Assembly: GCA_907163075.1 (NCBI GenBank)
Contig: CAJQTY010000002.1
Location: forward strand, 186,001 to 250,000
Length of the DNA stretch: 64,000 nucleotides
From: an uncultured Rhodocyclaceae bacterium
GTDB taxonomy: Bacteria; Pseudomonadota; Gammaproteobacteria; Burkholderiales; Rhodocyclaceae
Direction: 5' to 3'
The position numbers were made by a program, and so were the translations under genes. Under the pieces are notes generated by a model. It did no database searches. It was not told the origin of the DNA and saw only the letters and a program-made list of their open reading frames with translations. Shown piece after piece: positions 1 through 64,000 of this stretch (the stretch's first letter is position 1; the number at the start of each line of letters is the position of its first letter).

Positions 1-95
1 CAACGCGCCACGAGGTAGTGTCCGTATTCGTGTACGATGATCAGCACCCCGAGAACCAGCGCAAAAGCCGCCAGGTAGAACAGAAAATTGCTCAT
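1..95 (-). CDS. rseP: RseP site-2 protease (RIP metalloprotease), N-terminal fragment
   Basis: Only the first 31 codons are inside the window and the gene runs off the left edge. The translation opens with a hydrophobic helix that contains HEYGHY, the HExxH zinc motif found in the first membrane segment of RseP/S2P intramembrane proteases. In this family the enzyme cleaves the anti-sigma factor RseA in the inner membrane during the envelope stress response. Its ATG overlaps the stop of dxr (ATGA), so it is the last gene seen of the rpsB-to-rseP run. The order dxr-rseP is usual in proteobacteria and supports the call. Confidence 0.9.
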
Positions 96-1276
96 GAGCG
101 ACCCAGTTCACCAACGGCCCGCTCGGCAATCAGGCGAGCTGCGCTGTCGGCGGCGAGCACGTCTGCAAGCGTCGCGAGTACCGATACCGGACACTGGTCC
201 ATAACGGTTGCAATAATTCTTGGGATTTCGGTAAAGCCGATTTTCCCGTCAAGAAATGACTGAACGGCAACCTCGTTGGCCGCATTGAGCGACGCCGGTG
301 CGCTGTCGCCCTCACGCAGGGCACGATATGCGAGGGCAAGACAGGGAAAACGCTCAAAGTCCGGGCGTTCAAAATGCAGGGAAGCGATTTCAAACAGATC
401 AAGCGGCTCGACACCGGCTGTGATCCGCTCCGGATAAGCCAGTGCGTGAGCAATCGGCGTACGCATGTCCGGATTGCCCAGTTCGGCGATTACCGAACCG
501 TCAACGTACTGCACCAGCGAGTGAATGACGCTCTGCGGATGAATGACGATCTCGATCCGCTCCGCCGGGACGTTGAATAGCCAATGAGCCTCGATCATTT
601 CGAGCCCCTTGTTCATCATTGTCGCCGAATCGACCGAGATTTTCCTCCCCATAATCCAGTTGGGGTGCGCGCAGGCTTCTTCAGGGGTGACATTTTCGAG
701 ATCGGTGATCAAGGTATTTCGGAACGGTCCACCGGAAGCGGTGAGCAACAAGCTGTGCACGCCACTTTTTAATAAATCACCTGAATAGTCTCTCGGAAGT
801 GATTGAAATATAGCGTTATGTTCACTGTCGATTGGCAACAGAGTCGCCCCGCTTTCACGCACGGCGCGAATGAAGACTGGCCCCGCCATGACCAATGCTT
901 CCTTATTCGCCAACAGGACCCGCTTGCCGGCCACCGCCGCGGCCAGCGTGGGAGGCAGACCGGCAGCACCGACAATTGCCGCCATCACCGAATCAACTTC
1001 GGGCAACTCGGCCATTTGCACCAAGGCTTCGGGTCCGAATTGCACGATGGTCGGACAGGAAGCAGCGCGCAGACGCTGACTCAACTCGGATGCCAATTGC
1101 GCATCGCGAATCACCGCAAAACGCGGCTGAAACTCAAGACACTGATCGAACAGACGGTCGATCTGACTATGCGCACAAAGAGCGATCACCCGATAACGTT
1201 GCGGATGTCGTCGAATCACATCCAGTGTATTGACACCAATTGAGCCTGTTGATCCAAGAATCGTGAGCTTTTGCAT
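92..1276 (-). CDS. dxr: 1-deoxy-D-xylulose 5-phosphate reductoisomerase
   Basis: This is the second step of the MEP isoprenoid pathway: NADPH-dependent rearrangement and reduction of DXP to MEP in the cytosol. The N-terminus [14 protein letters not shown] carries the dinucleotide-binding GSTGSIG loop, and DSEHNAIFQ supplies metal- and substrate-binding residues. The length of 394 aa is normal for the family. The open frame extends upstream to a TTG at 1291 and an ATG at 1282. I chose the ATG at 1276 because family members begin with this [12 protein letters not shown] sequence. It lies between cdsA and rseP and is probably translated from the same transcript. Confidence 0.95.
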
Positions 1277-1291
1277 GGTCATCGCAAACAA

Positions 1292-2128
1292 TCAATACAG
1301 AGTGGTCAGCCAGATCAGGGCGGCCAATGGCAAAGTCGAAGTCAGACTATCAATGCGGTCAAGAACGCCACCATGTCCCGGCAGAATGTTACTGCTGTCC
1401 TTCAACCCCGCCTGGCGCTTGAGCAGCGACTCGAAGAGGTCACCAACGACACTGACCACCGTCACGAGAACAAGGACAACGAGCAATAGTACGTAGTTGC
1501 CTGAAAGAACGGCCGGCAGTTTTGGTGAAAGAACAAATCCGTAAACGATGACCGCCGAGGCTCCGCCGATTGCACCCTCCCAAGTCTTGCCGGGACTGAT
1601 GCTTGGCGCCAACTTGTGTTTCCCGAAGGTGCGCCCGAAGAAATAGGCGGCAATGTCGGCCACCCAGACCGTAGCCATGATTGCCAGCAGAAAAGTTGCT
1701 CCGGCTTGCCGGAGTTGCACCAAGGCCAACCAGGTCGGCAAGAGCAGCAACATACCAATAATCAACCCCGGTATCGATCTCGGCAGACGCCAGCGGTAGC
1801 GCATCCACAACGGCGCAACGAGCAACCAGAAAGCGGCAGCCGGCACATAAAACCAGCGCCCCAGACGCCAAGCCGCCGCTGAAAACCCTGGCTCAAGCCC
1901 CAGGGCCGCCGGCTCGAGCGCAACGAGTGCCATGCAGATCAAAACAAGTGCCATGCTCAGGGCGACGCGCGGCGCATTGCTCAAGCCTATCAGTGCGCCC
2001 CACTCCCAGGCCGCAAGGGCTGCAATGCCGGTAGCGAAAATCACCCAACCGGACGGAGGAAAAACAAAGAGCGCAAAAAGGAAAGCGGAAAAAAGGAGAA
2101 TGGCGGTAACGATCCGCGTTCTAAGCAT
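1292..2128 (-). CDS. cdsA: Phosphatidate cytidylyltransferase (CDP-diglyceride synthase)
   Basis: An integral membrane enzyme that makes CDP-diacylglycerol from phosphatidic acid and CTP, the branch point of phospholipid synthesis. Several hydrophobic helices are visible from the N-terminus ([16 protein letters not shown]). Near the C-terminus is the family signature SPGKTWEG followed by [12 protein letters not shown] and a GGVLDRIDS block. The length is about 278 aa. An in-frame ATG four codons earlier (2140) is possible; the start at 2128 gives the usual short N-terminus and an 8-nt overlap with uppS. Confidence 0.93.
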
Positions 2129-2951
2129 TGATCTTCGCATCCGTCGCGCGATTCAAGTCTGTACTATCAGGAGCACGATCAGCGTGCACGACGGCCGTTG
2201 GCGAATCGACCAGTTGTTCGCTCGTACGCCCGAAACGACGCTCACGCTGCTGATACGAGCTAATAGCCATACCGAAAGCCGCCGAATCAAACTCCGGCCA
2301 AAGGGTATCGGTAAAATAGAATTCCGCGTAGGCCAGTTGCCAGAGCAGAAAATTACTAACCCGCTCCTCGCCGCCAGTGCGTATGAAGAGATCCGGTTCC
2401 GGTGAGAAACTCATCGCGAGAAAAGGTTCCAGGTCAGCCTCACTCCAGCAGCCCTGTTTATCAGGGTGCGCCAAGGCCATTCGGTTAACCGCCTGCAGAA
2501 TATCCCAGCGCCCCCCATAGTTGGCGGCAATGGTCAGCGTCAGTTTGTCGTTGCCAGCGGTTCTCTGCTCCGAGGCGTGAATCAGGGACTGCAATTCCAC
2601 ATCAAAGCGCGACAGGTCGCCAACCACCCTCAGGCGCACACCATTGCGATTCAGTTTGGAAACTTCCTGCCGCAATGCACGCATGAAAAGCTGCATGAGC
2701 AGCGTAACTTCCTCGTCAGGGCGTCGCCAGTTTTCCGAACTAAAGGCAAAAAGTGTCAAATACTCGATACCACGGTCAAGGCATTGCTTAACCGTATCAC
2801 GCACTGTTTCCACACCTCGGCGATGCCCGGCAAAGCGAGGCAAAAACCGCTTCTTGGCCCAGCGTCCATTGCCGTCCATGATGATGGCAATATGGCGCGG
2901 CTGCTTTTCAGCTACTGGAATATCCAGTGTAGAACTGGTGAATATCGCCAT
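2121..2951 (-). CDS. uppS: Undecaprenyl diphosphate synthase (cis-prenyltransferase)
   Basis: It condenses isopentenyl diphosphate onto farnesyl diphosphate to make the C55 carrier lipid used for peptidoglycan and O-antigen. The motif [16 protein letters not shown] holds the catalytic Asp and the diphosphate-binding Asn/Arg. Further on come [11 protein letters not shown] and [18 protein letters not shown], the usual substrate-binding blocks. At 276 aa it is slightly longer than E. coli UppS because of a variable C-terminal tail that contains no recognised domain. It sits between frr and cdsA, the standard arrangement. Confidence 0.95.
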
Positions 2952-2973
2952 CTGGCGTATCTCTTTGGCGTTT

Positions 2974-3534
2974 TCAAATGGCCATCAATTCAATTTCTTT
3001 TTGGGCGAACTGTTTGTCGACCTCGGCCACATGCTTGTCGGTAAGTTTCTGGACATCGTCCTGCGCCCGACGCTCCTCATCTTCCGAGCATGCCTTGCTC
3101 TTTAGAAGATCCTTAAGTGTCGCGTTCGCGTCGCGGCGCAGATTTCTCATGGCAATCCGTGCATTTTCACACTCGTGCTTGACCACCTTGATCAGGTCGC
3201 GACGCCGTTCTTCAGTCAGTGCCGGCATTGGAACACGTATGAGTTCGCCCTGGGAGGCCGGATTCAGGCCCAGATCGGAATCGCGTATGGCCTTCTCCAC
3301 TTTTCCGGCCATGCCCTTCTCCCAGGTCTGAACGCCAAGCGTGCGTGGATCAATCAGGGTGATGTTGGCAACGGTATTTACCGGAACCATCGAACCATAG
3401 TAGTCGACCATAACATGATCGAGAAGCCCAATATGCGCACGCCCGGTACGAACCTTGGCCAGGTCCACCCTGAGCGCCTCAAGCGACTTCTGCATTTTGT
3501 ATTCGGTTGTGCTCTTTACATCTGCAATCGACAT
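2974..3534 (-). CDS. frr: Ribosome recycling factor
   Basis: With EF-G it splits the post-termination ribosome. The 186-aa product starts [20 protein letters not shown] and has the typical [23 protein letters not shown] segment of domain I and the [14 protein letters not shown] block that starts the return helices. The start at 3534 is preceded by a clear GGGAG Shine-Dalgarno sequence. A longer frame (to 3552) would run into the pyrH stop and lacks a suitable ribosome site. It lies 11 nt downstream of pyrH. Confidence 0.96.
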
Positions 3535-3545
3535 TTGAAACTCCC

Positions 3546-4271
3546 TCAGCAATACACCAGTGTGCCTTCGTTCTCGCCAAGAACAACCCGCTTCAGCGCA
3601 CCTGGTTTATAAATCGAGAATACGTTGATCGGCAATTTCTGGTCGCGGCACAGGGCAAATGCAGTGGCATCCATCACCGCCAGACGCTTGGAAATTGCGT
3701 CATTGAAACTGATCTGATCGTACCGTGTGGCTTGAGGATCCTTGTTCGGATCGGCAGAGTAGATGCCATCGACCTTGGTGGCCTTGAGTACGATCTCCGC
3801 GCCAATCTCCGCACCGCGCAAGGCGGCGGCGGTATCGGTTGTAAAAAACGGATTACCGGTACCGCCTGCAAAAATAACGGTTCTGCCCTGCTCAAGATAG
3901 CGGATCGCGCGACCACGAATATAGGGCTCGACGACCTGCTCGATGTTAAGCGCCGACTGAACACGGGCAACCATCCCCGCGACCCGCATCGCATCCTGCA
4001 AAGCCAGTCCGTTCATGACCGTTGCCAGCATGCCCATGTAGTCGGCTTGCGCGCGATCCATGCCGGTGGCCGCTGGAGCAACTCCGCGAAAGATATTGCC
4101 CCCACCGATGACGACGCCGACCTGCACCCCCAAATCAACAACGCTCTTGACCTCGCCAACGATTTCGGAAATTGTCTGGCGGTTGATACCGTAAGCATCG
4201 GCCCCCATCAGTGCTTCGCCCGAGAGTTTGAGCAGGATACGCTTGAATTTGGGGGTTACAGTTGCAGTCAT
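3546..4271 (-). CDS. pyrH: UMP kinase
   Basis: Phosphorylates UMP to UDP with ATP in pyrimidine nucleotide synthesis. The 241-aa sequence shows the amino-acid-kinase fold signatures: [12 protein letters not shown] at the N-terminus, [13 protein letters not shown], the [19 protein letters not shown] block, and [13 protein letters not shown]. Bacterial PyrH is a hexamer activated by GTP and inhibited by UTP (family knowledge). It is placed between tsf and frr as in most proteobacteria. Confidence 0.96.
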
Positions 4272-4291
4272 GACAGTCAGTACTCCTTGGC

Positions 4292-5185
4292 TTATTTTTG
4301 TGCAGCCGCTGCTTGAGCAGCAACTTCGGCAGCGAAGTCGTTCGACCGCTTCTCCATGCCTTCACCGACTACGTACAGTGTAAAACCGGCGATCGAGGCC
4401 CCCTTGGCCTTGATCAATTGCTCGACGGTCTGCTTCCCATCTTCGGCCTTGACGAACACCTGTGCCAGCAAGGTCACGTCCTTCAGGTATTTCTGCACGG
4501 TGCCTTCGGCGATCTTCTCGAGCATGGCTTCCGGCTTGTTGTCGGCACGCGCCTTCTCGATGGCAATGCGCCGCTCGGTATCCAGCAGTTCTGCCGGAAC
4601 ACCCGTTGCATCAAGCGCTTTTGGTTTGGAAGCGGCGATGTGCATCGCCAGATCCTTGCCAAGTTGCTCATCACCGCCAACCAGATCCAACAGTACTCCG
4701 ATCTTTGCACCGCCGTGAATATAGGACATCAGCTTACCCTTGGCTTCGACACGCGCGAAACGGCGAATCGACATATTCTCGCCAATCTTGCCGACCAACG
4801 CGGTACGGCTCGATTCGATGGTACCTTCACCCATCGGCAACGCCGACAGCGCCGCCACATCAGCGGGATTTTCGGCAGCCACCAGTTCGACGCAAGCTTT
4901 GGTCATTTGCAAAAAATCGTCGTTCTTGGCAACGAAATCGGTTTCGCAGTTGATCTCGATGATCGAGCCCAGCTTGCCGTCGGCTGAAATGCTGATACCG
5001 ACCACACCTTCGGCCGTAATGCGGGCGGCCGCTTTGGTCGCCTTGTTGCCCAGCTTTACACGCAGAATCTCCTCGGCCTTGCCCAGATTGCCATCGGCTT
5101 CGGTCAGTGCCCTCTTGCATTCCATCATTGGCGCGTCGGTCTTTGCGCGCAGTTCTGCCACCATGCTTGCGGTAATTGCCGCCAT
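4292..5185 (-). CDS. tsf: Translation elongation factor Ts
   Basis: The nucleotide exchange factor for EF-Tu. The 297-aa product has the N-terminal UBA-like domain with [18 protein letters not shown], followed by [14 protein letters not shown], the segment that contacts EF-Tu through TDFV. The ATG at 5185 follows a good GGAGAG site. It is co-directional with rpsB, with 118 nt between them that hold a GC-rich hairpin. Confidence 0.97.
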
Positions 5186-5206
5186 TTTATCTCTCCACTT
5201 GCAGAC

Positions 5207-5227
5207 GCGGCCGGTAACACCGGCCGC
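5207..5227 (-). promoter_or_regulatory. GC-rich hairpin between rpsB and tsf
   Basis: A perfect 9-bp stem (GCGGCCGGT / ACCGGCCGC) with a 3-nt loop lies in the rpsB-tsf spacer, just before the tsf ribosome site. In E. coli a stem-loop in this spacer lowers tsf expression relative to rpsB. There is no run of U after this one, so it looks like an attenuator or processing structure, not a full terminator (inference). Confidence 0.5.
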
Positions 5228-5303
5228 ACCTCATTAAAACAGTTCAATCAAAATAATCCCCGATCGCATTTTTTGTGTACAACCGGGCGACAGCGCTCAG
5301 AAA

Positions 5304-6047
5304 TTACGGTGCGGTTTCTTCGAAAAACTCGTCGCCGGAAGAAGCCGCGGCAACGATTTCCTCAACGAACTGGCTACGACCCTCGAGAATCGAGTCGGCA
5401 ACGCCACGTGCGTAGAGACGGATCGCGCTGGACGAGTCATCGTTACCCGGAATGATGTAATCGATGCCTTCGGGCGAGTGATTGGTATCGACGACGGCAA
5501 TCACCGGGATACCCAGCTTGTTCGCTTCGGTGATGGCGATCTTGTGGTAGCCGACGTCGATGACGAACAGTGCGTCGGGCAGAGTATTCATTTCCTTGAT
5601 GCCGCCAATGGATTTCTGCAGCTTGGCCAGTTCGCGCTGCGTCATTAGCGCTTCCTTTTTGCCGAGCTTCTCGAGGGAACCGTCCTCGGTCATGGTTTCC
5701 ATGTCCTTGAGGCGCTTGGTCGACTGCTTGATGGTCTTGAAGTTGGTCAGCATGCCGCCCAGCCAGCGCTGGTCAACATACGACGAACCGGACCGGCTGG
5801 CCTCCTCGGCGATAATCTCGCGAGCCTGGCGTTTGGTGCTGACAAACAGGATGTTGCCCTTGTTGGATGACAGCTTGCGCACAAAAGCCATCGCTTCGTT
5901 GTACTTTGCGAGCGTCTTCTCAAGATTGACAATGTGGATCTTGCTTCGTGCACCGAAGATATACTCGGCCATCTTGGGGTTCCAGAAGCGGGTTTGGTGG
6001 CCGAAGTGAACGCCGGCCTCGAGCATTTGACGCATGGTAACGGACAT
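5304..6047 (-). CDS. rpsB: 30S ribosomal protein S2
   Basis: The 247-aa product begins [20 protein letters not shown], the strongly conserved S2 start, and contains [13 protein letters not shown] and [11 protein letters not shown] typical of the family. S2 binds late to the 30S body with bS1. It is the first gene of the rpsB-tsf-pyrH-frr run. The gene that usually sits divergently next to it (map) is absent here; remnants of mobile DNA start 300 nt upstream. Confidence 0.97.
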
Positions 6048-6201
6048 ACTTTTTCTTTCATTATCAGGGTTAAACCACCACTCACCTACCTACGCCCGCC
6101 TTGCGAAGACGGACACCCTTGAACAGGCGAATGTGCGTAATATGACGAGCCGTTGCCGGCACGCCTTGATGTTTACCGAAACGGGCCGGCAAAACTGGGC
6201 G

Positions 6202-6231
6202 ATTGTACCATCGCATGCGGCAGAATTCCAA
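6202..6231 (-). promoter_or_regulatory. Probable sigma70 promoter of the rpsB operon
   Basis: On the minus strand a TTGGAA -35 box and a TACAAT -10 box are 18 nt apart, which puts transcription start roughly 150 nt before rpsB. The leader that follows (6048-6200) has several short inverted repeats and could host S2 autoregulation, as known in E. coli. The assignment rests on box similarity and position only. Confidence 0.45.
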
Positions 6232-6291
6232 GTTCCGGACCTTGCCGTCAGAGCTGGAGCATGAAAAGCCATTCGCGATCATGTAGTCATG

Positions 6292-6313
6292 ACACGGGCT
6301 TGTAAGCCCGTGT
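6292..6313. repeat. 22-bp perfect palindrome beside the transposase remnant
   Basis: ACACGGGCTT, GT, AAGCCCGTGT form two 10-nt arms with a 2-nt centre. It lies between the rpsB promoter and the ISAs1-type fragment. It may be part of the insertion sequence end or a small terminator; no T-run follows it. Confidence 0.6.
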
Positions 6314-6351
6314 GAAGTGGGGTCCGCTCTCGTGATTTGGGAACACGAGGG

Positions 6352-6672
6352 ATGGGCGAGAAGAAAGTGATCGAGGGCTTGGTCGAACGGTTTTCCGATT
6401 TGCTGGATATCGTTGTTCTGGCGTTATGTGCCGTGATGTCGGGAGCGGAAGATTGGGATGACATGGAAGACTGGAGGCGAGAGCGGGAAAAGTGGCCGCA
6501 GCGCTACTTGCCACTACACAACGGCATTCCCGGTCACGACACGATTCGGCGAGTTTTCGAATCACTCCCGCCCATGGAACTGGAATTGCGCTTTGAAGCC
6601 TGGAAGGATGAAGTCTGTCCGGCGGTGAAAGGGCTAATCATCGCCATCGACGGCAAAGCGTTGCGGGATAGG
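6352..6672 (+). pseudogene. ISAs1-family transposase, N-terminal fragment
   Basis: The frame gives MGEKKVIEGLVERFSDLLDI and continues with LPLHNGIPGHDTIRRVFESL and GLIIAIDGKALRD. These are the N-terminal associated domain and the first DDE block (the D of AIDGK) of ISAs1/H-repeat transposases. After about 107 codons the similarity stops in a GC-rich repeat (6668-6690), and the remaining two thirds of a normal transposase of about 370 aa is missing. It is therefore a dead remnant. Confidence 0.8.
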
Positions 6673-6728
6673 CGCGCGCCGCGCGCCGCTTGCGGGCGTT
6701 GCATCAGCTCCGCGACGCGGTACCGCCG

Positions 6729-7388
6729 TCAGCGAACCCGATTGGCTCGATCTTCTCGGTTTGAAGGCGCGCTGGCCCAACTCGTCGATCGGTGCTCTTC
6801 CTTCTTGTGCTTCTTGGGTGGGATAACGGTCGTTCGCCCGGTCAAGTCGCGGGCCAGCTTCATTACCTTCGGGAAGTCCGACTTGGTGTCGATTTGGTGA
6901 TGCCGAGCGATCAGGTCAACGATGTCGCCGCCGTCACCCGTGGCACGATCTGTCCAGAGTCCCGATTTGTCGCCATCGAGTACAACCTCGAGGCTGTCGC
7001 CAGGGCTGCCAAGCACGTCGCGGATGAGGAATTTGCCTTTGCGCACTTTCCCCGCTGGATAGAGCGCGAACAGAGAACGCTCCATACCGATGGTCGTGAC
7101 GAAATTTCCGAGCAACGCGAGCGCGGCACGCATGGCGGCGACTTCCAGATCGGAGGGATCAATCACGGCGTCCTCCTCCACACAGGTCAGCCGTTCCATC
7201 ACCCTGGAAAACGCGTTCATGCAGCGCATCGAGCAGAAAACCCACCGATCCGAGCAACGTCTCGGGTCGGACCGGCGTAGCGCGGAGTTGAAGTAGCCGA
7301 AGGGACTAAGGGCGGACGAGGCAAGGAAGTCGAACGCTGGGTGCCGGTCAGCGAACGTGGCCGGGTTGCCCTTCGAGAAGCCATCCAT
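6729..7388 (-). pseudogene. Chimeric DUF6511-like / primase-like remnant
   Basis: Read on the minus strand, the first half has the zinc-like WVFCSMRCMNAFSRVME and VIDPSDLEVAAMRAAL features of the phage and ICE family DUF6511. It is followed in the same frame by SGLWTDRATGDGGDIVDLIA, which resembles the start of phage or plasmid primase-helicases. The two halves are not normally one protein, and both are cut short, so I read this as a deletion-made fusion of two prophage or ICE genes. The open frame continues upstream to 7652 but that part looks non-coding. No ribosome site stands out. Confidence 0.5.
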
Positions 7389-7610
7389 GTCAGAAATCAG
7401 TTGGGCGGACAGAACCTGCTCAAGCCTGACGAGAACTTTGACGATCTGGTCAATGATGGCGAGGTCCATAGGGCACGGAAAATTCTGCACGAATTCGACA
7501 TCAAGGGTTATCACGAGTTGCGAGCCGCCTGGGCCTGCGAGAAATCGGAGGCTACGCGATATGACTACTGGCGGACGGTAAGGGTGCTGGCATCGGCCTT
7601 GGGGAGGTGA
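7341..7610 (+). CDS. Doubtful 89-aa ORF on the opposite strand of the prophage remnant
   Basis: The product has natural-looking composition (LKPDENFDDLVNDGEVHRAR, then AAWACEKSEATRYDYWRTVR). It could be the tail of another phage or ICE gene whose 5' part is lost. It overlaps the upstream extension of the DUF6511-like frame, so at most one of the two strands codes here. No family was recognised. Confidence 0.25.
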   Translation: MPVSERGRVALREAIHVRNQLGGQNLLKPDENFDDLVNDGEVHRARKILHEFDIKGYHELRAAWACEKSEATRYDYWRTVRVLASALGR

Positions 7611-7774
7611 CAGGATTGGCGGTCTCACTTGGCGGAAGAGTGGTGTCGCCACGGGGTAGGAGGGAAACCACCGAAATTGTCCAACTCGAATTCATGCTGA
7701 ATGCAGCCATGGATCGCTAATTTTTGGCAGCACCATGGCGGAACTTGTTGCTCCACCTGGCCCCATAGTGGGGA

Positions 7775-8200
7775 TCATGAACCCCAATATGGGAACGATA
7801 GCGCCCTATTCAGCGAAGATTTGTCCGAGACGCGGCGGCACGGTCTTACCCTCTTTATTACCCTGCGGAGATAGGCATCCCCGGCCTTGGTGATGCGTCC
7901 CAGCCGGGACTTGCCACCACTGCTGTATTGCCCCGGTACCAGCCCGATCCAGGCGGCGACCTGGCGACCGTTCTTGAAGTCGTGCCCGTTGCCCAGGCTG
8001 GCCAGCAGCGCGCTGGCGGTAACCGGTCCGATGCCGGGACGTTGCATCAGGCGTTGGCTGCGCGCGTCTTTGCGGGCGCTCTGGGCGATCAGACGGTCGT
8101 CATCGGTGATCCGCGCATCGCGTTGGTCAGCGTGGGACAGGAGATCGCCGATGCACTGATTGGCATCCCACGGGGATTTCCTTCGGTCATACCCGGGCAG
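7775..8200 (-). pseudogene. IS110-family transposase, C-terminal fragment
   Basis: The minus-strand frame reads ARKDARSQRLMQRPGIGPVT, then ALLASLGNGHDFKNGRQVAA, WIGLVPGQYSSGGKSRLGRI and TKAGDAYLRRVIKR. This is the Transposase_20 region that ends IS110-type proteins. The N-terminal DEDD nuclease domain is missing upstream of about 8200. The C-terminus deviates after YLRR and ends in unrelated sequence. It is a clear non-functional remnant. Confidence 0.75.
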
Positions 8201-8204
8201 GTTT

Positions 8205-8310
8205 TCGAGGTGGGTACCTGGCGCGACTTACCGAATTTGCTTTGATGGATAAAAAGCATCCCGTACTTCAGGTCGACATCTTCGTTGCGTAACGTCAGAG
8301 CCTCTGCCTT
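8205..8310 (-). pseudogene. Tyrosine integrase fragment
   Basis: A run of about 33 residues (EALTLRNEDVDLKYGMLFIH, then QSKFGKSRQVP) matches the segment after the first catalytic Arg in tyrosine recombinases, with the KxGK turn that precedes the catalytic Lys region. It directly abuts the IS110 remnant and is unrelated to the frame on either side. With its neighbours it shows repeated insertion and deletion in this interval. The remaining bases from 8310 to 8582 hold no gene I can support. Confidence 0.55.
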
Positions 8311-8582
8311 TGGCTGAACAACGATACTTCTCGGATACGCTTTGAATTCCATGACGGTCTCCTTATGTGGGACCACCACTGCATCCTTCCGATAAAACTA
8401 TTTCCAGAATTGCGCCAGACTACTGCACCGAATCCCTTGCTACAATCGTCACGCACGGCTCCGCCAACACTGACTGTGCATAGTTTCAAACTGTACATAG
8501 GGGTCGCCATGCAAACCTCTACATAGCGACCCGTTGCTGCCCTTCGGGCTATTGTGCAGAGATAAATACTGGAGAGCTGGCC

Positions 8583-9350
8583 ATGAATCCCACTATTGTT
8601 GGCCTGATCGTGTTTGCCTGCACGTTCGGCGGCGTTCTGCTAGGCATGTGGTTGCGCCTCGTATTGCCCGAGCATCATTTTGACGCTGAGTCGAAGGACA
8701 CGGTGAAGCTCGGAATTGGGCTCGTTGCCACTATGACGGCACTCGTGCTCGGCTTGGTCACGGCCTCTGCCAAGGGTTCTTTTGACGCTATGGATGCCGC
8801 GGTGAAGCAGAGTGCTATTCAAGCCCTTACGCTCGACCGTGCGCTTGCCCGTTACGGACCGGAATCCGCCCCGATCCGTTCAGGCCTCCAGAAGGCGCTG
8901 GGCGCCAGGATCGAGATGATTTGGCCACAGGGTTCATCCAGCCCAGTCAAACTGGATCCGACATCTTCAGGTGCCGGGTTGGGCGCAGAAGTGCTGGCGG
9001 AGGCAATCCGCCAGTTGAGGCCAAACAACGACGCACAGCGAGCACTACAGTCCCGTGCAATGGATCTTAGCGAAGCACTGTTACAAGCCAGATGGCTTGT
9101 CCTGGCGGGTTCCGAAGCATCAGTTCCCTTGCCGTTCCTGGTGATCCTGCTGTTCTGGCTCACAGTCACGTTCACCAGCTTTGGCTTGTTCGCGCCTCGA
9201 AACGCTGTGGTGAAGATGGTCCTATTTGTTTGCGCACTGTCTGTGGGCAGTGCCGTTTTTCTCGTATTGGAAATGGATCAACCATTCGATGGCCTGATCA
9301 AAGTCTCTGCAGACCCGTTGCGTTACGCCCATGCACACCTTAATCGGTAG
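8583..9350 (+). CDS. DUF4239 (bestrophin-like) membrane protein
   Basis: The 255-aa protein has an N-terminal membrane helix (IVGLIVFACTFGGVLLGMWL) and a second one (LGIGLVATMTALVLGLVTAS). A soluble middle region of about 110 residues follows, then two C-terminal helices. This two-plus-two pattern with VLGLVTASAK is typical of DUF4239 proteins, whose function is not established. A GGAGAG site precedes the ATG. It stands alone between the mobile remnants and the convergent pxpC. Confidence 0.75.
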   Translation: MNPTIVGLIVFACTFGGVLLGMWLRLVLPEHHFDAESKDTVKLGIGLVATMTALVLGLVTASAKGSFDAMDAAVKQSAIQALTLDRALARYGPESAPIRSGLQKALGARIEMIWPQGSSSPVKLDPTSSGAGLGAEVLAEAIRQLRPNNDAQRALQSRAMDLSEALLQARWLVLAGSEASVPLPFLVILLFWLTVTFTSFGLFAPRNAVVKMVLFVCALSVGSAVFLVLEMDQPFDGLIKVSADPLRYAHAHLNR

Positions 9351-9441
9351 AGTCGCCGCCGCCTTGGTTGTCTGCACGTTTTCCATCGCGGACGCGCAGG
9401 ACATAGAGCACCGTGCCTACCGGAAAATCCGGGCATCCTGA
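9331..9441 (+). pseudogene. Short secreted-protein start (36 aa), probably truncated
   Basis: Overlapping the end of the DUF4239 gene in another frame, a 36-codon ORF begins with a convincing signal peptide (RVAAALVVCTFSIADAQ) and stops soon after it. It looks like the first codons of a periplasmic protein whose remainder has been lost, and it may once have been the next gene of the operon. It could equally be a chance ORF. Confidence 0.3.
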
Positions 9442-9450
9442 AAAACATTG

Positions 9451-10470
9451 TCACTCCTCGGCCGGCGCCCACACGCTGGCCGGATCGTTGTAGAGCGCCC
9501 AGGGATTGGGCAGACCGAAGCCGATGCCGCTCACCCATTCGTCCCAATGCGCTTCCCGGTCGAACAGCGCCTGCCGGGCCTGAGCCAGACTGACGGCAGC
9601 GAAACGGACAGCTTGTTGCGGGCGCAGTTGTGCCAGCCGCGGCAGGTCGGCGGAGATGACCGTGGCGATCTTGGGGTAGCCGCCGACCGTCTGACAATCG
9701 GCGAGCAGAATGATCGGCTGCCCGTTGCCCGGCACCTGGATCGCTCCCGGCGTCACGCCGTCGGACACGATGTCGGTGGCTTGCGGGCTTGTATGCGCGA
9801 GCGGGGTTCCTTCAAGCCGCACTCCCATGCGATCGATCTGTGCGGTGACGTGATAATCCGAAGCGAGGAAGCAGCTGACCGATTCCGGCTCGAAATGCCC
9901 CGCCTGCGGGCCAAGTATGACGCGGATCGGCCCGTCGGCGCAGGTCCATGGTACGGCCTGATATTCGCGATACTGCAGGTGCTCCTGCGCGGCGCAGGGC
10001 AGCAACTGGCCGCTCGCCAGCGGCTGCCCGCCGATGCCGCCGATCATCGCCCGCTGGTAGGTCGAGCGGCTGCCCAACTGAAGCGGCGAGCGGATGCCGC
10101 CGGTCACCGCCAGGTAGGCCGTGCCGCCGGACACGAAACCGACTTCCAGCACGTCGTGCGGAAACAGCGTGACACTTGTCCAGGGGTGCACTTCGCGCGC
10201 CGTTCCATCGGCCTGCCGCAACGTCGCGGAAACCTCGCCGGTCAGCGCTACGCGCACCCGCCCGTGGCGGATGAGCAGCGTCGGGCCGACGGCGCGGATT
10301 TCGATGCAGGCGCTTTCCGGCGCATCGCCGACGAGCGCATTGGCGCAACGGGCAAGAAAGGAATCCAGGCCGCCGGAAACGGCGATCCCCATGTGGCGGC
10401 AACCGAAGCGGCCCAGGTCCTGGATGCTGTTGCCGATGCCGCCATCGATGACTTCAATCAGGCCCGACAT
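9451..10470 (-). CDS. pxpC: 5-oxoprolinase subunit PxpC (biotin-dependent carboxyltransferase-like, AHS2)
   Basis: PxpC works with PxpB and PxpA to open 5-oxoproline to glutamate at the expense of ATP. The protein of about 340 aa starts MSGLIEVIDGGIGNSIQDLG and contains YLAVTGGIRSPLQLGSRSTY and QATDIVSDGVTPGAIQVPGN, which are typical AHS2/KipA blocks. The ATG at 10470 overlaps the pxpB stop. A TTG one codon earlier is less likely. It is the last gene of the DctPQM-PxpBC run. No pxpA is visible nearby. Confidence 0.88.
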   Translation of the reverse strand: MSGLIEVIDGGIGNSIQDLGRFGCRHMGIAVSGGLDSFLARCANALVGDAPESACIEIRAVGPTLLIRHGRVRVALTGEVSATLRQADGTAREVHPWTSVTLFPHDVLEVGFVSGGTAYLAVTGGIRSPLQLGSRSTYQRAMIGGIGGQPLASGQLLPCAAQEHLQYREYQAVPWTCADGPIRVILGPQAGHFEPESVSCFLASDYHVTAQIDRMGVRLEGTPLAHTSPQATDIVSDGVTPGAIQVPGNGQPIILLADCQTVGGYPKIATVISADLPRLAQLRPQQAVRFAAVSLAQARQALFDREAHWDEWVSGIGFGLPNPWALYNDPASVWAPAEE

Positions 10471-11252
10471 CAATCGCCTCCTGGCGCAGTGAGCAGTTCG
10501 TCACGATTGAACTCGCCAGCGCTGGCCGCCGCTTCCATCTGCAGAAAGAGCGGCCGGTCGATGGCCTGCCACGCCACGCGATCGCCGGCGGCGAGCAGCG
10601 CCGGCTGCAGCGCATCGGCGGCATCAAACATCGGCACCGGCGTGCGCCCGAGCAGACGCCAGCCGCCGGGACTCTCCCATGGGTAAACGGCGCACATCGC
10701 CCCGGCAATCGCCAGCGATCGCGCCGGAACGGCCTTGCGCGGCGTCGCCAGCCGGGGGACTTCGAGCACGCCGGGCAGGCCGCCCATGTAGGGGAAGCCG
10801 GGCATGAAGCCGATCATGTAGACCTGAAACGTCGCCGCGGTCAGCAGCGCAATCACCGCATCCCGGCTCAATCCCTTGGCCGCGGCCAGATCGTCGAGAT
10901 CCGGCGCAAACTCGCTGTCGAAACACACCGGGATGCGCCAGTGCCGCCCGTGCACCGTCGCCGTCCCGGCCGTTTGCGCCAGACGCACGAGCGCCTGGCC
11001 GAGCCGCCCGCCATCGGCGAGCAGCGGGTTGTAATGAACCGTCAGCGAACGGAAGGTGGGAACCACGTCGACGATGCCGGCAAAATCGCCTGCCCCCTCC
11101 CCTCCCCGCGCCTGCGCCAGCGCCTCGGCGAGGCCGAGCACGCGGGCGTGCAGCGCCGGATCGATGCGCTCGCCGAATTCAAGCGTCCACGCCGTATCGC
11201 CCAGCGCCAGCAGGCGGATCGGAGCCGTCAGATCGGACAAGCCACTCTCCAT
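10470..11252 (-). CDS. pxpB: 5-oxoprolinase subunit PxpB (AHS1/KipI family)
   Basis: The 260-aa protein shows the AHS1 pattern with LALGDTAWTLEFGERIDPAL near the N-terminus, a VVPTFRSLTVHYNP block, and the signature YMIGFMPGFPYMGGLP followed by ATPRKAVPARSLAIAG and YPWESPGGWRLLGRTP. In this family PxpB forms a complex with PxpC. It overlaps pxpC and lies 9 nt after the TRAP large permease gene, which suggests that the transported solute is oxoproline or a related lactam or acid (inference). Confidence 0.9.
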   Translation of the reverse strand: MESGLSDLTAPIRLLALGDTAWTLEFGERIDPALHARVLGLAEALAQARGGEGAGDFAGIVDVVPTFRSLTVHYNPLLADGGRLGQALVRLAQTAGTATVHGRHWRIPVCFDSEFAPDLDDLAAAKGLSRDAVIALLTAATFQVYMIGFMPGFPYMGGLPGVLEVPRLATPRKAVPARSLAIAGAMCAVYPWESPGGWRLLGRTPVPMFDAADALQPALLAAGDRVAWQAIDRPLFLQMEAAASAGEFNRDELLTAPGGD

Positions 11253-11261
11253 GTCAAGTCC

Positions 11262-12560
11262 TCAACCCGTCATTTGCTGTGGCAGCCAGGTGGCAATTCC
11301 CGGCACGAAATACATCAGCAGCACCATCGCCACCATCAGGCAGAACAGCGGGAAGGCTTGCCTCCCCAGCCACGTAATGTCGCGCTGGGTCATGCCCTGC
11401 AGCACGAAGAGATTGAAACCGACGGGCGGCGTGATCTGCGCCATTTCGACCACCAGCACGACAAAAATGCCGAACCAGATCAGATCGATGCCCGCCTTCT
11501 CGACCGTCGGCAAGAGGACCCCCATGGTCAGCACGACCATCGAGATGCCGTCGAGAAAACAGCCGAGGATGATGAAGAACACCATCAGCGCCGCAATCAG
11601 CGCCAGCGGCGAAAGGTGCAGGCCGATGATCCACTCGGCCAGATGCCGCGGCAGGCCGATGTAGCCCATCGACAGGGTCAAGAACGCGGCGCCGGCGAGG
11701 ATCAGCGCGATCATGCAGTAGAGGCGCGTGCCGCCGATCAGGCTGTCGCGGAAATTTTTCCAGGAGAGTTCGCCCTGCATGGCGGCGATCAGCATCGAAC
11801 CGACCACGCCCAGGGCGGCAGCCTCGGTAGCCGTCGCGACGCCGGTATAGATCGAGCCAAGCACTGCCGCGATCAGCGATACCACAGGGATCAGGTGGCG
11901 CGATTCATGGAGCTTCTGGCCGAACGTCAGGTTCTGGTCGGCCGGCGGAATCTGGTCCGGATGCAGCAGCGCCCAGATTATGGTGTAGCCCATGAACAGT
12001 CCGGCCAGAATCAGCCCGGGGAAAACGCCGGCGATGAACAGCCTGGCGATCGAGACATTGGCCGTCACCCCGTAGACGATCATGATGATTGACGGCGGGA
12101 TGAGCAGGCCAAGCGTCCCCGCGCCGGCCAGCGTACCGATCGAGATCGAGTCCGGATAGCCGCGCCGCTTGAGTTCGGGCAGCGTCATCTTGCCGATGGT
12201 GGCGCAGGTTGCCGCCGACGACCCGGAGACGGCGGCAAAGATGGTGCAGCCGATGATGTTGGTGTGCAGCAGGCGCCCCGGAAGTTTCTCGAGCCAGGGC
12301 GCCAACCCCTTGAACATGTCTTCGGAGAGCTTGGTGCGAAAGAGTATCTCGCCCATCCAGATGAACAGCGGCAGGGCCGTCAGCGTCCATGACGAGGCCG
12401 AACCCCAGATGGTGATGACCATGCTGTCGCCGACCGGGCGGGTGGTAAACAGCTCCATGCCGATCCAGGCGACGCCGGCCAGCGACAGGCCGATCCAGAC
12501 GCCGCTGCCGAGGATAGTGAAGAGCGCTACGATGAGAAACGCGGTGATGTAAAGATCCAT
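11262..12560 (-). CDS. dctM: TRAP transporter large permease (DctM)
   Basis: The 432-aa, highly hydrophobic protein has about 12 predicted membrane segments and the DctM blocks TVSGSSAATCATIGKMTLPE-like (here AAVSGSSAATCATIGK), GTLGLLIPPSIIMIVYG and ITPPVGFNLFVLQG. It is the ion-coupled translocating subunit of a tripartite periplasmic transporter. The reading frame is complete and starts with an ATG at 12560, 17 nt after dctQ. Confidence 0.93.
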   Translation of the reverse strand: MDLYITAFLIVALFTILGSGVWIGLSLAGVAWIGMELFTTRPVGDSMVITIWGSASSWTLTALPLFIWMGEILFRTKLSEDMFKGLAPWLEKLPGRLLHTNIIGCTIFAAVSGSSAATCATIGKMTLPELKRRGYPDSISIGTLAGAGTLGLLIPPSIIMIVYGVTANVSIARLFIAGVFPGLILAGLFMGYTIIWALLHPDQIPPADQNLTFGQKLHESRHLIPVVSLIAAVLGSIYTGVATATEAAALGVVGSMLIAAMQGELSWKNFRDSLIGGTRLYCMIALILAGAAFLTLSMGYIGLPRHLAEWIIGLHLSPLALIAALMVFFIILGCFLDGISMVVLTMGVLLPTVEKAGIDLIWFGIFVVLVVEMAQITPPVGFNLFVLQGMTQRDITWLGRQAFPLFCLMVAMVLLMYFVPGIATWLPQQMTG

Positions 12561-12577
12561 GCGTCTTTCCGCCTTGG

Positions 12578-13096
12578 CTATTCGATGCGCGCCGGTTCGC
12601 TGCCCGGGCGCTCATCCCCGAGTTTCTTCCCGGCAATCAGATCGACCAGGTCGGCGGCGAAGGCCAGAGCGAACAGTGCGGTTCCGAGCGCCATGCCAAG
12701 CTGCGGAATCCACAGCGGCGTAGCGTCCAGGCCCGTGGAAATGTCATTGAAGGCGAGAGACTGGCGCACCAGGCGAAGCGAGTACCAGGCCAGGGTGCCG
12801 GCAACCGCCAGGGCCAGCGCATGGCAAAAGATATCCAGCGCGCGGCGGCGGCCCGGCGATAGGCGATCGAGGAGCAGCGTGACGCGGATGTGCTCGCCGC
12901 GGCGCAAGGTCGAAGACAAGGCCAGAAAGGCGGAAGCGGCCATGCAATACCCCGCGTAGGCGTCGGCTCCGTGCACTTCGAGCGCCGGAACCAGCCGTCC
13001 GAAAATACTCGAAAGCACGGCCAGCAGGGTGCCAATCATGAACAGTCCGGCGAGATACACGGCGGCTTCGAACAGGCGATTCAGCAACGAACGCAT
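12578..13096 (-). CDS. dctQ: TRAP transporter small permease (DctQ)
   Basis: The 172-aa protein has four membrane helices and the LRRGEHIRVTLLLDRL motif typical of DctQ proteins. It pairs with DctM in the inner membrane. The frame extends to a GTG at 13120, but the ATG at 13096 follows AAGGA at good spacing and starts MRSLLNRLFEAAVYLAG, as expected for the family. It lies between dctP and dctM. Confidence 0.88.
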   Translation of the reverse strand: MRSLLNRLFEAAVYLAGLFMIGTLLAVLSSIFGRLVPALEVHGADAYAGYCMAASAFLALSSTLRRGEHIRVTLLLDRLSPGRRRALDIFCHALALAVAGTLAWYSLRLVRQSLAFNDISTGLDATPLWIPQLGMALGTALFALAFAADLVDLIAGKKLGDERPGSEPARIE

Positions 13097-13145
13097 GGCA
13101 TTCCTTGGAAATCTGGGCACACCGGGGCGGCCGGCGGGCTGGCGC

Positions 13146-14120
13146 TTACTTGCGGAAAGCGTCGACGATGGCCTGGCCTTCGGCGCCGGTCTGCGTGGTC
13201 CAGTCGCCGATCATGGTCAAGCCGATCTTCTTGAAATCGGCCAGAAGCTGCTCCGATCCGCTTTCGACTTTCATGCCATTCTTGATCAACTGTTCCTTGT
13301 ACCAGTCGTTCTTTTCGGCGCTCAATTTCCAGCCGCGCTCTTCGGCGGCCGCGGCGGCCTTGAGCACAGCCTCCTGCGACGGCTTGTCGAGCGCGTCGAA
13401 GGCTTTCCTGGAGACAATGACCAGATTCTTCGGCAGCCAGGCACGCACGTCATAGTAATACTTGACCTGTTCCCAGACCTTGCTGTCGTAGCCGGTCGCA
13501 CCGGAAGTCATGAACGCCGTTACCGCCCCGGTCGCCAGCGCCTGGGTCAGTTCCGCGGCCTGGATGGTCACCGGCTGTGCGCCGACCAGCTGGGCGATAC
13601 GGCTGGTGTTGGGGTTGTAGGCCCGCCATTTGACGCCCTTGAGGTCGGCCGCCGAGCTGATCGGCTTGGCGCTGAAGATGCCTTGCGGAGGCCAGGCCAC
13701 GCTGTAGAGCACCTTGATCCCCTGCTTCGCGAGGCGCGCTTCGGTCGCCGCTTTCGACGCACTCCACAGCTTCTGTGCCGCCGGATATCCGGTTGCCAGG
13801 AAGGGGATCGAATCGATGCCGAACATCGGGTCTTCGTTGGAAAAACCGGAAATGATGATCTCGCCGATATCGGCCTGCCCGCCCTGGACGGCGCGCTTGA
13901 TCTCGTTGGCCTTGAACAGCGAACCGCCGTCGTGCACCGTGATCTTCACTTTGCCGCCACTGGCCTGATCGACATCGGCAACAAATTGCCGGATGTTTTC
14001 AGTGTGGAAATTGTTTCCCGGATAGCCCGTTGGCATATCCCACTTCTGTTGAGCTTGGACCACGGATCCGCAAAACAGCACGGCCGAGGCGAACCCGGCG
14101 GCGACGAGCGTTTTCAGCAT
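13146..14120 (-). CDS. dctP: TRAP transporter periplasmic solute-binding protein (DctP)
   Basis: The 324-aa protein has a Sec signal peptide (residues 1-23, ending VVQAQ). A DctP fold follows with KVKITVHDGGSLFKANEIKR, AVQGGQADIGEIIISG, and the carboxylate-binding region around LKGVKWRAYNP. The VTIQAAELTQALATGAVTAF segment is the normal ligand-domain helix. A GGAG site precedes the ATG. It is first in the operon, so its promoter should lie in 14121-14250. Confidence 0.92.
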   Translation of the reverse strand: MLKTLVAAGFASAVLFCGSVVQAQQKWDMPTGYPGNNFHTENIRQFVADVDQASGGKVKITVHDGGSLFKANEIKRAVQGGQADIGEIIISGFSNEDPMFGIDSIPFLATGYPAAQKLWSASKAATEARLAKQGIKVLYSVAWPPQGIFSAKPISSAADLKGVKWRAYNPNTSRIAQLVGAQPVTIQAAELTQALATGAVTAFMTSGATGYDSKVWEQVKYYYDVRAWLPKNLVIVSRKAFDALDKPSQEAVLKAAAAAEERGWKLSAEKNDWYKEQLIKNGMKVESGSEQLLADFKKIGLTMIGDWTTQTGAEGQAIVDAFRK

Positions 14121-14685
14121 GAAGTACTCCTGGCATGTGTGACAAAAGGACCGGAATGGACACTAGTGTAGAACCTTATTGCCGCGTCAATCAATTAAAC
14201 ACACACCGCAATCGTTTACGCAGACGCCTCGGATCCGAAGAAGAAAGCGCTTACAGCCGGAAATACATGGCGTGTATTTGTAGATAGGGCAAACATCAGG
14301 GCAATAGGTCATTCATATGAAATTCCGCAAGCTTCATTTCACCCAAGGCCTGTCGTCCTGGCGCAGTCCGGGACCCAGTTCGTTCTCCACAAACCTGGAT
14401 TCCGGCGACATTCATGCGATCAAGGTATTCGCAAGCCGCTGTCGGCAGCCGCATTTCCGCCATCATTGGCGCCGCCCAACGCCCGGCACATCGCGGTAGG
14501 TCGGAAAAGCCAAAGGCGCATTCCGACACTCGGCGGTGGTAGGCGCTACACCCGCCCTGTCGGAAGGCGCTGCGCTTTTCCGACCTACGGCTTGCTGTTC
14601 GTGCCGGGACACGGGGCAAGCACGTGCATACCCGCCACGCAAGCGAAGCGCCGCACGCTTCCTTTCACCGGAACAGCAAATGATT
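14121..14685. other. Intergenic region between dctP and fliW
   Basis: The first 150 nt are AT-richer and should carry the dctP promoter. Short ORFs beyond that have no supporting features. The right half holds the inverted-repeat element at 14496-14588. I see no further gene. Confidence 0.6.
14496..14588. repeat. Dispersed inverted-repeat element A, copy 1
   Basis: The ends GTAGGTCGGAAAAGC and GCTTTTCCGACCTAC are reverse complements, and both arms continue into GGCGC and TCCGAC blocks, so the whole 93 bp can fold back on itself. The same ends and inner blocks recur at 57655-57813. It lies between the 5' side of the TRAP operon and the 3' end of fliW. There it could act as a terminator or be a small non-autonomous repeat. 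Confidence 0.7.
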
Positions 14686-15114
14686 TCAGCGGGCGCGGTA
14701 AAGCAGGGTCGGATGAACCTCATGCAGGATCTTCTGCATCCCCTTGCGGTTCTTGAGATTCAGGATCACCGGCGAATGCGTGTTGGCGGCGATTTTTCCG
14801 CCTTCGGCCTGATCACGGTACACGATCACGACGACAGCCACGTCGTCGGCGCCGTCCAGCCCGATCAGCGCACAGTCGGCATCCGAGAGTTCGATCTGGT
14901 ATTCGATGTCGAGCGCCTCGGGCGCCACGATCGGGAACATTACCGTCGTATCTTCAATCGACTGCAGCCAGAAAACGGTGGTCTTTCCTTCCTCATGAAA
15001 AATCTTGAAGCGCTTGCACTCCTCGAACCCGGCAATGCCTTCCGGAAAGTTGAACAAGGTTTCCGGATCAATCGGCACATCCTTCAGACCGAGGCGTTCG
15101 ATATCAATTTTCAT
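14686..15114 (-). CDS. fliW: Flagellar assembly factor FliW
   Basis: FliW binds flagellin and, in bacteria where it was studied, antagonises the RNA-binding protein CsrA. The 142-aa product starts MKIDIERLGLKDVPIDPETL and shows the family pattern FNFPEGIAGFEECKRF, WLQSIEDTTVMFPIVAP and NLKNRKGMQ near the end. The ATG at 15114 follows AGGGGGA at good spacing, better than the upstream start at 15138. It is a stand-alone gene in front of the divergent tex; no csrA or flagellin gene is in the window. Confidence 0.88.
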   Translation of the reverse strand: MKIDIERLGLKDVPIDPETLFNFPEGIAGFEECKRFKIFHEEGKTTVFWLQSIEDTTVMFPIVAPEALDIEYQIELSDADCALIGLDGADDVAVVVIVYRDQAEGGKIAANTHSPVILNLKNRKGMQKILHEVHPTLLYRAR

Positions 15115-15269
15115 GTGTTTCCCCCTGAAAACATTCACACCAGATTGGCGGCAGAATCATTTAACCCGAATCGGATAAACGCTGCAACAAGGCAGGCGCA
15201 CCAGGCGCTCCGGCTTGAGTTTTGTCGGCCGATTGCGCATAGTTCGCCTTTTTTCAAGATCGAGCAGCG

Positions 15270-17585
<2,316 letters not shown>

Positions 17586-17887
17586 GTTGATGCCGCAAAA
17601 CCAAGAATCCGGCGCCTGCTTTTGTCATGAACAAAACCGGGAAATGCTGCGGCTTGGCGAGAACCACACCGAGCAGGTATCGAACGGTATGATGTGCGCT
17701 GACCAGAAACTGAGCGGCTCGCGAAAAGCAGGCAGATTCCGCGATTTGGACAGCACCCGTTCGAGCCGTTTCGGAAATCTGGTTCAGGGAATACAGAAGC
17801 AGGTTGAAATGCTGATGGCCGTCGCCGGTTGATGCACCGCCCAGCCTAATCCCCAGGCCATCCTTCACTCCATAACCGATAGACCTC
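17586..17887. other. Intergenic region between tex and the interrupted ArsC-like gene
   Basis: An 80-codon open frame (17590-17832, plus strand) and a longer minus-strand frame overlap here. Neither has a recognised family or ribosome site, so I do not call a gene. The region presumably holds the original promoter of the ArsC-like gene. Confidence 0.5.
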
Positions 17888-17947
17888 ATGACCAATTCGA
17901 ATGTTAAAACCTGCCGCATTTACGGCATCAGTAGTTGCGGAAAATGA
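17888..17947 (+). pseudogene. Orphaned 5' end of the ArsC/Spx-like gene at the left element junction
   Basis: ATG plus 18 codons read MTNSNVKTCRIYGISSCGK and then stop. The part TCRIYGISSCG matches ACRIYGIKNCD at the start of the complete ArsC-like gene at 32947. This is the original start of that gene, cut off from its body when the 15-kb element integrated. The stop arises from element sequence after the crossover. Confidence 0.8.
17915..17930. repeat. attL-type core of the integrative element
   Basis: CGCATTTACGGCATCA here and CGCATCTACGGCATCA at 32986-33001 differ at one of 16 positions. They mark the two junctions between element and host. The shared stretch codes for RIYGI of the ArsC-like protein, so recombination swaps one gene start for another without breaking the frame on the right side. 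Confidence 0.7.
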
Positions 17948-18157
17948 AATAATCTATTGTTTTATATGGATATGTACTGCTGTCACTGCCTAATAAAAAC
18001 TGTAAAAACATCGATTTTCGTCATAGAAACGGCAAGGATTGCAGCGGAGTTCTTAGGCAGTTTTCGAGCATTCCATTTCCCTAAATAGTGAAGCGCGTCG
18101 GCATTCCGGTGATTCGTGTTGGCTAAAACATCAGGTTTGTTTTTGGAGAAGAATACA

Positions 18158-18436
18158 ATGTGGCCGTTTAAGAAGAAAACGATTGAGCTTGAGCGAGACA
18201 AGATAGGCGCCGCGATTGCAAAACTTGAAGCCTTCCGGAAAATTGGAGAAACCTTCAACTGCTTGGGGCGAACCTGTGTTGTGACTGGGCATTGGGACTT
18301 GCTCCCTTTCGTCGGGGTCGTCCCACTGCTTAGGTTTGACTATTGCGATGAATCTGGTCGTCTGCACGCTGCTACTTTTCTTGTTTCGGAATTGCCCGCG
18401 CTGGAAAATCAACAAAAGGAGATTGGAAATGGATGA
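18158..18436 (+). CDS. Hypothetical 92-aa protein of the element's left arm
   Basis: It starts MWPFKKKTIELERDKIGAAI after a GGAGAAG site. It has a basic amphipathic N-terminal helix and then a small beta-rich part with HWDLLPFVGVVPLLRFDYCD. There is no membrane helix or recognised family. It overlaps the next gene by 8 nt, so the two are probably cotranslated. The frame could extend to 18116, but the ATG at 18158 has the ribosome site. Confidence 0.6.
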   Translation: MWPFKKKTIELERDKIGAAIAKLEAFRKIGETFNCLGRTCVVTGHWDLLPFVGVVPLLRFDYCDESGRLHAATFLVSELPALENQQKEIGNG

Positions 18437-18800
18437 CAAATATCAAGCACTAATCGAAGCCTTGGCGTCAAAACTTGGCACAACGGCTGAACACCTGTGG
18501 GGCGTTCTTATTCGCCAGGCTCCAATGAGCGGAATTGTAGATATAGTGCTATGCGTGACAATATCCGCTGCAACTGTGTGGTTTGTGGCGCTTGTGAAGC
18601 ATAATACGACGGAGCCAAAGGCCACTAAGGAAAATGAATATCCGTATGCGGAGTGGAAGAATGAAGTGGCCTTTATTGCATGGATTGCTGCTTTTGTCGC
18701 TGGGGTATTTGCACTGTCTTATATAACCAACACGGCTCATGGGATAGTATCTGCATTTGCCAATCCTGAGTATTGGGCGCTCAAGCAACTTGTAAAATGA
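18429..18800 (+). CDS. Small phage-type membrane protein, 123 aa
   Basis: It begins MDDKYQALIEALASKLGTTA followed by EHLWGVLIRQAP. Two membrane helices follow (IVDIVLCVTISAATVWFVAL and VAFIAWIAAFVAGVFALSYI) with a charged loop between them. I know this N-terminal pattern from prophage membrane proteins of unknown role; holin or superinfection functions are possible but unproven. AAGGAG lies before the ATG. Confidence 0.65.
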   Translation: MDDKYQALIEALASKLGTTAEHLWGVLIRQAPMSGIVDIVLCVTISAATVWFVALVKHNTTEPKATKENEYPYAEWKNEVAFIAWIAAFVAGVFALSYITNTAHGIVSAFANPEYWALKQLVK

Positions 18801-18877
18801 ACAGAATCTTTGGCACCATGCTCGCTTGCCTGTTTATTGCCTATGCAAATTCCAGCCTACATCAAGCGCCACCCTGA
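18797..18877 (+). CDS. Possible 26-aa leader or lipoprotein-like ORF
   Basis: Starting ATGA on the stop of the previous gene, it reads MNRIFGTMLACLFIAYANSS and ends six residues later (LHQAPP). A short hydrophobic stretch is followed by a polar, proline-rich end, and the next gene overlaps it in another frame. The nested layout recalls spanin pairs, but the product is much shorter than known o-spanins, so this is only a candidate. Confidence 0.3.
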   Translation: MNRIFGTMLACLFIAYANSSLHQAPP

Positions 18878-19085
18878 AAGCATTGTGCTTGTGCCGGCTA
18901 TGTTGTTCGTTGCGGCGATCAATTGGCCAGTCGCTATCGGATTTCTGCTTTGCTGTTTAGCGATCGTCCTGCTCGAATTTTTCAAAGCCCTGCGGTGGGT
19001 TCAGGTTCTTGTTCTGAACGCCACCTTTTTTGGGTCTGTGATTGCCATCCTGATTTTTACCGGAACATCACTTTCCGGCTTCTAG
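18843..19085 (+). CDS. Small hydrophobic protein, 80 aa
   Basis: The product has a short basic N-terminus (MQIPAYIKRHPES) and two long hydrophobic stretches (IVLVPAMLFVAAINWPVAIG onwards and VQVLVLNATFFGSVIAILIF). It is almost certainly a membrane peptide. Its 3' end overlaps the convergent polyvalent gene by 18 nt. An earlier in-frame ATG at 18810 is possible. Function unknown. Confidence 0.55.
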   Translation: MQIPAYIKRHPESIVLVPAMLFVAAINWPVAIGFLLCCLAIVLLEFFKALRWVQVLVLNATFFGSVIAILIFTGTSLSGF

Positions 19086-22000
19086 GATTCGCTGGTAAAG
19101 GGCTTCCTCTTTCTTTTCCAGTTCCTTGACGGCCATCCGGCGATAGCCAAGCGGCTTCGTTTCATCGTTAAGCAGTTCCGTTTGCCGGTCACGCAGCATG
19201 GAAATTGACTCGCGTTGATCTTGAGCGGCCCCGGCCAACTTGAACAACTCCTTGTTGCCGGCGAGCTTGTTCATTCCATCCTGGTCGTGTTCCTTGCGCG
19301 CCGCCTTGTATTCATCCCATGCCCTGGTCGCCTCCTCGACCTTCTCCCAATAGGCGCTGCGGGCATCCGAAACCCGGCCAGTTCCGGCAAACTTCCTGAC
19401 AATTGGCATTTCGTGCAGATCTGGCGCTTCTTTGTGCCACCCCGCCACGTAGCCGAAGTGCATTAAGTCCGCTACAAAGGCGCCTGTTCCGCCCGTCATG
19501 GTTCGAGTCCAGTACTTCAGCGTTTCCGGAGAAACATCTATCGCGCCGGACGTAGCCTTGGTGCCCCCCGTCAGCCGGCCAAGTCCGCGCGCCGAGTCGT
19601 CGTAGAGGCTGCCTGATGTCGTCCGGTTCATCTTCATGAAATCCGGTTTATTATCGCTGAACGGGCTTTCTGGAACGATCTTCCGTCCGAAGTCGTTCAC
19701 GTTCAGCGCTGGCTCCATGGCAATCTTGACCGCCGTTGGCAGCATGGTGATTGGGCTTTGCACTGGATTGCCGACCGGCGAGAAGTGTTCGAAGAACGAA
19801 CTCGCCAAGTGCGATGCCGTTTTCATCGGCGACGTGCCAGATTTGATATTGCGATAGACGTTGCCCAGGGCAAAGAAAAATCCGTAGCCATAGGGAACGG
19901 GTATCTTGATGCGAGAATCGCCGACACGGATCAACAGATTGCGGTCTTTCTCGTAGTCCGGAATCTTGTCCCATTCGTCGTCGTCGAATTGCAGCGCAGC
20001 TAGCGCCGCCAGCGCCGTCATGCCAGCAACCAGCGCCCAAGCCTGTTTCTTGTGCTCGCCATGCGCCAGCGCCTTCCACAATGCCGCTGTGCCTTGGATA
20101 TTCGGATTGGCGAACAGGTAGAGCGCGCCGGCCGTTGCTCCAATCTCTCCCTTGCGGTTGAAATTGACGGTGACGTTCTTGGCTGCGCTGGCTGCCTTGT
20201 TGGTCGATCCTGTTTCATTGCGCACCGCCACATAGGAGGCAAGCCGCATGGCGTTCTCGGAGGCTGCGTTCAAATGCTCTACCCAGCCAAGCAGGCCACC
20301 GACAACTTTCCGGCCTGCCGCCCGTGCTGCTTTCCACACGTGGCGATTTTTGGCGTTCTCAATAACCCCTACGTATTCGTTGTAGGCCGCATCAACATCC
20401 TTTCCGATTCGCTCGATGTCGCCCAGGTAGGCCGCCCCCGTGGAGCCGCCATTCATCCGGTACTCTCGAACGTCAGGCGACTCGATGCCGCGCATGGAGA
20501 AGCGCAGTATTTCACGAAAGGCCTTCGGGTAGTTCGCTAGCGCCTTGGCGGCCATCCCCGCCCCATGGTTCCCGGTCAGGTTGATCAGACCGCCCGTTAA
20601 GTCGCGGGCCATATTCACCAGAATGAATTCCGGGTTGTAGCCGGTGTAGGCTTTCGACAGCCAGGCATTTAGACCGCGCCCGGCCTGTAGAACAAGGTTC
20701 AATTGCTCGACACCCATGTTCTTGTAAGCCCGTGCCAGAATATCGTCATTGATCTGGACGCGAACCGACTTGCCTTGCACATAAACGATAGCCTCATTCT
20801 CCTGCGTCATCGGCGAAGCCATCGCCTGAACGCGAGGATCGCCATGCACGGGCACGATGACCATGCCGTTACGGCCCATGGCGTTGACGAAGCGCTGCGC
20901 ATCGCTCTTGCTGTCGAACGCTCCCATCGCTACTCCGTTCTTCTCGACGCTGTAGCTGGTCTTGCCTTCGACGTAGACCTTGCGTTTCTCTGGCTTGCCG
21001 ATCGTTATCAAATCCGGATCAAGCGCCCCAACTTCCAGCGCCAGCTTGATCAGATGCTGACCAACACGGTTCTTCTCAGTCGCTACAATGGCGCGTTCAT
21101 GGTCGCGCAGGATGTTCTCGACAACGAACTCTTCGCGCTTGCCGTGGCCAAGACGGCGTTTCTGCCGGCCATTGACCGACATGCCAGGGCCGGTTCCGGT
21201 CTTGGCTTCACGGTCGCCGCCCTTCAGCGGAACGTAGTACTGATATGCCTTCTGCCAGGCATCGGCCATATCCTTGTCGATGATGCCGCTCTTCAGCAAC
21301 AGGTCACGCGTCTGGTTGGTGATGTCGCGCAACTCATTGGCCAGTGTCGCCAGGGCGGGTTTCACGCCAGCCAGGTACTGCGCCGCTTCGGCATCCGTAA
21401 TGCCGGCCGCTGTGGCGTTCTTGTCGCTGGTGATCTTCTGGATATGGGCGTTCGCTTCGGCCGTGTGCTGCGCTTCGAGAAAGTCGGCCACCTGCTGCAT
21501 GGTGAAGCCGGCCTTCTGGATTTTCTTGATCAGCGGCTGAACGAGCTTTTCGCGGAAGTTCTCGATACGGACAGAAACGCGGCCATGATAGCGCTCTTCG
21601 GCAGCGTATACGTCTGCATTCTCGGATAGCTTTACGCCGTGCTCGGCAGCCCATTTGTTCGCCGTGACGAATCGGTTGAACTTGTCCTGAACGGTGCGCT
21701 GTGCGGCTTCGGCCTTTGTTTCTGCGGGAAGAGACGCGCTTTGGCCGGCGCGCGAGAACCGTGTCCCTGACAAAAGACTTGGCGCATTATCTGGAAGATG
21801 TATCTTGACATCTCCATCATCAGACCTTACAGTAATCGTGCGCTCGGAGTTGGGGTGGGTCGGAAGCCGGTTAACACTGGCCTGTATGGGCAATAAGGGC
21901 CCAGATCGTAAATCCTCAGAAGGTTGTCTGGCATTGTTAATAAGCCCCGACACCCGAGCGGCATCTTCCCTCTTAATGTACGATACATTCCCCGCAAGAA

Positions 22001-25000
22001 GTTCGTTAGCCAGATAGCTGGCTGATTCGTCTTTTCCGAACATCGTAGAGATGCCTGTAACCTTGATGACGGTCTTTCCTTCCTTCAGCGTCTCATTCGT
22101 CAGCGCAACGGCAATCGGGTTGCCGTTTGGGTCACGCGAGTTGATGAAGACTCGCCATCCTCGTCCGTCTTTGAACACGACGCGCGGGGATTGAAGCTCA
22201 AAAGGAAGCCGGCCAATCTCATCAGGAGTGATTTCAGGATGTGTGTTGAAGATGTGCCGTGTGTGCTCGAAGTCCATTACGATCGGACGGAAGATACCGG
22301 CGATGTTCAGCACCTTGCCTGGTTTGGAGATGATTGGATGAACAGGCTCTTTGACTTCATTGCGGTCAAAGACGCGCTGCGCCCATTGCTTCGTCGGGCT
22401 GCTATCACGCGACAACGCCGACCCCCGGTAGAGATTCGTCTTGCCGCCATGCTTCAGGCTGGCCAGCGCACTCAGCACCAGCGCCTCAACGTCCTGATCT
22501 GTCCATTCCTTCACCCATCCGAGTTTGCGCAGCTTGGCGCGCACCCAGGCCACAACTTTAGACCATCCCTTCAGCGCCTTGGCCTTCGACCCCATCTCGG
22601 CCAACGCTTCCTCAATCGAGCGCACCTGCGAATAGCCGTACTTGTCCTTGATCTTCTTGGCGTCCAGTTGCAATCTGAGATTGCTCTTCCAGACGTCCAA
22701 CAGGACCGGATCAAGCGATTTCCCGAATAAGTTGCTCAGTCCAGCGTGCTCGGCTTCGTGAATAATTGTGTCCTGCGCGTGCTCGATATCGCTCAGATTG
22801 TCCTGAACCAGATAGATTGCCCCGTTGTGGAAGGCGCCGGCCACTTCGCCAGCGGCGTCGGCGTCCTCAATCTCAGTCTGCAAATCGTCAGGCAACTGGC
22901 TTTCGCGTTCGACGGTAACGACAGGAACGCCGGGGAACTCCTTGCGGAAGGTGCTGGCTACCGCATTCAGGTCGGAGGGGAGGATGCGGGCGTCTGGAAC
23001 TCCAGTCCGAGCAAGTTGCGGATCTACTTCTCCGCTTTGCGCTCCGCTTCCTTCTCTTCTTCCCGCCTCAGCCAATCCGTCAGTCCGGGATTCGGCTTGA
23101 ACATGTCCTCGTCGCTCATGACGAGGCCGGAAGCGATATAGTGCATCCGCTCTTTCGCGCTCAAAGGAATAAACGGAGATCCACGCCTCTCTTGTTTGCC
23201 CGGCTTCTTTTGCAATTGTTCCTGGCTCATTTAACGCCCTTTCAATGAAATTGAACCCAACAGGTAAATTATCCTTCAGCGCTTCTTTTTGAATAGCATA
23301 CAACCCAACGAGTTGCGCAAAAAGCTCTTGTTCAACAAATTCAATAGGCGCATCAATAAAAGCATTGGTGTCCAACGGATACCACAACACATCGTCCATA
23401 AAACCAGAGTCAAACAACGTTCTAGCTTCTTTGATAACAAGCTTCATGTCCGGGTGAGCAGATAGGGTCGACATCACCTTCCCGCCGTCTACGACCATAT
23501 CAGCGGCGTGACCAACCTCATGCCCAAGGACGCGCTTGAATACAACATCGTCAAAGTCAAACATCCCTTTGCCAAGGCTGATTCTCGATGTTGCAACGTT
23601 GTAACTGGCCTCAAACAACTCGTTCTGATACACAACCCCTGTTACCGTCTTTATTTTTGCCAACAACTCACGAGGGAACCCACTCTCACGAAAATGAGAA
23701 AATGCCCGGAACACGCGCGCCATGCTCTTGACTGGTATTGGTGAAAAGCCAGCCTCTTTGTTCCACGGGCCTATCTTTCCAATGTCGGCGCGCGAGAACA
23801 TCGCCCCGCCTGTGCCCACAAGATGCTTTTCCCGGATGAAAAACCCGCCATTCTTGGCAAACGTGAATTCGTCAATTTCCTTGGCTTGAGCTTTTGTCAG
23901 GTCAGTTCGAACGACGCCGCGAATAACCTTCCCCTTGGCGGTTGTGTGTTCGATGATTTCAAGCCCTGCGGCTTGCGCTGCGGACTCTGCTGCAACTTTG
24001 TCGACAACAGGCTTCCCTTTGCTTGCCGAAGTCTCTGCGACATCCTCTACGGGCTTCCGGCGGTTCGGCACGGTAATGTTCTCCATGCGGTCGAACAGCT
24101 CGCTTATGTCCTCAATACCGGTGTAGTCCATGCTGCTGCTGTGTGCAGGCGCTTTGGCGCTGTCCGTCTGCCTCTCGAGAACTACGATTCGCGCCATTAC
24201 CTGAGTTCCTGCGCGCTCGAAGGTTACGGCAGGCAGGTTGATGTCGGCAACGAGGTACATCCCCTTGGCCGGCGAGTAGGTTTCAGTGCGATTGCCTGGG
24301 GTTATTGAACTAATGGCAACAAGATTTACTGCTGAATTTTTCGGTTGGCCTTTTTGGCGAACGAAATGCGGACCCGCCCCAACTCCATCAATAACAAGCG
24401 GCCCTGAAATCTTCAGGGGCGGGCCAAACGCATTCAGAGTAAGCGTGTCGTTTTCGTAGATAGCGCCATGCACGGGGTCGGTATAAATAGGTTTCGCCGG
24501 CCTTGTCTGCTCCTCGTACATCCACTTCTCGAACTTCTTGTCTGCTGCCGGTCCGGTCGGGATCAGCGCTACGATCCGCCCGCCGTCGCGCAAATGCGTT
24601 GCCGCCTTCGCCAGATGGTCAATGGCTGTCCGACCAGCAGAGCCGAACGGCGGATTCATCACAATCGCGTCGTACTTGTTGACGACATTTAGCTCTTCAA
24701 AGTTATGGTCGAGAATCTTTCCGTCAAAGACCATCGCCAGCCGTGGGCGTAGCGTCATGCTTGGTTCAATCGCCGTCTTCTCTGCGGAGTCTGGCATCCA
24801 TCGCGCAATCGCGCCATGTCCTGCGCTTGGCTCTAGAACGTCTTCCCCGGCGCGTATGTCGGCAAGTTCCACCATCTTCAAACCGACAGGTTCCGGCGTG
24901 GCGAAATAATCAGCGCCTTCCTGCGCCTTGGTCTTGCTCGTCTTCTTCTGTTGCCCGAAGTAGAAAGCCTTGGCCCGGTCGTACTCAGTTAGCGCATCAT

Positions 25001-28000
25001 TCGCCGCCTTGTCGCGCTCCTTGCCGCCTTTCCCTTCGCCATTCATGCCGGCTCGGTAATCGTCTGATTCCTCGAAGCCGGTAATGAAGGCATCCTTCAA
25101 GGCCCTGGCCTGCTCGCCCATGCCTAAGTTCTCTGCGGTGCTGGAGCGCGTGGCGATGGTCGTGGCGAAGGCCCACTTCTCCCAATTCGTCCCGGTGTTC
25201 AGGTAGCGGAAAATTGCATCAGTCACTTGCCCGGTGCGGTAGATGCGCCCCTCTTGCTGAATGGCGGTCGTTGGCGCCGTAGGCTGCCCGAGATTGAACA
25301 GTACGCGCTGATGCTTTCCTGTCGTGTCGTGCAGGCTGATGCCTTCCTTTCCGGCTGCCGACTGAACGAGAATCACCTGCGGCCCGCTGGCATCATCCTG
25401 AAACTTGGCAACATTCGCCCGCCGCGTCTTGGTCGGCACATCGCCATTGAACAAAAGAACGTCCGGGAACTCCTGTTTGAACATGTCGATGGGCGATGAC
25501 TGGCGGAACAAGTCTGAAGCGATAAGATCGCTGAATTCTCGATTGAACTCGTTGACTACCTGATTCCATGCCTCGGCATCCACTACAGAAGCAGTAGCGG
25601 CCTGTTCTTTGATAGGGCGCTCACTGATAAGGAACGGATTGAATCCGCCGCCTTTCTTGTAGTCGTGGAAAACAACAACCTTCCGTCCCATGGCCAAGTG
25701 TTCCCGGATGTGCGGAACGACTTCACGCGCCTTGATCGATTCCAGCAAGTACCGGCGAGACAGGTAATCAAACTTCTCTGCAATGGTGTCGGCCAGTGAA
25801 TAAAGGGCTTCAGTTCGGCTCTTGTCGGAGTCTCCTGTTTCTTTGCGCTTCGTCTCAAACCATTGCAACGCTTCGTCAATCCGTTGCCCGATGGCCGAAT
25901 CAACCAGAATGAAACGGCGGTCATAGTCGGCCTTCACGTCGAGCATGCGGCCAGCCAGTGCGCCACTCCTTTTCAGCATGGCATTGAACTGGCGCTGCAT
26001 GATTCCGCTATCCACCTTCGCATCAGGAGCGGTCAGCTTCCCGTAGCGGATGCGATAGCCGAAGTTCTGCACAAAGAATTGGTCCTTGTTGCTGCCTTCG
26101 TTGTAGCCTCTTATGCTCCCTTCTTTCTTGGTACGGCCTTCGTTGTAGTCGAAGATGTAGCCGTTGGCCCAGTCAATTGACTTCTCATAGGCGAAGGGCG
26201 TGGCGGATAACATCAGAGCGCGGGGGCGTTTCTCCCCTTGGTTATCGGCTATTTCCTGTTTGATGATTGCTCGTGCTGCTTCGAGCTTTCGCGCTGCTGC
26301 GTCGGCTCTCGCCTGATGCACCTTTGCCATCGGCCAGTCGCGCGCATCATCAGACGCATTGGCTCTCTTTGCATCGCTCTGCGCAGAATTAATTTCCGTA
26401 ATCAAATCACGGTGCAGCATGTCGCCGCGAGTGAAATCGCCGCTCGGGTGCATGGTCAGTGCGCGCAACGTCTTCAGCGCATTGGTATTCGTTCCGTCCT
26501 TATCCAACGCCAGATAGTGCGCCTCGTCATGCACAACCAAATCCCACTTGCGGGCAGCAAGTGAATCATTGGCGCCCATGTTGGCGTAAGTCGTGATGAC
26601 GATGCCCTTGCCTGCATCTGTGGTGTTTTCAAGGCGGGCAAGATTCAGGCCGAACAGTTTCCCGGTCCGCTGCCAGTCCTCGATGATCTTGTCGTTCGGC
26701 GCGACGATCAGGATATTGTTCTTGCTGTTGTTTGAAAACCGCTTGATGATTCCAAGACCGAGGAACGTCTTTCCCGTTCCCGTCCCGTTGGTGAATAGCA
26801 TCCCGTAGCCGTCAGGCTTGGCGAACCGTTCCTCTGCCTTGGCTACGTCTTCCTGCTGCCCTTCATTCAGGATCGGGAGAGACTCGGCGATTGATGCGCT
26901 TGGGCTGGTCGACGCCTTAGCCTGCGCTGCCTTGAGGTCGGCTAGTTGAGGTCCGCTTGTAGCAGCGTCTTGAGTTGCCTTTGCTGCATCGGGCTCAATG
27001 GGTGGTCCGAAGAGGCCAAAATCACCGCTTCCGCTACTGACAGAACTTCCGGCAGAGCCTGGCGTAACTCGGGTCGATCCTGTGTAAATCGACTGATCGC
27101 CGCCCGTTCCAGAAGCAAGGGCTTCATGTCCAGATACGCCGAGGCTACCGACTGGCCCACTTTCGCCTTCAGTTCCTTGTACTCCCTGTCCTCCAGTTCC
27201 GCCATTTCCATCCCGCCCAGTTTGAACGACTTCCGCGCCCACGCTGTTTGCAGGGATTGTGTCTCCGCTATCTGGTTCCAGATCGGTGCCGCTACGCTGG
27301 TTAGGGACATTTTCAATCTCCAGTTCTTTCTTGTCTTCAACGGAAACTACCGTCTTGGCAGAGTCGGCGCCCTGATCCTTGTACCGGCCTGCCATGCCGA
27401 TATACGCACCCTGCAAATGATCGAGTGTTATCTGGTCGGTGATGTCCGTGCCGAACTTGGCGCCCAGTGCGTCGAGGACGAAGCGCGCAGCCTCCTTGAA
27501 TTTATAATAGCCCTTGCGGAATGCCGCGTCCATAAGACGAGTCAGTACCGGGATTATTTTTTGCTCTTGCTCGGGCGTGAGGTTTGCTCGGAATGGCTTG
27601 CCGATGATGTCGCCAAAATCGCTCATGGCGTCGTCAAAATCTGCATCAGCCTTTTCGATTGCCGCCCGGTCGGCTGTGAAAATCGTGTTCTCAGCGCCTA
27701 GTGAAGTGTTTGGCTTGCCGGCATCTCCCACAAGTGCAGCCGCCCCATTGCTGGACTCAGATGCTCCGGCATTATCGTTAACTCCGTCTCCGACGCTTTG
27801 CACAACTGGTAAATTTCCTGCGCTTCCGCCTGGCTGATAACGCGATCCTTCACGGCTTCCAGAATCCACTTCGGCAGCATCGCTATTCGCTTTCTTGGTC
27901 GCCGCCAGTTTGTCCTTGAGCTTGCGCGCTTCCTTGCCGATGGCGGTCTTAGGCTCATCGAAGATGCCCGCTTGAGTGTTGAATAAGTCGACTTGGTCAG

Positions 28001-28523
28001 CCTTGACCTTCGGCGAACTATCCTCCGCTATCTTCGCCTTCTCTTCGGCTGCAAGCCGTTTCTGTTCCTCGGCGAATTCCGTGGCCGCTTGTGAATTTGT
28101 CTGGCCCTCGAGGGTCAGCGCAGGCGCTACTTCTTCTTTGGCCGATTCGCTGCGTGCTGCTTCAGGCGCTGCAACAGGATCGCTTCCGCTACCAGTTCCT
28201 TCAGGTCCGTCTCTGAGCCAGTCGGGTTCTCCTGTTTCGGTGTCGGCTTCGTTGTTTTGTTCTGCATCATGAGCCTGCCTTTCAAACATCACATCTTCAA
28301 TGTAGCCGCGCATCTGCCGGGTTGCGGCAATATAGAACTCGCGGCCTGAAAACCGATTATGCGCGTCTGTCAGGATGGCGTCGACTTCGTCGTAATCGAC
28401 TACAGCCAATGCTTCCTTGAGCATCCCGTCGTACCGTGTTCTGGCGCGCTCATCGAGCGCTTTGACTGCGGCTTTGTGCCGCGTCTCCATCGTTTCGAAA
28501 ACGATTTTCTCGACGGTATGCAC
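19068..28523 (-). CDS. Giant phage polyvalent protein (helicase, methylase, peptidase, nuclease, LPD38 modules), 3151 aa
   Basis: The GTG start at 28523 follows AGGAG. Modules with approximate residues: N-terminal region with low-complexity linkers (1-540); superfamily 2 helicase with Walker A GTGTGKT near 580, DEAH near 664 and motif VI QQEGRIYRTGQ near 1093; adenine-methylase-like domain with EPSAGHG near 1232 and NPPFGSA near 1289; zinc-peptidase-like HEVGHAAD near 1668; a second one, HEAEHAG, near 1923; a MuF-C/PBECR-like block near 2080-2160 (RHIFNTHPEITPDEIG, ISTMFGKDESASY); and an LPD38-like C-terminus near 2600-2900 (NPEFILVNMARDLTGG) with one hydrophobic helix. Known polyvalent proteins are thought to enter the host with phage or plasmid DNA and protect it. 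No stop codon interrupts 9.4 kb. Confidence 0.85.
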   Translation of the reverse strand: MHTVEKIVFETMETRHKAAVKALDERARTRYDGMLKEALAVVDYDEVDAILTDAHNRFSGREFYIAATRQMRGYIEDVMFERQAHDAEQNNEADTETGEPDWLRDGPEGTGSGSDPVAAPEAARSESAKEEVAPALTLEGQTNSQAATEFAEEQKRLAAEEKAKIAEDSSPKVKADQVDLFNTQAGIFDEPKTAIGKEARKLKDKLAATKKANSDAAEVDSGSREGSRYQPGGSAGNLPVVQSVGDGVNDNAGASESSNGAAALVGDAGKPNTSLGAENTIFTADRAAIEKADADFDDAMSDFGDIIGKPFRANLTPEQEQKIIPVLTRLMDAAFRKGYYKFKEAARFVLDALGAKFGTDITDQITLDHLQGAYIGMAGRYKDQGADSAKTVVSVEDKKELEIENVPNQRSGTDLEPDSGDTIPANSVGAEVVQTGRDGNGGTGGQGVQGTEGESGPVGSLGVSGHEALASGTGGDQSIYTGSTRVTPGSAGSSVSSGSGDFGLFGPPIEPDAAKATQDAATSGPQLADLKAAQAKASTSPSASIAESLPILNEGQQEDVAKAEERFAKPDGYGMLFTNGTGTGKTFLGLGIIKRFSNNSKNNILIVAPNDKIIEDWQRTGKLFGLNLARLENTTDAGKGIVITTYANMGANDSLAARKWDLVVHDEAHYLALDKDGTNTNALKTLRALTMHPSGDFTRGDMLHRDLITEINSAQSDAKRANASDDARDWPMAKVHQARADAAARKLEAARAIIKQEIADNQGEKRPRALMLSATPFAYEKSIDWANGYIFDYNEGRTKKEGSIRGYNEGSNKDQFFVQNFGYRIRYGKLTAPDAKVDSGIMQRQFNAMLKRSGALAGRMLDVKADYDRRFILVDSAIGQRIDEALQWFETKRKETGDSDKSRTEALYSLADTIAEKFDYLSRRYLLESIKAREVVPHIREHLAMGRKVVVFHDYKKGGGFNPFLISERPIKEQAATASVVDAEAWNQVVNEFNREFSDLIASDLFRQSSPIDMFKQEFPDVLLFNGDVPTKTRRANVAKFQDDASGPQVILVQSAAGKEGISLHDTTGKHQRVLFNLGQPTAPTTAIQQEGRIYRTGQVTDAIFRYLNTGTNWEKWAFATTIATRSSTAENLGMGEQARALKDAFITGFEESDDYRAGMNGEGKGGKERDKAANDALTEYDRAKAFYFGQQKKTSKTKAQEGADYFATPEPVGLKMVELADIRAGEDVLEPSAGHGAIARWMPDSAEKTAIEPSMTLRPRLAMVFDGKILDHNFEELNVVNKYDAIVMNPPFGSAGRTAIDHLAKAATHLRDGGRIVALIPTGPAADKKFEKWMYEEQTRPAKPIYTDPVHGAIYENDTLTLNAFGPPLKISGPLVIDGVGAGPHFVRQKGQPKNSAVNLVAISSITPGNRTETYSPAKGMYLVADINLPAVTFERAGTQVMARIVVLERQTDSAKAPAHSSSMDYTGIEDISELFDRMENITVPNRRKPVEDVAETSASKGKPVVDKVAAESAAQAAGLEIIEHTTAKGKVIRGVVRTDLTKAQAKEIDEFTFAKNGGFFIREKHLVGTGGAMFSRADIGKIGPWNKEAGFSPIPVKSMARVFRAFSHFRESGFPRELLAKIKTVTGVVYQNELFEASYNVATSRISLGKGMFDFDDVVFKRVLGHEVGHAADMVVDGGKVMSTLSAHPDMKLVIKEARTLFDSGFMDDVLWYPLDTNAFIDAPIEFVEQELFAQLVGLYAIQKEALKDNLPVGFNFIERALNEPGTIAKEAGQTREAWISVYSFERERADALYRFRPRHERRGHVQAESRTDGLAEAGRREGSGAQSGEVDPQLARTGVPDARILPSDLNAVASTFRKEFPGVPVVTVERESQLPDDLQTEIEDADAAGEVAGAFHNGAIYLVQDNLSDIEHAQDTIIHEAEHAGLSNLFGKSLDPVLLDVWKSNLRLQLDAKKIKDKYGYSQVRSIEEALAEMGSKAKALKGWSKVVAWVRAKLRKLGWVKEWTDQDVEALVLSALASLKHGGKTNLYRGSALSRDSSPTKQWAQRVFDRNEVKEPVHPIISKPGKVLNIAGIFRPIVMDFEHTRHIFNTHPEITPDEIGRLPFELQSPRVVFKDGRGWRVFINSRDPNGNPIAVALTNETLKEGKTVIKVTGISTMFGKDESASYLANELLAGNVSYIKREDAARVSGLINNARQPSEDLRSGPLLPIQASVNRLPTHPNSERTITVRSDDGDVKIHLPDNAPSLLSGTRFSRAGQSASLPAETKAEAAQRTVQDKFNRFVTANKWAAEHGVKLSENADVYAAEERYHGRVSVRIENFREKLVQPLIKKIQKAGFTMQQVADFLEAQHTAEANAHIQKITSDKNATAAGITDAEAAQYLAGVKPALATLANELRDITNQTRDLLLKSGIIDKDMADAWQKAYQYYVPLKGGDREAKTGTGPGMSVNGRQKRRLGHGKREEFVVENILRDHERAIVATEKNRVGQHLIKLALEVGALDPDLITIGKPEKRKVYVEGKTSYSVEKNGVAMGAFDSKSDAQRFVNAMGRNGMVIVPVHGDPRVQAMASPMTQENEAIVYVQGKSVRVQINDDILARAYKNMGVEQLNLVLQAGRGLNAWLSKAYTGYNPEFILVNMARDLTGGLINLTGNHGAGMAAKALANYPKAFREILRFSMRGIESPDVREYRMNGGSTGAAYLGDIERIGKDVDAAYNEYVGVIENAKNRHVWKAARAAGRKVVGGLLGWVEHLNAASENAMRLASYVAVRNETGSTNKAASAAKNVTVNFNRKGEIGATAGALYLFANPNIQGTAALWKALAHGEHKKQAWALVAGMTALAALAALQFDDDEWDKIPDYEKDRNLLIRVGDSRIKIPVPYGYGFFFALGNVYRNIKSGTSPMKTASHLASSFFEHFSPVGNPVQSPITMLPTAVKIAMEPALNVNDFGRKIVPESPFSDNKPDFMKMNRTTSGSLYDDSARGLGRLTGGTKATSGAIDVSPETLKYWTRTMTGGTGAFVADLMHFGYVAGWHKEAPDLHEMPIVRKFAGTGRVSDARSAYWEKVEEATRAWDEYKAARKEHDQDGMNKLAGNKELFKLAGAAQDQRESISMLRDRQTELLNDETKPLGYRRMAVKELEKKEEALYQRILEAGK

Positions 28524-28855
28524 TCGGCACGCTCCTGCCCTACGGTTTTGTACGCCGGCCCTGCCCTAGCCTGTTGCGAGTTTTCCAGCCAAGCGGCTTT
28601 GAACCCGGTCCATCCCCGTGAGCACCCTTCCCGCAGAGCTATTTCAAGCGAAAGACCCGCTTTCAGGGCTTCGCTTTCGATTCCAGCGATTGCGGTTTTC
28701 GTAACGGGTGATTTTTTCGACTTGCGGAGGGTTAGCCAATCTGCCGAGACCTCGGGATCAACGCCCAAGCTTTCGAGATGCGCTTGCGCATCGAATGCCT
28801 TGCGTTTTGTATTTTGGTTAACTGATGGTTCACTTGATGGTTCACTGATGGTTAG
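28400..28855 (-). pseudogene. Phage replication-protein remnant (C-terminal part)
   Basis: The frame reads ADWLTLRKSKKSPVTKTAIA, then LEIALREGCSRGWTGFKAAW, the usual C-terminal module of phage replisome-organiser or DnaT-like proteins. Upstream it runs only into a short SEPSSEPS repeat before a TAG stop at 28856, so the N-terminal DNA-binding domain is missing. Downstream the frame continues over the start of the polyvalent gene, probably past the original end. Confidence 0.6.
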
Positions 28856-29022
28856 CTAGCGAGTACGGCATTGATGCTTATGCCGAGTCGTGGAGCAAGC
28901 TGTCCAAGGCGCAGCGCGCGATGGTCGGCGCCGCCGAGCATGACCGGCTGAAGAAGGTCGCCGCGAGCATTCCGGCAGCCGCCGAGACCGTTGATACCGA
29001 AACGGGCGAGGTCAGCAAATGA
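28849..29022 (+). pseudogene. C-terminal fragment of the gene preceding YqaJ
   Basis: The open frame gives ASEYGIDAYAESWSKLSKAQ, then RAMVGAAEHDRLKKVAAS and TVDTETGEVSK, and overlaps the YqaJ ATG. It has no start codon of its own and is cut at the same place (about 28850) as the divergent replication remnant. The position suggests the annealing partner (RecT- or Erf-like) of the exonuclease, but the remaining 57 codons are too few to name it. Confidence 0.5.
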
Positions 29023-29645
29023 CTGAGGAACTACAACGAACTAATGAATGGTTCGCAGATCGATGTGGCCGTTTCACGGCATCGCGCTTCTTTGATGTTC
29101 TTGCTACGAACAAGAGAACCGGCGAGCCGCTGAAGGCGTACCACGATTTGATCTGGCAAGTCGTTGTCGAGCGCATGACCGGAAAGCCCGTCGAAGGTGC
29201 GCAAGGGATTGCGCTTGCTTGGGGGCAAGAAGTTGAGCCCTTTGCCAGATCAGCCTACGAACTTGAAACAGGGAACGTGGTTATTGAAACTGGCCTGATT
29301 CTGCACCCGGTTTTCACTTTCGCGGGCGCCAGTCCGGACGGTCTTCTTGGCGACGATGGAATCCTTGAGCTGAAGTCGCCGAAGTCTAGCGCTGTCCATT
29401 TGCAGCGTTTTATTGACGGAATGCCGGAAGAGTACCGGGCCCAGGTGCAAGGGCAACTATGGTGCAGCGGTCGCAAGTGGGCTGACTTCTGCTCATACGA
29501 CCCAAGGCAGAAAGAGAAATTTCAACTTCTCCGAATTCGCGTTGAGCGCGACGAAGCCTACATCGCAAATCTTGAATCCGCCGTTCTCCGCGCCGAAGTC
29601 GCCGCCCAGGAACTGCAAGCCAAGCTAGAAAGGATCGCAGCATGA
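29019..29645 (+). CDS. YqaJ-family viral exonuclease (lambda Exo type)
   Basis: The 208-aa protein degrades DNA ends to load an annealing protein during phage recombination. Visible motifs are the N-terminal RTNEWFADRCGRFTASRF, WGQEVEPFARSAYE (catalytic Glu helix), GASPDGLLGDDGILELKSPK (Asp and Glu-x-Lys of the PD-(D/E)XK core) and QVQGQLWCSGR. It overlaps the truncated upstream gene by ATGA and the next gene by 4 nt, so it belongs to the rightward early operon. Confidence 0.9.
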   Translation: MTEELQRTNEWFADRCGRFTASRFFDVLATNKRTGEPLKAYHDLIWQVVVERMTGKPVEGAQGIALAWGQEVEPFARSAYELETGNVVIETGLILHPVFTFAGASPDGLLGDDGILELKSPKSSAVHLQRFIDGMPEEYRAQVQGQLWCSGRKWADFCSYDPRQKEKFQLLRIRVERDEAYIANLESAVLRAEVAAQELQAKLERIAA

Positions 29646-30682
29646 GCAATGCGCGCGTAGCCGCCCGCGCCGCCGTCGCGCTTGGCTCATCCAAGGCCGA
29701 AGCCGAACTAACCGCACTCGCCCTGCAATCGAAATCGATCACCGCCGTAACCAGCCCTGACGGGCGCACAGAATGCCACGCTGCCGCGATGACAGCCAAA
29801 GCCGCCCGTGTTGGTATCGAGAAGGCCGGGAAAGCCGCCAGGGATGACGCCACGCAGTTCAGTAAAGCTGTAATCAGCGAAGAAAAAAGATTGGTCGCGC
29901 TGATTGAGCCGGAGGAAACGCGCCTCATAGCCATCCGCGACGAGTGGGATTCACGCATCGCCCGAGAGAAAGCCGAGAAAGCCGAAGCCGAACGACTGGC
30001 CCTGGCGCAGATCATGACGCGCATCGTCAGCATCAAAAACTTCCCTCTGCTCACCGCCGACGCCACGGCAGACGCCGTGCTGGATGACATTGAGCTACTT
30101 GAAGAGATGGAGATTGATGACAGTTTCAAGGCCTATTACGGAGAGGCTGTTGAGGCTAAAGCCGCATCGCTGCAAAAGCTGCGTGAAATCTATGCCGCCA
30201 AGGTGCGCGCTGAAGCGGAGGCGGTCCGCCTGAAGCAGGAGCAGGATGAACAGTTCGCCAGGATCAAGGCCGAACGGGAGGAAATGGCACGGATTCAAGC
30301 TGATCTGAACGCACGCGAAGCCGTGGAGAAGGCAGAGCGTGACGCCGAACTCAAGCGCCTGCAACTAATCCGAGACGAGATTACAGCAGCGCAGTTTCTG
30401 ATGGCTGCCGAGGCTGAGAAGAAGGCCAAGGCCGAAGAAGACAAGCGGAAAGAGCAGGATCGCGTTCAAGCCGAGAAGGTTGCAGAAGAGAGGCGCATTC
30501 TCGATCAGAAGGCCGCTGACGAGCTGCACAGGCTGTCCGAATTGCGAAAAGCAACAGAAGAAAAGGATCAAACGCTGAATCAGCAGATCAACGACTTGGC
30601 TAGCCAGATGACTGAGCACGAGAAAAAGATGGTCATCCACTACATGCAGCGCTTGATCTATCAGCGCCAGGTTGCGGCGTAA
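29642..30682 (+). CDS. Phage coiled-coil protein (346 aa)
   Basis: The first 100 residues contain TAVTSPDGRTECHAAAMTAK and then a long stretch of Lys, Glu and Ala heptads (residues about 105-330) that should form a coiled coil. Proteins like this, related to DUF1351-type phage proteins, often follow exonuclease or recombinase genes; their role is unknown. The start overlaps the yqaJ stop. The C-terminus ends in HYMQRLIYQRQVAA. Confidence 0.6.
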   Translation: MSNARVAARAAVALGSSKAEAELTALALQSKSITAVTSPDGRTECHAAAMTAKAARVGIEKAGKAARDDATQFSKAVISEEKRLVALIEPEETRLIAIRDEWDSRIAREKAEKAEAERLALAQIMTRIVSIKNFPLLTADATADAVLDDIELLEEMEIDDSFKAYYGEAVEAKAASLQKLREIYAAKVRAEAEAVRLKQEQDEQFARIKAEREEMARIQADLNAREAVEKAERDAELKRLQLIRDEITAAQFLMAAEAEKKAKAEEDKRKEQDRVQAEKVAEERRILDQKAADELHRLSELRKATEEKDQTLNQQINDLASQMTEHEKKMVIHYMQRLIYQRQVAA

Positions 30683-30708
30683 CGCAAAGCTAGGAACAAG
30701 GAAAATCC

Positions 30709-31155
30709 ATGAGAACGTTTAAACACTTCGATTCTGGTTATAGCAATGTCTGCCCTATTTGTAAAACGGCAAAAGATTGCGAGACGGTTTTAATTCCAAT
30801 TCCAGGAACTGAAGACGGAGGCATCTGCGAGGCTCAGCAGATGCATAAAAAGTGTCTCGACCTGCTCGTGGAAATGGTAACAAGCGCTCCGTTATCCATG
30901 ACGACCAATAAGATTTCCTCAAATGGTTGGCGCCCTATTTCCTCTGCGCCAAAAGATTGCACAGTTATTGATATTTGGCGATCAGGATTCGGCGGAAAAC
31001 GTTGCCCTAATATGGTCAGGGCTGATTATGGAGGCCGGAACGTATTTTATACGCCAGCAGAATCAGGGCCGTCTTGTGTCCGCGATGCAACTCACTGGAT
31101 GCCATTGCCGAAACCTCCGAATGGGTTGAGCGACGGGTTATGCCACAACGAATGA
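30709..31155 (+). CDS. DUF551-containing phage protein (148 aa)
   Basis: The N-terminal half has a CPICK cysteine pair and further Cys and His residues that could bind zinc. The C-terminal half has the DUF551 pattern WRPISSAPKDCTVIDIW followed by DATHWMPLPKPP. DUF551 proteins are small accessory proteins of phages and prophages without a known role. AAGGAAAA lies before the ATG. Confidence 0.7.
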   Translation: MRTFKHFDSGYSNVCPICKTAKDCETVLIPIPGTEDGGICEAQQMHKKCLDLLVEMVTSAPLSMTTNKISSNGWRPISSAPKDCTVIDIWRSGFGGKRCPNMVRADYGGRNVFYTPAESGPSCVRDATHWMPLPKPPNGLSDGLCHNE

Positions 31156-31210
31156 CTGGAGAAAACATGGATAGCCATTGAGCATATGGCTTACGAGAAG
31201 GAGCAAGCAA

Positions 31211-31327
31211 ATGTTGACTGAAAAAGTAATTGAGAAAATCAAGGTTACAAAGAGCGTGACGGTATTGTACGGCTTTCAATCGCCCGAACGACGATGCAAA
31301 GCAATGGACGTTGGGCGGATGGATTGA
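31211..31327 (+). CDS. Candidate 38-aa small protein
   Basis: MLTEKVIEKIKVTKSVTVLY starts after AAGGAG at ideal spacing. It ends after 38 codons inside the DUF7694 gene, in another frame. The strong ribosome site suggests it is translated, perhaps as a leader for the downstream gene. No family was recognised. Confidence 0.4.
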   Translation: MLTEKVIEKIKVTKSVTVLYGFQSPERRCKAMDVGRMD

Positions 31328-31503
31328 CGTGGGAAGAATTGCAGGAAATCAAACGGCAGGTCGGCATCGGCGATTTCTTCGCCGTCGAGATATTCCAGCG
31401 CGACAAGGACATCGTCAACGTGGCCAACATGCGCCATTTGTGGGTTTTGCCCGATCCGCTTGATTTTGGATGGATGACGAGTGAAAAAATACCAGCCAAG
31501 TAA
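31294..31503 (+). CDS. DUF7694-type phage protein (69 aa)
   Basis: The pattern RWADGLTWEELQEIKRQVG, then VNVANMRHLWVLPDPLDFGW, is a small conserved family of phage and prophage accessory proteins of unknown function. It overlaps the preceding 38-codon ORF and the following gene, in a tightly packed operon that runs to the integrase. Confidence 0.65.
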   Translation: MQSNGRWADGLTWEELQEIKRQVGIGDFFAVEIFQRDKDIVNVANMRHLWVLPDPLDFGWMTSEKIPAK

Positions 31504-31792
31504 CGGAACCGAAGGCGATGCGTTCTTCCGCGACTGGTGCTGCAAATGCCAGCGCGACAAGTCAATGCGCGATGGCGACGACTTCGACGAGTGCGACGAT
31601 AACGAACTGTGTCCGATCATTGCGGATACATTTGCCTACAAGGTCAGCGACGAGAAATACCCGAAGGAATGGACTTACGGCAAATACGGCGCACCTTGCT
31701 GTACTGCATTTGTGCCTGCCGGTGACTCGATTCCATGCCCGCGCTGCACACGAACGGTTGATATGTTCGAGAACGGCGAGCCGGCTGCATGA
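31481..31792 (+). CDS. Cysteine-rich phage protein (103 aa)
   Basis: The GTG start gives MKKYQPSNGTEGDAFFRDWC, a common opening of small phage proteins. It continues with CCKCQRD, CDDNELCP and a C-terminal CPRC, so a zinc-binding fold is likely. It overlaps the genes on both sides. Function unknown. Confidence 0.7.
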   Translation: MKKYQPSNGTEGDAFFRDWCCKCQRDKSMRDGDDFDECDDNELCPIIADTFAYKVSDEKYPKEWTYGKYGAPCCTAFVPAGDSIPCPRCTRTVDMFENGEPAA

Positions 31793-31980
31793 CCTACCTG
31801 CACAAAGAGCAGTTGCAGGCATTGAGCAAGGCCAAGCGCAGGACTAGAATCGTCGTATGGCTAAAGAGCCTTGGCGTCCGGTATATCGAAGACGCGAACG
31901 GCTGGCCCATTGTCGAAGAGTCAGCGCTGTTCCCGAAAACGGAGGCGTCGAAGAAAGAGCCGAGGCTAAACCTTGCGTAA
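31789..31980 (+). CDS. DUF4224-family protein beside the integrase
   Basis: The 63-aa product contains LQALSKAKRRTRIVVWLKSL and RYIEDANGWPIV, the DUF4224 pattern. These small proteins commonly sit just upstream of, and overlap, phage tyrosine integrases. They may help in excision or recognition of arm sites, but this is not proven. It overlaps the integrase start. Confidence 0.75.
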   Translation: MTYLHKEQLQALSKAKRRTRIVVWLKSLGVRYIEDANGWPIVEESALFPKTEASKKEPRLNLA

Positions 31981-32920
31981 CCGTAAATTGCCCGTTCGGA
32001 TGCACGAAAACCACGGCGCATACTACCGCGTTAAAGACAACAAGTGGACGCCGCTTGGTAGAGTTTACGCCGAAGCGCTCAAGGCATATGCGGACCTGGA
32101 AACGAAAAAAACAGGGAAGATTCCCGACCTGATTGACCGCTGGCTATCGGTAAAGCAAATAGCCGACTCGACGCGCAAGAACTACACGGCCATTGCCGCA
32201 CGCTTGAGAAAAGCGTTCGAGCAATTCAACCCCGAAGATGTGCGCCCTTGCCACTTCTACCAACTCATTTCCGCGAAGGCCATATCAGACCCGGTGGCCG
32301 GACATTACCGCTCAGTGATGATTGGCGTGATGCAACTGGCCCTCGAAGAAGGGACGATTGACCGCAACCCGATCAAAGAAGTGAAGCAGTACAGTTCAAA
32401 AACACGCGATCGATATTTGACTGACTCCGAATTTGAGGCGATCTATGCATGCGCCAGCCCGACCATGAAGGCCCTCATGATTATGCTGTACCTTACCGGG
32501 CAGCGGATCAGCGACGTGAAAACGATTAAATACTCGCAACTCACGGAAGAGGGGATTGTTTTCGAGCAGATCAAGACGAAGAACCGGCTCTGCGTGGCAT
32601 GGTCGCCCGAATTAACTGATGCTGTCGCGCAAGCCAAGTCGCTGCATACGAACGTGAAAGGATTCACGCTGTTTCACACGCATACGGGCGCGATATTCAG
32701 CCACTCGACCATCAGGACGCTATGGGACCGTGCAACAGCAAAGGCGGGAATCAAGGATGCCCATATGCACGACATCCGGGCGAAGACCGCGACGGATGCA
32801 AAAAAACAGGGAATCAACGCCAAAGAACTGCTCGGGCACAAAAGCGAATCGTCAGCTTTGCGCTATCAGCGAAGCAAAGAAACGCCTCTGGTTACACCTG
32901 TTAAAATGAAGAAATCTTAG
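31973..32920 (+). CDS. int: Tyrosine-type integrase of the element
   Basis: At 315 aa it has an N-terminal arm region (HENHGAYYRVKDNKWTPLGR), a SAM-like core-binding domain and a catalytic domain. Catalytic residues are visible: Arg in LTGQRISDVK, Lys in QIKTKNR, HxxR in HMHDIRAKTATDAKKQG, His in LLGHKSES and the nucleophile Tyr in LRYQRSKE. The start is TTG at 31973, overlapping the DUF4224 stop. The next ATG would remove nine residues that match related integrases. It lies beside attR and is expected to have inserted the element into the ArsC-like gene. Confidence 0.9.
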   Translation: MRNRKLPVRMHENHGAYYRVKDNKWTPLGRVYAEALKAYADLETKKTGKIPDLIDRWLSVKQIADSTRKNYTAIAARLRKAFEQFNPEDVRPCHFYQLISAKAISDPVAGHYRSVMIGVMQLALEEGTIDRNPIKEVKQYSSKTRDRYLTDSEFEAIYACASPTMKALMIMLYLTGQRISDVKTIKYSQLTEEGIVFEQIKTKNRLCVAWSPELTDAVAQAKSLHTNVKGFTLFHTHTGAIFSHSTIRTLWDRATAKAGIKDAHMHDIRAKTATDAKKQGINAKELLGHKSESSALRYQRSKETPLVTPVKMKKS

Positions 32921-32946
32921 GCAAAACACCGTAATTATTAGGCAAA

Positions 32947-33324
32947 ATGGAAAATACACAAATAAAACAAAGGCTTAATGCGTGTCGCATCTACGGCATC
33001 AAGAACTGCGACACCATGAAGAAAGCCTTCGCCTGGCTGGAAGCCAATGGCGTCGCCTATGAATTCATCGACTACAAGAAAGACGGCGTCGCGCGCGACC
33101 ACCTGCCCGACTGGAACCAGCGCGCCGGCTGGGACTTGCTGCTCAACACCCGCGGCATGATGTGGAAGCGGCTAAGCGACGCCGAACGCGCCGACGTCGA
33201 CGAAACCAGGGCGCTGGCGCTGATGACCGACTACCCGACCCTGATCAAGCGCCCGCTGCTCGATAATGGCACGACCCTGCTCGTCGGCTTCGACCCCGAA
33301 CGCTACGCGGCGGAACTGAAATGA
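32947..33324 (+). CDS. ArsC/Spx/MgsR-like thioredoxin-fold reductase
   Basis: The 125-aa protein has the family start CRIYGIKNCDTMKKAFAWLE with a single catalytic-type Cys, FIDYKKDGV, WDLLLNTRGMMWKRL and PTLIKRPLL, as in YffB-like ArsC relatives. The exact substrate is unknown in this subfamily. The first 13 residues (MENTQIKQRLNAC) come from the integrated element and replace MTNSNVKTC, the original start left at 17888. The stop overlaps the hslO ATG. Confidence 0.85.
   Translation: MENTQIKQRLNACRIYGIKNCDTMKKAFAWLEANGVAYEFIDYKKDGVARDHLPDWNQRAGWDLLLNTRGMMWKRLSDAERADVDETRALALMTDYPTLIKRPLLDNGTTLLVGFDPERYAAELK
32986..33001. repeat. attR-type core of the integrative element
   Basis: CGCATCTACGGCATCA, 15 of 16 identical to the left core. 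It lies inside codons 14-19 of the rebuilt ArsC-like gene. Everything to the left of it, including the ATG at 32947, is contributed by the element. Confidence 0.7.
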
Positions 33325-34187
33325 CGGAAGACTGCGTACAACGTTTCCTCTTCGACGATCTCGACATCCGCGGCGCCGTCGTTCGCCTCGGCCCGGTCTG
33401 GCAGCAACTGCTCACCCAGCGCGACTACCCGGCACCGGTCATCCGGCTGCTCGGCGAGATGAGCGCCACCACCCTGCTCATGGCCGACAACCTCAAGCAG
33501 CCGGGGCGGCTGACCATCCAGCTGCGCGGCGACGGCCCGGTCCCGCTGCTGGTGATCGACTGCAGCGAACAACTCAATATCCGCTGCATGGCGCAGCACA
33601 GCGCGGCCGTCGAAGAAACCACGACGATCGGGCTGCTCGGCCAGGGCCAGCTCTTGCTGTCGCTCGACCTGCCGACCCTGCGCGAGCCCTATCAGAGCAT
33701 TGTCCCACTCACCGGCGAGAGTATCGCCGAGGTCTTCGAGCACTACCTCAGGCAGTCCGAACAGGTCGCCTCGCGCTTCTTCCTGGCCGCCACGCCAACG
33801 GGCGCGGCAGGCCTGTTCCTGCAGAAAATGCCCTCCGCCGACCAGCGCGACGGCGATGGCTGGGCGCGCATCGAAGCCCTGGCGAGCACCGTCAAACCGG
33901 AAGAACTGCTCGATCTGCCGAGCCAGGAACTGCTCGCCCGCCTGTTCCACGAAGAAACAGTGCGCCTGTTTGACGCCCACCCGGTAAGCAACATCTGCCC
34001 CGAAGACTGGGAAAAGGTCGGCAATATGCTTCTCTCGCTGGGCCGCGAGGAAGTTTACGAGGTGCTCAAGGAACGCGGCGCCATTGTCATCCGGGACGAC
34101 CTGGCCAACCGCGAATACCGCTTCGACAAGGCCGCCGTCGACAAGCTGTTCATCAACACCCCGGAAACGCCGCCGACCGTGCATTGA
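33321..34187 (+). CDS. hslO: Hsp33 chaperone lacking most redox-switch cysteines
   Basis: The 288-aa protein has the Hsp33 fold: FLFDDLDIRGAVVRL, SATTLLMADNLKQPGRLTIQ and LRQSEQVASRFFLAA. Canonical Hsp33 ends with CxC and CxxC, which bind zinc when reduced. Here the corresponding places read NICPEDWEKV and VIRDDLANREY, leaving a single Cys. The rest of the C-terminal domain (MLLSLGREEVYEVLKERGAI) is intact. Peroxide activation through disulfides, as in E. coli Hsp33, therefore seems impossible (inference). It is coupled to the ArsC-like gene by ATGA. Confidence 0.9.
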   Translation: MTEDCVQRFLFDDLDIRGAVVRLGPVWQQLLTQRDYPAPVIRLLGEMSATTLLMADNLKQPGRLTIQLRGDGPVPLLVIDCSEQLNIRCMAQHSAAVEETTTIGLLGQGQLLLSLDLPTLREPYQSIVPLTGESIAEVFEHYLRQSEQVASRFFLAATPTGAAGLFLQKMPSADQRDGDGWARIEALASTVKPEELLDLPSQELLARLFHEETVRLFDAHPVSNICPEDWEKVGNMLLSLGREEVYEVLKERGAIVIRDDLANREYRFDKAAVDKLFINTPETPPTVH

Positions 34188-34217
34188 GCCGCCGCCTGCC
34201 CTGCTGCCGGGCAATAG

Positions 34218-35492
34218 TCATTCATCAGCCGGTGCGGCGTCTTTCCGGGTTACGGTACTGCCCGTCCCAGTGCTGCCCGTCATTTTCCTGCGCAACACGT
34301 GGACCTTCGCCAGGCCACCCTCGGCCGTTTCCCGATAGCTCGATTTCATGTCGCGACCGGTTTCCCACATGGTGCGCACGACTTCGTCGAAGGGTACGAT
34401 GTGCTGGCCGTCGGAGAGCAGCGCATACGCCGCGCAATCGACGGCGCGCACGGCGGCGATGGCGTTGCGCTCGATGCAGGGAATCTGCACGTAGCCGCCG
34501 ATCGGGTCGCAGGTCAGCCCGAGATGGTGTTCGAGCCCCATCTCGGCGGCGTATTCGATCTGACGCATCGAGCCTCCGAGGAGTTGTGCCGCGGCGCCGG
34601 CGGCCATCGCGCAGGCGGTTCCCACTTCGCCCTGGCAGCCGACTTCAGCGCCCGAGATCGATGCGTTGCGCTTGACCAGGTTGCCGATCATGCCGGCCGT
34701 GGCCAGCGCGTGCAGGATCTTTTCGCCGGCCAGCGTCGACTGCCGCTGCAGGAAAACGAGGACCGCCGGCAACACGCCGCAGGCACCGCAGGTCGGCGCG
34801 GTGACGATCTCGCCGCCCGCCGCGTTTTCCTCCGAGACGGCCAGCGCGTAGGCAAAGAGCAAGGCCGTCTGTCCGAAGTAGCCGGACATGCTTTGCGCCC
34901 GCGCATGATAGGCCGACGCCTTGCGCGCCAGGTTGAGCGCGCCGGGCAGCCGGCCCTCGGCGTTGAGGCCGCGGGTTACGGCGCGCTGCATCGCCACCCA
35001 GATGCCGTCCAGGTAAGGCCAGAGCGCCGCGCCTTCGTGGCGGGCGGCCAGCTCCCAGATCGCCAGGCCTTCGTTCTCGGTCTGTTCGAGGATTTCCTGC
35101 ATGCAGGTGTAGGGATAGACGTCGGCAGCGCCATCCGGCCTCCCGACCTCGTCGAGCAAAGCGCCGCCGCCCACGGAATACATGATGCGCGTGGCGAGGA
35201 CGCGGCCGCCGGCGTCGAGCGCTTCGAACTGCATTCCGTTGGGGTGGCGCGGCAGCTGTATCCGAGGCTTCCAGACCACCTCAACCGGGAGCGGAGAAAA
35301 CGGTGCGCTGGCCGCGACATCGGTGAGATGGCCGCGTCCGGTGGCGGCCAGGCTACCGTACAGCGTGACGCGGATGGACGCCGCAGCCGCCGTCAATTGG
35401 TCTCTGAAGGCCTGCGCCGCAAAGCGCGGCCCCATGCTGTGGCTGCTCGACGGACCGAGGCCGATTCGATAGAGCTCTTGCAAGGATTTCAC
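34218..35492 (-). CDS. sdaA: L-serine ammonia-lyase, single-chain, iron-sulfur type
   Basis: Deaminates L-serine to pyruvate and ammonia. The 424-aa protein has the N-terminal beta domain with [19 protein letters not shown]. The alpha domain has the cluster cysteines in [12 protein letters not shown] and in [20 protein letters not shown]. The GTG at 35492 lies a suitable distance after AAGGAG; a GTG two codons earlier (35498) is the alternative. It is convergent with hslO and 10 nt downstream of an HDOD gene. Confidence 0.92.
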
Positions 35493-35502
35493 GCGCACTC
35501 CT

Positions 35503-36375
35503 TCACAATGCCGCCGCCGTTGCCTCGCCGCGCCCGCGCACCGCTTCGAGAAGCGCCGAACGACGCTCGTCCGGCAGCATGACCAGGCCGTCGATCAGCC
35601 ATTCCATGCTGACGCCGGGAATCAGCCGGCTGGCGTCGTCCAGATCGCTGGCCAGCGCCAGGGTGGAGGTCACCGAATCATCAAGCACATGGCGCGCCGC
35701 ATTCGAGCAGGTGCGCGTCAGGTGCGCGCGCAGCGACTCGGAGCCGCGCAGCAACTGGATCACCAGGCCCGGCAGCTTCCAGCGCTCGGCGCATTGCAGC
35801 GTCAGTTGCTTGAAGGTGAAGCCGCAGGCCTGCATCTGCGCCTGCGCGCTGCGCGCCGCGCGCCCGCAATTCAGCTCGTCTTCGGCGAGGCGCGGCAACT
35901 CGTCGGCATAGACCCACAGCAGCAGGTCGCCGCTGCCCGCCAGCAGTGCGGCGACGGCGACTTCCTCGGGGTTGAGATCGGCGCGGCCGGCCGACCAGGT
36001 GCGGGCGATCTGCGCGGCGACCCGGGCGCGCGTTTCCACTTTGAGCAGGCCCCGGTTATCGTCCTCGATTTCCGGGCTGGCCAGCAGAAGCTTGCGAAAT
36101 TCGTCGACACCCAGTTGCATGATGGCGGCCAGCGCCGTCGTCGTTTCGTGGTCCAGCCGGTGCGATTTCCGGCGCTCGGCCTCGCGCAGCAGACGCAGGC
36201 AGAGCAGCGGGTCCTGCAGGACGATGTCGGCGAGATCCCGCGGCGCCAGTTGTTCGCCTTCGGCGGCCTCGAGGTCGTTCATCAGCCGCTTGGAACGGCG
36301 CATCACCGGCAGCGCCAGCCGCTCAAAATAGGTGGCCCACTGTCCTGCGCCCCAGCGGCGTTTCCAGGAATCCAT
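35503..36375 (-). CDS. HDOD domain protein
   Basis: The 290-aa sequence matches HDOD proteins: LADIVLQDPLLCLRLLREAE near residue 50, ALAAIMQLGVDEFRKLLLAS, and VAVAALLAGSGDLLLWVYAD in place of an active HD pair. HDOD domains lack the metal-binding residues of HD phosphohydrolases and act in signalling. Its target is unknown. It is upstream of sdaA in the same direction. Confidence 0.8.
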   Translation of the reverse strand: MDSWKRRWGAGQWATYFERLALPVMRRSKRLMNDLEAAEGEQLAPRDLADIVLQDPLLCLRLLREAERRKSHRLDHETTTALAAIMQLGVDEFRKLLLASPEIEDDNRGLLKVETRARVAAQIARTWSAGRADLNPEEVAVAALLAGSGDLLLWVYADELPRLAEDELNCGRAARSAQAQMQACGFTFKQLTLQCAERWKLPGLVIQLLRGSESLRAHLTRTCSNAARHVLDDSVTSTLALASDLDDASRLIPGVSMEWLIDGLVMLPDERRSALLEAVRGRGEATAAAL

Positions 36376-36477
36376 GCTAGCGCTCAGTCATGTTGAAAAC
36401 AAACGATTGCCCAGGTCGTTCCGGGTCACGCGCGGAATGACGGAACCAGCGGCGTCTTCTCGATGCATATTGACTGA

Positions 36478-37641
36478 CTACCCGGCGCCGGCCCCAAGGC
36501 GCCAGAGCGAGGTCACTTCGGCCGCGCGCGCGGCGTGCAGGGGATCGCTGGCGTCGGCCGCGCGCGGGTGGATCGGTCGCACGTCGAGGCGGCCCAACAC
36601 CTGCAAACCGGCCTTCTCGATGCGCGCCAGCAAAGCCTTGCGCGAGCGCAGGTCGAGATGCTCGGCGAGATCGGAGAGAATCAGCCAGCCTTCGCCACCG
36701 GCTTCCAGATGCGCCGCCAGTCCGTCGAGAAAACCGTGCAGCATGCGGCTGTCCGCGTCGTACACCGCGTGTTCGAGCGGCGAACTCGGTCGCGCCGGAA
36801 CCCAGGGCGGGTTGCAAACGACGAGCGGCGCCCTTCCGGGCGGAAAAAGATCGGCCTGGATCACCTCGACCTGGCCGCCCATGCCCAGTCGGGCGATGTT
36901 CTCGCGCGCGCAACGCAGCGCGCGCTCATCCTGATCGGTGGCCAGCACGCGGGAAACGCCGCGCCGCGCCAGCACGGCGGCCAGCACGCCGGTTCCGGTG
37001 CCGATATCGAAGGCCAGGCTGTTCGTTGACAGCATGCCGGGCAATGGCGCGTCGGCGACCAGCGTCACGTACTCGCCGCGCACCGGCGAGAAAACACCAT
37101 AGTGCGGATAAATGCGCGCATCAAGCGCGGCAATGTTGACGCCCTTCTTGCGCCACTCGTGCGCCCCGATGAGGCCCAGCACTTCACGCAGCGAAGCCAC
37201 ATAGGGCACGTCCGCCGGACCATGGACCTCCTCGCAGGCCTGCCGCACGTCAGGCGCCCGGCGCAGGGGAATGCGGTGTTCCGCGGCAAAGGGAATGAGC
37301 AGCATGCCGAGCGTGCGCGCGCGCTGCGCCTGCGCCATGCGATGCACGTGAAAGGCTTCCGACGGCGCATGGCCGGCCGGCCTGCGCCGCTTGCGATCGA
37401 GCCGCCGCGCCATGGCCTGCAGCAACTGCCGCGCATTCTGGAAGTCGCCGCGCCAGAGCAGACCCGTGCCTTCGCAGGCCAGACGATAGGCGGTATCGGC
37501 GTTCAGCGTGTCGTCGACCACCTGCACCCGCCGCGCCGGCTTGACTCCGGCCTCGGAGCGCCAGAGCGCGGAACGGCTCTCGCCGGCCTCGCTCCAGTGG
37601 ATCAACGGGCGGTCTATGCCCGGTTCGTGGCGTTCAGTCAT
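36478..37641 (-). CDS. Class I SAM-dependent methyltransferase
   Basis: The 387-aa protein has an unrecognised N-terminal region of about 190 residues. A Rossmann methyltransferase core follows with the SAM loop AFDIGTGTGVLAAVLARRG and the NPPW motif (LVVCNPPWVPARP), which is typical of enzymes that modify amide or amino groups such as N6-adenine, N2-guanine or glutamine. The substrate cannot be named; an rRNA or protein target is plausible. It overlaps the GGDEF gene by 8 nt. Confidence 0.75.
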   Translation of the reverse strand: MTERHEPGIDRPLIHWSEAGESRSALWRSEAGVKPARRVQVVDDTLNADTAYRLACEGTGLLWRGDFQNARQLLQAMARRLDRKRRRPAGHAPSEAFHVHRMAQAQRARTLGMLLIPFAAEHRIPLRRAPDVRQACEEVHGPADVPYVASLREVLGLIGAHEWRKKGVNIAALDARIYPHYGVFSPVRGEYVTLVADAPLPGMLSTNSLAFDIGTGTGVLAAVLARRGVSRVLATDQDERALRCARENIARLGMGGQVEVIQADLFPPGRAPLVVCNPPWVPARPSSPLEHAVYDADSRMLHGFLDGLAAHLEAGGEGWLILSDLAEHLDLRSRKALLARIEKAGLQVLGRLDVRPIHPRAADASDPLHAARAAEVTSLWRLGAGAG

Positions 37642-40264
37642 CACGCCGGGCCAGGATCGAATCGGACGGGGCGGCGTTCAGACCAGTCCTGAATAGCGAG
37701 TAAAATTTGCGATCCTCCTTGAGCATGTGTTTGACCACGACATCCTGCGCCAGGAAAGTCACCACTTCACCGAGCGTCAATTCCCCGGCATGGGCCCTGC
37801 CACGCAGGAGCAGCGCCTGCTCGACCAACATCCGGTGCCAGATCGCGTGCTCTTCGCGGCCACTGTAGTGGTAGCGGGCGAGGACCACTTCTTCGTTGGC
37901 GAAATGCCTGGCCACCGAATCGATCAGTTCGTCAAGCGCCCGCGGCAACGCGCCGGGACTCTCCTCGTCGGACATGGCGGCTTGAATCAGCGCATTGGCG
38001 CGAACAAAAAGCTCCTGGTGTTCGCGGTCGATCGACGCCTCGCCGCACTTGTACGACCTGTGCCAGACCAGACGGACAAACGACAGATCGCGCGCCCCGG
38101 ATTCGTTCTTCACGCGGCTCCCGGCGAAGGTGCTGAAAAGACGCACGCGGTTGCGGCCGAGCTCCTTGGCGGTGTACATCGCGTCGTCGGCTTTTTTCGA
38201 CAGGCGCTTTTCGGTATGACCGTGGTCGGGATAAATGGCAATGCCTATGCAGCAGGCGATGCTTACCCGATAACCGCCGCTCAGCTCGAAAGGCTCGTTG
38301 AGCGCCAGGCGAATCTTTTCGGCCACGCCGAGCGCATCTTCGTCCGCGCGGATGACCGGCAGGATCACGACGAACTCGTCGCCACCGATGCGCGCCAGCG
38401 TATCCGACTCGCGCAGGCATTCCTGCATGCGCCGGGCGACGGCGGTCAGCAATAGATCGCCGACGGCGTGGCCGTGCTGGTCATTGACCGGCTTGAACTT
38501 GTCGAGGTCGATCAGCATCAGTGCCAGTCGCGACCCCTCACGCCGGGCCTGAGCGATCGCCACCTGCATGCGATCGTGGAAAAGACGCCGATTGGGAAGC
38601 TGGGTGAGCTGATCGTAGTGCGCCATGCGCGTGATCCTGGCCGCCGCCCGCGTCCGTTCGGTGATGTCGGTGGCGACGCCGAGATAACCGTCGATCTCTC
38701 CGGCGGCGTTGCGCAGTGAAGTGGTCGACAGAATCACGCTCAGACGGGTGCCGTTCTTGCGGATATACGTCCATTCGTGCGCATCCGGCATGGCGCTTGT
38801 TTTGGTTCTGGCGATCAGCGCATCGAATCCGCCGTTGTCGACAATGCCCTGCTCCGTTGACAGCGCCTCGGCCTCCGCGCGTATCTCCGCAGGATCGTGA
38901 AACAACATCGGAGTCTGCTTGCCTATTATTTCTTCAGCCGAGTAGCCGAGCATGTTTTCCGCCCCCGGACTGAACAGCGTGATCAAGCCGTTGACGTCGG
39001 TGGCGATGATCGACTGCGGGATACAGGCCAGAATCGAAGCACTGATCCGTTCGCTTTCACCCAGCGCCTGTTCGCTGCGCAGGTGCGCCCGCATCGCCTC
39101 GTCGAGCGAGTCGAGCGCATGGTGCACCCTGGCGAACTCGTCGCCACCCGCGTCGGCCCGGGTGAGCGGATAGCCGCCGGAATATACGCGCAATTTGTCG
39201 ATGCGCTCCAGTATCCCGTTCAACGGCCGGGTGAGGCGCCGTACGAGCAGGATGGCGACTAGGGCCGCGAGAATCAGGATCGCGGCGATGCTGGCCAGCG
39301 ACATCAGTTCCTGCCGTTTGGCCTGATCAAGGCGCATCCTGGCGTAGGCGTCCGCTGCGCGGCTGATGCCGTCCGCCAGTTTGGCGCTGGCGTCCAGCGC
39401 CGACTGATACTGAATCAGCTCGACCGGCGTGCGCCGATCGCTGCCCGCAGCGCGGATGATCTCGTCCTCAATCGGCCAAAGCTCCGTAACGACACTGATG
39501 CGTATCTTTCCGATCGCCGCCACGGCATCCGGATCCGCAAGACTCCCGGTGCCCGCTTCGAGTTGAGACCAGAGTTGCAGCGCGCGGCCGCGCAACTGGT
39601 TTGCGGTGCCGATCACTGCACGGCTTGGCGTCCGCCCGGCCGACAGCTCGGCGGCGAGTAGCGTCGCCTCGGCAGCAAGCACGTTGTCAAACTGCATCGC
39701 CAGGACGCGCAGGTTACCCAGGCGATGGAAGCTGGCGTCGGCTTGACCCGTAACATCCGAGACGTCGATCAGCAAGGCCGCCAGGCTGGCGGTCAGATCG
39801 CCGGCGGCACTCAGCCATTGCGCCGGCAGCGCCGGATCGCGCGCGGCGCGGCCAAGGGAAAAATCTCGATCGAGCGCCGTCCGTAGCGCTTGAACCCTCG
39901 CCCAGGCCGCCCCCAAGGTCTCGCCCTGGGCGACGAAAGCGTCCGGCAGACCCTTTATCACCTCGCCAATCCGGGCGTCGGAAACTCTTCGCCGTTCGTC
40001 GACAAAATGACGATTCGCCGAGTTGGCCGGATCGGGGGCGCCAAGCAGCACACTGCCGCGGTCGCGCTCGCCGGCAAAACCCCTTATCGCCTGCAGGCAA
40101 CGGCCGGCGAGACGATTCCGCTCGGCGAGTTCGGTCGCATTGCGCAGGCTGGCCCGGCTTTGATGCAGAGCGCTGGCGGCAAAAACCAGGGCAACGACAA
40201 GCAGCAAGCCCACCAGCAACATAATAAGCGTGCGCAGCGACACGAATGAAACGGGTCTATTCAT
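37634..40264 (-). CDS. Diguanylate cyclase with sensor, PAS and hemerythrin domains
   Basis: The 876-aa membrane protein has a first helix (residues about 12-34), a periplasmic helical sensor region of about 290 residues, a second helix (MSLASIAAILILAALVAILL) and a HAMP-like linker. A PAS domain follows around 405-530 and a GGDEF domain with IGGDEF near residue 626. RxxD five residues before it is the inhibitory c-di-GMP site. The last 130 residues are a hemerythrin: REHQELF, HFANEE, HAIWH and KHMLKED supply His and carboxylate iron ligands. It likely makes c-di-GMP in response to oxygen, NO or redox state (inference). Confidence 0.88.
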   Translation of the reverse strand: MNRPVSFVSLRTLIMLLVGLLLVVALVFAASALHQSRASLRNATELAERNRLAGRCLQAIRGFAGERDRGSVLLGAPDPANSANRHFVDERRRVSDARIGEVIKGLPDAFVAQGETLGAAWARVQALRTALDRDFSLGRAARDPALPAQWLSAAGDLTASLAALLIDVSDVTGQADASFHRLGNLRVLAMQFDNVLAAEATLLAAELSAGRTPSRAVIGTANQLRGRALQLWSQLEAGTGSLADPDAVAAIGKIRISVVTELWPIEDEIIRAAGSDRRTPVELIQYQSALDASAKLADGISRAADAYARMRLDQAKRQELMSLASIAAILILAALVAILLVRRLTRPLNGILERIDKLRVYSGGYPLTRADAGGDEFARVHHALDSLDEAMRAHLRSEQALGESERISASILACIPQSIIATDVNGLITLFSPGAENMLGYSAEEIIGKQTPMLFHDPAEIRAEAEALSTEQGIVDNGGFDALIARTKTSAMPDAHEWTYIRKNGTRLSVILSTTSLRNAAGEIDGYLGVATDITERTRAAARITRMAHYDQLTQLPNRRLFHDRMQVAIAQARREGSRLALMLIDLDKFKPVNDQHGHAVGDLLLTAVARRMQECLRESDTLARIGGDEFVVILPVIRADEDALGVAEKIRLALNEPFELSGGYRVSIACCIGIAIYPDHGHTEKRLSKKADDAMYTAKELGRNRVRLFSTFAGSRVKNESGARDLSFVRLVWHRSYKCGEASIDREHQELFVRANALIQAAMSDEESPGALPRALDELIDSVARHFANEEVVLARYHYSGREEHAIWHRMLVEQALLLRGRAHAGELTLGEVVTFLAQDVVVKHMLKEDRKFYSLFRTGLNAAPSDSILARRDD

Positions 40265-40433
40265 TAAAAGCGATCAAAGAAACCTTGAACCTGATTTGAT
40301 TATCCTTATGCCTCGGCCCTGAGTCAAAGTTACACGGGAACGAAGTCTTTTTGAACCGGAACGGGATAGGCGACGCCGTGTTAACTTACAGTACACCGGG
40401 TTGGCACTTTTCCATTCCGGAGATATCTTACCC

Positions 40434-42128
40434 ATGCCCGAAAGCACCGGCGGCAATCATTGCGGCGACGAGCACTTCAATCCCGTCCTGCGCGGCGACG
40501 ATGGCGCACTCAAGCGCGCCCTGTACAAATCCATGGGGCACAGCGACGCGCAGCTACGCAAGCCGCAGATCGCCGTCGTCAACACCTATACTAACGCCAC
40601 GCCCGGCCACTATAACCTGAATGCCGTGGCGGAACAGGTAATCCAGGGCATCGCGGCGGCCGGCGGCAACGCCATGACTTTCGGCACCATCGCGCCGTGC
40701 GACGGCATTGCCGAAGGCCACCTGGGCATGCGCTACGCGCTGGCGGCGCGCGACGTGATCACTGCCTCGATCGAAGTCATGGTCCGCGCACACGGCTTCG
40801 ACGGCATGGTCCTGCTCGGCTCCTGCGACAAGATCGTGCCGGCGCAGTTGATGGCGGCGGCGCGCCTGGACATTCCGGCGATCTTCGTCAACGGCGGCCC
40901 GATGGTCCCGGCCGAATACCAGGGCAGGCACTGGGACGGCAACATCGTGGTCGAGGCCATCGGCTGGAAGAAGCGCGGGCAGATCGACGCCGCCGAATTC
41001 AGGCGCATCGAGGACATCGCCGAGCCCGGACCCGGCTCCTGCGCCATGTACGGCACGGCCAACACCATGTGCGCGCTGGCCGAAGTGCTTGGCATGAGCC
41101 TGCCCGGCTCGGCGATGGTTCCGGCCATCTCGCCGCAGCGTTTGCAGGTCGCCGCGGCCAGCGGCCGGCAGATCGTCGAACTGGTCCGGCAAGGCCTCAG
41201 CGCCCGCCGCATCATGAGCCGCGAGGCCTTCCACAACGCCATCTGCCTGCTGCTGGCGACCGGCGGTTCGACCAATGCCGTGATGCATCTGCAGGCCATT
41301 CACCAGGAAGCCGGGCTGGGCCGCCTGCCGCTCGCCGAATTCGACCGGCTGAGCCGCGAGATTCCCCTGCTGGCGGCACTCTATCCGGCCTCCGAATACG
41401 ACATGATCGACTTCTTCGAGGCCGGCGGAATCGGCGCGGTGGAGAAGGCGCTGGCGCCGCGGCTGCACGGCGAGGCCCTGACCGTGAGCGGGCAAAGCAA
41501 GGCCGCGCTATGGCGGGACACACCCGTCAGCTGCCGGCCCGAAGTCATCCGCGAACTGCGCGACCCGATCAGCGTGGAGGCCGGACTGGCGGTTCTGCAC
41601 GGCAACCTGGCACCGCTCGGCTGCATCGTCAAGCCGGCCGCGGTGCCGGCGCACATGGACCATTTCTTTGGCTCGGCGCAGGTCTTCGATTCCGAGGAGC
41701 AGGCCGTGGCGACGATTCTGGCCGGAAACGTCGCCCCCGGATCAGTGCTGGTATTGCGCTACGAAGGCCCGAAGGGCGGGCCGGGCATGCCGGAAATGTT
41801 CCGGCCAATGAAGGTGCTGGAGGGCATGGGTTTGTCGCAGGCCTGCGCGGTGATCACCGACGGGCGATTTTCCGGATCAAACCGCGGCCTGTTCGTCGGC
41901 CACATATCGCCCGAAGCCTATGAAGGCGGCCTGATTGCGCTGATCAACGATGGCGACGAAATCCTGCTCGACATCGCCCGGCGCAAGATCGAACTGGTCG
42001 TCGACGACGCTGTCCTGACGGCCCGCCGAGCCGCCTGGAAGCCGGTCGAGAAGGAGTTTCCGCGCGGCTTCCTGAACCTCTACCGCGACCGGGCGGCCTC
42101 CGCGGCGGACGGAGCGATGCTGGTGTGA
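40434..42128 (+). CDS. IlvD/Edd family dehydratase (dihydroxy-acid dehydratase-like)
   Basis: The 564-aa protein removes water from a hydroxy acid with an Fe-S cluster. Candidate cluster ligands are the Cys residues in IAPCDGIAEGH, LLGSCDKIVPAQ and GSCAMYGTANTMC. The C-terminal TDGRFSGSNRGLFVGHISPE is the family phosphate/Mg block. Length and motifs fit IlvD, which makes 2-oxo acids in Ile/Val synthesis, but sugar-acid dehydratases of the same family are similar, so I leave the symbol empty. The ATG follows GGAG; a TTG at 40401 is unlikely. It is divergent from the GGDEF gene. Confidence 0.8.
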   Translation: MPESTGGNHCGDEHFNPVLRGDDGALKRALYKSMGHSDAQLRKPQIAVVNTYTNATPGHYNLNAVAEQVIQGIAAAGGNAMTFGTIAPCDGIAEGHLGMRYALAARDVITASIEVMVRAHGFDGMVLLGSCDKIVPAQLMAAARLDIPAIFVNGGPMVPAEYQGRHWDGNIVVEAIGWKKRGQIDAAEFRRIEDIAEPGPGSCAMYGTANTMCALAEVLGMSLPGSAMVPAISPQRLQVAAASGRQIVELVRQGLSARRIMSREAFHNAICLLLATGGSTNAVMHLQAIHQEAGLGRLPLAEFDRLSREIPLLAALYPASEYDMIDFFEAGGIGAVEKALAPRLHGEALTVSGQSKAALWRDTPVSCRPEVIRELRDPISVEAGLAVLHGNLAPLGCIVKPAAVPAHMDHFFGSAQVFDSEEQAVATILAGNVAPGSVLVLRYEGPKGGPGMPEMFRPMKVLEGMGLSQACAVITDGRFSGSNRGLFVGHISPEAYEGGLIALINDGDEILLDIARRKIELVVDDAVLTARRAAWKPVEKEFPRGFLNLYRDRAASAADGAMLV

Positions 42129-42501
42129 GCCCGGAAGGTTTTTTTGGAACCGCGTCTTGTACGCAGAACACGGAAAAATGCACGGGGAAAACGGACAGTC
42201 AAAGGGAACTTCGGCTATTTGCGTTCCGAGGTTGGATATCCCCAATTTCAACCGAGTATTCTGAGCGTCAATAAATTCGAGCATGCTTGGAATTCAGGGG
42301 CTGGTTAGAGCCTGTAGCTGACGATGGCTAACGTAGAGTTGAGCGGGCTGCGCGGCTGTTTGCGCAGCTCCGCTCGAACGCCGGGTTGGACGAAGCCGCT
42401 ACGCGGAGAAGACCCAGGCGACATTCGCACGATTTATTGTTTGATTTCACGCCCTCGTTCATGAGGGGTGATTTTGCACAACTTCGTGAGGATAGACCAG
42501 C
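42129..42501. other. Left border of the recombination island
   Basis: It has no gene. It holds the TTCGGCTATTTGC motif (about 42213-42230), whose inverted counterpart lies at about 48218-48237, the attC-like site at 42326-42391, and the leader of the tyrosine recombinase. Confidence 0.55.
42326..42391 (+). repeat. attC-like site on the left of the IS91-type unit
   Basis: Read on the plus strand it begins GGCTAAC and ends GTTGGAC, close to the R'' and R' boxes of integron attC sites. The inner arms GTTGAGCGG and CCGCTCgAAC pair with one extra G in the right arm, the mark that sets attC strand choice; a CTGCGC/GCGCAG stem lies inside. The orientation is opposite to that of the attC at 44759. 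The second base of the left box does not fit RYYYAAC, so it is a candidate only. Confidence 0.45.
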
Positions 42502-43409
42502 ATGACGAACACGTTGGCCGGGCACTTCGACCGGCAATACCAAACCCATCTCAAGCACCTCAAGCTCAAGGGGCTGCAACCCAAGACCATCGAGGCCTAC
42601 GCCCGCGCCATCCGGCGCCTGGGCGAGTATTTTAACCGGCAGATCGATGATCTCACGGAGGCGCAGCTCACCGAGTATTTCAGCGACCTGATCGGGACGC
42701 ACTCGTGGAGCGCGGTCAAACTCGACCTCTACGGCCTGAAGTTCTATACCACCCACGTTCTGAAGAAACCCTGGGTGATGCCGAATCTGATCAAGCCGCC
42801 CAAGGCCCAGCGGCTACCGGACATCGTTACCGTCGACGAAGTGCAGCGCCTGTTTTCGGCGACGCGCACCCTGAGCTACCGGGTGTTCTATTTCACCCTC
42901 TACAGCCTGGGACTCCGCTTGGGCGAAGGGCTGGCGTTGAAGATTGGCGACATTGATGCCGAACGCAGGCGAGTGCACATCCGGGACGCCAAGGGCAACC
43001 GGGATCGTTTTGTACCCTTGCCGGAAGCGACGCTCGATGCCCTGCGGCGCTTCTGGTCGCTGCACCGCCATCCCGAACTGCTGTTCCCCAACCGCCACGG
43101 CGGCCTGAAGGCCGCGCATCGCGCCCGTTCGCCGCTCGATCGCGGCGGCGTGCAGACCACGCTGCACAAGGTGGTCGAAGCCTGCGGCCTAAAAAAAAGA
43201 TCACGCCTCACTCGCTGCGCCACAGCTACGCCACCCACCTGATCGAAGCCGGCGTCGACCTGATCGAGGTGCAGAAGATTCTCGGCCATCACTCCATTCT
43301 CACCACCGTCCGCTACACCCACCTGACCGACCAGACGAAACATCACGCCATCGACCGCATCAACGGCCTGATGGAGGGCTTCGCCATCGACTGGGGAACG
43401 GTCAAATGA
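42502..43409 (+). CDS. Tyrosine recombinase of the IS91 unit, needs -1 frameshift
   Basis: The first frame (42502-43242) encodes an N-terminal core-binding domain ([20 protein letters not shown]) and the start of the catalytic domain with Arg in [14 protein letters not shown]. It then ends with unrelated residues. A -1 shift on the A8 run at 43191-43198 restores [36 protein letters not shown] and a stop at 43407 that overlaps the transposase ATG. HxxR, HxxH-type His and the Tyr nucleophile all lie in the second frame. The full product is 302 aa. Sequencing error or decay is the alternative. Confidence 0.75.
43189..43199 (+). promoter_or_regulatory. Candidate -1 slippery site (CTA AAA AAA)
   Basis: In the zero frame the codons are CTA AAA AAA AGA, giving the heptamer A AAA AAA, which allows tandem slippage by one base back. 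Eight consecutive A also permit transcript slippage. The restored frame is open to the transposase ATG, which argues that the shift is used rather than a random mutation. Confidence 0.55.
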
Positions 43410-44518
43410 TCCGGCTGGCCAACGTGATCGACACCTTCGAGGCGGATTTCCTGACGCAGTACCGGAACCGACTCCGGCCGGAGCACCTCCGGGCGCTGGC
43501 GGCGATGAAGCGCTGCCGTACGCAATCGAGCCTGAAGCTCCAGGCTCGTTGCAGCGAATGTACGCATCAGAAACTGATGCCGCACTCCTGCGGCCATCGC
43601 CACTGTCCGCACTGCCAGCACCATGAGAGTCAGCAATGGCTGGAACGCCAAGTGAAGAAACAGGTGCCCGCCGAATACTTCCTGCTGACGTTCACGCTGC
43701 CGGCTGAATTCAGGGCGCTGGCCTTTGCGCATCAACGCGAGGTCTATGAGGTGCTGATGCGCTGTTGCTGGGAGACGGTACGCACCTTCAGCCGCAACGA
43801 CCGGCAACTGGCGGGCATGCCCGGCGCCATCGCCGTGTTACACACCCACACCCGGCGTCTGGACTATCACCCGCACGTCCATCTCGTGATGCCGGCCGCG
43901 GCGGTCGATGGCGAGCGCCGGCAATGGCGCACCAAACAGCGCAGCCAGGGCAAGAACGTTTATCTGTTCAGCCACAAGGCCCTGGCTAAGGTCTTCCGGG
44001 CGAAGCTGCTGACCGGACTCAAGGCGGCCGGACTGACACTGCCGGGCCGCTACCCGGAGCAGTGGGTCGTCGACTGCAAAGCGGTCGGCCGCGGCGACTC
44101 CGCGCTCGTCTATCTCGGGCGTTATCTCTATCGCGGGGTGATCCGCGAACAGGACATCCTGTCCTGCGCGAACGGCGAAGTCAGCTTCCGCTACCGGAAC
44201 GCCAAGACCGGGCGGATGGAGCTGCGCACCGTGTCCGGCGCCGATTTCCTTTGGCTCGTCCTGCAGCATGTCTTGCCCAAGGGCTTTCGGCGGGCGCGCA
44301 ACTTCGGGTTTCTGCATCCGAACTGCAAGCGTCTGATCGCCTTGCTGCAGGTGCTGCTGAAGTTCGATCCCGGTCGGTCGATGGCCTGCTGGGTGAAGGA
44401 ACGGGCGCCGATTCTGTGCGCGTGCTGCGGAGCAGCGATGGTGATCGTGAAGACGCGGATTCGGTCGGTGTTCCCGGTAGGCGTTTCAGCCCCCATTGCC
44501 CCAGCGAGGGCACAGTGA
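43406..44518 (+). CDS. IS91-family transposase (HUH, single-strand)
   Basis: The 370-aa protein has an N-terminal zinc-binding module ([20 protein letters not shown]). The HUH motif is in [11 protein letters not shown]. The tyrosine helix [11 protein letters not shown] supplies the Y residues for the 5' covalent link in rolling-circle transposition. [16 protein letters not shown] is the conserved block near the C-terminus. It looks complete. It is coupled to the tyrosine recombinase by ATGA. Confidence 0.9.
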
Positions 44519-44758
44519 TCAAGTAAGCGAATTCCTCTCGGCAAATCACCGGAAATCAGCATCTGCAAGCTGAGGGGGTGGCGTGTTCCGGATTCGCGGA
44601 AACAGCGCCGATTTCGGCCCGAATCGGGCTTCGGCAGTCGCCATGGCGACGTTGAGCGGGCGATCACACGCCCAACCTCCCGGTCAAACGTCAAACCGGG
44701 GGGCTTCCCAAATACATATTTGCTACAGGCTGGAGCAACGGCGCTCCGGATCGGGCTC

Positions 44759-44813
44759 GTCCAACAAACGGTTCAGATCGTGGCTGCGCACGATCTAACC
44801 TTAGTCGTTAGGC
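44759..44813 (-). repeat. attC recombination site of the gene cassette (55 bp)
   Basis: On the minus strand it starts GCCTAAC (R'') directly after the cassette stop codon and ends GTTGGAC (R'). The inner arms GGTTAGATCGTG and CACGATCTgAACC pair perfectly except for one extra G in the right arm, leaving a 6-nt loop. Length, boxes and the extrahelical base fit integron attC sites folded from the bottom strand. Confidence 0.85.
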
Positions 44814-44814
44814 A

Positions 44815-45300
44815 TCACTTCGCGGCGGGGCATGCATTGGCAGCGAAAACTACGGACCAAAGACCGACACATGAGGCCGCGATCGCGAGGCTGAATAGGA
44901 GCCACCATAGTCTTGTCGTTGTATCTGTGAGGATGCTGTTCTTTGTTGCCAGAAACTTCTCCCAACCGAGCCCTACTCCTCCAAGGGCATTCTCTAACGT
45001 CATCAAGTATTCACCGATTTGGCTGACGCGAATACTAGCAACTCTGGCCATCAGGCCAGCACACACTACAAACATAGGTGGGATTAGCCAACCAAAATAT
45101 AAAACTGGCTTTGGCAACTTGACGCACGTCCCGACCGCTTCCGAGACCGACATGCTATTCACAAGAAGCCAAGCAAACACCGTTGCAACGACAATAAGCG
45201 AGTATCGAAACAGCAGCTCAATGCGAGACAGCAGCCCAGTTACCTCAGCGCGGAGCTGCTTGTATTCCTCGGCGTGAAAAGTTTGCGAGTGAGCTTCCAT
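44815..45300 (-). CDS. Integron cassette ORF: unknown small membrane protein (161 aa)
   Basis: Translation starts at ATG 45300, 24 nt after the attI/cassette junction, and ends 1 nt before the attC, as usual for cassette genes. The sequence has an N-terminal charged region (HAEEYKQLRAEVTGLLSRIE). Three long hydrophobic stretches follow (YSLIVVATVFAWLLVNSM, PVLYFGWLIPPMFVVCAGLM, LWWLLFSLAIAASCVGLWSV), with a soluble loop between the second and third. No family was recognised. The frame is open upstream to 45396, but that part is attI. Confidence 0.7.
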   Translation of the reverse strand: MEAHSQTFHAEEYKQLRAEVTGLLSRIELLFRYSLIVVATVFAWLLVNSMSVSEAVGTCVKLPKPVLYFGWLIPPMFVVCAGLMARVASIRVSQIGEYLMTLENALGGVGLGWEKFLATKNSILTDTTTRLWWLLFSLAIAASCVGLWSVVFAANACPAAK

Positions 45301-45324
45301 ACAACCCCTGGTGGTGTCTGTGAT

Positions 45325-45382
45325 GCCTAACTTTGTTATAGGGCGCAAATTTGCTGCATAACTATGGAGCCTGCTCCCTAAC
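45325..45382 (-). repeat. attI1-like integron insertion site
   Basis: The minus strand reads GCCCTATAACAAAGTTAGGC at the junction, nearly the same as the class 1 attI end GCCCTAAAACAAAGTTAGGC. Further into attI it has GTTATGCAGCA and GTTAGGGAGCAG, which resemble the direct-repeat integrase sites of attI1. The crossover is G/TTAGGC at 45325-45331, the point where the cassette begins. Confidence 0.85.
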
Positions 45383-45436
45383 TCGGCGCCAGTCATTGCA
45401 TTGAACGCAGCTTGCAGCTTGGCTTTCCGGCTACTA

Positions 45437-45456
45437 TACTGTGGTTTTATACAGCA
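45437..45456 (+). promoter_or_regulatory. LexA-type operator in front of intI
   Basis: CTGTGGTTTTATACAG has the CTGT-N8-ACAG spacing of the proteobacterial SOS box and ends 6 nt before the intI start codon. In characterised integrons LexA represses intI until DNA damage. This one should be under the same control. Confidence 0.75.
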
Positions 45457-45460
45457 TTAA

Positions 45461-46468
45461 ATGGCCGTGAAAAGCAGCACGCTTCCTCTGCCCCCTCTTT
45501 TATCGGTGAAAGTGCTCGATCAACTGCGCGAGCGCATTCGCTATTTGCACTACAGCATACGCACCGAGGAGGCTTACGTCTATTGGGTACGGTCATTTAT
45601 CCGATTCCATGGACTTCAGCATCCGGCCACAATGGGTGGCGCTGAGGTCGAAGCCTTTCTCTCTTGGCTCGCCAGTACGCGGAGAGTGGCGGCATCAACG
45701 CACAAGCAAGCGCTTTCGGCCATAGTGTTCTTTTTCGGCAAAGTGCTCGCGATCGACTTGCCCTGGATGCAGGAAATTGGCCGACCACGCACCAAGACAC
45801 GTCTTCCCGTCGTCCTTTCGCCCGATGAGGTGGCGCGAGTCCTTTGTGCCCTGAAGGGAGAGCATCGCCTCTTTGCTCAGTTGCTCTACGGAACGGGGAT
45901 GCGGATCAGCGAGGGTTTGCAGCCTCGGGTCAAGGATCTGGACTTCGGACTCAATACGATCATTGTGCGTGAAGGCAAAGGCGGTAAAGATCGGGCGGTC
46001 ATGTTGCCGCAGCGTCTTTTACCGGGATTGCGGGAACAATTGGCTCGGGCATGGATGCTGTGGAGTGCCGACCAGCAGGCTGGACGCGGTGGTGTGGCGA
46101 TGCCCGATGCGCTTGAGCGCAAATATCCGCGTGCCGGTACTTCGTGGAACTGGTTCTGGGTATTTCCCCAGGATACGCATTCGGTAGATCCGCGCTCAGG
46201 GGTCGTGCGCCGGCATCATCTCTACGATCAGACGTTTCAACGCGATTTCAAGCGGGCCGTGTCAGTTGCCGGGATTGTCAAACCGGCAACACCGCACAGC
46301 CTGAGACACTCCTTCGCGACGACCTTGCTTCAGGCCGGGTACGACATACGTACCGTTCAGGAATTGCTTGGCCATGCCGACGTGGCAACAACCATGATTT
46401 ACACGCATGTGTTGAAGGTCGGCGGCCGAGGGGTTCATAGTCCTATGGACTCATTGCCTGAGATTTGA
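45461..46468 (+). CDS. intI: Integron integrase, IntI1-like
   Basis: The 335-aa protein matches my memory of IntI1 over its whole length: [29 protein letters not shown] (catalytic Arg), [14 protein letters not shown] and the integron-only insert around [29 protein letters not shown] (HxxR), LLGHADV and YTHVLKVGG with the Tyr nucleophile complete the active site. It differs at scattered residues and at both ends, so it is a relative of the class 1 enzyme, not a copy. It is transcribed away from attI and the cassette. Confidence 0.95.
45554..45582 (-). promoter_or_regulatory. Pc-like cassette promoter inside intI
   Basis: At the codons that match residues 32-39 of IntI1, the minus strand has TAGACG, 17 nt, TATGCT. 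This is the exact place and spacing of the class 1 cassette promoter Pc and shares the TAAGCCT spacer start. Both boxes deviate from consensus, so a weak promoter toward attI and the cassette is expected. Confidence 0.6.
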
Positions 46469-46593
46469 CCCTCAATAACGCAGAGTCTTTCTGTTGGTCT
46501 GGCTGGGACCAACGGGTTTTGTGCGTTTGAAAGACCGCTTTGGGGGAAAATCACCACTGTCCGGTTATGGCCGTTATGAACAGCTATCCATAA

Positions 46594-47921
46594 CGGCCAT
46601 TATGCACAGCTCCCAGTTATGAACAGTGGGCTCACTCCGGCGCTGGGAGTGGCGTGTCGTGGCTTCTGATCTGAAGCGTTGACGAACCCGAGGCTGGACA
46701 TAAGTCCGGCGCTGGAGCAGCACGGCAACTCCTCTTCGTTATAAGAGTTTGCCATGTCCAAGATCCCTTCCCTGCATCCGGTGCTGCAAGGCTGGTTGCT
46801 CAATGGTCCGCTGGCGGCGTATGTGCCGGCCTACCTTGAACGATTGGAGCGCGGTCGCTACGCATCGAGCACGAGCCGGCGATGTCTGAACGCCGTCGCA
46901 CACTTCGCTCACTGGATGTCGCTATGCCGGTTCGTGCTGTTCCTCGACTTCGCGCAGGCGCAGCTACGCAAGCAACCCACGGCGATCCGGCTCGAGGAGA
47001 TCACACCGGTGCTGATCCTGGCCTTCCTAGACCACCTCGAGCGCGAGCGGGGCAATACGGTGAGAAGCCGTAACGCCCGGCTCGCGGCGTTGCGGGCATT
47101 CCTGAAATTTGCCGGTCGGCGCGACGTGAGCGCGCTGCATGCCGTCGAGCAGGCGCTGGGTGTGCCGATGAAGCGTTTCGAGCGGCCGATGCTGGGCTTC
47201 CTGTCACGCGAGGAGATCCTGGCGATCATCGGCCAGCCGGACGTGTCCTGGACGAGCCAGCGCGACCACCTGCTGCTCAGGATGCTCTACAACACCGGCG
47301 CCCGGGTCTCCGAGATCATCAGCGTAACGCTGGCCGACGTGGTACTCGACGGTGCCGCCTGCGTGCATCGGCATGGTAAAGGGCGCAAACAGCGCACGGC
47401 GCCGCTGTGGCGATCGACGGTAAGACAGATCAGGGCGTGGCTGCGGATCACTCCGCAACTGCAACCGAGATCGGCGCTGTTGCCCAACCGCGATGGCCAG
47501 GCGATGACGCGTGGAAACGTCACCCAGCGCCTCGCACTCGCCGTCAAGGCCGCCACTGCAGCGCAGCCGCAGCTTGCCAAGCACCGCATCTCCCCGCACA
47601 TCATCCGCCACACGACGGCGATGCATCTCTTGCAGGCCAGCGTCGACATCAGCGTCATCGCCTTGTGGCTCGGGCACGAGAGCACGACGACAACCCACCA
47701 ATACGTCGAGGCTGACCTGGCAATGAAGGAGCAGGCGCTGGGGCGACTGCAGGAGCCAGACGCCGCCGTCCGGCGCTACAAGGCACCAGACTCGTTGGTC
47801 GAGTTCCTGAAGACCTTGTAGTTATGTGAAGGCCGCGGACATCGCGTCCCAACTCAGCGCTGGTGCGATGCCGCCGCCCGCACCGCAACTGTTCATAACT
47901 GGGAGCTGTGCATAATGGCCG
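46594..47921 (+). mobile_element. Tyrosine-recombinase element with perfect 34-bp inverted ends
   Basis: Positions 46594-46627 and 47888-47921 are exact reverse complements (34 of 34). They enclose a single gene. Just outside the left end, 46571-46596 repeats parts of the end sequence (GTTATGAACAG and a CCGTTATG/CATAACGG palindrome). The layout recalls elements built from tyrosine recombinases with inverted ends, such as the three-gene RIT elements, but with only one recombinase. No target duplication was evident. Confidence 0.75.
46754..47821 (+). CDS. Tyrosine recombinase of the inverted-repeat element
   Basis: The 355-aa protein has a core-binding domain (YLERLERGRYASSTSRRCLN) and a catalytic domain with Arg in YNTGARVSEIISVTL, Lys in HGKGRKQRTAP, HIIRHTTAMHLLQ, LWLGHESTTTTHQY with His and the Tyr nucleophile. 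All active-site residues are present. The ATG lies 126 nt inside the left inverted end. It is unrelated in detail to the other two tyrosine recombinases of the island. Confidence 0.9.
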   Translation: MSKIPSLHPVLQGWLLNGPLAAYVPAYLERLERGRYASSTSRRCLNAVAHFAHWMSLCRFVLFLDFAQAQLRKQPTAIRLEEITPVLILAFLDHLERERGNTVRSRNARLAALRAFLKFAGRRDVSALHAVEQALGVPMKRFERPMLGFLSREEILAIIGQPDVSWTSQRDHLLLRMLYNTGARVSEIISVTLADVVLDGAACVHRHGKGRKQRTAPLWRSTVRQIRAWLRITPQLQPRSALLPNRDGQAMTRGNVTQRLALAVKAATAAQPQLAKHRISPHIIRHTTAMHLLQASVDISVIALWLGHESTTTTHQYVEADLAMKEQALGRLQEPDAAVRRYKAPDSLVEFLKTL

Positions 47922-48342
47922 AAAGTTGCCGGCCAGCCATTGTAGGCCACCCTCGACTTTCGCTGGATTGTCGCCTTAGCTATTTTGTTTTCCAGCCATG
48001 TAGTGCGCGGAACGGGCTATCAGGATTCTGAGGTAGCCAACCATGCTTTGCCCAAGACGGAGGGGTTTCATAGCGGATTGGCCAATAGGCGTTCCAACCT
48101 TAGGGAAACGCTGATTAAATGAGAAATGGTCATTCCGGCGAACGCCGGAATCCATAAAAATCAACGAGCTGGACACCGGCTTCCGCCGGTGTGACAAATA
48201 AATCAGCGCCTCCTTAGAATGCAAATAGCCGAAACTTCTCCCAACGTGCAAACATACCTTCCTCTCCGTAATCTCCGCGACCCCGTGTTCTCCGCGGTGA
48301 AAGAGCTTGCAACCGAGTTTTTCGGGATGACTCCTGACACGC
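47822..48342. other. Right border of the recombination island
   Basis: After the right inverted end at 47921 there is no convincing gene. The interval carries repeat B copy 1 (48102-48213), the inverted copy of the TTCGGCTATTTGC motif (about 48218-48237) and a TCTCCGCGGTGAA stretch seen in many proteobacterial intergenic repeats. The promoter of the AEC transporter should lie at its right end. Confidence 0.55.
48102..48213. repeat. Repeat B, copy 1 (112 bp, two internal hairpins)
   Basis: The ends GGAAACGCTGATTAAAT and AATAAATCAGCGCCTCC are imperfect inverted repeats. Inside are the hairpins ATTCCGGCGAACGCCGGAAT and ACACCGGCTTCCGCCGGTGT. It agrees with copy 2 at 61441-61552 at 107 of 112 positions by direct count. 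It has no coding capacity and looks like a small non-autonomous element carrying REP-like units. Confidence 0.8.
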
Positions 48343-49299
48343 ATGATTGATATTCTGGCCATCACCGCTCCGATCTACCTTGTCGTCCTGACCGGCTTCC
48401 TGATGACGCGTTTCGGCCCGTTTGGCAAGGTCGAGATGCGCACCTTCGGCAAGTTCGTGGTCAATCTCGCGCTTCCGGCGCTGCTCTTCAAGGCGCTGTC
48501 CGAACGCCAGTTCGCCGAGATCATCAATGTCAGCTACCTGCTGGCCTACGCCGTCGGCAGCCTGCTGGTAATGGGCACCGGCTATTTTTGGAGCCGGCGC
48601 ATCGCCCGCCTGAGCCCGCTGACCAGCACCTTTTACGCGATGGGAATGACCTGCTCGAACAGCGGCTTCGTCGGCTATCCAATCCTCCTGCTGGCCCTGC
48701 CCTCGGTGGCTGGCGTCGCCCTGGCGCTGAACATGATCGTCGAGAATCTGCTGGTGATTCCCGTGCTGCTGATCATGGCCGAGCGCGGCGGTGGCGGCAG
48801 CGCCTGGGCGACCCTGCGCAAACTTATGCGGCGACTGGCCGCCAACCCGCTGATCCTCGGCATGCTGGCCGGGCTGGCGGTATCGCTGCTCGAACTGCGC
48901 CTGCCGAAAGTCATCGTGCAGACCGTCGGCATGTTCGCCGCGGCGAGCGGGGCACTGTCGCTGTTCGTCATCGGCGGCACGCTGGTCGGATTGCCGGTTG
49001 GTGGAATGGGCCGCCAAGTGGCGCCGATCGTTGTCGGCAAGCTGATCGTGCATCCGCTCTGCGTGCTGCTGGCGATCATGCTCGTTAGCGCGCTTGGCCT
49101 CGCGCCGATCGATCCGACGCTGCGCACCGCCGCGCTGCTGATGGCCGCGCTGCCGATGATGGGCATTTATGCGACGCTGGCGCAGCAGTACGGGCAGGAG
49201 GATTTTTGCGCTGTCGCCCAGTTGCTGACGACGCTCACTTCGTTTCTCACGCTGAGCAGTCTGCTCTGGCTGTTCCGGATCAGCCCGATTTCGGGCTGA
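48343..49299 (+). CDS. AEC family transporter (auxin efflux carrier type)
   Basis: The 318-aa protein has ten hydrophobic segments. It starts MIDILAITAPIYLVVLTGFL, with the family pattern NLALPALLFKALSE, MTCSNSGFVGYPILL and a C-terminal half-repeat. Bacterial AEC proteins export or import small organic acids such as malonate or lactate. The substrate is unknown. It is convergent with the hydrolase gene. Confidence 0.85.
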   Translation: MIDILAITAPIYLVVLTGFLMTRFGPFGKVEMRTFGKFVVNLALPALLFKALSERQFAEIINVSYLLAYAVGSLLVMGTGYFWSRRIARLSPLTSTFYAMGMTCSNSGFVGYPILLLALPSVAGVALALNMIVENLLVIPVLLIMAERGGGGSAWATLRKLMRRLAANPLILGMLAGLAVSLLELRLPKVIVQTVGMFAAASGALSLFVIGGTLVGLPVGGMGRQVAPIVVGKLIVHPLCVLLAIMLVSALGLAPIDPTLRTAALLMAALPMMGIYATLAQQYGQEDFCAVAQLLTTLTSFLTLSSLLWLFRISPISG

Positions 49300-49314
49300 T
49301 CTCGTAGGCCAGGG

Positions 49315-50193
49315 TCAGCGTGCCGGCGACGACAGGAAATCGCGCACCAGGCCGATCTGCACGGCGTCCATGAACATCGGCGCATGGCCGACGCCGGCCA
49401 CCTCGACGACCTGCGGACGCGGCCCGCGCGCCGCCATGGCACGCACCGTGTCGACGCCAAGCAGGTCGGACGTCGCGCCGCGCAGAACCAGGGTCGGGCA
49501 GCGAATGCGGTCGTAGATCGGCCACAGGCCGGCTTCCCCGAGCGCGGCGTCGCGCACGAAAGACTCGGCGATTGCCGGGTCGTAGCGCATCTCCAGCCGC
49601 CCGTCGGGCGCCTGGCGCACGCTGGTGCTGGTCAGATGGCGCCACTGCGCGTCGCTCAATGGCCCGAAGGGCGCGCTGACCAGCCGGATGTACTGTTCGG
49701 CGTCAGCCAGGCTATCGAAACGGGGTGCACGGCCGATGTAGTCGCCGATGCGCTTGATCGACTCGGGCGAGATCACCGGCCCGACATCGTTCAGCAGCAA
49801 ACGGTCGATCGACGTACCGTCGAGGCTGGCCAGCACCATGCCGATCAGCCCGCCCATCGAGGTACCCAGCCAGTGCACCGTTTCCACGTCGAGGCGGGCG
49901 AGCAGCACTATCATGTCGGCCACGTACTGGCGGATACCGTAGTTGCCGGGGTCATTCAGCCAGTCGCTTTGCCCGCGCCCGACAACATCCGGACAGATGA
50001 CGCGGTAGTCGGCGCACAGCGCCCGCGCCAGATCGTCGAAATCGCGCGCGTTGCGCGACAGGCCATGTGCGCAGACGAGCACCCGCGGATTGTCGCGCGC
50101 GCCCCACTCGGTGTAGGCCATGCGGTGCAAACCGCCTGGCGAAGCGCAGCAGACCGTGCGCTCGATGCATTCGGGGTTGCCTGTATCAGCCAT
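49315..50193 (-). CDS. Alpha/beta hydrolase
   Basis: The 292-aa protein has the oxyanion motif CAHGLSRNARDFDDL, the nucleophile elbow LGTSMGGLIGM, a later Asp in ATSDLLGVDTV and His in GVGHAPMFMD, so the Ser-Asp-His triad is complete. There is no signal peptide. Substrate unknown; esters or lactones are typical. It stands alone after the convergent AEC gene. Confidence 0.82.
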   Translation of the reverse strand: MADTGNPECIERTVCCASPGGLHRMAYTEWGARDNPRVLVCAHGLSRNARDFDDLARALCADYRVICPDVVGRGQSDWLNDPGNYGIRQYVADMIVLLARLDVETVHWLGTSMGGLIGMVLASLDGTSIDRLLLNDVGPVISPESIKRIGDYIGRAPRFDSLADAEQYIRLVSAPFGPLSDAQWRHLTSTSVRQAPDGRLEMRYDPAIAESFVRDAALGEAGLWPIYDRIRCPTLVLRGATSDLLGVDTVRAMAARGPRPQVVEVAGVGHAPMFMDAVQIGLVRDFLSSPAR

Positions 50194-50252
50194 ACGCCTT
50201 GTCTCCTGTCATGAACCTCGGTTGGAACCTCTTTCAACGCAGAGATCGCAGA

Positions 50253-50356
50253 GACGCAGAGGACGCCGAGGAAAAACCGGTTTCACCGTCCGGGTGAGCC
50301 GTCTTGTTTCAAAAGCCCTTTGCCATCTCGTGGCTCTTCTCGGCGTCCTCTGCGTT
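50253..50356. repeat. Inverted repeat between hydrolase and comEC
   Basis: GACGCAGAGGACGCCGAG at the left and CTCGGCGTCCTCTGCGTT at the right pair at 17 of 18 positions around a loop of about 68 nt. The CGCAGAG units also recur directly at the left end. Similar CGCAGAG repeats are common in intergenic DNA of beta- and gammaproteobacteria. It could terminate comEC leader transcription or be a degraded mobile repeat. Confidence 0.6.
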
Positions 50357-50387
50357 AAATGCGCTTTCCAAGATGAATCCTCGTCTC

Positions 50388-52715
50388 TCACTGCAAATGC
50401 CAGTATCGCTGCCGCTCGCGGCGCCACGCCGAAACCGTCGTCGTGCCCGCGAGATCGATGCGCAGCGCGCCGTCCCGGTCGGTGCGCCAGTGCCGGCTGG
50501 CGGCGTAACGTTCGAGCACCTCGCGACGCGGATGATTGAAGATATTACGGTAACCGGCCGAAAATATCACATCGCGGGCGCCGACCGCGGCGATGAATTC
50601 CGGCGTCGACGAGCCGCTGCCGCCATGATGCGGCGCCAGCAGCACGGTGCTGCGCAGCGCTGCGGGCGAACGCGCAAGCAGCGCCTTCTCGTCGTCGGCC
50701 TCGATATCGGCGGTGAGCAGGACGCTGCCGGCGGCATCTTCAACGCGCAGCACGCAGCTCATGCTGTTCGTCTTCTTCGCTTGCGCGTAATCGGCGGCGA
50801 CCGGGTGCAGGATCGAAAAGCGCACGCCATCCCATTCCCAGTTCTGCACAGCCGCGCACGACTCGCCGCCGAGCGCGGCAATCGAGGTCAGCAGGCGGAC
50901 GACAGGCACGGCTTCCTGGATCGCCGTCAGGCCCCCGGAGTGATCCTTGTCGCGGTGCGAGACGACCAGCGTATCGAGCTGCCCAACCCCCGTCGCACGC
51001 AGATACGGTACGACGACGCGCAGCCCGGCATTCGAATCGGCGCTGTACAGCGGGCCAGTGTCGTAAACCAGGGCGTGCGCGGCGGTGCGCACGAGCACCG
51101 CCAGCCCCTGCCCGACATCGAGCACATCGATCCACGCCTCGCCGGCGGCCGGACGCGGCGGCGGCCACGTCAGCGCCGGCAGCAGCAGGCACAGGCCGAG
51201 CCAGCGCGCCGGGAAGCCGCGCGGCAGGAGCAGCCAGCCCACGCCGGCCAGGGCCAGCAGCGCCGCCCACAGCGGCGGCGCCGGCTGCTGCCAGACCGGC
51301 CAGGCCGCCAGCCACTCGAGCAGCCACATCAACTGCGACATGAGCCAGTGATCGACATGCAGCAGCGGCGGCCACGGCAGCACGGCGAAAATCAGCGCCA
51401 GCGGCGTAATGACGAAGCTCACGAAAGGGATCGCCAGCGCGTTGGCCAGCGGCGAGACCAGCGAGAACTGCTGGAAGAAGAGCAGCAGCAGAGGCAGGCT
51501 GCCGACCGTCACCGCCCATTGCGTTGCGCCCCAGCGGGCAAGCCTTGCCCGCCAGCCAGGCGCTTCTCCCACGCGCGCGCTGCCGACGAACAGGAGCAGC
51601 GCGACGGCGCCGAACGACAGCCAGAAGCCGGTCGCCAGCACCGCCCAGGGATCGAGCACCAGCACCGCCAGCAGGGCCAGCAGCAGCGTGCGGCTGATGC
51701 CAAGATTGCGCCCCGACCACAGCGCCAGCGCGACAACGCTCAGCATGTACAGGGTGCGCTGGGCCGGCACTTCGAAACCGGCCAGCAGCGCATAGGCGAA
51801 GGCCGCCAGCCACCCCGCCGCCACCGCCGCCTTCTGCGCCGGCAAACGCAGCATCAGGCGTTCGCTGCGCCGCCACAGCGCGTTGATCAGCGCCGCGCAC
51901 AGCGCGGCAACCATCGTCACGTGCAGGCCGGAAATGCTTACCAGGTGGGTCACCCCGGTGCGATTGAAGACCGTCCACTGCGTATTGGGAATCGCCCGTT
52001 GATCGCCGACCGTCAGCGCAATCAGCACGCCGGCGTAAGGCGCATCGGGCAGGGCGCCGAGAAAACGGCTGCGGATGACATCGCGCAGGCGCTCAACGGC
52101 ATAGCCGGGACGCGCGACAAAGGCGTCGAGGCGCTGCGTCTCGCCGCGCACGCGAATAGTGCCGGTGGCCCGGATGTTGCGTTCGAGCAGCCAGGCTTCG
52201 TAATCGAAGGCGAAAGGATTGGCGTTGCCGTGCGGCCGCTTCAGCCTGACCGTGAATCGCCAGCGTTCGCCGGGACGCAGCGCCCTGGCTTCAACCGCCG
52301 CATCGACGTCGTCCACATCGTCCCAGCCGTGATACCACGACAGCATGATCCGCCCGGGAACGACAGCGCCCTCGGTGAGCACCGACTCGACGTCGAACTC
52401 GAAACGCTCGCCGCGCTCGAAGCGCTGCGGCAGCGACGCGACGACACCGGTAAGCTCAATGTCCGTGGCTTCCCACGCCACGGGCAGTTGCTCCACCAGC
52501 CGCTGCTGCGCCATCCACGCCGCCCAGGAAAACCCGAGCAGCCCACAGCCGATGAGCGCCAGCACCCGAAACGGCCAGCGCCGGCACCATGCGTTCAAGC
52601 CGAAGCCGGACAGCGCCAGCGCACACAGAATGCCCAGCACACCCACGCCGGGCAGTTCGCCCTGCATTTGCAGGAGCAGGACGCCACAGGCGAAAGCGAG
52701 AATGGACAAGCGCAT
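50388..52715 (-). CDS. comEC: ComEC/Rec2 DNA uptake channel
   Basis: The 775-aa inner-membrane protein carries single-stranded DNA across the membrane during natural transformation. An N-terminal domain (DUF4131 type, to about residue 160) precedes the competence core with VTHLVSISGLHVTMVAALCA and many helices. A C-terminal metallo-beta-lactamase-like domain begins near VLDVGQGLAVLVRT, with VVSHRDKDHSGG and LLAPHHGGSGSS for metal binding. The ATG at 52715 starts the first helix; an upstream TTG frame is unlikely. The gene is complete. Confidence 0.9.
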   Translation of the reverse strand: MRLSILAFACGVLLLQMQGELPGVGVLGILCALALSGFGLNAWCRRWPFRVLALIGCGLLGFSWAAWMAQQRLVEQLPVAWEATDIELTGVVASLPQRFERGERFEFDVESVLTEGAVVPGRIMLSWYHGWDDVDDVDAAVEARALRPGERWRFTVRLKRPHGNANPFAFDYEAWLLERNIRATGTIRVRGETQRLDAFVARPGYAVERLRDVIRSRFLGALPDAPYAGVLIALTVGDQRAIPNTQWTVFNRTGVTHLVSISGLHVTMVAALCAALINALWRRSERLMLRLPAQKAAVAAGWLAAFAYALLAGFEVPAQRTLYMLSVVALALWSGRNLGISRTLLLALLAVLVLDPWAVLATGFWLSFGAVALLLFVGSARVGEAPGWRARLARWGATQWAVTVGSLPLLLLFFQQFSLVSPLANALAIPFVSFVITPLALIFAVLPWPPLLHVDHWLMSQLMWLLEWLAAWPVWQQPAPPLWAALLALAGVGWLLLPRGFPARWLGLCLLLPALTWPPPRPAAGEAWIDVLDVGQGLAVLVRTAAHALVYDTGPLYSADSNAGLRVVVPYLRATGVGQLDTLVVSHRDKDHSGGLTAIQEAVPVVRLLTSIAALGGESCAAVQNWEWDGVRFSILHPVAADYAQAKKTNSMSCVLRVEDAAGSVLLTADIEADDEKALLARSPAALRSTVLLAPHHGGSGSSTPEFIAAVGARDVIFSAGYRNIFNHPRREVLERYAASRHWRTDRDGALRIDLAGTTTVSAWRRERQRYWHLQ

Positions 52716-52788
52716 CGGCCGACACCTCAAAAACCGAACCGCGGCGGACACGCCGCGAAGCAAATCCTACAGCTTGACGGCGAAGCCT

Positions 52789-53526
52789 CTACACGCCCTG
52801 CGCGCCTGGCGGCTTTTCACCATGGCCCGCTCGATCCAAAAAAGCACCGTCGCGCAGCGTCAATATCCGGTCGGCGCGTGCCGCCAGCCCGGGATCATGC
52901 GTGACGATGACAAAGCTTGTCCGGCGCGAGCGGTTTAGCGCCAGCATCAGCTCGAACACGCCGTCGGCGGTTTGCCGGTCGAGGTTGCCGGTCGGTTCGT
53001 CGGCCAGCACGCACGCCGGCTCGGTGACCAGCGCGCGGGCAATGGCCGCCCTTTGGCGCTCGCCGCCGGAGAGCTCGGACGGCGTGTGATCAAGCCGGTG
53101 CGACAACCCGACATCGGCGAGCACCGCCGCCGCGCGTTCCTCGGCCTCGGCCTTGGGCAGGCGCCGGATGTAGAGCGGCATGGCGACGTTTTCCAGCGCC
53201 GTAAATTCGGGCAGCAAATGGTGGAACTGGTACACGAAGCCGAGATGGCGGTTACGCATCTGGCCGCGCTCGGCGTCGCCGATCTGCGCAAGATCGCGCC
53301 CCATCAGCTGAATCTTGCCGCCGCTGGCGGCGTCCAGCCCGCCGAGCAGATGCAGCAGCGTGCTCTTGCCGGAACCGGAGGCGCCGACCACCGCGACCCG
53401 CTCGCCGGCGACGATTTCCAGATCGACGCCGAACAGGACGGGAACTTCGGCGCCCTCGCCGGTTCCCTGGCGGTAGATTTTCTTCAGTCCCTGGCAGGCC
53501 AGGACGATCCGTTTTGCCTCACTCAT
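52789..53526 (-). CDS. lolD: LolD lipoprotein-release ABC ATPase
   Basis: The 245-aa ATPase drives extraction of outer-membrane lipoproteins from the inner membrane by LolC/LolE. Walker A is [19 protein letters not shown], the signature is [15 protein letters not shown], and Walker B is [10 protein letters not shown]. The [20 protein letters not shown] block is typical of LolD/MacB-like ATPases. The ATG overlaps the end of lolC. Confidence 0.92.
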
Positions 53527-54766
53527 AACGCAGCGCCTCCGCCGGATTGACGCGCGAGGCGCGCCAGCTCGGATAAATCGTCGCCACCAGCGAGAGCACG
53601 AAGGACACCCCGGTAATCGTCGTTACGTCCTTCCACTGCAATTCGGACGGCAGGTTGGAGATGTAATACACCTCCTTGGACATGAACTGGGTGCCGAGCA
53701 AGCGCTCGATGAACGGCACGACGACGTCGACGTTGAGCGCCAGCACGACGCCGCCGGCAACGCCGAGGCCGAGACCGATGAAGCCGATCAGCGCACCCTG
53801 TACCATGAACACCGTCATGATGCTGCCCGGGCTGGCGCCGAGCGTGCGCAGGATGGCGATGTCGGCCTGCTTGTCGGTCACCGCCATGACCAGCGTCGAC
53901 ACGATGTTGAAGGCGGCGACGGCGACGATCAGCGAGAGGATGATGAACATCATGTTCTTTTCGATCTGCACGGCGCGGAAAAAATTGGCGTGGCTGCGCG
54001 TCCAGTCGCTGATGAAGGCCGCCGTGTCCAGGCTGCCGGCGAGCTGGCGGGCGATCGCCGGAGCCTTGAACAGATCGTCGAGCTTGAGGCGCACGCCGGA
54101 GACGCGGTCGTCCATGCGGTACAGGCGCTGCGCGTCCTCCATGCGAATCAGCGCCAGCCCGCTGTCGTACTCGAACATGCCGACTTCGAACAGGCCGCTC
54201 ACGGTAAAGGTCTTCAGCCGCGGGATGACGCCCGCCGGGGTGACGACGCCTTGCGGTGCGATGACCGTCACCTTGTCGCCGACGAAAACACCGAGCGCCC
54301 GCGCCAGTTCGCTGCCGAGCACGATGTTGAATGAATCGGGCGCCAGCGATTCGAGGCGGCCCTCCTTCATGTGCGTGCGGAAATCGACCACCTTGTCCTC
54401 GAGGTCGGGCAGGATGCCGCGCACCATCGCGCCGCGCACCGACGGCCCGAACGACAGCATGCCCTGCGCCTGCACGAAGGGCGCGGCGGCAAGCACGCCC
54501 GGCTGCCGGGCCGATTGCTCGGCGACATGCGTCCAGTCGCTCATCTCGCCGTTCGCCCCGCTGATCTGGACGTGCGAAACAACGGCCAGAATGCGCCCGC
54601 GCAACTCGGTCTGGAAACCGTTCATCACCGAAAGAACGACGATCAGCGCCGCGACGCCAAGTGCGATGCCAAGCATCGAGATCATCGAAATGAAGGAGAT
54701 AAAGTGGTTGCGCCGTTTCGCCCGCGTGTAGCGCAGGCCGATCAGAAGTTCGTAGGGTAAGGCCAT
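53519..54766 (-). CDS. lolC: LolC/LolE family lipoprotein-release permease
   Basis: The 415-aa protein starts [20 protein letters not shown] and then has a first helix ([20 protein letters not shown]). A periplasmic domain of about 220 residues follows, then three C-terminal helices with [20 protein letters not shown] and the final [17 protein letters not shown]. This is the FtsX-like fold of LolC/E. Only one such gene is present, so it may form a homodimer, as in species with a single LolF-type protein (inference). Confidence 0.9.
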
Positions 54767-54887
54767 CAGGGGCGGAAACTCATGTCGGTGTTATTTGAAT
54801 GCGGGGCCGGAGCGGCAAACGCGTATGGTACACTTTTTGTCCGCCCTTTCGCTCTTCGCTCTTCGCCCTTAACCTCGTCAAGGCCAC

Positions 54888-55946
54888 ATGCAGCTCACCC
54901 TCCTCGTCCCCGAACTCATCTGGCCGGAACCCGACGACCGCGACACCCTTGATGACCTGGCCTGCCCGGCGCTCGAAACGCTGCTGGCGCGCAGCCGGCT
55001 GACGCAGCGTCCGCCGCAGTCGCTCGAAGCGACGCTGTCCGATCTGTTCGGCCATGCGGACGGCGCGCCCTATGCCGCGTTCCGCCTGCTCGGCGAAGCC
55101 GGCGCCGGCATCGATGTCGACGACGCCTGCTGGGTCGGTGCCGATCCGGTGCATTTGCGCTTTCATCAGGAGAGCCTGATTCTCGCCGACAGCGGCAGCT
55201 TCGGCATCGTCCTGGAGGAAGCGCACGCCCTCGCCGAGGAACTGAACCGCCACCTTTCCGAGCTCGGCCGTTTTCACGTCACCGCCGCCGAGCGCTGGTA
55301 TCTGCAGCTGACGGACGACACGCTGCTCGACGGTTTCGACAGCGCCCCACTGTCCGCCGTTGCCGGGCGCCGCATCGAACGCCTGCTATCCGAAACGGAC
55401 GAGGCCCGGCGCTTGCGCGCACTGCTCAACGCGGCGCAGATGCTGCTGCACGGCCACCCGGTCAACCAGCAGCGCGAAAGCGACGGCCGCCTGCCGATCA
55501 ACAGCCTGTGGCTATGGGGTGCCGGGGAGCTGCCGCCACGCCGGGAAAGTGGCTTCGACGGCGTCTGGAGCAGCGACCCGCTGGCGCTCGGACTCGGCCG
55601 CGCCGCCGGCGTGCCGACGCATCCGCTGCCGGTCGACTGGTCGCGGATGCTCGAGCATGTCGCGCCCGACACCTGCCACCTCGTCGTGCTCGACGACCTG
55701 CTCGGGCCGGTCCAGTATCAAAACGGCGACGCCTACCGCAAGGCGCTGGCGGTACTGGAAGGCCGCTGGTTCGCGCCGCTGCGCACGGCGCTGGCCAGGG
55801 GCGGAGTCAGCGAACTGCGCATCGAGGCCTCGACGGCCTACGCCGCACTCAGCTGGGAATGCCGGCGCGGCGACCTGTGGAAGCTGTGGCGCCGCCCGCA
55901 GGCGCTGGCCGGGGTCGCGCAGAACCTGGCGAAAGGCAGCACATGA
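54888..55946 (+). CDS. Phosphoglycerate-mutase-like regulatory protein
   Basis: The 352-aa protein (MQLTLLVPELIWPEPDD at the start) belongs to a group of betaproteobacterial proteins related to cofactor-independent phosphoglycerate mutase. The central NSLWLWGAGELPP is the block usually annotated that way. The serine and metal ligands of real mutases are not visible, so enzymatic activity is doubtful. It overlaps recJ by ATGA. Confidence 0.65.
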   Translation: MQLTLLVPELIWPEPDDRDTLDDLACPALETLLARSRLTQRPPQSLEATLSDLFGHADGAPYAAFRLLGEAGAGIDVDDACWVGADPVHLRFHQESLILADSGSFGIVLEEAHALAEELNRHLSELGRFHVTAAERWYLQLTDDTLLDGFDSAPLSAVAGRRIERLLSETDEARRLRALLNAAQMLLHGHPVNQQRESDGRLPINSLWLWGAGELPPRRESGFDGVWSSDPLALGLGRAAGVPTHPLPVDWSRMLEHVAPDTCHLVVLDDLLGPVQYQNGDAYRKALAVLEGRWFAPLRTALARGGVSELRIEASTAYAALSWECRRGDLWKLWRRPQALAGVAQNLAKGST

Positions 55947-57646
55947 CGCAGCTGAAAACCCGCCGGGTCCCGCCGCGCATCCAGTGGCAGCTCGAACAGC
56001 AGGGGCTGCACCCGCTGCTCGCGCGCATTTACGCTGCGCGCGGCATCCAGACGAAAAGCGAACTCGACTACGAATTGAAGTCGCTGTTGCCGCCGGCGCT
56101 GCTCACCAACGCCGCCGAAGCGGCTGTCCTGCTCGCCGACGCCATCGAGGCGCAAGCCAAAATCCTGATCGTCGCCGACTACGACTGCGACGGCGCCACC
56201 GCTTGCGCCGTCGGCATCCGTGCGCTGCGCGCCTTCGGCGCCAGCGTCGACTACCTGGTGCCGAACCGCTTCACCTACGGCTACGGCCTGTCGCCCGAGA
56301 TCGTCGATCTTGCTGCCACGCTGAGCCCCGACCTCATCGTTACCGTCGATAACGGCATCGCCAGCCTGGAAGGCGTCGCCCGTGCCAACGAACTGGGCAT
56401 CGCCACGCTGATTACCGACCACCACCTGCCGGCCGAGCGGTTGCCGGCGGCCGACTGCATCGTCAACCCGAACCAGCCAGGCTGCGCGTTCCCGAGCAAG
56501 TGCATGGCCGGCGTCGGCGTCATGTTCTACGTCATGCTCGCGCTGCGCGCCGAACTGCGCGCACGCGGCGGCTTCGGCGACGGACGCAAGGAACCCAACC
56601 TCGGCGCCCTGCTCGACCTCGTCGCCCTGGGCACGGTGGCCGACGTCGTCAAGCTCGATCGCAACAACCGCATCCTCGTCGATCAGGGCCTCAGGCGCAT
56701 GCGCGAGGGCCGGCTGACGCCCGGCTTGCGCGCCATCTTCCGCGCCGCCGGACGCGAGCCGGCGAAGGCCACCAGCGTCGATCTCGGCTTCATCGTCGGC
56801 CCGCGCCTGAACGCCGCCGGCCGGCTCGCCGACATGTCGCTCGGCATCGAAGCCCTGATTACCGACGACGAAACACGCGCGCTGAACATTGCGCAGCAGC
56901 TCGATGCGCTCAACCGCGAACGCAAGGAAATCGAATCCGGCATGCAGGACAGCGCGCTGATCCACCTCGAAACGCTGGAAACCAGCGCTGATGCGGGAGT
57001 CGTGCTGTTTGACCCGGACTGGCACCAGGGTGTGATTGGCATCCTCGCTTCGCGTATCAAGGACAAGCTGCACCGCCCGGTGTTCGCCTTCGCACGCGGG
57101 GAAAATGGTGAACTCAAGGGGTCCGGCCGCTCGATCCCCGGCCTGCACCTGCGCGATGCCCTCGATCTCGTCTCCAAGCGCGCGCCCGGCCTGCTGCGGC
57201 GCTTTGGCGGCCACGCCATGGCGGCCGGCGCGACGCTGATGGAGGCCGACTTCCCGCGTTTCCGCGAACTGTTCGCACAGGTCGCCGACGAGCTGCTGTC
57301 GCCCGCCGATCTCACGCGCACACTGGAAACCGACGGCGGCCTGGAATCCGCCTACGTCTCGATCAACACCGCGCACCTGCTGGAAGGCGAAGTCTGGGGG
57401 CAAGGCTTTCCGGCGCCGGTCTTCGCCGACGAATTCATCGTCGAAAGCCAGCGCGTGCTCAAGGAAAAGCACCTCAAGCTCCGCCTGCGCAAGGGCGAAC
57501 TGCGCATCGACGCGATCCTGTTCAATTTCAGCACGGCGCCCGGCGGCACCATCCGCGCCGCCTACCGGCTGGCGATCAACGACTACAACGGCGTGCAGAC
57601 GCCGCAGTTGATGATCGAGCACATCGAAAATGTAGGGAAGTCGTGA
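55943..57646 (+). CDS. recJ: Single-stranded-DNA-specific exonuclease RecJ
   Basis: This 5'-to-3' exonuclease acts in recombination and mismatch repair. The 567-aa protein has the DHH phosphoesterase motifs IVADYDCDGATACA, TVDNGIAS and ITDHHLPAERLP, and a GPRLNAAGRLADMSLG block. The DHHA1 domain has RRFGGHAMAAGATL, and the C-terminus is OB-like. The true start is the ATG at 55943, coupled to the previous stop; the longer open frame upstream lies over the preceding gene. Confidence 0.94.
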   Translation: MTQLKTRRVPPRIQWQLEQQGLHPLLARIYAARGIQTKSELDYELKSLLPPALLTNAAEAAVLLADAIEAQAKILIVADYDCDGATACAVGIRALRAFGASVDYLVPNRFTYGYGLSPEIVDLAATLSPDLIVTVDNGIASLEGVARANELGIATLITDHHLPAERLPAADCIVNPNQPGCAFPSKCMAGVGVMFYVMLALRAELRARGGFGDGRKEPNLGALLDLVALGTVADVVKLDRNNRILVDQGLRRMREGRLTPGLRAIFRAAGREPAKATSVDLGFIVGPRLNAAGRLADMSLGIEALITDDETRALNIAQQLDALNRERKEIESGMQDSALIHLETLETSADAGVVLFDPDWHQGVIGILASRIKDKLHRPVFAFARGENGELKGSGRSIPGLHLRDALDLVSKRAPGLLRRFGGHAMAAGATLMEADFPRFRELFAQVADELLSPADLTRTLETDGGLESAYVSINTAHLLEGEVWGQGFPAPVFADEFIVESQRVLKEKHLKLRLRKGELRIDAILFNFSTAPGGTIRAAYRLAINDYNGVQTPQLMIEHIENVGKS

Positions 57647-57654
57647 AACCTGGC

Positions 57655-57813
57655 GTAGGTCGGAAAACGTAGTTTTAGCGCAGGCTAACTTGCGTCAGCA
57701 AGTTAAGCAGCGAAGCTGCGGCCGGAACTAAAAGCCGAAGGCGCCTTCCGACAGCCGGCAGCCGAGGGTATCTCGTTGCCAGTGTCGGAAGGCGCTGCGC
57801 TTTTCCGACCTAC
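57655..57813. repeat. Dispersed inverted-repeat element A, copy 2
   Basis: It has the same outer ends (GTAGGTCGGAAAA and TTTTCCGACCTAC) and inner TGTCGGAAGGCGCTGCGC block as copy 1, with about 65 extra bases in the left half. Within these, ACTTGCGTCAGCAAGT is itself a small hairpin. It fills the space between the convergent recJ and eamA genes and could terminate both. Confidence 0.7.
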
Positions 57814-57833
57814 CACTCCAAGCCCCCGCCAGT

Positions 57834-58718
57834 TCAGGCGACAGCCGCGCGCAGGCGCGGCCAGAGCAGGTTCAGCGCCAGTCCGGCCATCACCAGCGCG
57901 GCGGCGGCCAGCTTCCACGCCGGCAGCGCTTCGCCGAGCAGCAGCGCCGAGGCTCCCATGCCGAAGACCGGCACCAGCAGGGCCATCGGCGTGATCGTCG
58001 CGGCCGGGTGGCGGGCCAGCAGCCAGCCCCAAGCGGCATAGCCGAACAGCGTGTTAGCCCACGATTGCCAGGCGACGGCTGCCCAGGTCAGGAGACTGGC
58101 GTGGCGCACGCCGGCGACGGCGGCGTCCCAGCCTTCGATGGCGAGCGACAGGGCGAACAGCGGCGGAATCGCGAAAGCGCTCGACCAAACGACGTAGGCC
58201 AGCATGTTGGCCGGCGCGCCGTGCTTGGCCGCCATGTTGCCGCCGGCCCACGACAGGGCGGCGAGCAGGATCAGCGCCAGGCCGAAGACCGTCGTCGTGC
58301 CGTCGGTATGCAGAACGATGATGGCGATCCCCGCGCTGGCCAGCAGCAGCGCAAACCACTGGAAGACGCGCACCCGTTCGCCACTAATCCGCATCGACAG
58401 GCCGATGGTGAAAAACACCTGGATCTGGATGACCAGCGAGGCGATACCGGGCGAGATGTGGCCGTTCATCGCCACGTAGAGCAGCCCGAACTGGCCGACG
58501 CCGATGAGCAGGCCGTAAAGCGCGAGGTTCTGCCAGCACACGGCCGGGCGCGGCAGGAAGAACATCGCCGGAACCAGCGCCAGGCTAAAGCGCAGAGAGG
58601 CAAAGAGGAGTGGCGGCAGTTGCCCGAGCGCGACCTTGATGACGACGAAGTTGGTTCCCCATACGGTAACGACCGCAAGCGCGAGCAGGAAATGGCGCAA
58701 AGGCAAAGCGGCGTGCAT
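57834..58718 (-). CDS. EamA/DMT-family transporter 1
   Basis: The 294-aa protein has ten membrane helices in two EamA repeats. The first opens VTVWGTNFVVIKVALGQLPP and the second contains LLAALSWAGGNMAAKHG and MALLVPVFGMGASALLLGE. Such transporters export amino acids or metabolites; the substrate cannot be deduced. It is convergent with recJ and separated from it only by repeat A. Confidence 0.85.
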   Translation of the reverse strand: MHAALPLRHFLLALAVVTVWGTNFVVIKVALGQLPPLLFASLRFSLALVPAMFFLPRPAVCWQNLALYGLLIGVGQFGLLYVAMNGHISPGIASLVIQIQVFFTIGLSMRISGERVRVFQWFALLLASAGIAIIVLHTDGTTTVFGLALILLAALSWAGGNMAAKHGAPANMLAYVVWSSAFAIPPLFALSLAIEGWDAAVAGVRHASLLTWAAVAWQSWANTLFGYAAWGWLLARHPAATITPMALLVPVFGMGASALLLGEALPAWKLAAAALVMAGLALNLLWPRLRAAVA

Positions 58719-59092
58719 CGCTGGGACTCCGGGTCAAAGGCTGCGCGGGCTGCGCACGGTGCCGACCGGCCATCGGCGCGCCACGGGCCGCGCAACCGGC
58801 ATGAATGGTGCATATCGCGGCATTGTATCCGAAGAAGCCGACGGGCTCATTGCCCTGGAACGCAAAAAATAGAACCGACTCGCCGTGCTCGGATCGATGG
58901 AGTAGAAATGCGCGATCAGGCCTGGCAGCTGGCACGACCATGAAGCTGGCGATACCCGTCGAACAAGACGGCGAGAGTCTCACGGTCAAATTGATGTCAC
59001 TATCTTTATGCTCGGCGTTCTCCCCAACTCGCACCTCAAACTCACACCTCAATACGAGCGACAATTCATTTGTCACGCTTGTTTTGCTCCAG
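58719..59092. other. Intergenic region with a possible gene-start relic
   Basis: No complete gene is present. A plus-strand ATG at 58939 opens MKLAIPVEQDGESLTVKLM, which recalls the start of NifX/NafY-type cofactor-binding proteins (MKIAIPV), but the frame soon loses similarity. The rest is unassigned. Confidence 0.35.
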
Positions 59093-59923
59093 CTATCGGG
59101 AAATTGCGATCCGGTAGATTGATCCGTCCCCCCATGTGGCGGTCAGTAAGGAAGCATCGTCAGGGGCAACCGTCAGGCCCACCGGGCTATTTAGGCCATC
59201 GGCAACACTGCGCGATTCTCCATTCGAGAGGATTTCCCGCACGCTCGTGCCGCCGTAGTCCACCACGAACACACGCCCTTCTTTGGTTATCGCCACCCCG
59301 GGCCCGGGTGTTCTGAATGCTTTTCCGGCCTCGATGCGTGTGCCATCCGGACGGATGATCGTGACGCCGCCACCGATATTCGAAACGACATAGCCACCAT
59401 CCAGAGTCTGGACCGCGCCGACTGGCGTTTGCAGACCTTCAATGACCGGTTCGAGCCGACCATTCGCCGTCACGGCGAGAATCTGGTTGGTGCGCCGGTT
59501 GGCGATAAGCAATCGTCCGGCGCGATCGAAGCCGATTCCGGCCGGTGTGGCGAGACCCGTCACGTACACGCGGCGTACCCCGGCAGGCGTGAATCGATAG
59601 ACCTCGTCACGAGAATAGGAGGCCACATAAATCGCTCCACTGACGCTGATCACCAGTCCCGAAGGGCCAGAAAGTCCTTCGGCAAAGATCGAACGGTGGC
59701 CTTGCGGGTCGATACGGGAAACGCACCCAGCACCCCATTCCGCAACATAGAGATTGTCTGCTGCGTCGAAGGCCATGCCAACAGGGGAATTGAAACCGTC
59801 CCACAACTTCTTTGGCGGCGCAAGCCATGTACGCACGGCTGACGATGATGCCGTCGTGGCAAAAGCCGCCGTCCCAAGCGCCAGCGCACTTGCTGCCAGA
59901 AAGATGCGTCGGGTGGTCGTCAT
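59093..59923 (-). CDS. Exported SMP-30/NHL-type beta-propeller protein
   Basis: The 276-aa protein begins [17 protein letters not shown], a twin-arginine-type signal, so it is likely moved folded to the periplasm. The remainder shows about six beta-propeller blades of the form [40 protein letters not shown] and [20 protein letters not shown], as in gluconolactonase/SMP-30 and NHL proteins. Substrate unknown. The ATG at 59923 overlaps the CMD gene stop. Confidence 0.75.
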
Positions 59924-60330
59924 GATGCTTTCTCCCGTTGGCAATGGTCATGCGCTTCGTTTTGCCGTGCGAAGACCTCTCTGGCCGCAAACAGGCCGTT
60001 GAGTGCGGCCGGGAAGCCGGCATAGACAGCCATTTGCATGATGACTTCAATGATCTCCTGATCGGAGCAACCGACGTTCCGCGCGCCTTGAATATGCACC
60101 TTGAGCTGGGGAGTGGCGTTGCCGAGCGCTGTGAGCGCCGCCACCACGGCGAGTTCCCTAGTCTTCAGATCGAGGCCTGGCCTCGAATAGATGTCGCCAA
60201 AGGGAAATTCAATGAGCAGCCGCGCAAAGTCGGGCGCGATGTCGCGCAGACTTTCAATAACCTTTTCGCCCGCTTGACCATCGACTTCTTTGAGCTTTTC
60301 CCAACCCCGCAGATAGCGTTCGTTGTCCAT
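59920..60330 (-). CDS. Carboxymuconolactone decarboxylase family protein
   Basis: The 136-aa helical protein has [20 protein letters not shown] and [20 protein letters not shown] followed by [14 protein letters not shown], the pattern of the gamma-carboxymuconolactone decarboxylase family. There is no CxxC, so it is not an AhpD-type peroxidase. With the lactonase-like propeller it may form a small catabolic pair under the divergent LysR regulator (inference). Confidence 0.85.
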
Positions 60331-60416
60331 CTCATTTCCTATGTGTTTGATGACGAAGGAACTTTAGGTCTCCTCCTGGAAGGAATCCAATACCCTTTTT
60401 GTGATACCTTTTCGAT

Positions 60417-61349
60417 ATGAATGAATCCATCGATCTGCGACAGCTTCGCTATTTCCTGGCGCTTAGCGAGGAACTCAATTTCGGACGCGCGGCACAGCGT
60501 GTGCACATCTCGCAACCCCCGTTGAGCCGTCAAATCCGGCAGTTGGAAGATCAACTGGGCGTGGAACTATTCTTGCGGAGCAAGGCAGGGCTTGCTCTGA
60601 CGGCAGCCGGTGCGGCCTTCCTGCCGGAGGCCAGGCGAACGCTACTGCAAATGGAAAAGGCAGTGGCTGCGGCGAGGGCCGCGCGAGGCGCGGAAGGTGG
60701 TCAATTTGTCGTGGGCTACACCACCGTATTTGACCGGAGTGCGATTCCCAACGTGGTCGATCGCCTGAGTCAAGAGTTCCCGAACTGGCGGATCGTAACG
60801 CGGGGAAAGCATTCGACCAGCCTGGTTCGGGACATCAAGAACGGGAGCATGGACGCGGCTTTCATCGGCCTGCACACAGACACGCGCGGTTTGATGGTAG
60901 AAGAAATCTTTCGCGAACCGCTTGTGCTTGCCCTGCCGGCCAGTCATCGTCTCGCCAGAAAGCACAGGCTCGGCTTCGATGACCTTCGTGGTGAGCCGAT
61001 GTTCTGGTTCGAGCGCCGGCTGAATCCGGGTTTCTACGATCACTGCCAGGCGTTTTTCGAACAGATCGACTTCAAGCCCAACGTTATCCCGGAACCGTCA
61101 GACCATCACGTCTTGCTGGGACTGGTTGCGGAAGGGCAAGGTATCGCGCTCATCTCCTCGTCGTTGCAGAACATCAAGCGCCAAGGCGTTGCCTTCCGGC
61201 CGCTAAAAGAAGAATCAAGCGGGCTGTCGATGGGCATCTCTGTCGCCTACTCGACGTGTAATCAATCGCCCGTTTTGCCGAGATTCCTTGAACTCTCGAG
61301 GTCCGGCACGCCATCACCATCGATCAAGATGAGTGCACGGCACGACTAA
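60417..61349 (+). CDS. LysR-family transcriptional regulator
   Basis: The 310-aa protein has the N-terminal winged helix-turn-helix (LRQLRYFLALSEELNFGRAA, then QRVHISQPPLSRQIRQLE) and a LysR effector domain that resembles CatR/BenM-type regulators of aromatic degradation. The gene is divergent from the CMD gene, and the 86-nt space has the direct repeat ATACCCTTTTT and ATACCTTTT, a possible binding site. It probably controls the CMD-propeller pair. Confidence 0.9.
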   Translation: MNESIDLRQLRYFLALSEELNFGRAAQRVHISQPPLSRQIRQLEDQLGVELFLRSKAGLALTAAGAAFLPEARRTLLQMEKAVAAARAARGAEGGQFVVGYTTVFDRSAIPNVVDRLSQEFPNWRIVTRGKHSTSLVRDIKNGSMDAAFIGLHTDTRGLMVEEIFREPLVLALPASHRLARKHRLGFDDLRGEPMFWFERRLNPGFYDHCQAFFEQIDFKPNVIPEPSDHHVLLGLVAEGQGIALISSSLQNIKRQGVAFRPLKEESSGLSMGISVAYSTCNQSPVLPRFLELSRSGTPSPSIKMSARHD

Positions 61350-61716
61350 GCGAGTTTTGTACGACAGAACTTTTCCAATAAAACAATGATTTATCGTTCT
61401 ACACGCGTGTTGTGAATGAACTGCTCGCGCTTCTGAACCTAAGGAAACGCTGATTAAATGAGAAATTGTCATTCCGGCGAACGCCGGAATCCATAAAAAT
61501 CGACGAGCTGGACACCGGCTTCCGCCGGCGTGACGAATAAATCAGCGCCTCCCTACGCCGCTGCGTTGGCCGACCTTCAGATCGATGATGATCAGGCATT
61601 TGGCCAGATGGAACGCCCGTAGCCTTGTCGAGCCGGATAACCGAGCCGTATCCAACGCGGTATGAGCCTGAACAATATCTGAGTAATCGCAGTAAAACAT
61701 GGTAGAAGAGCAAACG
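61350..61716. other. Intergenic region before the SLC13-type gene
   Basis: No gene is visible. It contains repeat B copy 2 (61441-61552) and a leader before the permease gene with a GAAGAG ribosome site. Confidence 0.55.
61441..61552. repeat. Repeat B, copy 2 (112 bp, two internal hairpins)
   Basis: Same length and structure as the copy at 48102-48213, with five substitutions. Four of the five lie outside the first hairpin, and one alters the second hairpin stem (GCCGGCGT) to a non-pairing base relative to its partner. It is preceded by CCTA and followed by CTAC, so a short AT-rich target may be duplicated, but this is unclear. Confidence 0.8.
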
Positions 61717-62970
61717 ATGCTTGATATGGTCAATGCCCAGATACTCTGGCACAACGCGGCGACGCTGACAGCGATCGCCATTTTCGTTTTCACCTATATT
61801 TTCATCGCCGTCGGCAAGTTGCCCGGCTATCACCTGGACCGTGCCGGCGCGGCGCTGCTCGGGGCGTGCCTGATGGTCTGGCTGGGCGTACTGTCGCTCG
61901 AAGATGCCTACAGCGCGATCGATTTCGATACCATCGCGCTGCTGCTAGGCATGATGATCGTTGTCGCCAATTTGCGCCTGTCCGGTTTTTTCCTGCTGGT
62001 CAACGAATGGGTCGTGCTGCGCGCACGCTATCCGATCGTTCTTCTGACGGCAATTGTGCTATTGGCTGGGACGCTTTCGGCTTTCCTGGTCAACGATACG
62101 ATCTGCCTGGTGATGACGCCGCTGGTGCTGGACGTGAGCTTGCGGCTGAAGCGCAACCCGATCCCCTATCTGCTGGCCGTCGCCATGGCCTCAAACGTCG
62201 GCAGCGTGGCGACGATCACCGGCAACCCGCAGAACATGATCGTCGGCAGCCTGTCGCGCATTCATTACGGAAGTTTCGCGGCAGCATTGGCGCCGGTCGC
62301 CATCGCCGGCCTTGTGTTGACGATCGCGATGATCGCCGCATTCTATCGGCGCGAGTTCCTCACCCGCGAGCGTTTCAAGGTCACGGTAGCGAAGCAGGTT
62401 CGCTTCAACCAGCCGATCGTCATCAAATCGCTGCTGGTCCTGACGGCGATGGTGATTCTGTTCTTCGCCGGCCAGCCAGTCGCCAAGGTGGCCATTCTGG
62501 GCGGCGCCTACATGCTGTTTACGCGGCGGATCAAGGCGCACAAGGTGTACCGGGAAATTGACTGGCCCTTGCTGGTGATGTTCGCCGGTCTCTTTGTCGT
62601 CGTTGCCGGCTTCGAGCGGGTGGCGCTGACGCCCGGCGTGATCGCGGCCGTGGCGCGTCAGCATCTGGACAGTGTGCCGGTGCTGTCGCTGGTCACGGCG
62701 ACACTTTCCAATCTGGTCAGCAACGTGCCGGCCGTGCTCATGCTTAAGTCCTTCGTCGCCAACCTGGCCGACCCGCACCGCGCCTGGCTGGTGGTGGCCA
62801 TGGCATCCACCCTTGCCGGCAATTTCACGCTGGTCGGCTCGGTGGCCAATCTGATCGTCGCGCAGCGAGCGCAGGGAGCCGGCATCACCATTGGCTTCTG
62901 GGCGTATTTCAAGGTCGGCGCGCCGCTCACGGTGCTGACCATCCTGATCGGTATCTGGTGGCTGCGATAA
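61717..62970 (+). CDS. SLC13/ArsB-NhaD type anion permease
   Basis: The 417-aa protein has about 11 helices. The conserved blocks are FLVNDTICLVMTPLVLDVSL and AMASNVGSVATITGNPQNMI in the first half, and ATLSNLVSNVPAVLMLKSF and ASTLAGNFTLVGSVANLIV in the second. This twofold pattern is that of the ion transporter superfamily, including ArsB and NhaD. The substrate is not clear. The ATG at 61717 has GAAGAG before it and is preferred to 61699. Confidence 0.85.
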   Translation: MLDMVNAQILWHNAATLTAIAIFVFTYIFIAVGKLPGYHLDRAGAALLGACLMVWLGVLSLEDAYSAIDFDTIALLLGMMIVVANLRLSGFFLLVNEWVVLRARYPIVLLTAIVLLAGTLSAFLVNDTICLVMTPLVLDVSLRLKRNPIPYLLAVAMASNVGSVATITGNPQNMIVGSLSRIHYGSFAAALAPVAIAGLVLTIAMIAAFYRREFLTRERFKVTVAKQVRFNQPIVIKSLLVLTAMVILFFAGQPVAKVAILGGAYMLFTRRIKAHKVYREIDWPLLVMFAGLFVVVAGFERVALTPGVIAAVARQHLDSVPVLSLVTATLSNLVSNVPAVLMLKSFVANLADPHRAWLVVAMASTLAGNFTLVGSVANLIVAQRAQGAGITIGFWAYFKVGAPLTVLTILIGIWWLR

Positions 62971-63048
62971 GGGTTGCCGCCAGCCATTGGAGTTGTGTTA
63001 TTTTCCGCGGAGTCGTCTGTTCACTACGCGGGTCTTGCAAGGAATTAC

Positions 63049-63921
63049 ATGCCCTACCTCATCATCGTCACCATCCTCTGGGCCTTTTCATTCAGCCTGA
63101 TCGGCCAATACCTGGCCGGTCGTGTCGATAGCGACTTTGCCGTTCTCGTGCGAGTAGCCATTGCGGCGGCTGTATTCATCCCGTTCACCCGCTGGCGAGG
63201 CCTGCCAGTGCGTCTGCTGGGCGGCCTCTGGCTGGCCGGGGCACTGCAATTCGGCATCACCTATCTGTGCCTCTACCGCAGCTTCACCGTGCTGACGGTG
63301 CCGGAGGTGCTGCTGTTTACCGTGCTCACACCGATCTACGTGACGTTGCTCGACGACAGCCTCGTCAAGCGCTTCAACCCGTGGTCGCTGGTCGCCGCGC
63401 TGGTCGCGGTGAGCGGCGGCATCATCATCCGCTTCGAGCGGATCGAGGGCGACTACCTGATCGGCTTCCTGCTGCTGCAACTGGCCAATGCCACCTTCGC
63501 CGCCGGTCAGGTGCTGTGCCGCCAGTTGCTCGCCCGCTACCCGACCGAGTTGCCACTGCACCGCTTTTTCGGCCATTTCTTCCTCGGCGCGATGCTGCTG
63601 GTCGTCCCGTCCTACCTGCTCTTTGGTGACCCCGGACGGCTGCCGCAAACGGTCGTGCAATGGGGCGTTCTGGCGTGGATGGGGCTGTTCGCCACGGCCC
63701 TCGGCATGTTCTGGTGGGTCAAGGGCAGCACGCAGGTGGATGCCGGCACGCTGGCGATCATGAACGAACTGCATGTTCCGGCCGGCCTGCTGGTCAATCT
63801 GCTGATCTGGAACCGCGATGCCAACCTGCCGAAGCTGGCGCTCGGCGGCGGCGTCATCATCGCCTCACTGTGGCTCAACCGGATGGGCAGAAGACCGGGC
63901 AAGCGCTCTGCTACCGCTTGA
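63049..63921 (+). CDS. EamA/DMT-family transporter 2 (CarO-like)
   Basis: The 290-aa protein starts MPYLIIVTILWAFSFSLIGQ and has ten helices in two repeats. The blocks LGGLWLAGALQFGITYLCLY, YRSFTVLTVPEVLLFTVLTP and TALGMFWWVKGSTQVDAGTL place it with the CarO/YedA-like branch of EamA proteins. AAGGA precedes the ATG at 63049, which replaces an earlier frame start at 62974. It follows the permease gene with the same orientation. The last 79 nt of the window have no gene. Confidence 0.83.
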   Translation: MPYLIIVTILWAFSFSLIGQYLAGRVDSDFAVLVRVAIAAAVFIPFTRWRGLPVRLLGGLWLAGALQFGITYLCLYRSFTVLTVPEVLLFTVLTPIYVTLLDDSLVKRFNPWSLVAALVAVSGGIIIRFERIEGDYLIGFLLLQLANATFAAGQVLCRQLLARYPTELPLHRFFGHFFLGAMLLVVPSYLLFGDPGRLPQTVVQWGVLAWMGLFATALGMFWWVKGSTQVDAGTLAIMNELHVPAGLLVNLLIWNRDANLPKLALGGGVIIASLWLNRMGRRPGKRSATA

Positions 63922-64000
63922 GTTCAGATCACGCGGTGCCATCGATTTGATTGGTGCCGGATCGACCATGCAATTACCATCCAATCGTCTTACAATCGCT

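What the first reader, a model, noticed from the sequence alone, without database searches (positions are those of the whole stretch)
19068..28523. Intact 3151-codon polyvalent protein with helicase, methylase, two peptidase-like and nuclease-like modules
A single uninterrupted minus-strand ORF holds Walker A GTGTGKT, DEAH, a helicase motif VI, an EPSAGHG/NPPF methylase, HEVGH, HEAEHAG, a MuF-C/PBECR-like block and an LPD38-like C-terminus. Polyvalent proteins (Iyer, Aravind and colleagues) are thought to protect incoming DNA and attack host defences. This one stands in a chromosomal element without visible virion genes, yet has suffered no stop over 9.4 kb, which suggests recent loss of the other genes or continued use.
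Basis: partly seen in the sequence, partly recalled or inferred. Interest (0 to 1): 0.85.

Follow-up and report, generated by a model that had tools for sequence, protein, structure and literature searches.

The report
Giant injected-protein gene in wrecked prophage
A very long gene of the kind that phages use for a many-tool protein injected with their DNA survives without stop codons inside the 15-kb wreck of an old integrated phage; it is a known kind of gene in a dying prophage, not a new element.

Summary
The ORF is real: 19068-28523 (-), GTG start, 3151 codons, no stop. It is a DarB-like/polyvalent protein: SF2 helicase, DNA methylase, MuF_C and LPD38 are supported by profiles. The HEAEHAG block is a recurrent polyvalent module; the HEVGH block has no detected relative. 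"Intact" is doubtful. In 42 of 46 distinct long homologues with a closed 5' end, 1,055-3,293 residues lie up to the helicase Walker A; here 580. Directly upstream lie two broken phage genes: the last 57 codons of a recT-like gene, and a ~101-codon internal piece of an O-like replication gene whose homology ends about 30 nt before the GTG. With yqaJ and the next gene they match EBPR podovirus 1 in order and strand. Best reading: a temperate podovirus prophage, integrated in the 5' end of an arsC-family gene next to tex, that lost at least two blocks, including all virion genes and probably the 5' part of the polyvalent gene, leaving 15.1 kb. The helicase-methylase core shows no decay, so the loss is recent or the rest is still used. 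A satellite-like or host-adopted function is not excluded but has no positive evidence.

The parts
17912..17930 (+). left copy of the integration site, TGCCGCATTTACGGCATCA, inside a cut-off arsC-family start (reads MTNSNVKTCRIYGISSCGK*)
18423..18800 (+). small membrane-protein-like ORF (by eye) at the left end, opposite in strand to the big gene
   Evidence: 84 phage records match weakly (best E 3e-6), 83 of them Staphylococcus phages
19068..28523 (-). polyvalent (DarB-like) protein gene, 3151 codons, probably 5'-truncated
19398..19982 (-). LPD38 domain (residues 2848-3042)
21969..22250 (-). MuF_C domain (residues 2092-2185)
22746..22760 (-). HEAEH motif of a recurrent polyvalent-protein module
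23508..23522 (-). HEVGH motif in a stretch (residues 1580-1900) without relatives found
24510..24911 (-). DNA methylase module (residues 1205-1338; EPSAGHG, NPPF)
25137..26870 (-). SF2/Strawberry-notch-like helicase (residues 552-1129)
28553..28855 (-). internal fragment (~101 codons) of a phage O-like replication gene, matching residues 104-193 of 237 of EBPR podovirus gp48
28849..29022 (+). last 57 codons of a recT-like gene, overlapping the yqaJ start; matches residues 264-311 of 326 of EBPR gp5
29019..29645 (+). YqaJ-type exonuclease, 58% identical to EBPR gp6
29642..30682 (+). 346-aa phage protein, matches EBPR gp7 (56% over residues 6-167) and Lessievirus JC1_28
30709..31155 (+). DUF551-like small phage protein (21.8 bits, just below the curated cut-off of 22)
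31973..32920 (+). tyrosine integrase, 315 aa
32983..33001 (+). right copy of the integration site, TGTCGCATCTACGGCATCA, in arsC
32947..33324 (+). arsC-family target gene with a start supplied by the element (MENTQIKQRLNACRIYGI...)

Best explanation
This is the deletion remnant of a temperate podovirus prophage related to EBPR podovirus 1 in its early genes and to the Bcep22-like (Lessievirus) and Parlo-like phages in its big gene. The phage integrated at about codons 4-8 of an arsC-family gene that in some relatives follows tex directly. A whole prophage of this layout should read att - lysis - polyvalent - virion genes - terminase - replication (one strand) | recT - yqaJ - early genes - int (other strand) - att; this order is inferred from free phages 45A6 and EBPR podovirus 1, not from an integrated copy. 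Here at least two blocks are gone: most of recT through the 5' half of the O-like replication gene, and the end of that gene through terminase, virion genes and, most likely, roughly the first 800-1650 codons of the polyvalent gene. What remains is an open 3151-codon frame with helicase, methylase, MuF_C and LPD38. In the living phage this protein is presumably packaged in the capsid and injected to shield and service the incoming DNA; here no gene to package it was found. It has no stop because the loss is recent. Shown: ORF, domains, gene fragments, site, uninterrupted site in relatives. Inferred: size and number of deletions, 5' truncation rather than a naturally short gene, age, packaging role.
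For: Two broken phage genes directly upstream, on the strands expected: O-like fragment 47% identical to EBPR gp48 residues 104-193 of 237, recT-like C-terminus 44% identical to gp5 residues 264-311 of 326, then YqaJ = gp6 58% and the next gene = gp7 56% over its first half, in the same order. In 11 of 13 phage or viral-contig loci our residues 262-463 begin the best alignment at their residues 1113-1941 (counted from the preceding stop), that is 812-1651 residues more. Of 46 distinct homologous ORFs of 2500 aa or more with a closed 5' end, 42 have the Walker A at 1055-3293, against 580 here (in a stricter motif-selected subset 15 of 17 at 1403 or later). SLT or DdrB-ParB domains occur in the N-terminal parts of 4 of 6 homologues scanned. 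Residues 56-285 resemble the linker just upstream of the helicase inside fused proteins L031 and L024 (weak, filters off). No match to 37 virion-cluster and lysis queries in the window. Divergent layout in 45A6 and EBPR podovirus. Site: 19-bp copies, 17 of 19 identical, at 17912 and 32983; tex is followed by arsC within 8-16 nt in three genomes of the genus. GC 54.5% against 63-66% in the flanks. JC1's homologue gp69 was found in purified virions by mass spectrometry (PMC9144972, passages read).
Against: Four of the 46 homologues (L028, L037, L044, L049) have only 420-693 residues to the Walker A; in L028 the N-terminal half is a separate upstream ORF. Stand-alone helicase-methylase proteins of 841-1283 aa also exist. 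So a naturally short gene is possible. An AGGAG lies 8 nt before the GTG, and GC by codon position looks coding in the first 60 codons. Residues 1-120 have no relative found in phages, viral contigs or 398 other genomes of the order, so the truncation point cannot be fixed. The early genes and the big gene match different phages best: EBPR podovirus 1 (a partial record) has no giant gene annotated, and no YqaJ match was found in the 13 records that carry the big gene, several of them fragments. Against the whole phage collection the recT-like piece reaches only E = 0.006 and 0.02.
Confidence: 0.85

Rival explanations
1. The prophage is a remnant, but the polyvalent gene is a naturally short, complete gene, as in L037 or L028, and still makes a protein from the GTG at 28523.
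For: AGGAG 8 nt before GTG; coding-type GC by codon position in the first 60 codons; 4 of 46 long homologues have 420-693 residues to the Walker A; the helicase-methylase core departs from the columns invariant in eight phage homologues at 11 of 378, within the 6-21 range of the phages themselves.
Against: Linker residues 56-285 resemble the interior of fused proteins; the homology of the broken O-like gene ends about 30 nt before the GTG, which fits a deletion joint at or just inside the ORF.
Confidence: 0.25
2. The 15-kb element is a functional phage satellite, or a gene kept by the host against other phages, with the polyvalent protein as its main cargo.
For: Open integrase and yqaJ frames, open 9.4-kb frame, both ends recognisable; Iyer and colleagues propose that hosts may capture such proteins against incoming elements (PMC5512222, passages).
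Against: Recombination and replication genes are broken; no close full-core relative in the other 198 family genomes or 398 order genomes searched, the best being a partial copy; no capsid or terminase match and no regulator among the element proteins scanned with Pfam (the small ORFs at 31.2-31.97 kb were not scanned); no second copy in the genome.
Confidence: 0.07
3. The gene is a pseudogene already, kept open only by chance since a very recent deletion.
For: One nonsense change is expected per ~0.3% neutral divergence, so a deletion younger than that leaves the frame open; probable loss of the native start.
Against: Cannot be told from the best explanation without a sister copy; no decay sign in the core.
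Confidence: 0.5

Closest known systems
DarB-like proteins of Serratia phage Parlo (gp81, 3764 aa) and Burkholderia phage JC1 (gp69, 4515 aa) and other Bcep22-like phages
   Same: helicase-methylase core (Parlo 46%) or C-terminal part with the LPD38 region (JC1 37%); one giant late gene
   Different: Parlo's starts with a transglycosylase and has ~1080 more residues before the shared core; both stand behind a full virion gene cluster; JC1's showed no core match
Giant polyvalent genes of IMG/VR contigs L022, L023, L030, L031
   Same: best sequence relatives, 56-60% over ~1300 residues, 68-73% in the helicase-methylase core
   Different: longer N-terminus; the part 1580-1900 with HEVGH is not shared
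EBPR podovirus 1 (JF412294)
   Same: recT - exo - gp7 order and an O-like gene on the other strand; yqaJ 58% identical
   Different: terminase, portal, scaffold and coat genes present; no giant polyvalent gene annotated in the partial record
Ruegeria phage 45A6
   Same: divergent layout with early genes and integrase on one strand and the polyvalent gene and its neighbours on the other
   Different: complete phage; protein 3912 aa, 44% in the core

Membership tests
polyvalent proteins (Iyer, Aravind et al. 2017) | several unrelated enzymatic or nucleic-acid domains in one long polypeptide | tested here: met
   helicase, methylase, MuF_C, LPD38 in one 3151-aa frame
polyvalent proteins (Iyer, Aravind et al. 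2017) | contains LPD-type or other polyvalent-associated domains | tested here: met
   LPD38 118.9 bits against a cut-off of 27
polyvalent proteins (Iyer, Aravind et al. 2017) | encoded by a phage, prophage or conjugative element | tested here: met
   integrase, YqaJ, broken recT and O-like genes, att copies
DarB-like virion proteins of Bcep22-like/Parlo-like phages | homology over the helicase-methylase core and the C-terminal part | tested here: met
   core with Parlo, C-terminal part with JC1 and relatives; no single one of these named phages matched over both, while 45A6 and contigs such as L023 and L030 did
DarB-like virion proteins of Bcep22-like/Parlo-like phages | N-terminal transglycosylase and long region before the helicase | tested here: not met
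   no SLT in our protein; Walker A at 580; SLT found in Parlo, L024 and L030
DarB-like virion proteins of Bcep22-like/Parlo-like phages | last gene of a virion gene cluster | tested here: not met
   no match in the window with 37 virion-cluster and lysis queries
DarB-like virion proteins of Bcep22-like/Parlo-like phages | protein present in virions and injected | not testable with these tools
   JC1 gp69 is reported as virion-associated (PMC9144972, passages)
phage P1 DarB antirestriction protein | homology to, and cis protection against type I restriction like, P1 DarB | not tested
   P1 DarB itself was not compared here; the name is taken from phage annotations
phage satellites | own intact replication and regulation genes plus means to use a helper's capsid | tested here: not met
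   O-like and recT-like genes are fragments; no regulator or packaging gene recognised among the proteins scanned
phage satellites | recurrent gene order in several genomes | tested here: inconclusive
   no close full-core relative in the other 198 family and 398 order genomes sampled, but these are samples and gene order was not searched as such

The most novel reading that the evidence does not exclude
A 15-kb element reduced to integrase, a few early genes and a truncated polyvalent protein is still alive: the shortened 3151-aa protein is made from the GTG at 28523, and is either packaged by a related helper phage or used by the host cell against incoming DNA.
Probability: 0.06. Interest if true: 0.75.

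Novelty: new member of a known kind. Interest (0 to 1): 0.25.

Why it matters
It turns an apparent stand-alone 'intact polyvalent gene' into an ordinary step of prophage decay, and shows how a long open frame can mislead when homologues are not consulted. It adds an arsC-family/tex integration site; an integrase stub stands beside arsC in a second genome of the genus. The stretch with HEVGH (residues ~1580-1900) is a possible new polyvalent module.

Tried and rejected
The exact 11-mer search for direct repeats did not show the att copies, because they differ at 2 of 19 bases; they were found by reading the printed ends and placed. No tRNA in the window, so a tRNA site was dropped. PADLOC hits (12 families) are generic helicase or methylase matches, so a defence-system reading was rejected. 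A fold of residues 1580-1880 (HEVGH) from a single sequence failed (pLDDT 35), and the PDB sequence search of that stretch gave one hit at E = 0.82. The HEAEHAG module folded well in part (block means 69-93 over residues 1-170 of the 232 modelled, eight sequences) but matched no solved structure (145 matches with E up to 10, none at 0.001 or better); it matched six predicted viral proteins at 0.001 or better (116 matches in all). A test of selection by dN/dS was not made: the closest relative found is ~73% identical in the core, and no post-deletion sister copy was found. Plasmid records were not searched after the first attempt failed on length. A literature search for 'polyvalent protein' with 'phage satellite' gave 0 papers, and one for 'arsenate reductase', 'prophage integration site' and 'attB' gave 0; both are narrow. 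The confidences of the explanations overlap and are not meant to add to 1.
Full report
OBSERVATION. The frame at 19068-28523 (-) is open for 3151 codons from a GTG and 3165 codons stop to stop. With the base composition of the stretch about 127 stops would be expected; the other five frames have 45 to 137. Pfam finds ResIII (residues 552-674), Helicase_C_4 (1034-1129), Helicase_C, MuF_C (2092-2185) and LPD38 (2848-3042) above the cut-offs, MuF_C and Helicase_C narrowly; MTS is below its cut-off. PHROGs give long matches: phrog_10691 covers residues 318-1340 with profile positions 1474-2494 of 3925, and methyltransferase families cover 1190-1338. In the PDB one distinct sequence, an SNF2/Rad54-family helicase, matches the core profile at 0.001 or better.

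HOMOLOGUES. The phage collection shows the same core in Serratia phage Parlo, Klebsiella phage ZX1, Pseudomonas phage Skulduggery and Ruegeria phage 45A6, and the C-terminal half in Burkholderia phages of the Bcep22 group; the annotations vary, DarB-like antirestriction protein being frequent. Ten IMG/VR contigs carry closer relatives, 61-73% in the core, and 62 loci in named genomes carry relatives. In its own family of genomes only its own copy is close: 27 of 199 genomes, its own included, match at E <= 0.001, but the others are short matches of at most 62 bits. In the order 59 of 399 match, its own included, the best after its own being a partial copy of 307 bits. Both are samples of larger groups.

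IS THE GENE WHOLE? In 11 of the 13 phage or viral-contig loci compared (L022-L034), our residues 262-463 begin the best alignment and correspond to residues 1113-1941 of the other ORF counted from its preceding stop, 812-1651 residues more than here; L028 (its residue 218) and JC1 (C-terminal match only) are the exceptions. Over all 75 loci examined, 46 distinct homologous ORFs of 2500 aa or more have a closed 5' end; in 42 the position matching our Walker A (580) is 1055-3293, in four (L028, L037, L044, L049) it is 420-693. A stricter subset picked by motifs gave 15 of 17. The exceptions matter: L028 has its N-terminal half in a separate upstream ORF that matches the fused N-termini of five other homologues, and L037 has a start of its own behind ORFs that I did not identify. 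There are also stand-alone helicase-methylase proteins of 841-1283 aa. In the N-terminal parts of six homologues Pfam found SLT in three, DdrB-ParB in one and nothing in two. Our residues 56-285 show weak but ordered similarity to the linker just before the helicase in L031 and L024, with low-complexity and composition corrections off. Residues 1-120, with the 14 codons before them, have no relative found in phages, viral contigs or the other 398 genomes of the order searched. I therefore take truncation as likely, not proven.

WHAT LIES UPSTREAM. Reading 28300-29120 shows two broken genes in the 0.5 kb between the big ORF and yqaJ. On the minus strand 28855-28553 encodes ~101 codons of the conserved C-terminal half of phage O-like replication proteins: 75 phage records match, some annotated as replication proteins, and the piece corresponds to residues 104-193 of the 237-aa EBPR gp48. 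Neither the gene's start nor its proper end is there. On the plus strand 28849-29022 is the last 57 codons of a recT-like gene overlapping the start of yqaJ by 4 nt, matching residues 264-311 of 326 of EBPR gp5; recT and exo overlap in EBPR too, by 8 nt. The pairwise E-values are for nine chosen proteins; against the whole phage collection the recT piece reaches only E = 0.006 (a Providencia phage, annotated recombination protein and exonuclease) and 0.02 (EBPR gp5), the two records found, so its name rests on order and overlap as much as on score. YqaJ is 58% identical to gp6, and the next gene matches gp7 and Lessievirus JC1_28 and relatives (11 phage records).

LAYOUT AND SITE. In EBPR podovirus 1 and Ruegeria phage 45A6 the early genes run one way and the late genes the other. 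Cut at an attachment site beside the integrase, this would give the order seen here, minus everything between the O-like gene and the big gene. The element ends in two copies of a 19-bp stretch (17 identical) at 17912 and 32983, the right one inside the start of an arsC-family gene. In three genomes of the genus tex is followed within 8-16 nt by arsC (tex matched in 3 of the 14 sequences compared, so in the other arsC loci fetched it was not found within the flank). So the element is 15.1 kb, with 54.5% GC against 63-66% in the flanks. In another genome of the genus (G597, L138) a 79-residue integrase stub, 54% identical, stands beside arsC, so the site appears to have been used more than once.

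STATE OF THE GENE. Among 378 columns that are invariant in eight phage homologues ours departs at 11; leave-one-out values for the phages are 6 to 21 (the two most distant of the 11 rows of A1, L032 and L033, were left out of this count). So the core shows no sign of decay. A neutral frame of this length would take one nonsense change per about 0.3% divergence. Both facts fit a recent deletion; they also fit continued use and cannot tell the two apart.

MODULES. The HEAEHAG module has relatives in other polyvalent loci; of the seven aligned, three have HExxH (L099, L102, L025), three HExxxH (L057, L050, L064) and one neither (L074). The model (pLDDT 72 overall) matches predicted viral proteins, including one annotated with MuF_C, but no solved structure. 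The HEVGH stretch has no relative found in the phage collection, in viral contigs (a pattern scan that reaches close relatives only), in 398 other genomes of the order, among the fetched loci or in Pfam. 'Peptidase' is recalled motif knowledge for both and stays unproven.

FUNCTION. For the living phage relatives the likely role follows from the literature: polyvalent proteins are thought to travel with the DNA and to counter host systems (PMC5512222, abstract part and passages read); JC1 gp69 was found in purified virions (PMC9144972, passages read); Parlo's homologue is assumed to be DarB-like because of its helicase, methyltransferase and transglycosylase domains (PMC6606913, passages read). 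In this remnant no capsid gene to carry it was found. The genome has one match to a terminase family elsewhere (C1:157975), which was not studied.

VERDICT. A real, well-preserved member of a known protein class in a prophage wreck. Interest is modest; the parts worth a further look are the HEVGH stretch and the reuse of the arsC site.

Noticed in passing
17586-17911: About 330 bp between the tex stop and the left att copy are absent from three relatives, and the left arsC start (MTNSNVKTCRIYGI) has an N-terminal extension unlike the MLKVYGI of L141; this may be the scar of an earlier element at the same site.
   Followed up: partly
L138 (G597:C56) 391-700: Integrase C-terminal stub (54% identical) directly before arsC in another genome of the genus, with what looks like transposase sequence (read by eye, no search) before it.
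   Followed up: partly
window 22824-23786, residues 1580-1900: Stretch with HEVGH and no relative found in the searches made; a possible new module.
   Followed up: partly
G000:C1:157975-158613: A terminase-like ORF (544 aa) elsewhere in the same genome, so another prophage may exist.
   Followed up: no
L028 5041-17404: A viral contig in which the polyvalent gene is split into two ORFs with a small ferritin-like-looking ORF (by eye only) between them.
   Followed up: no
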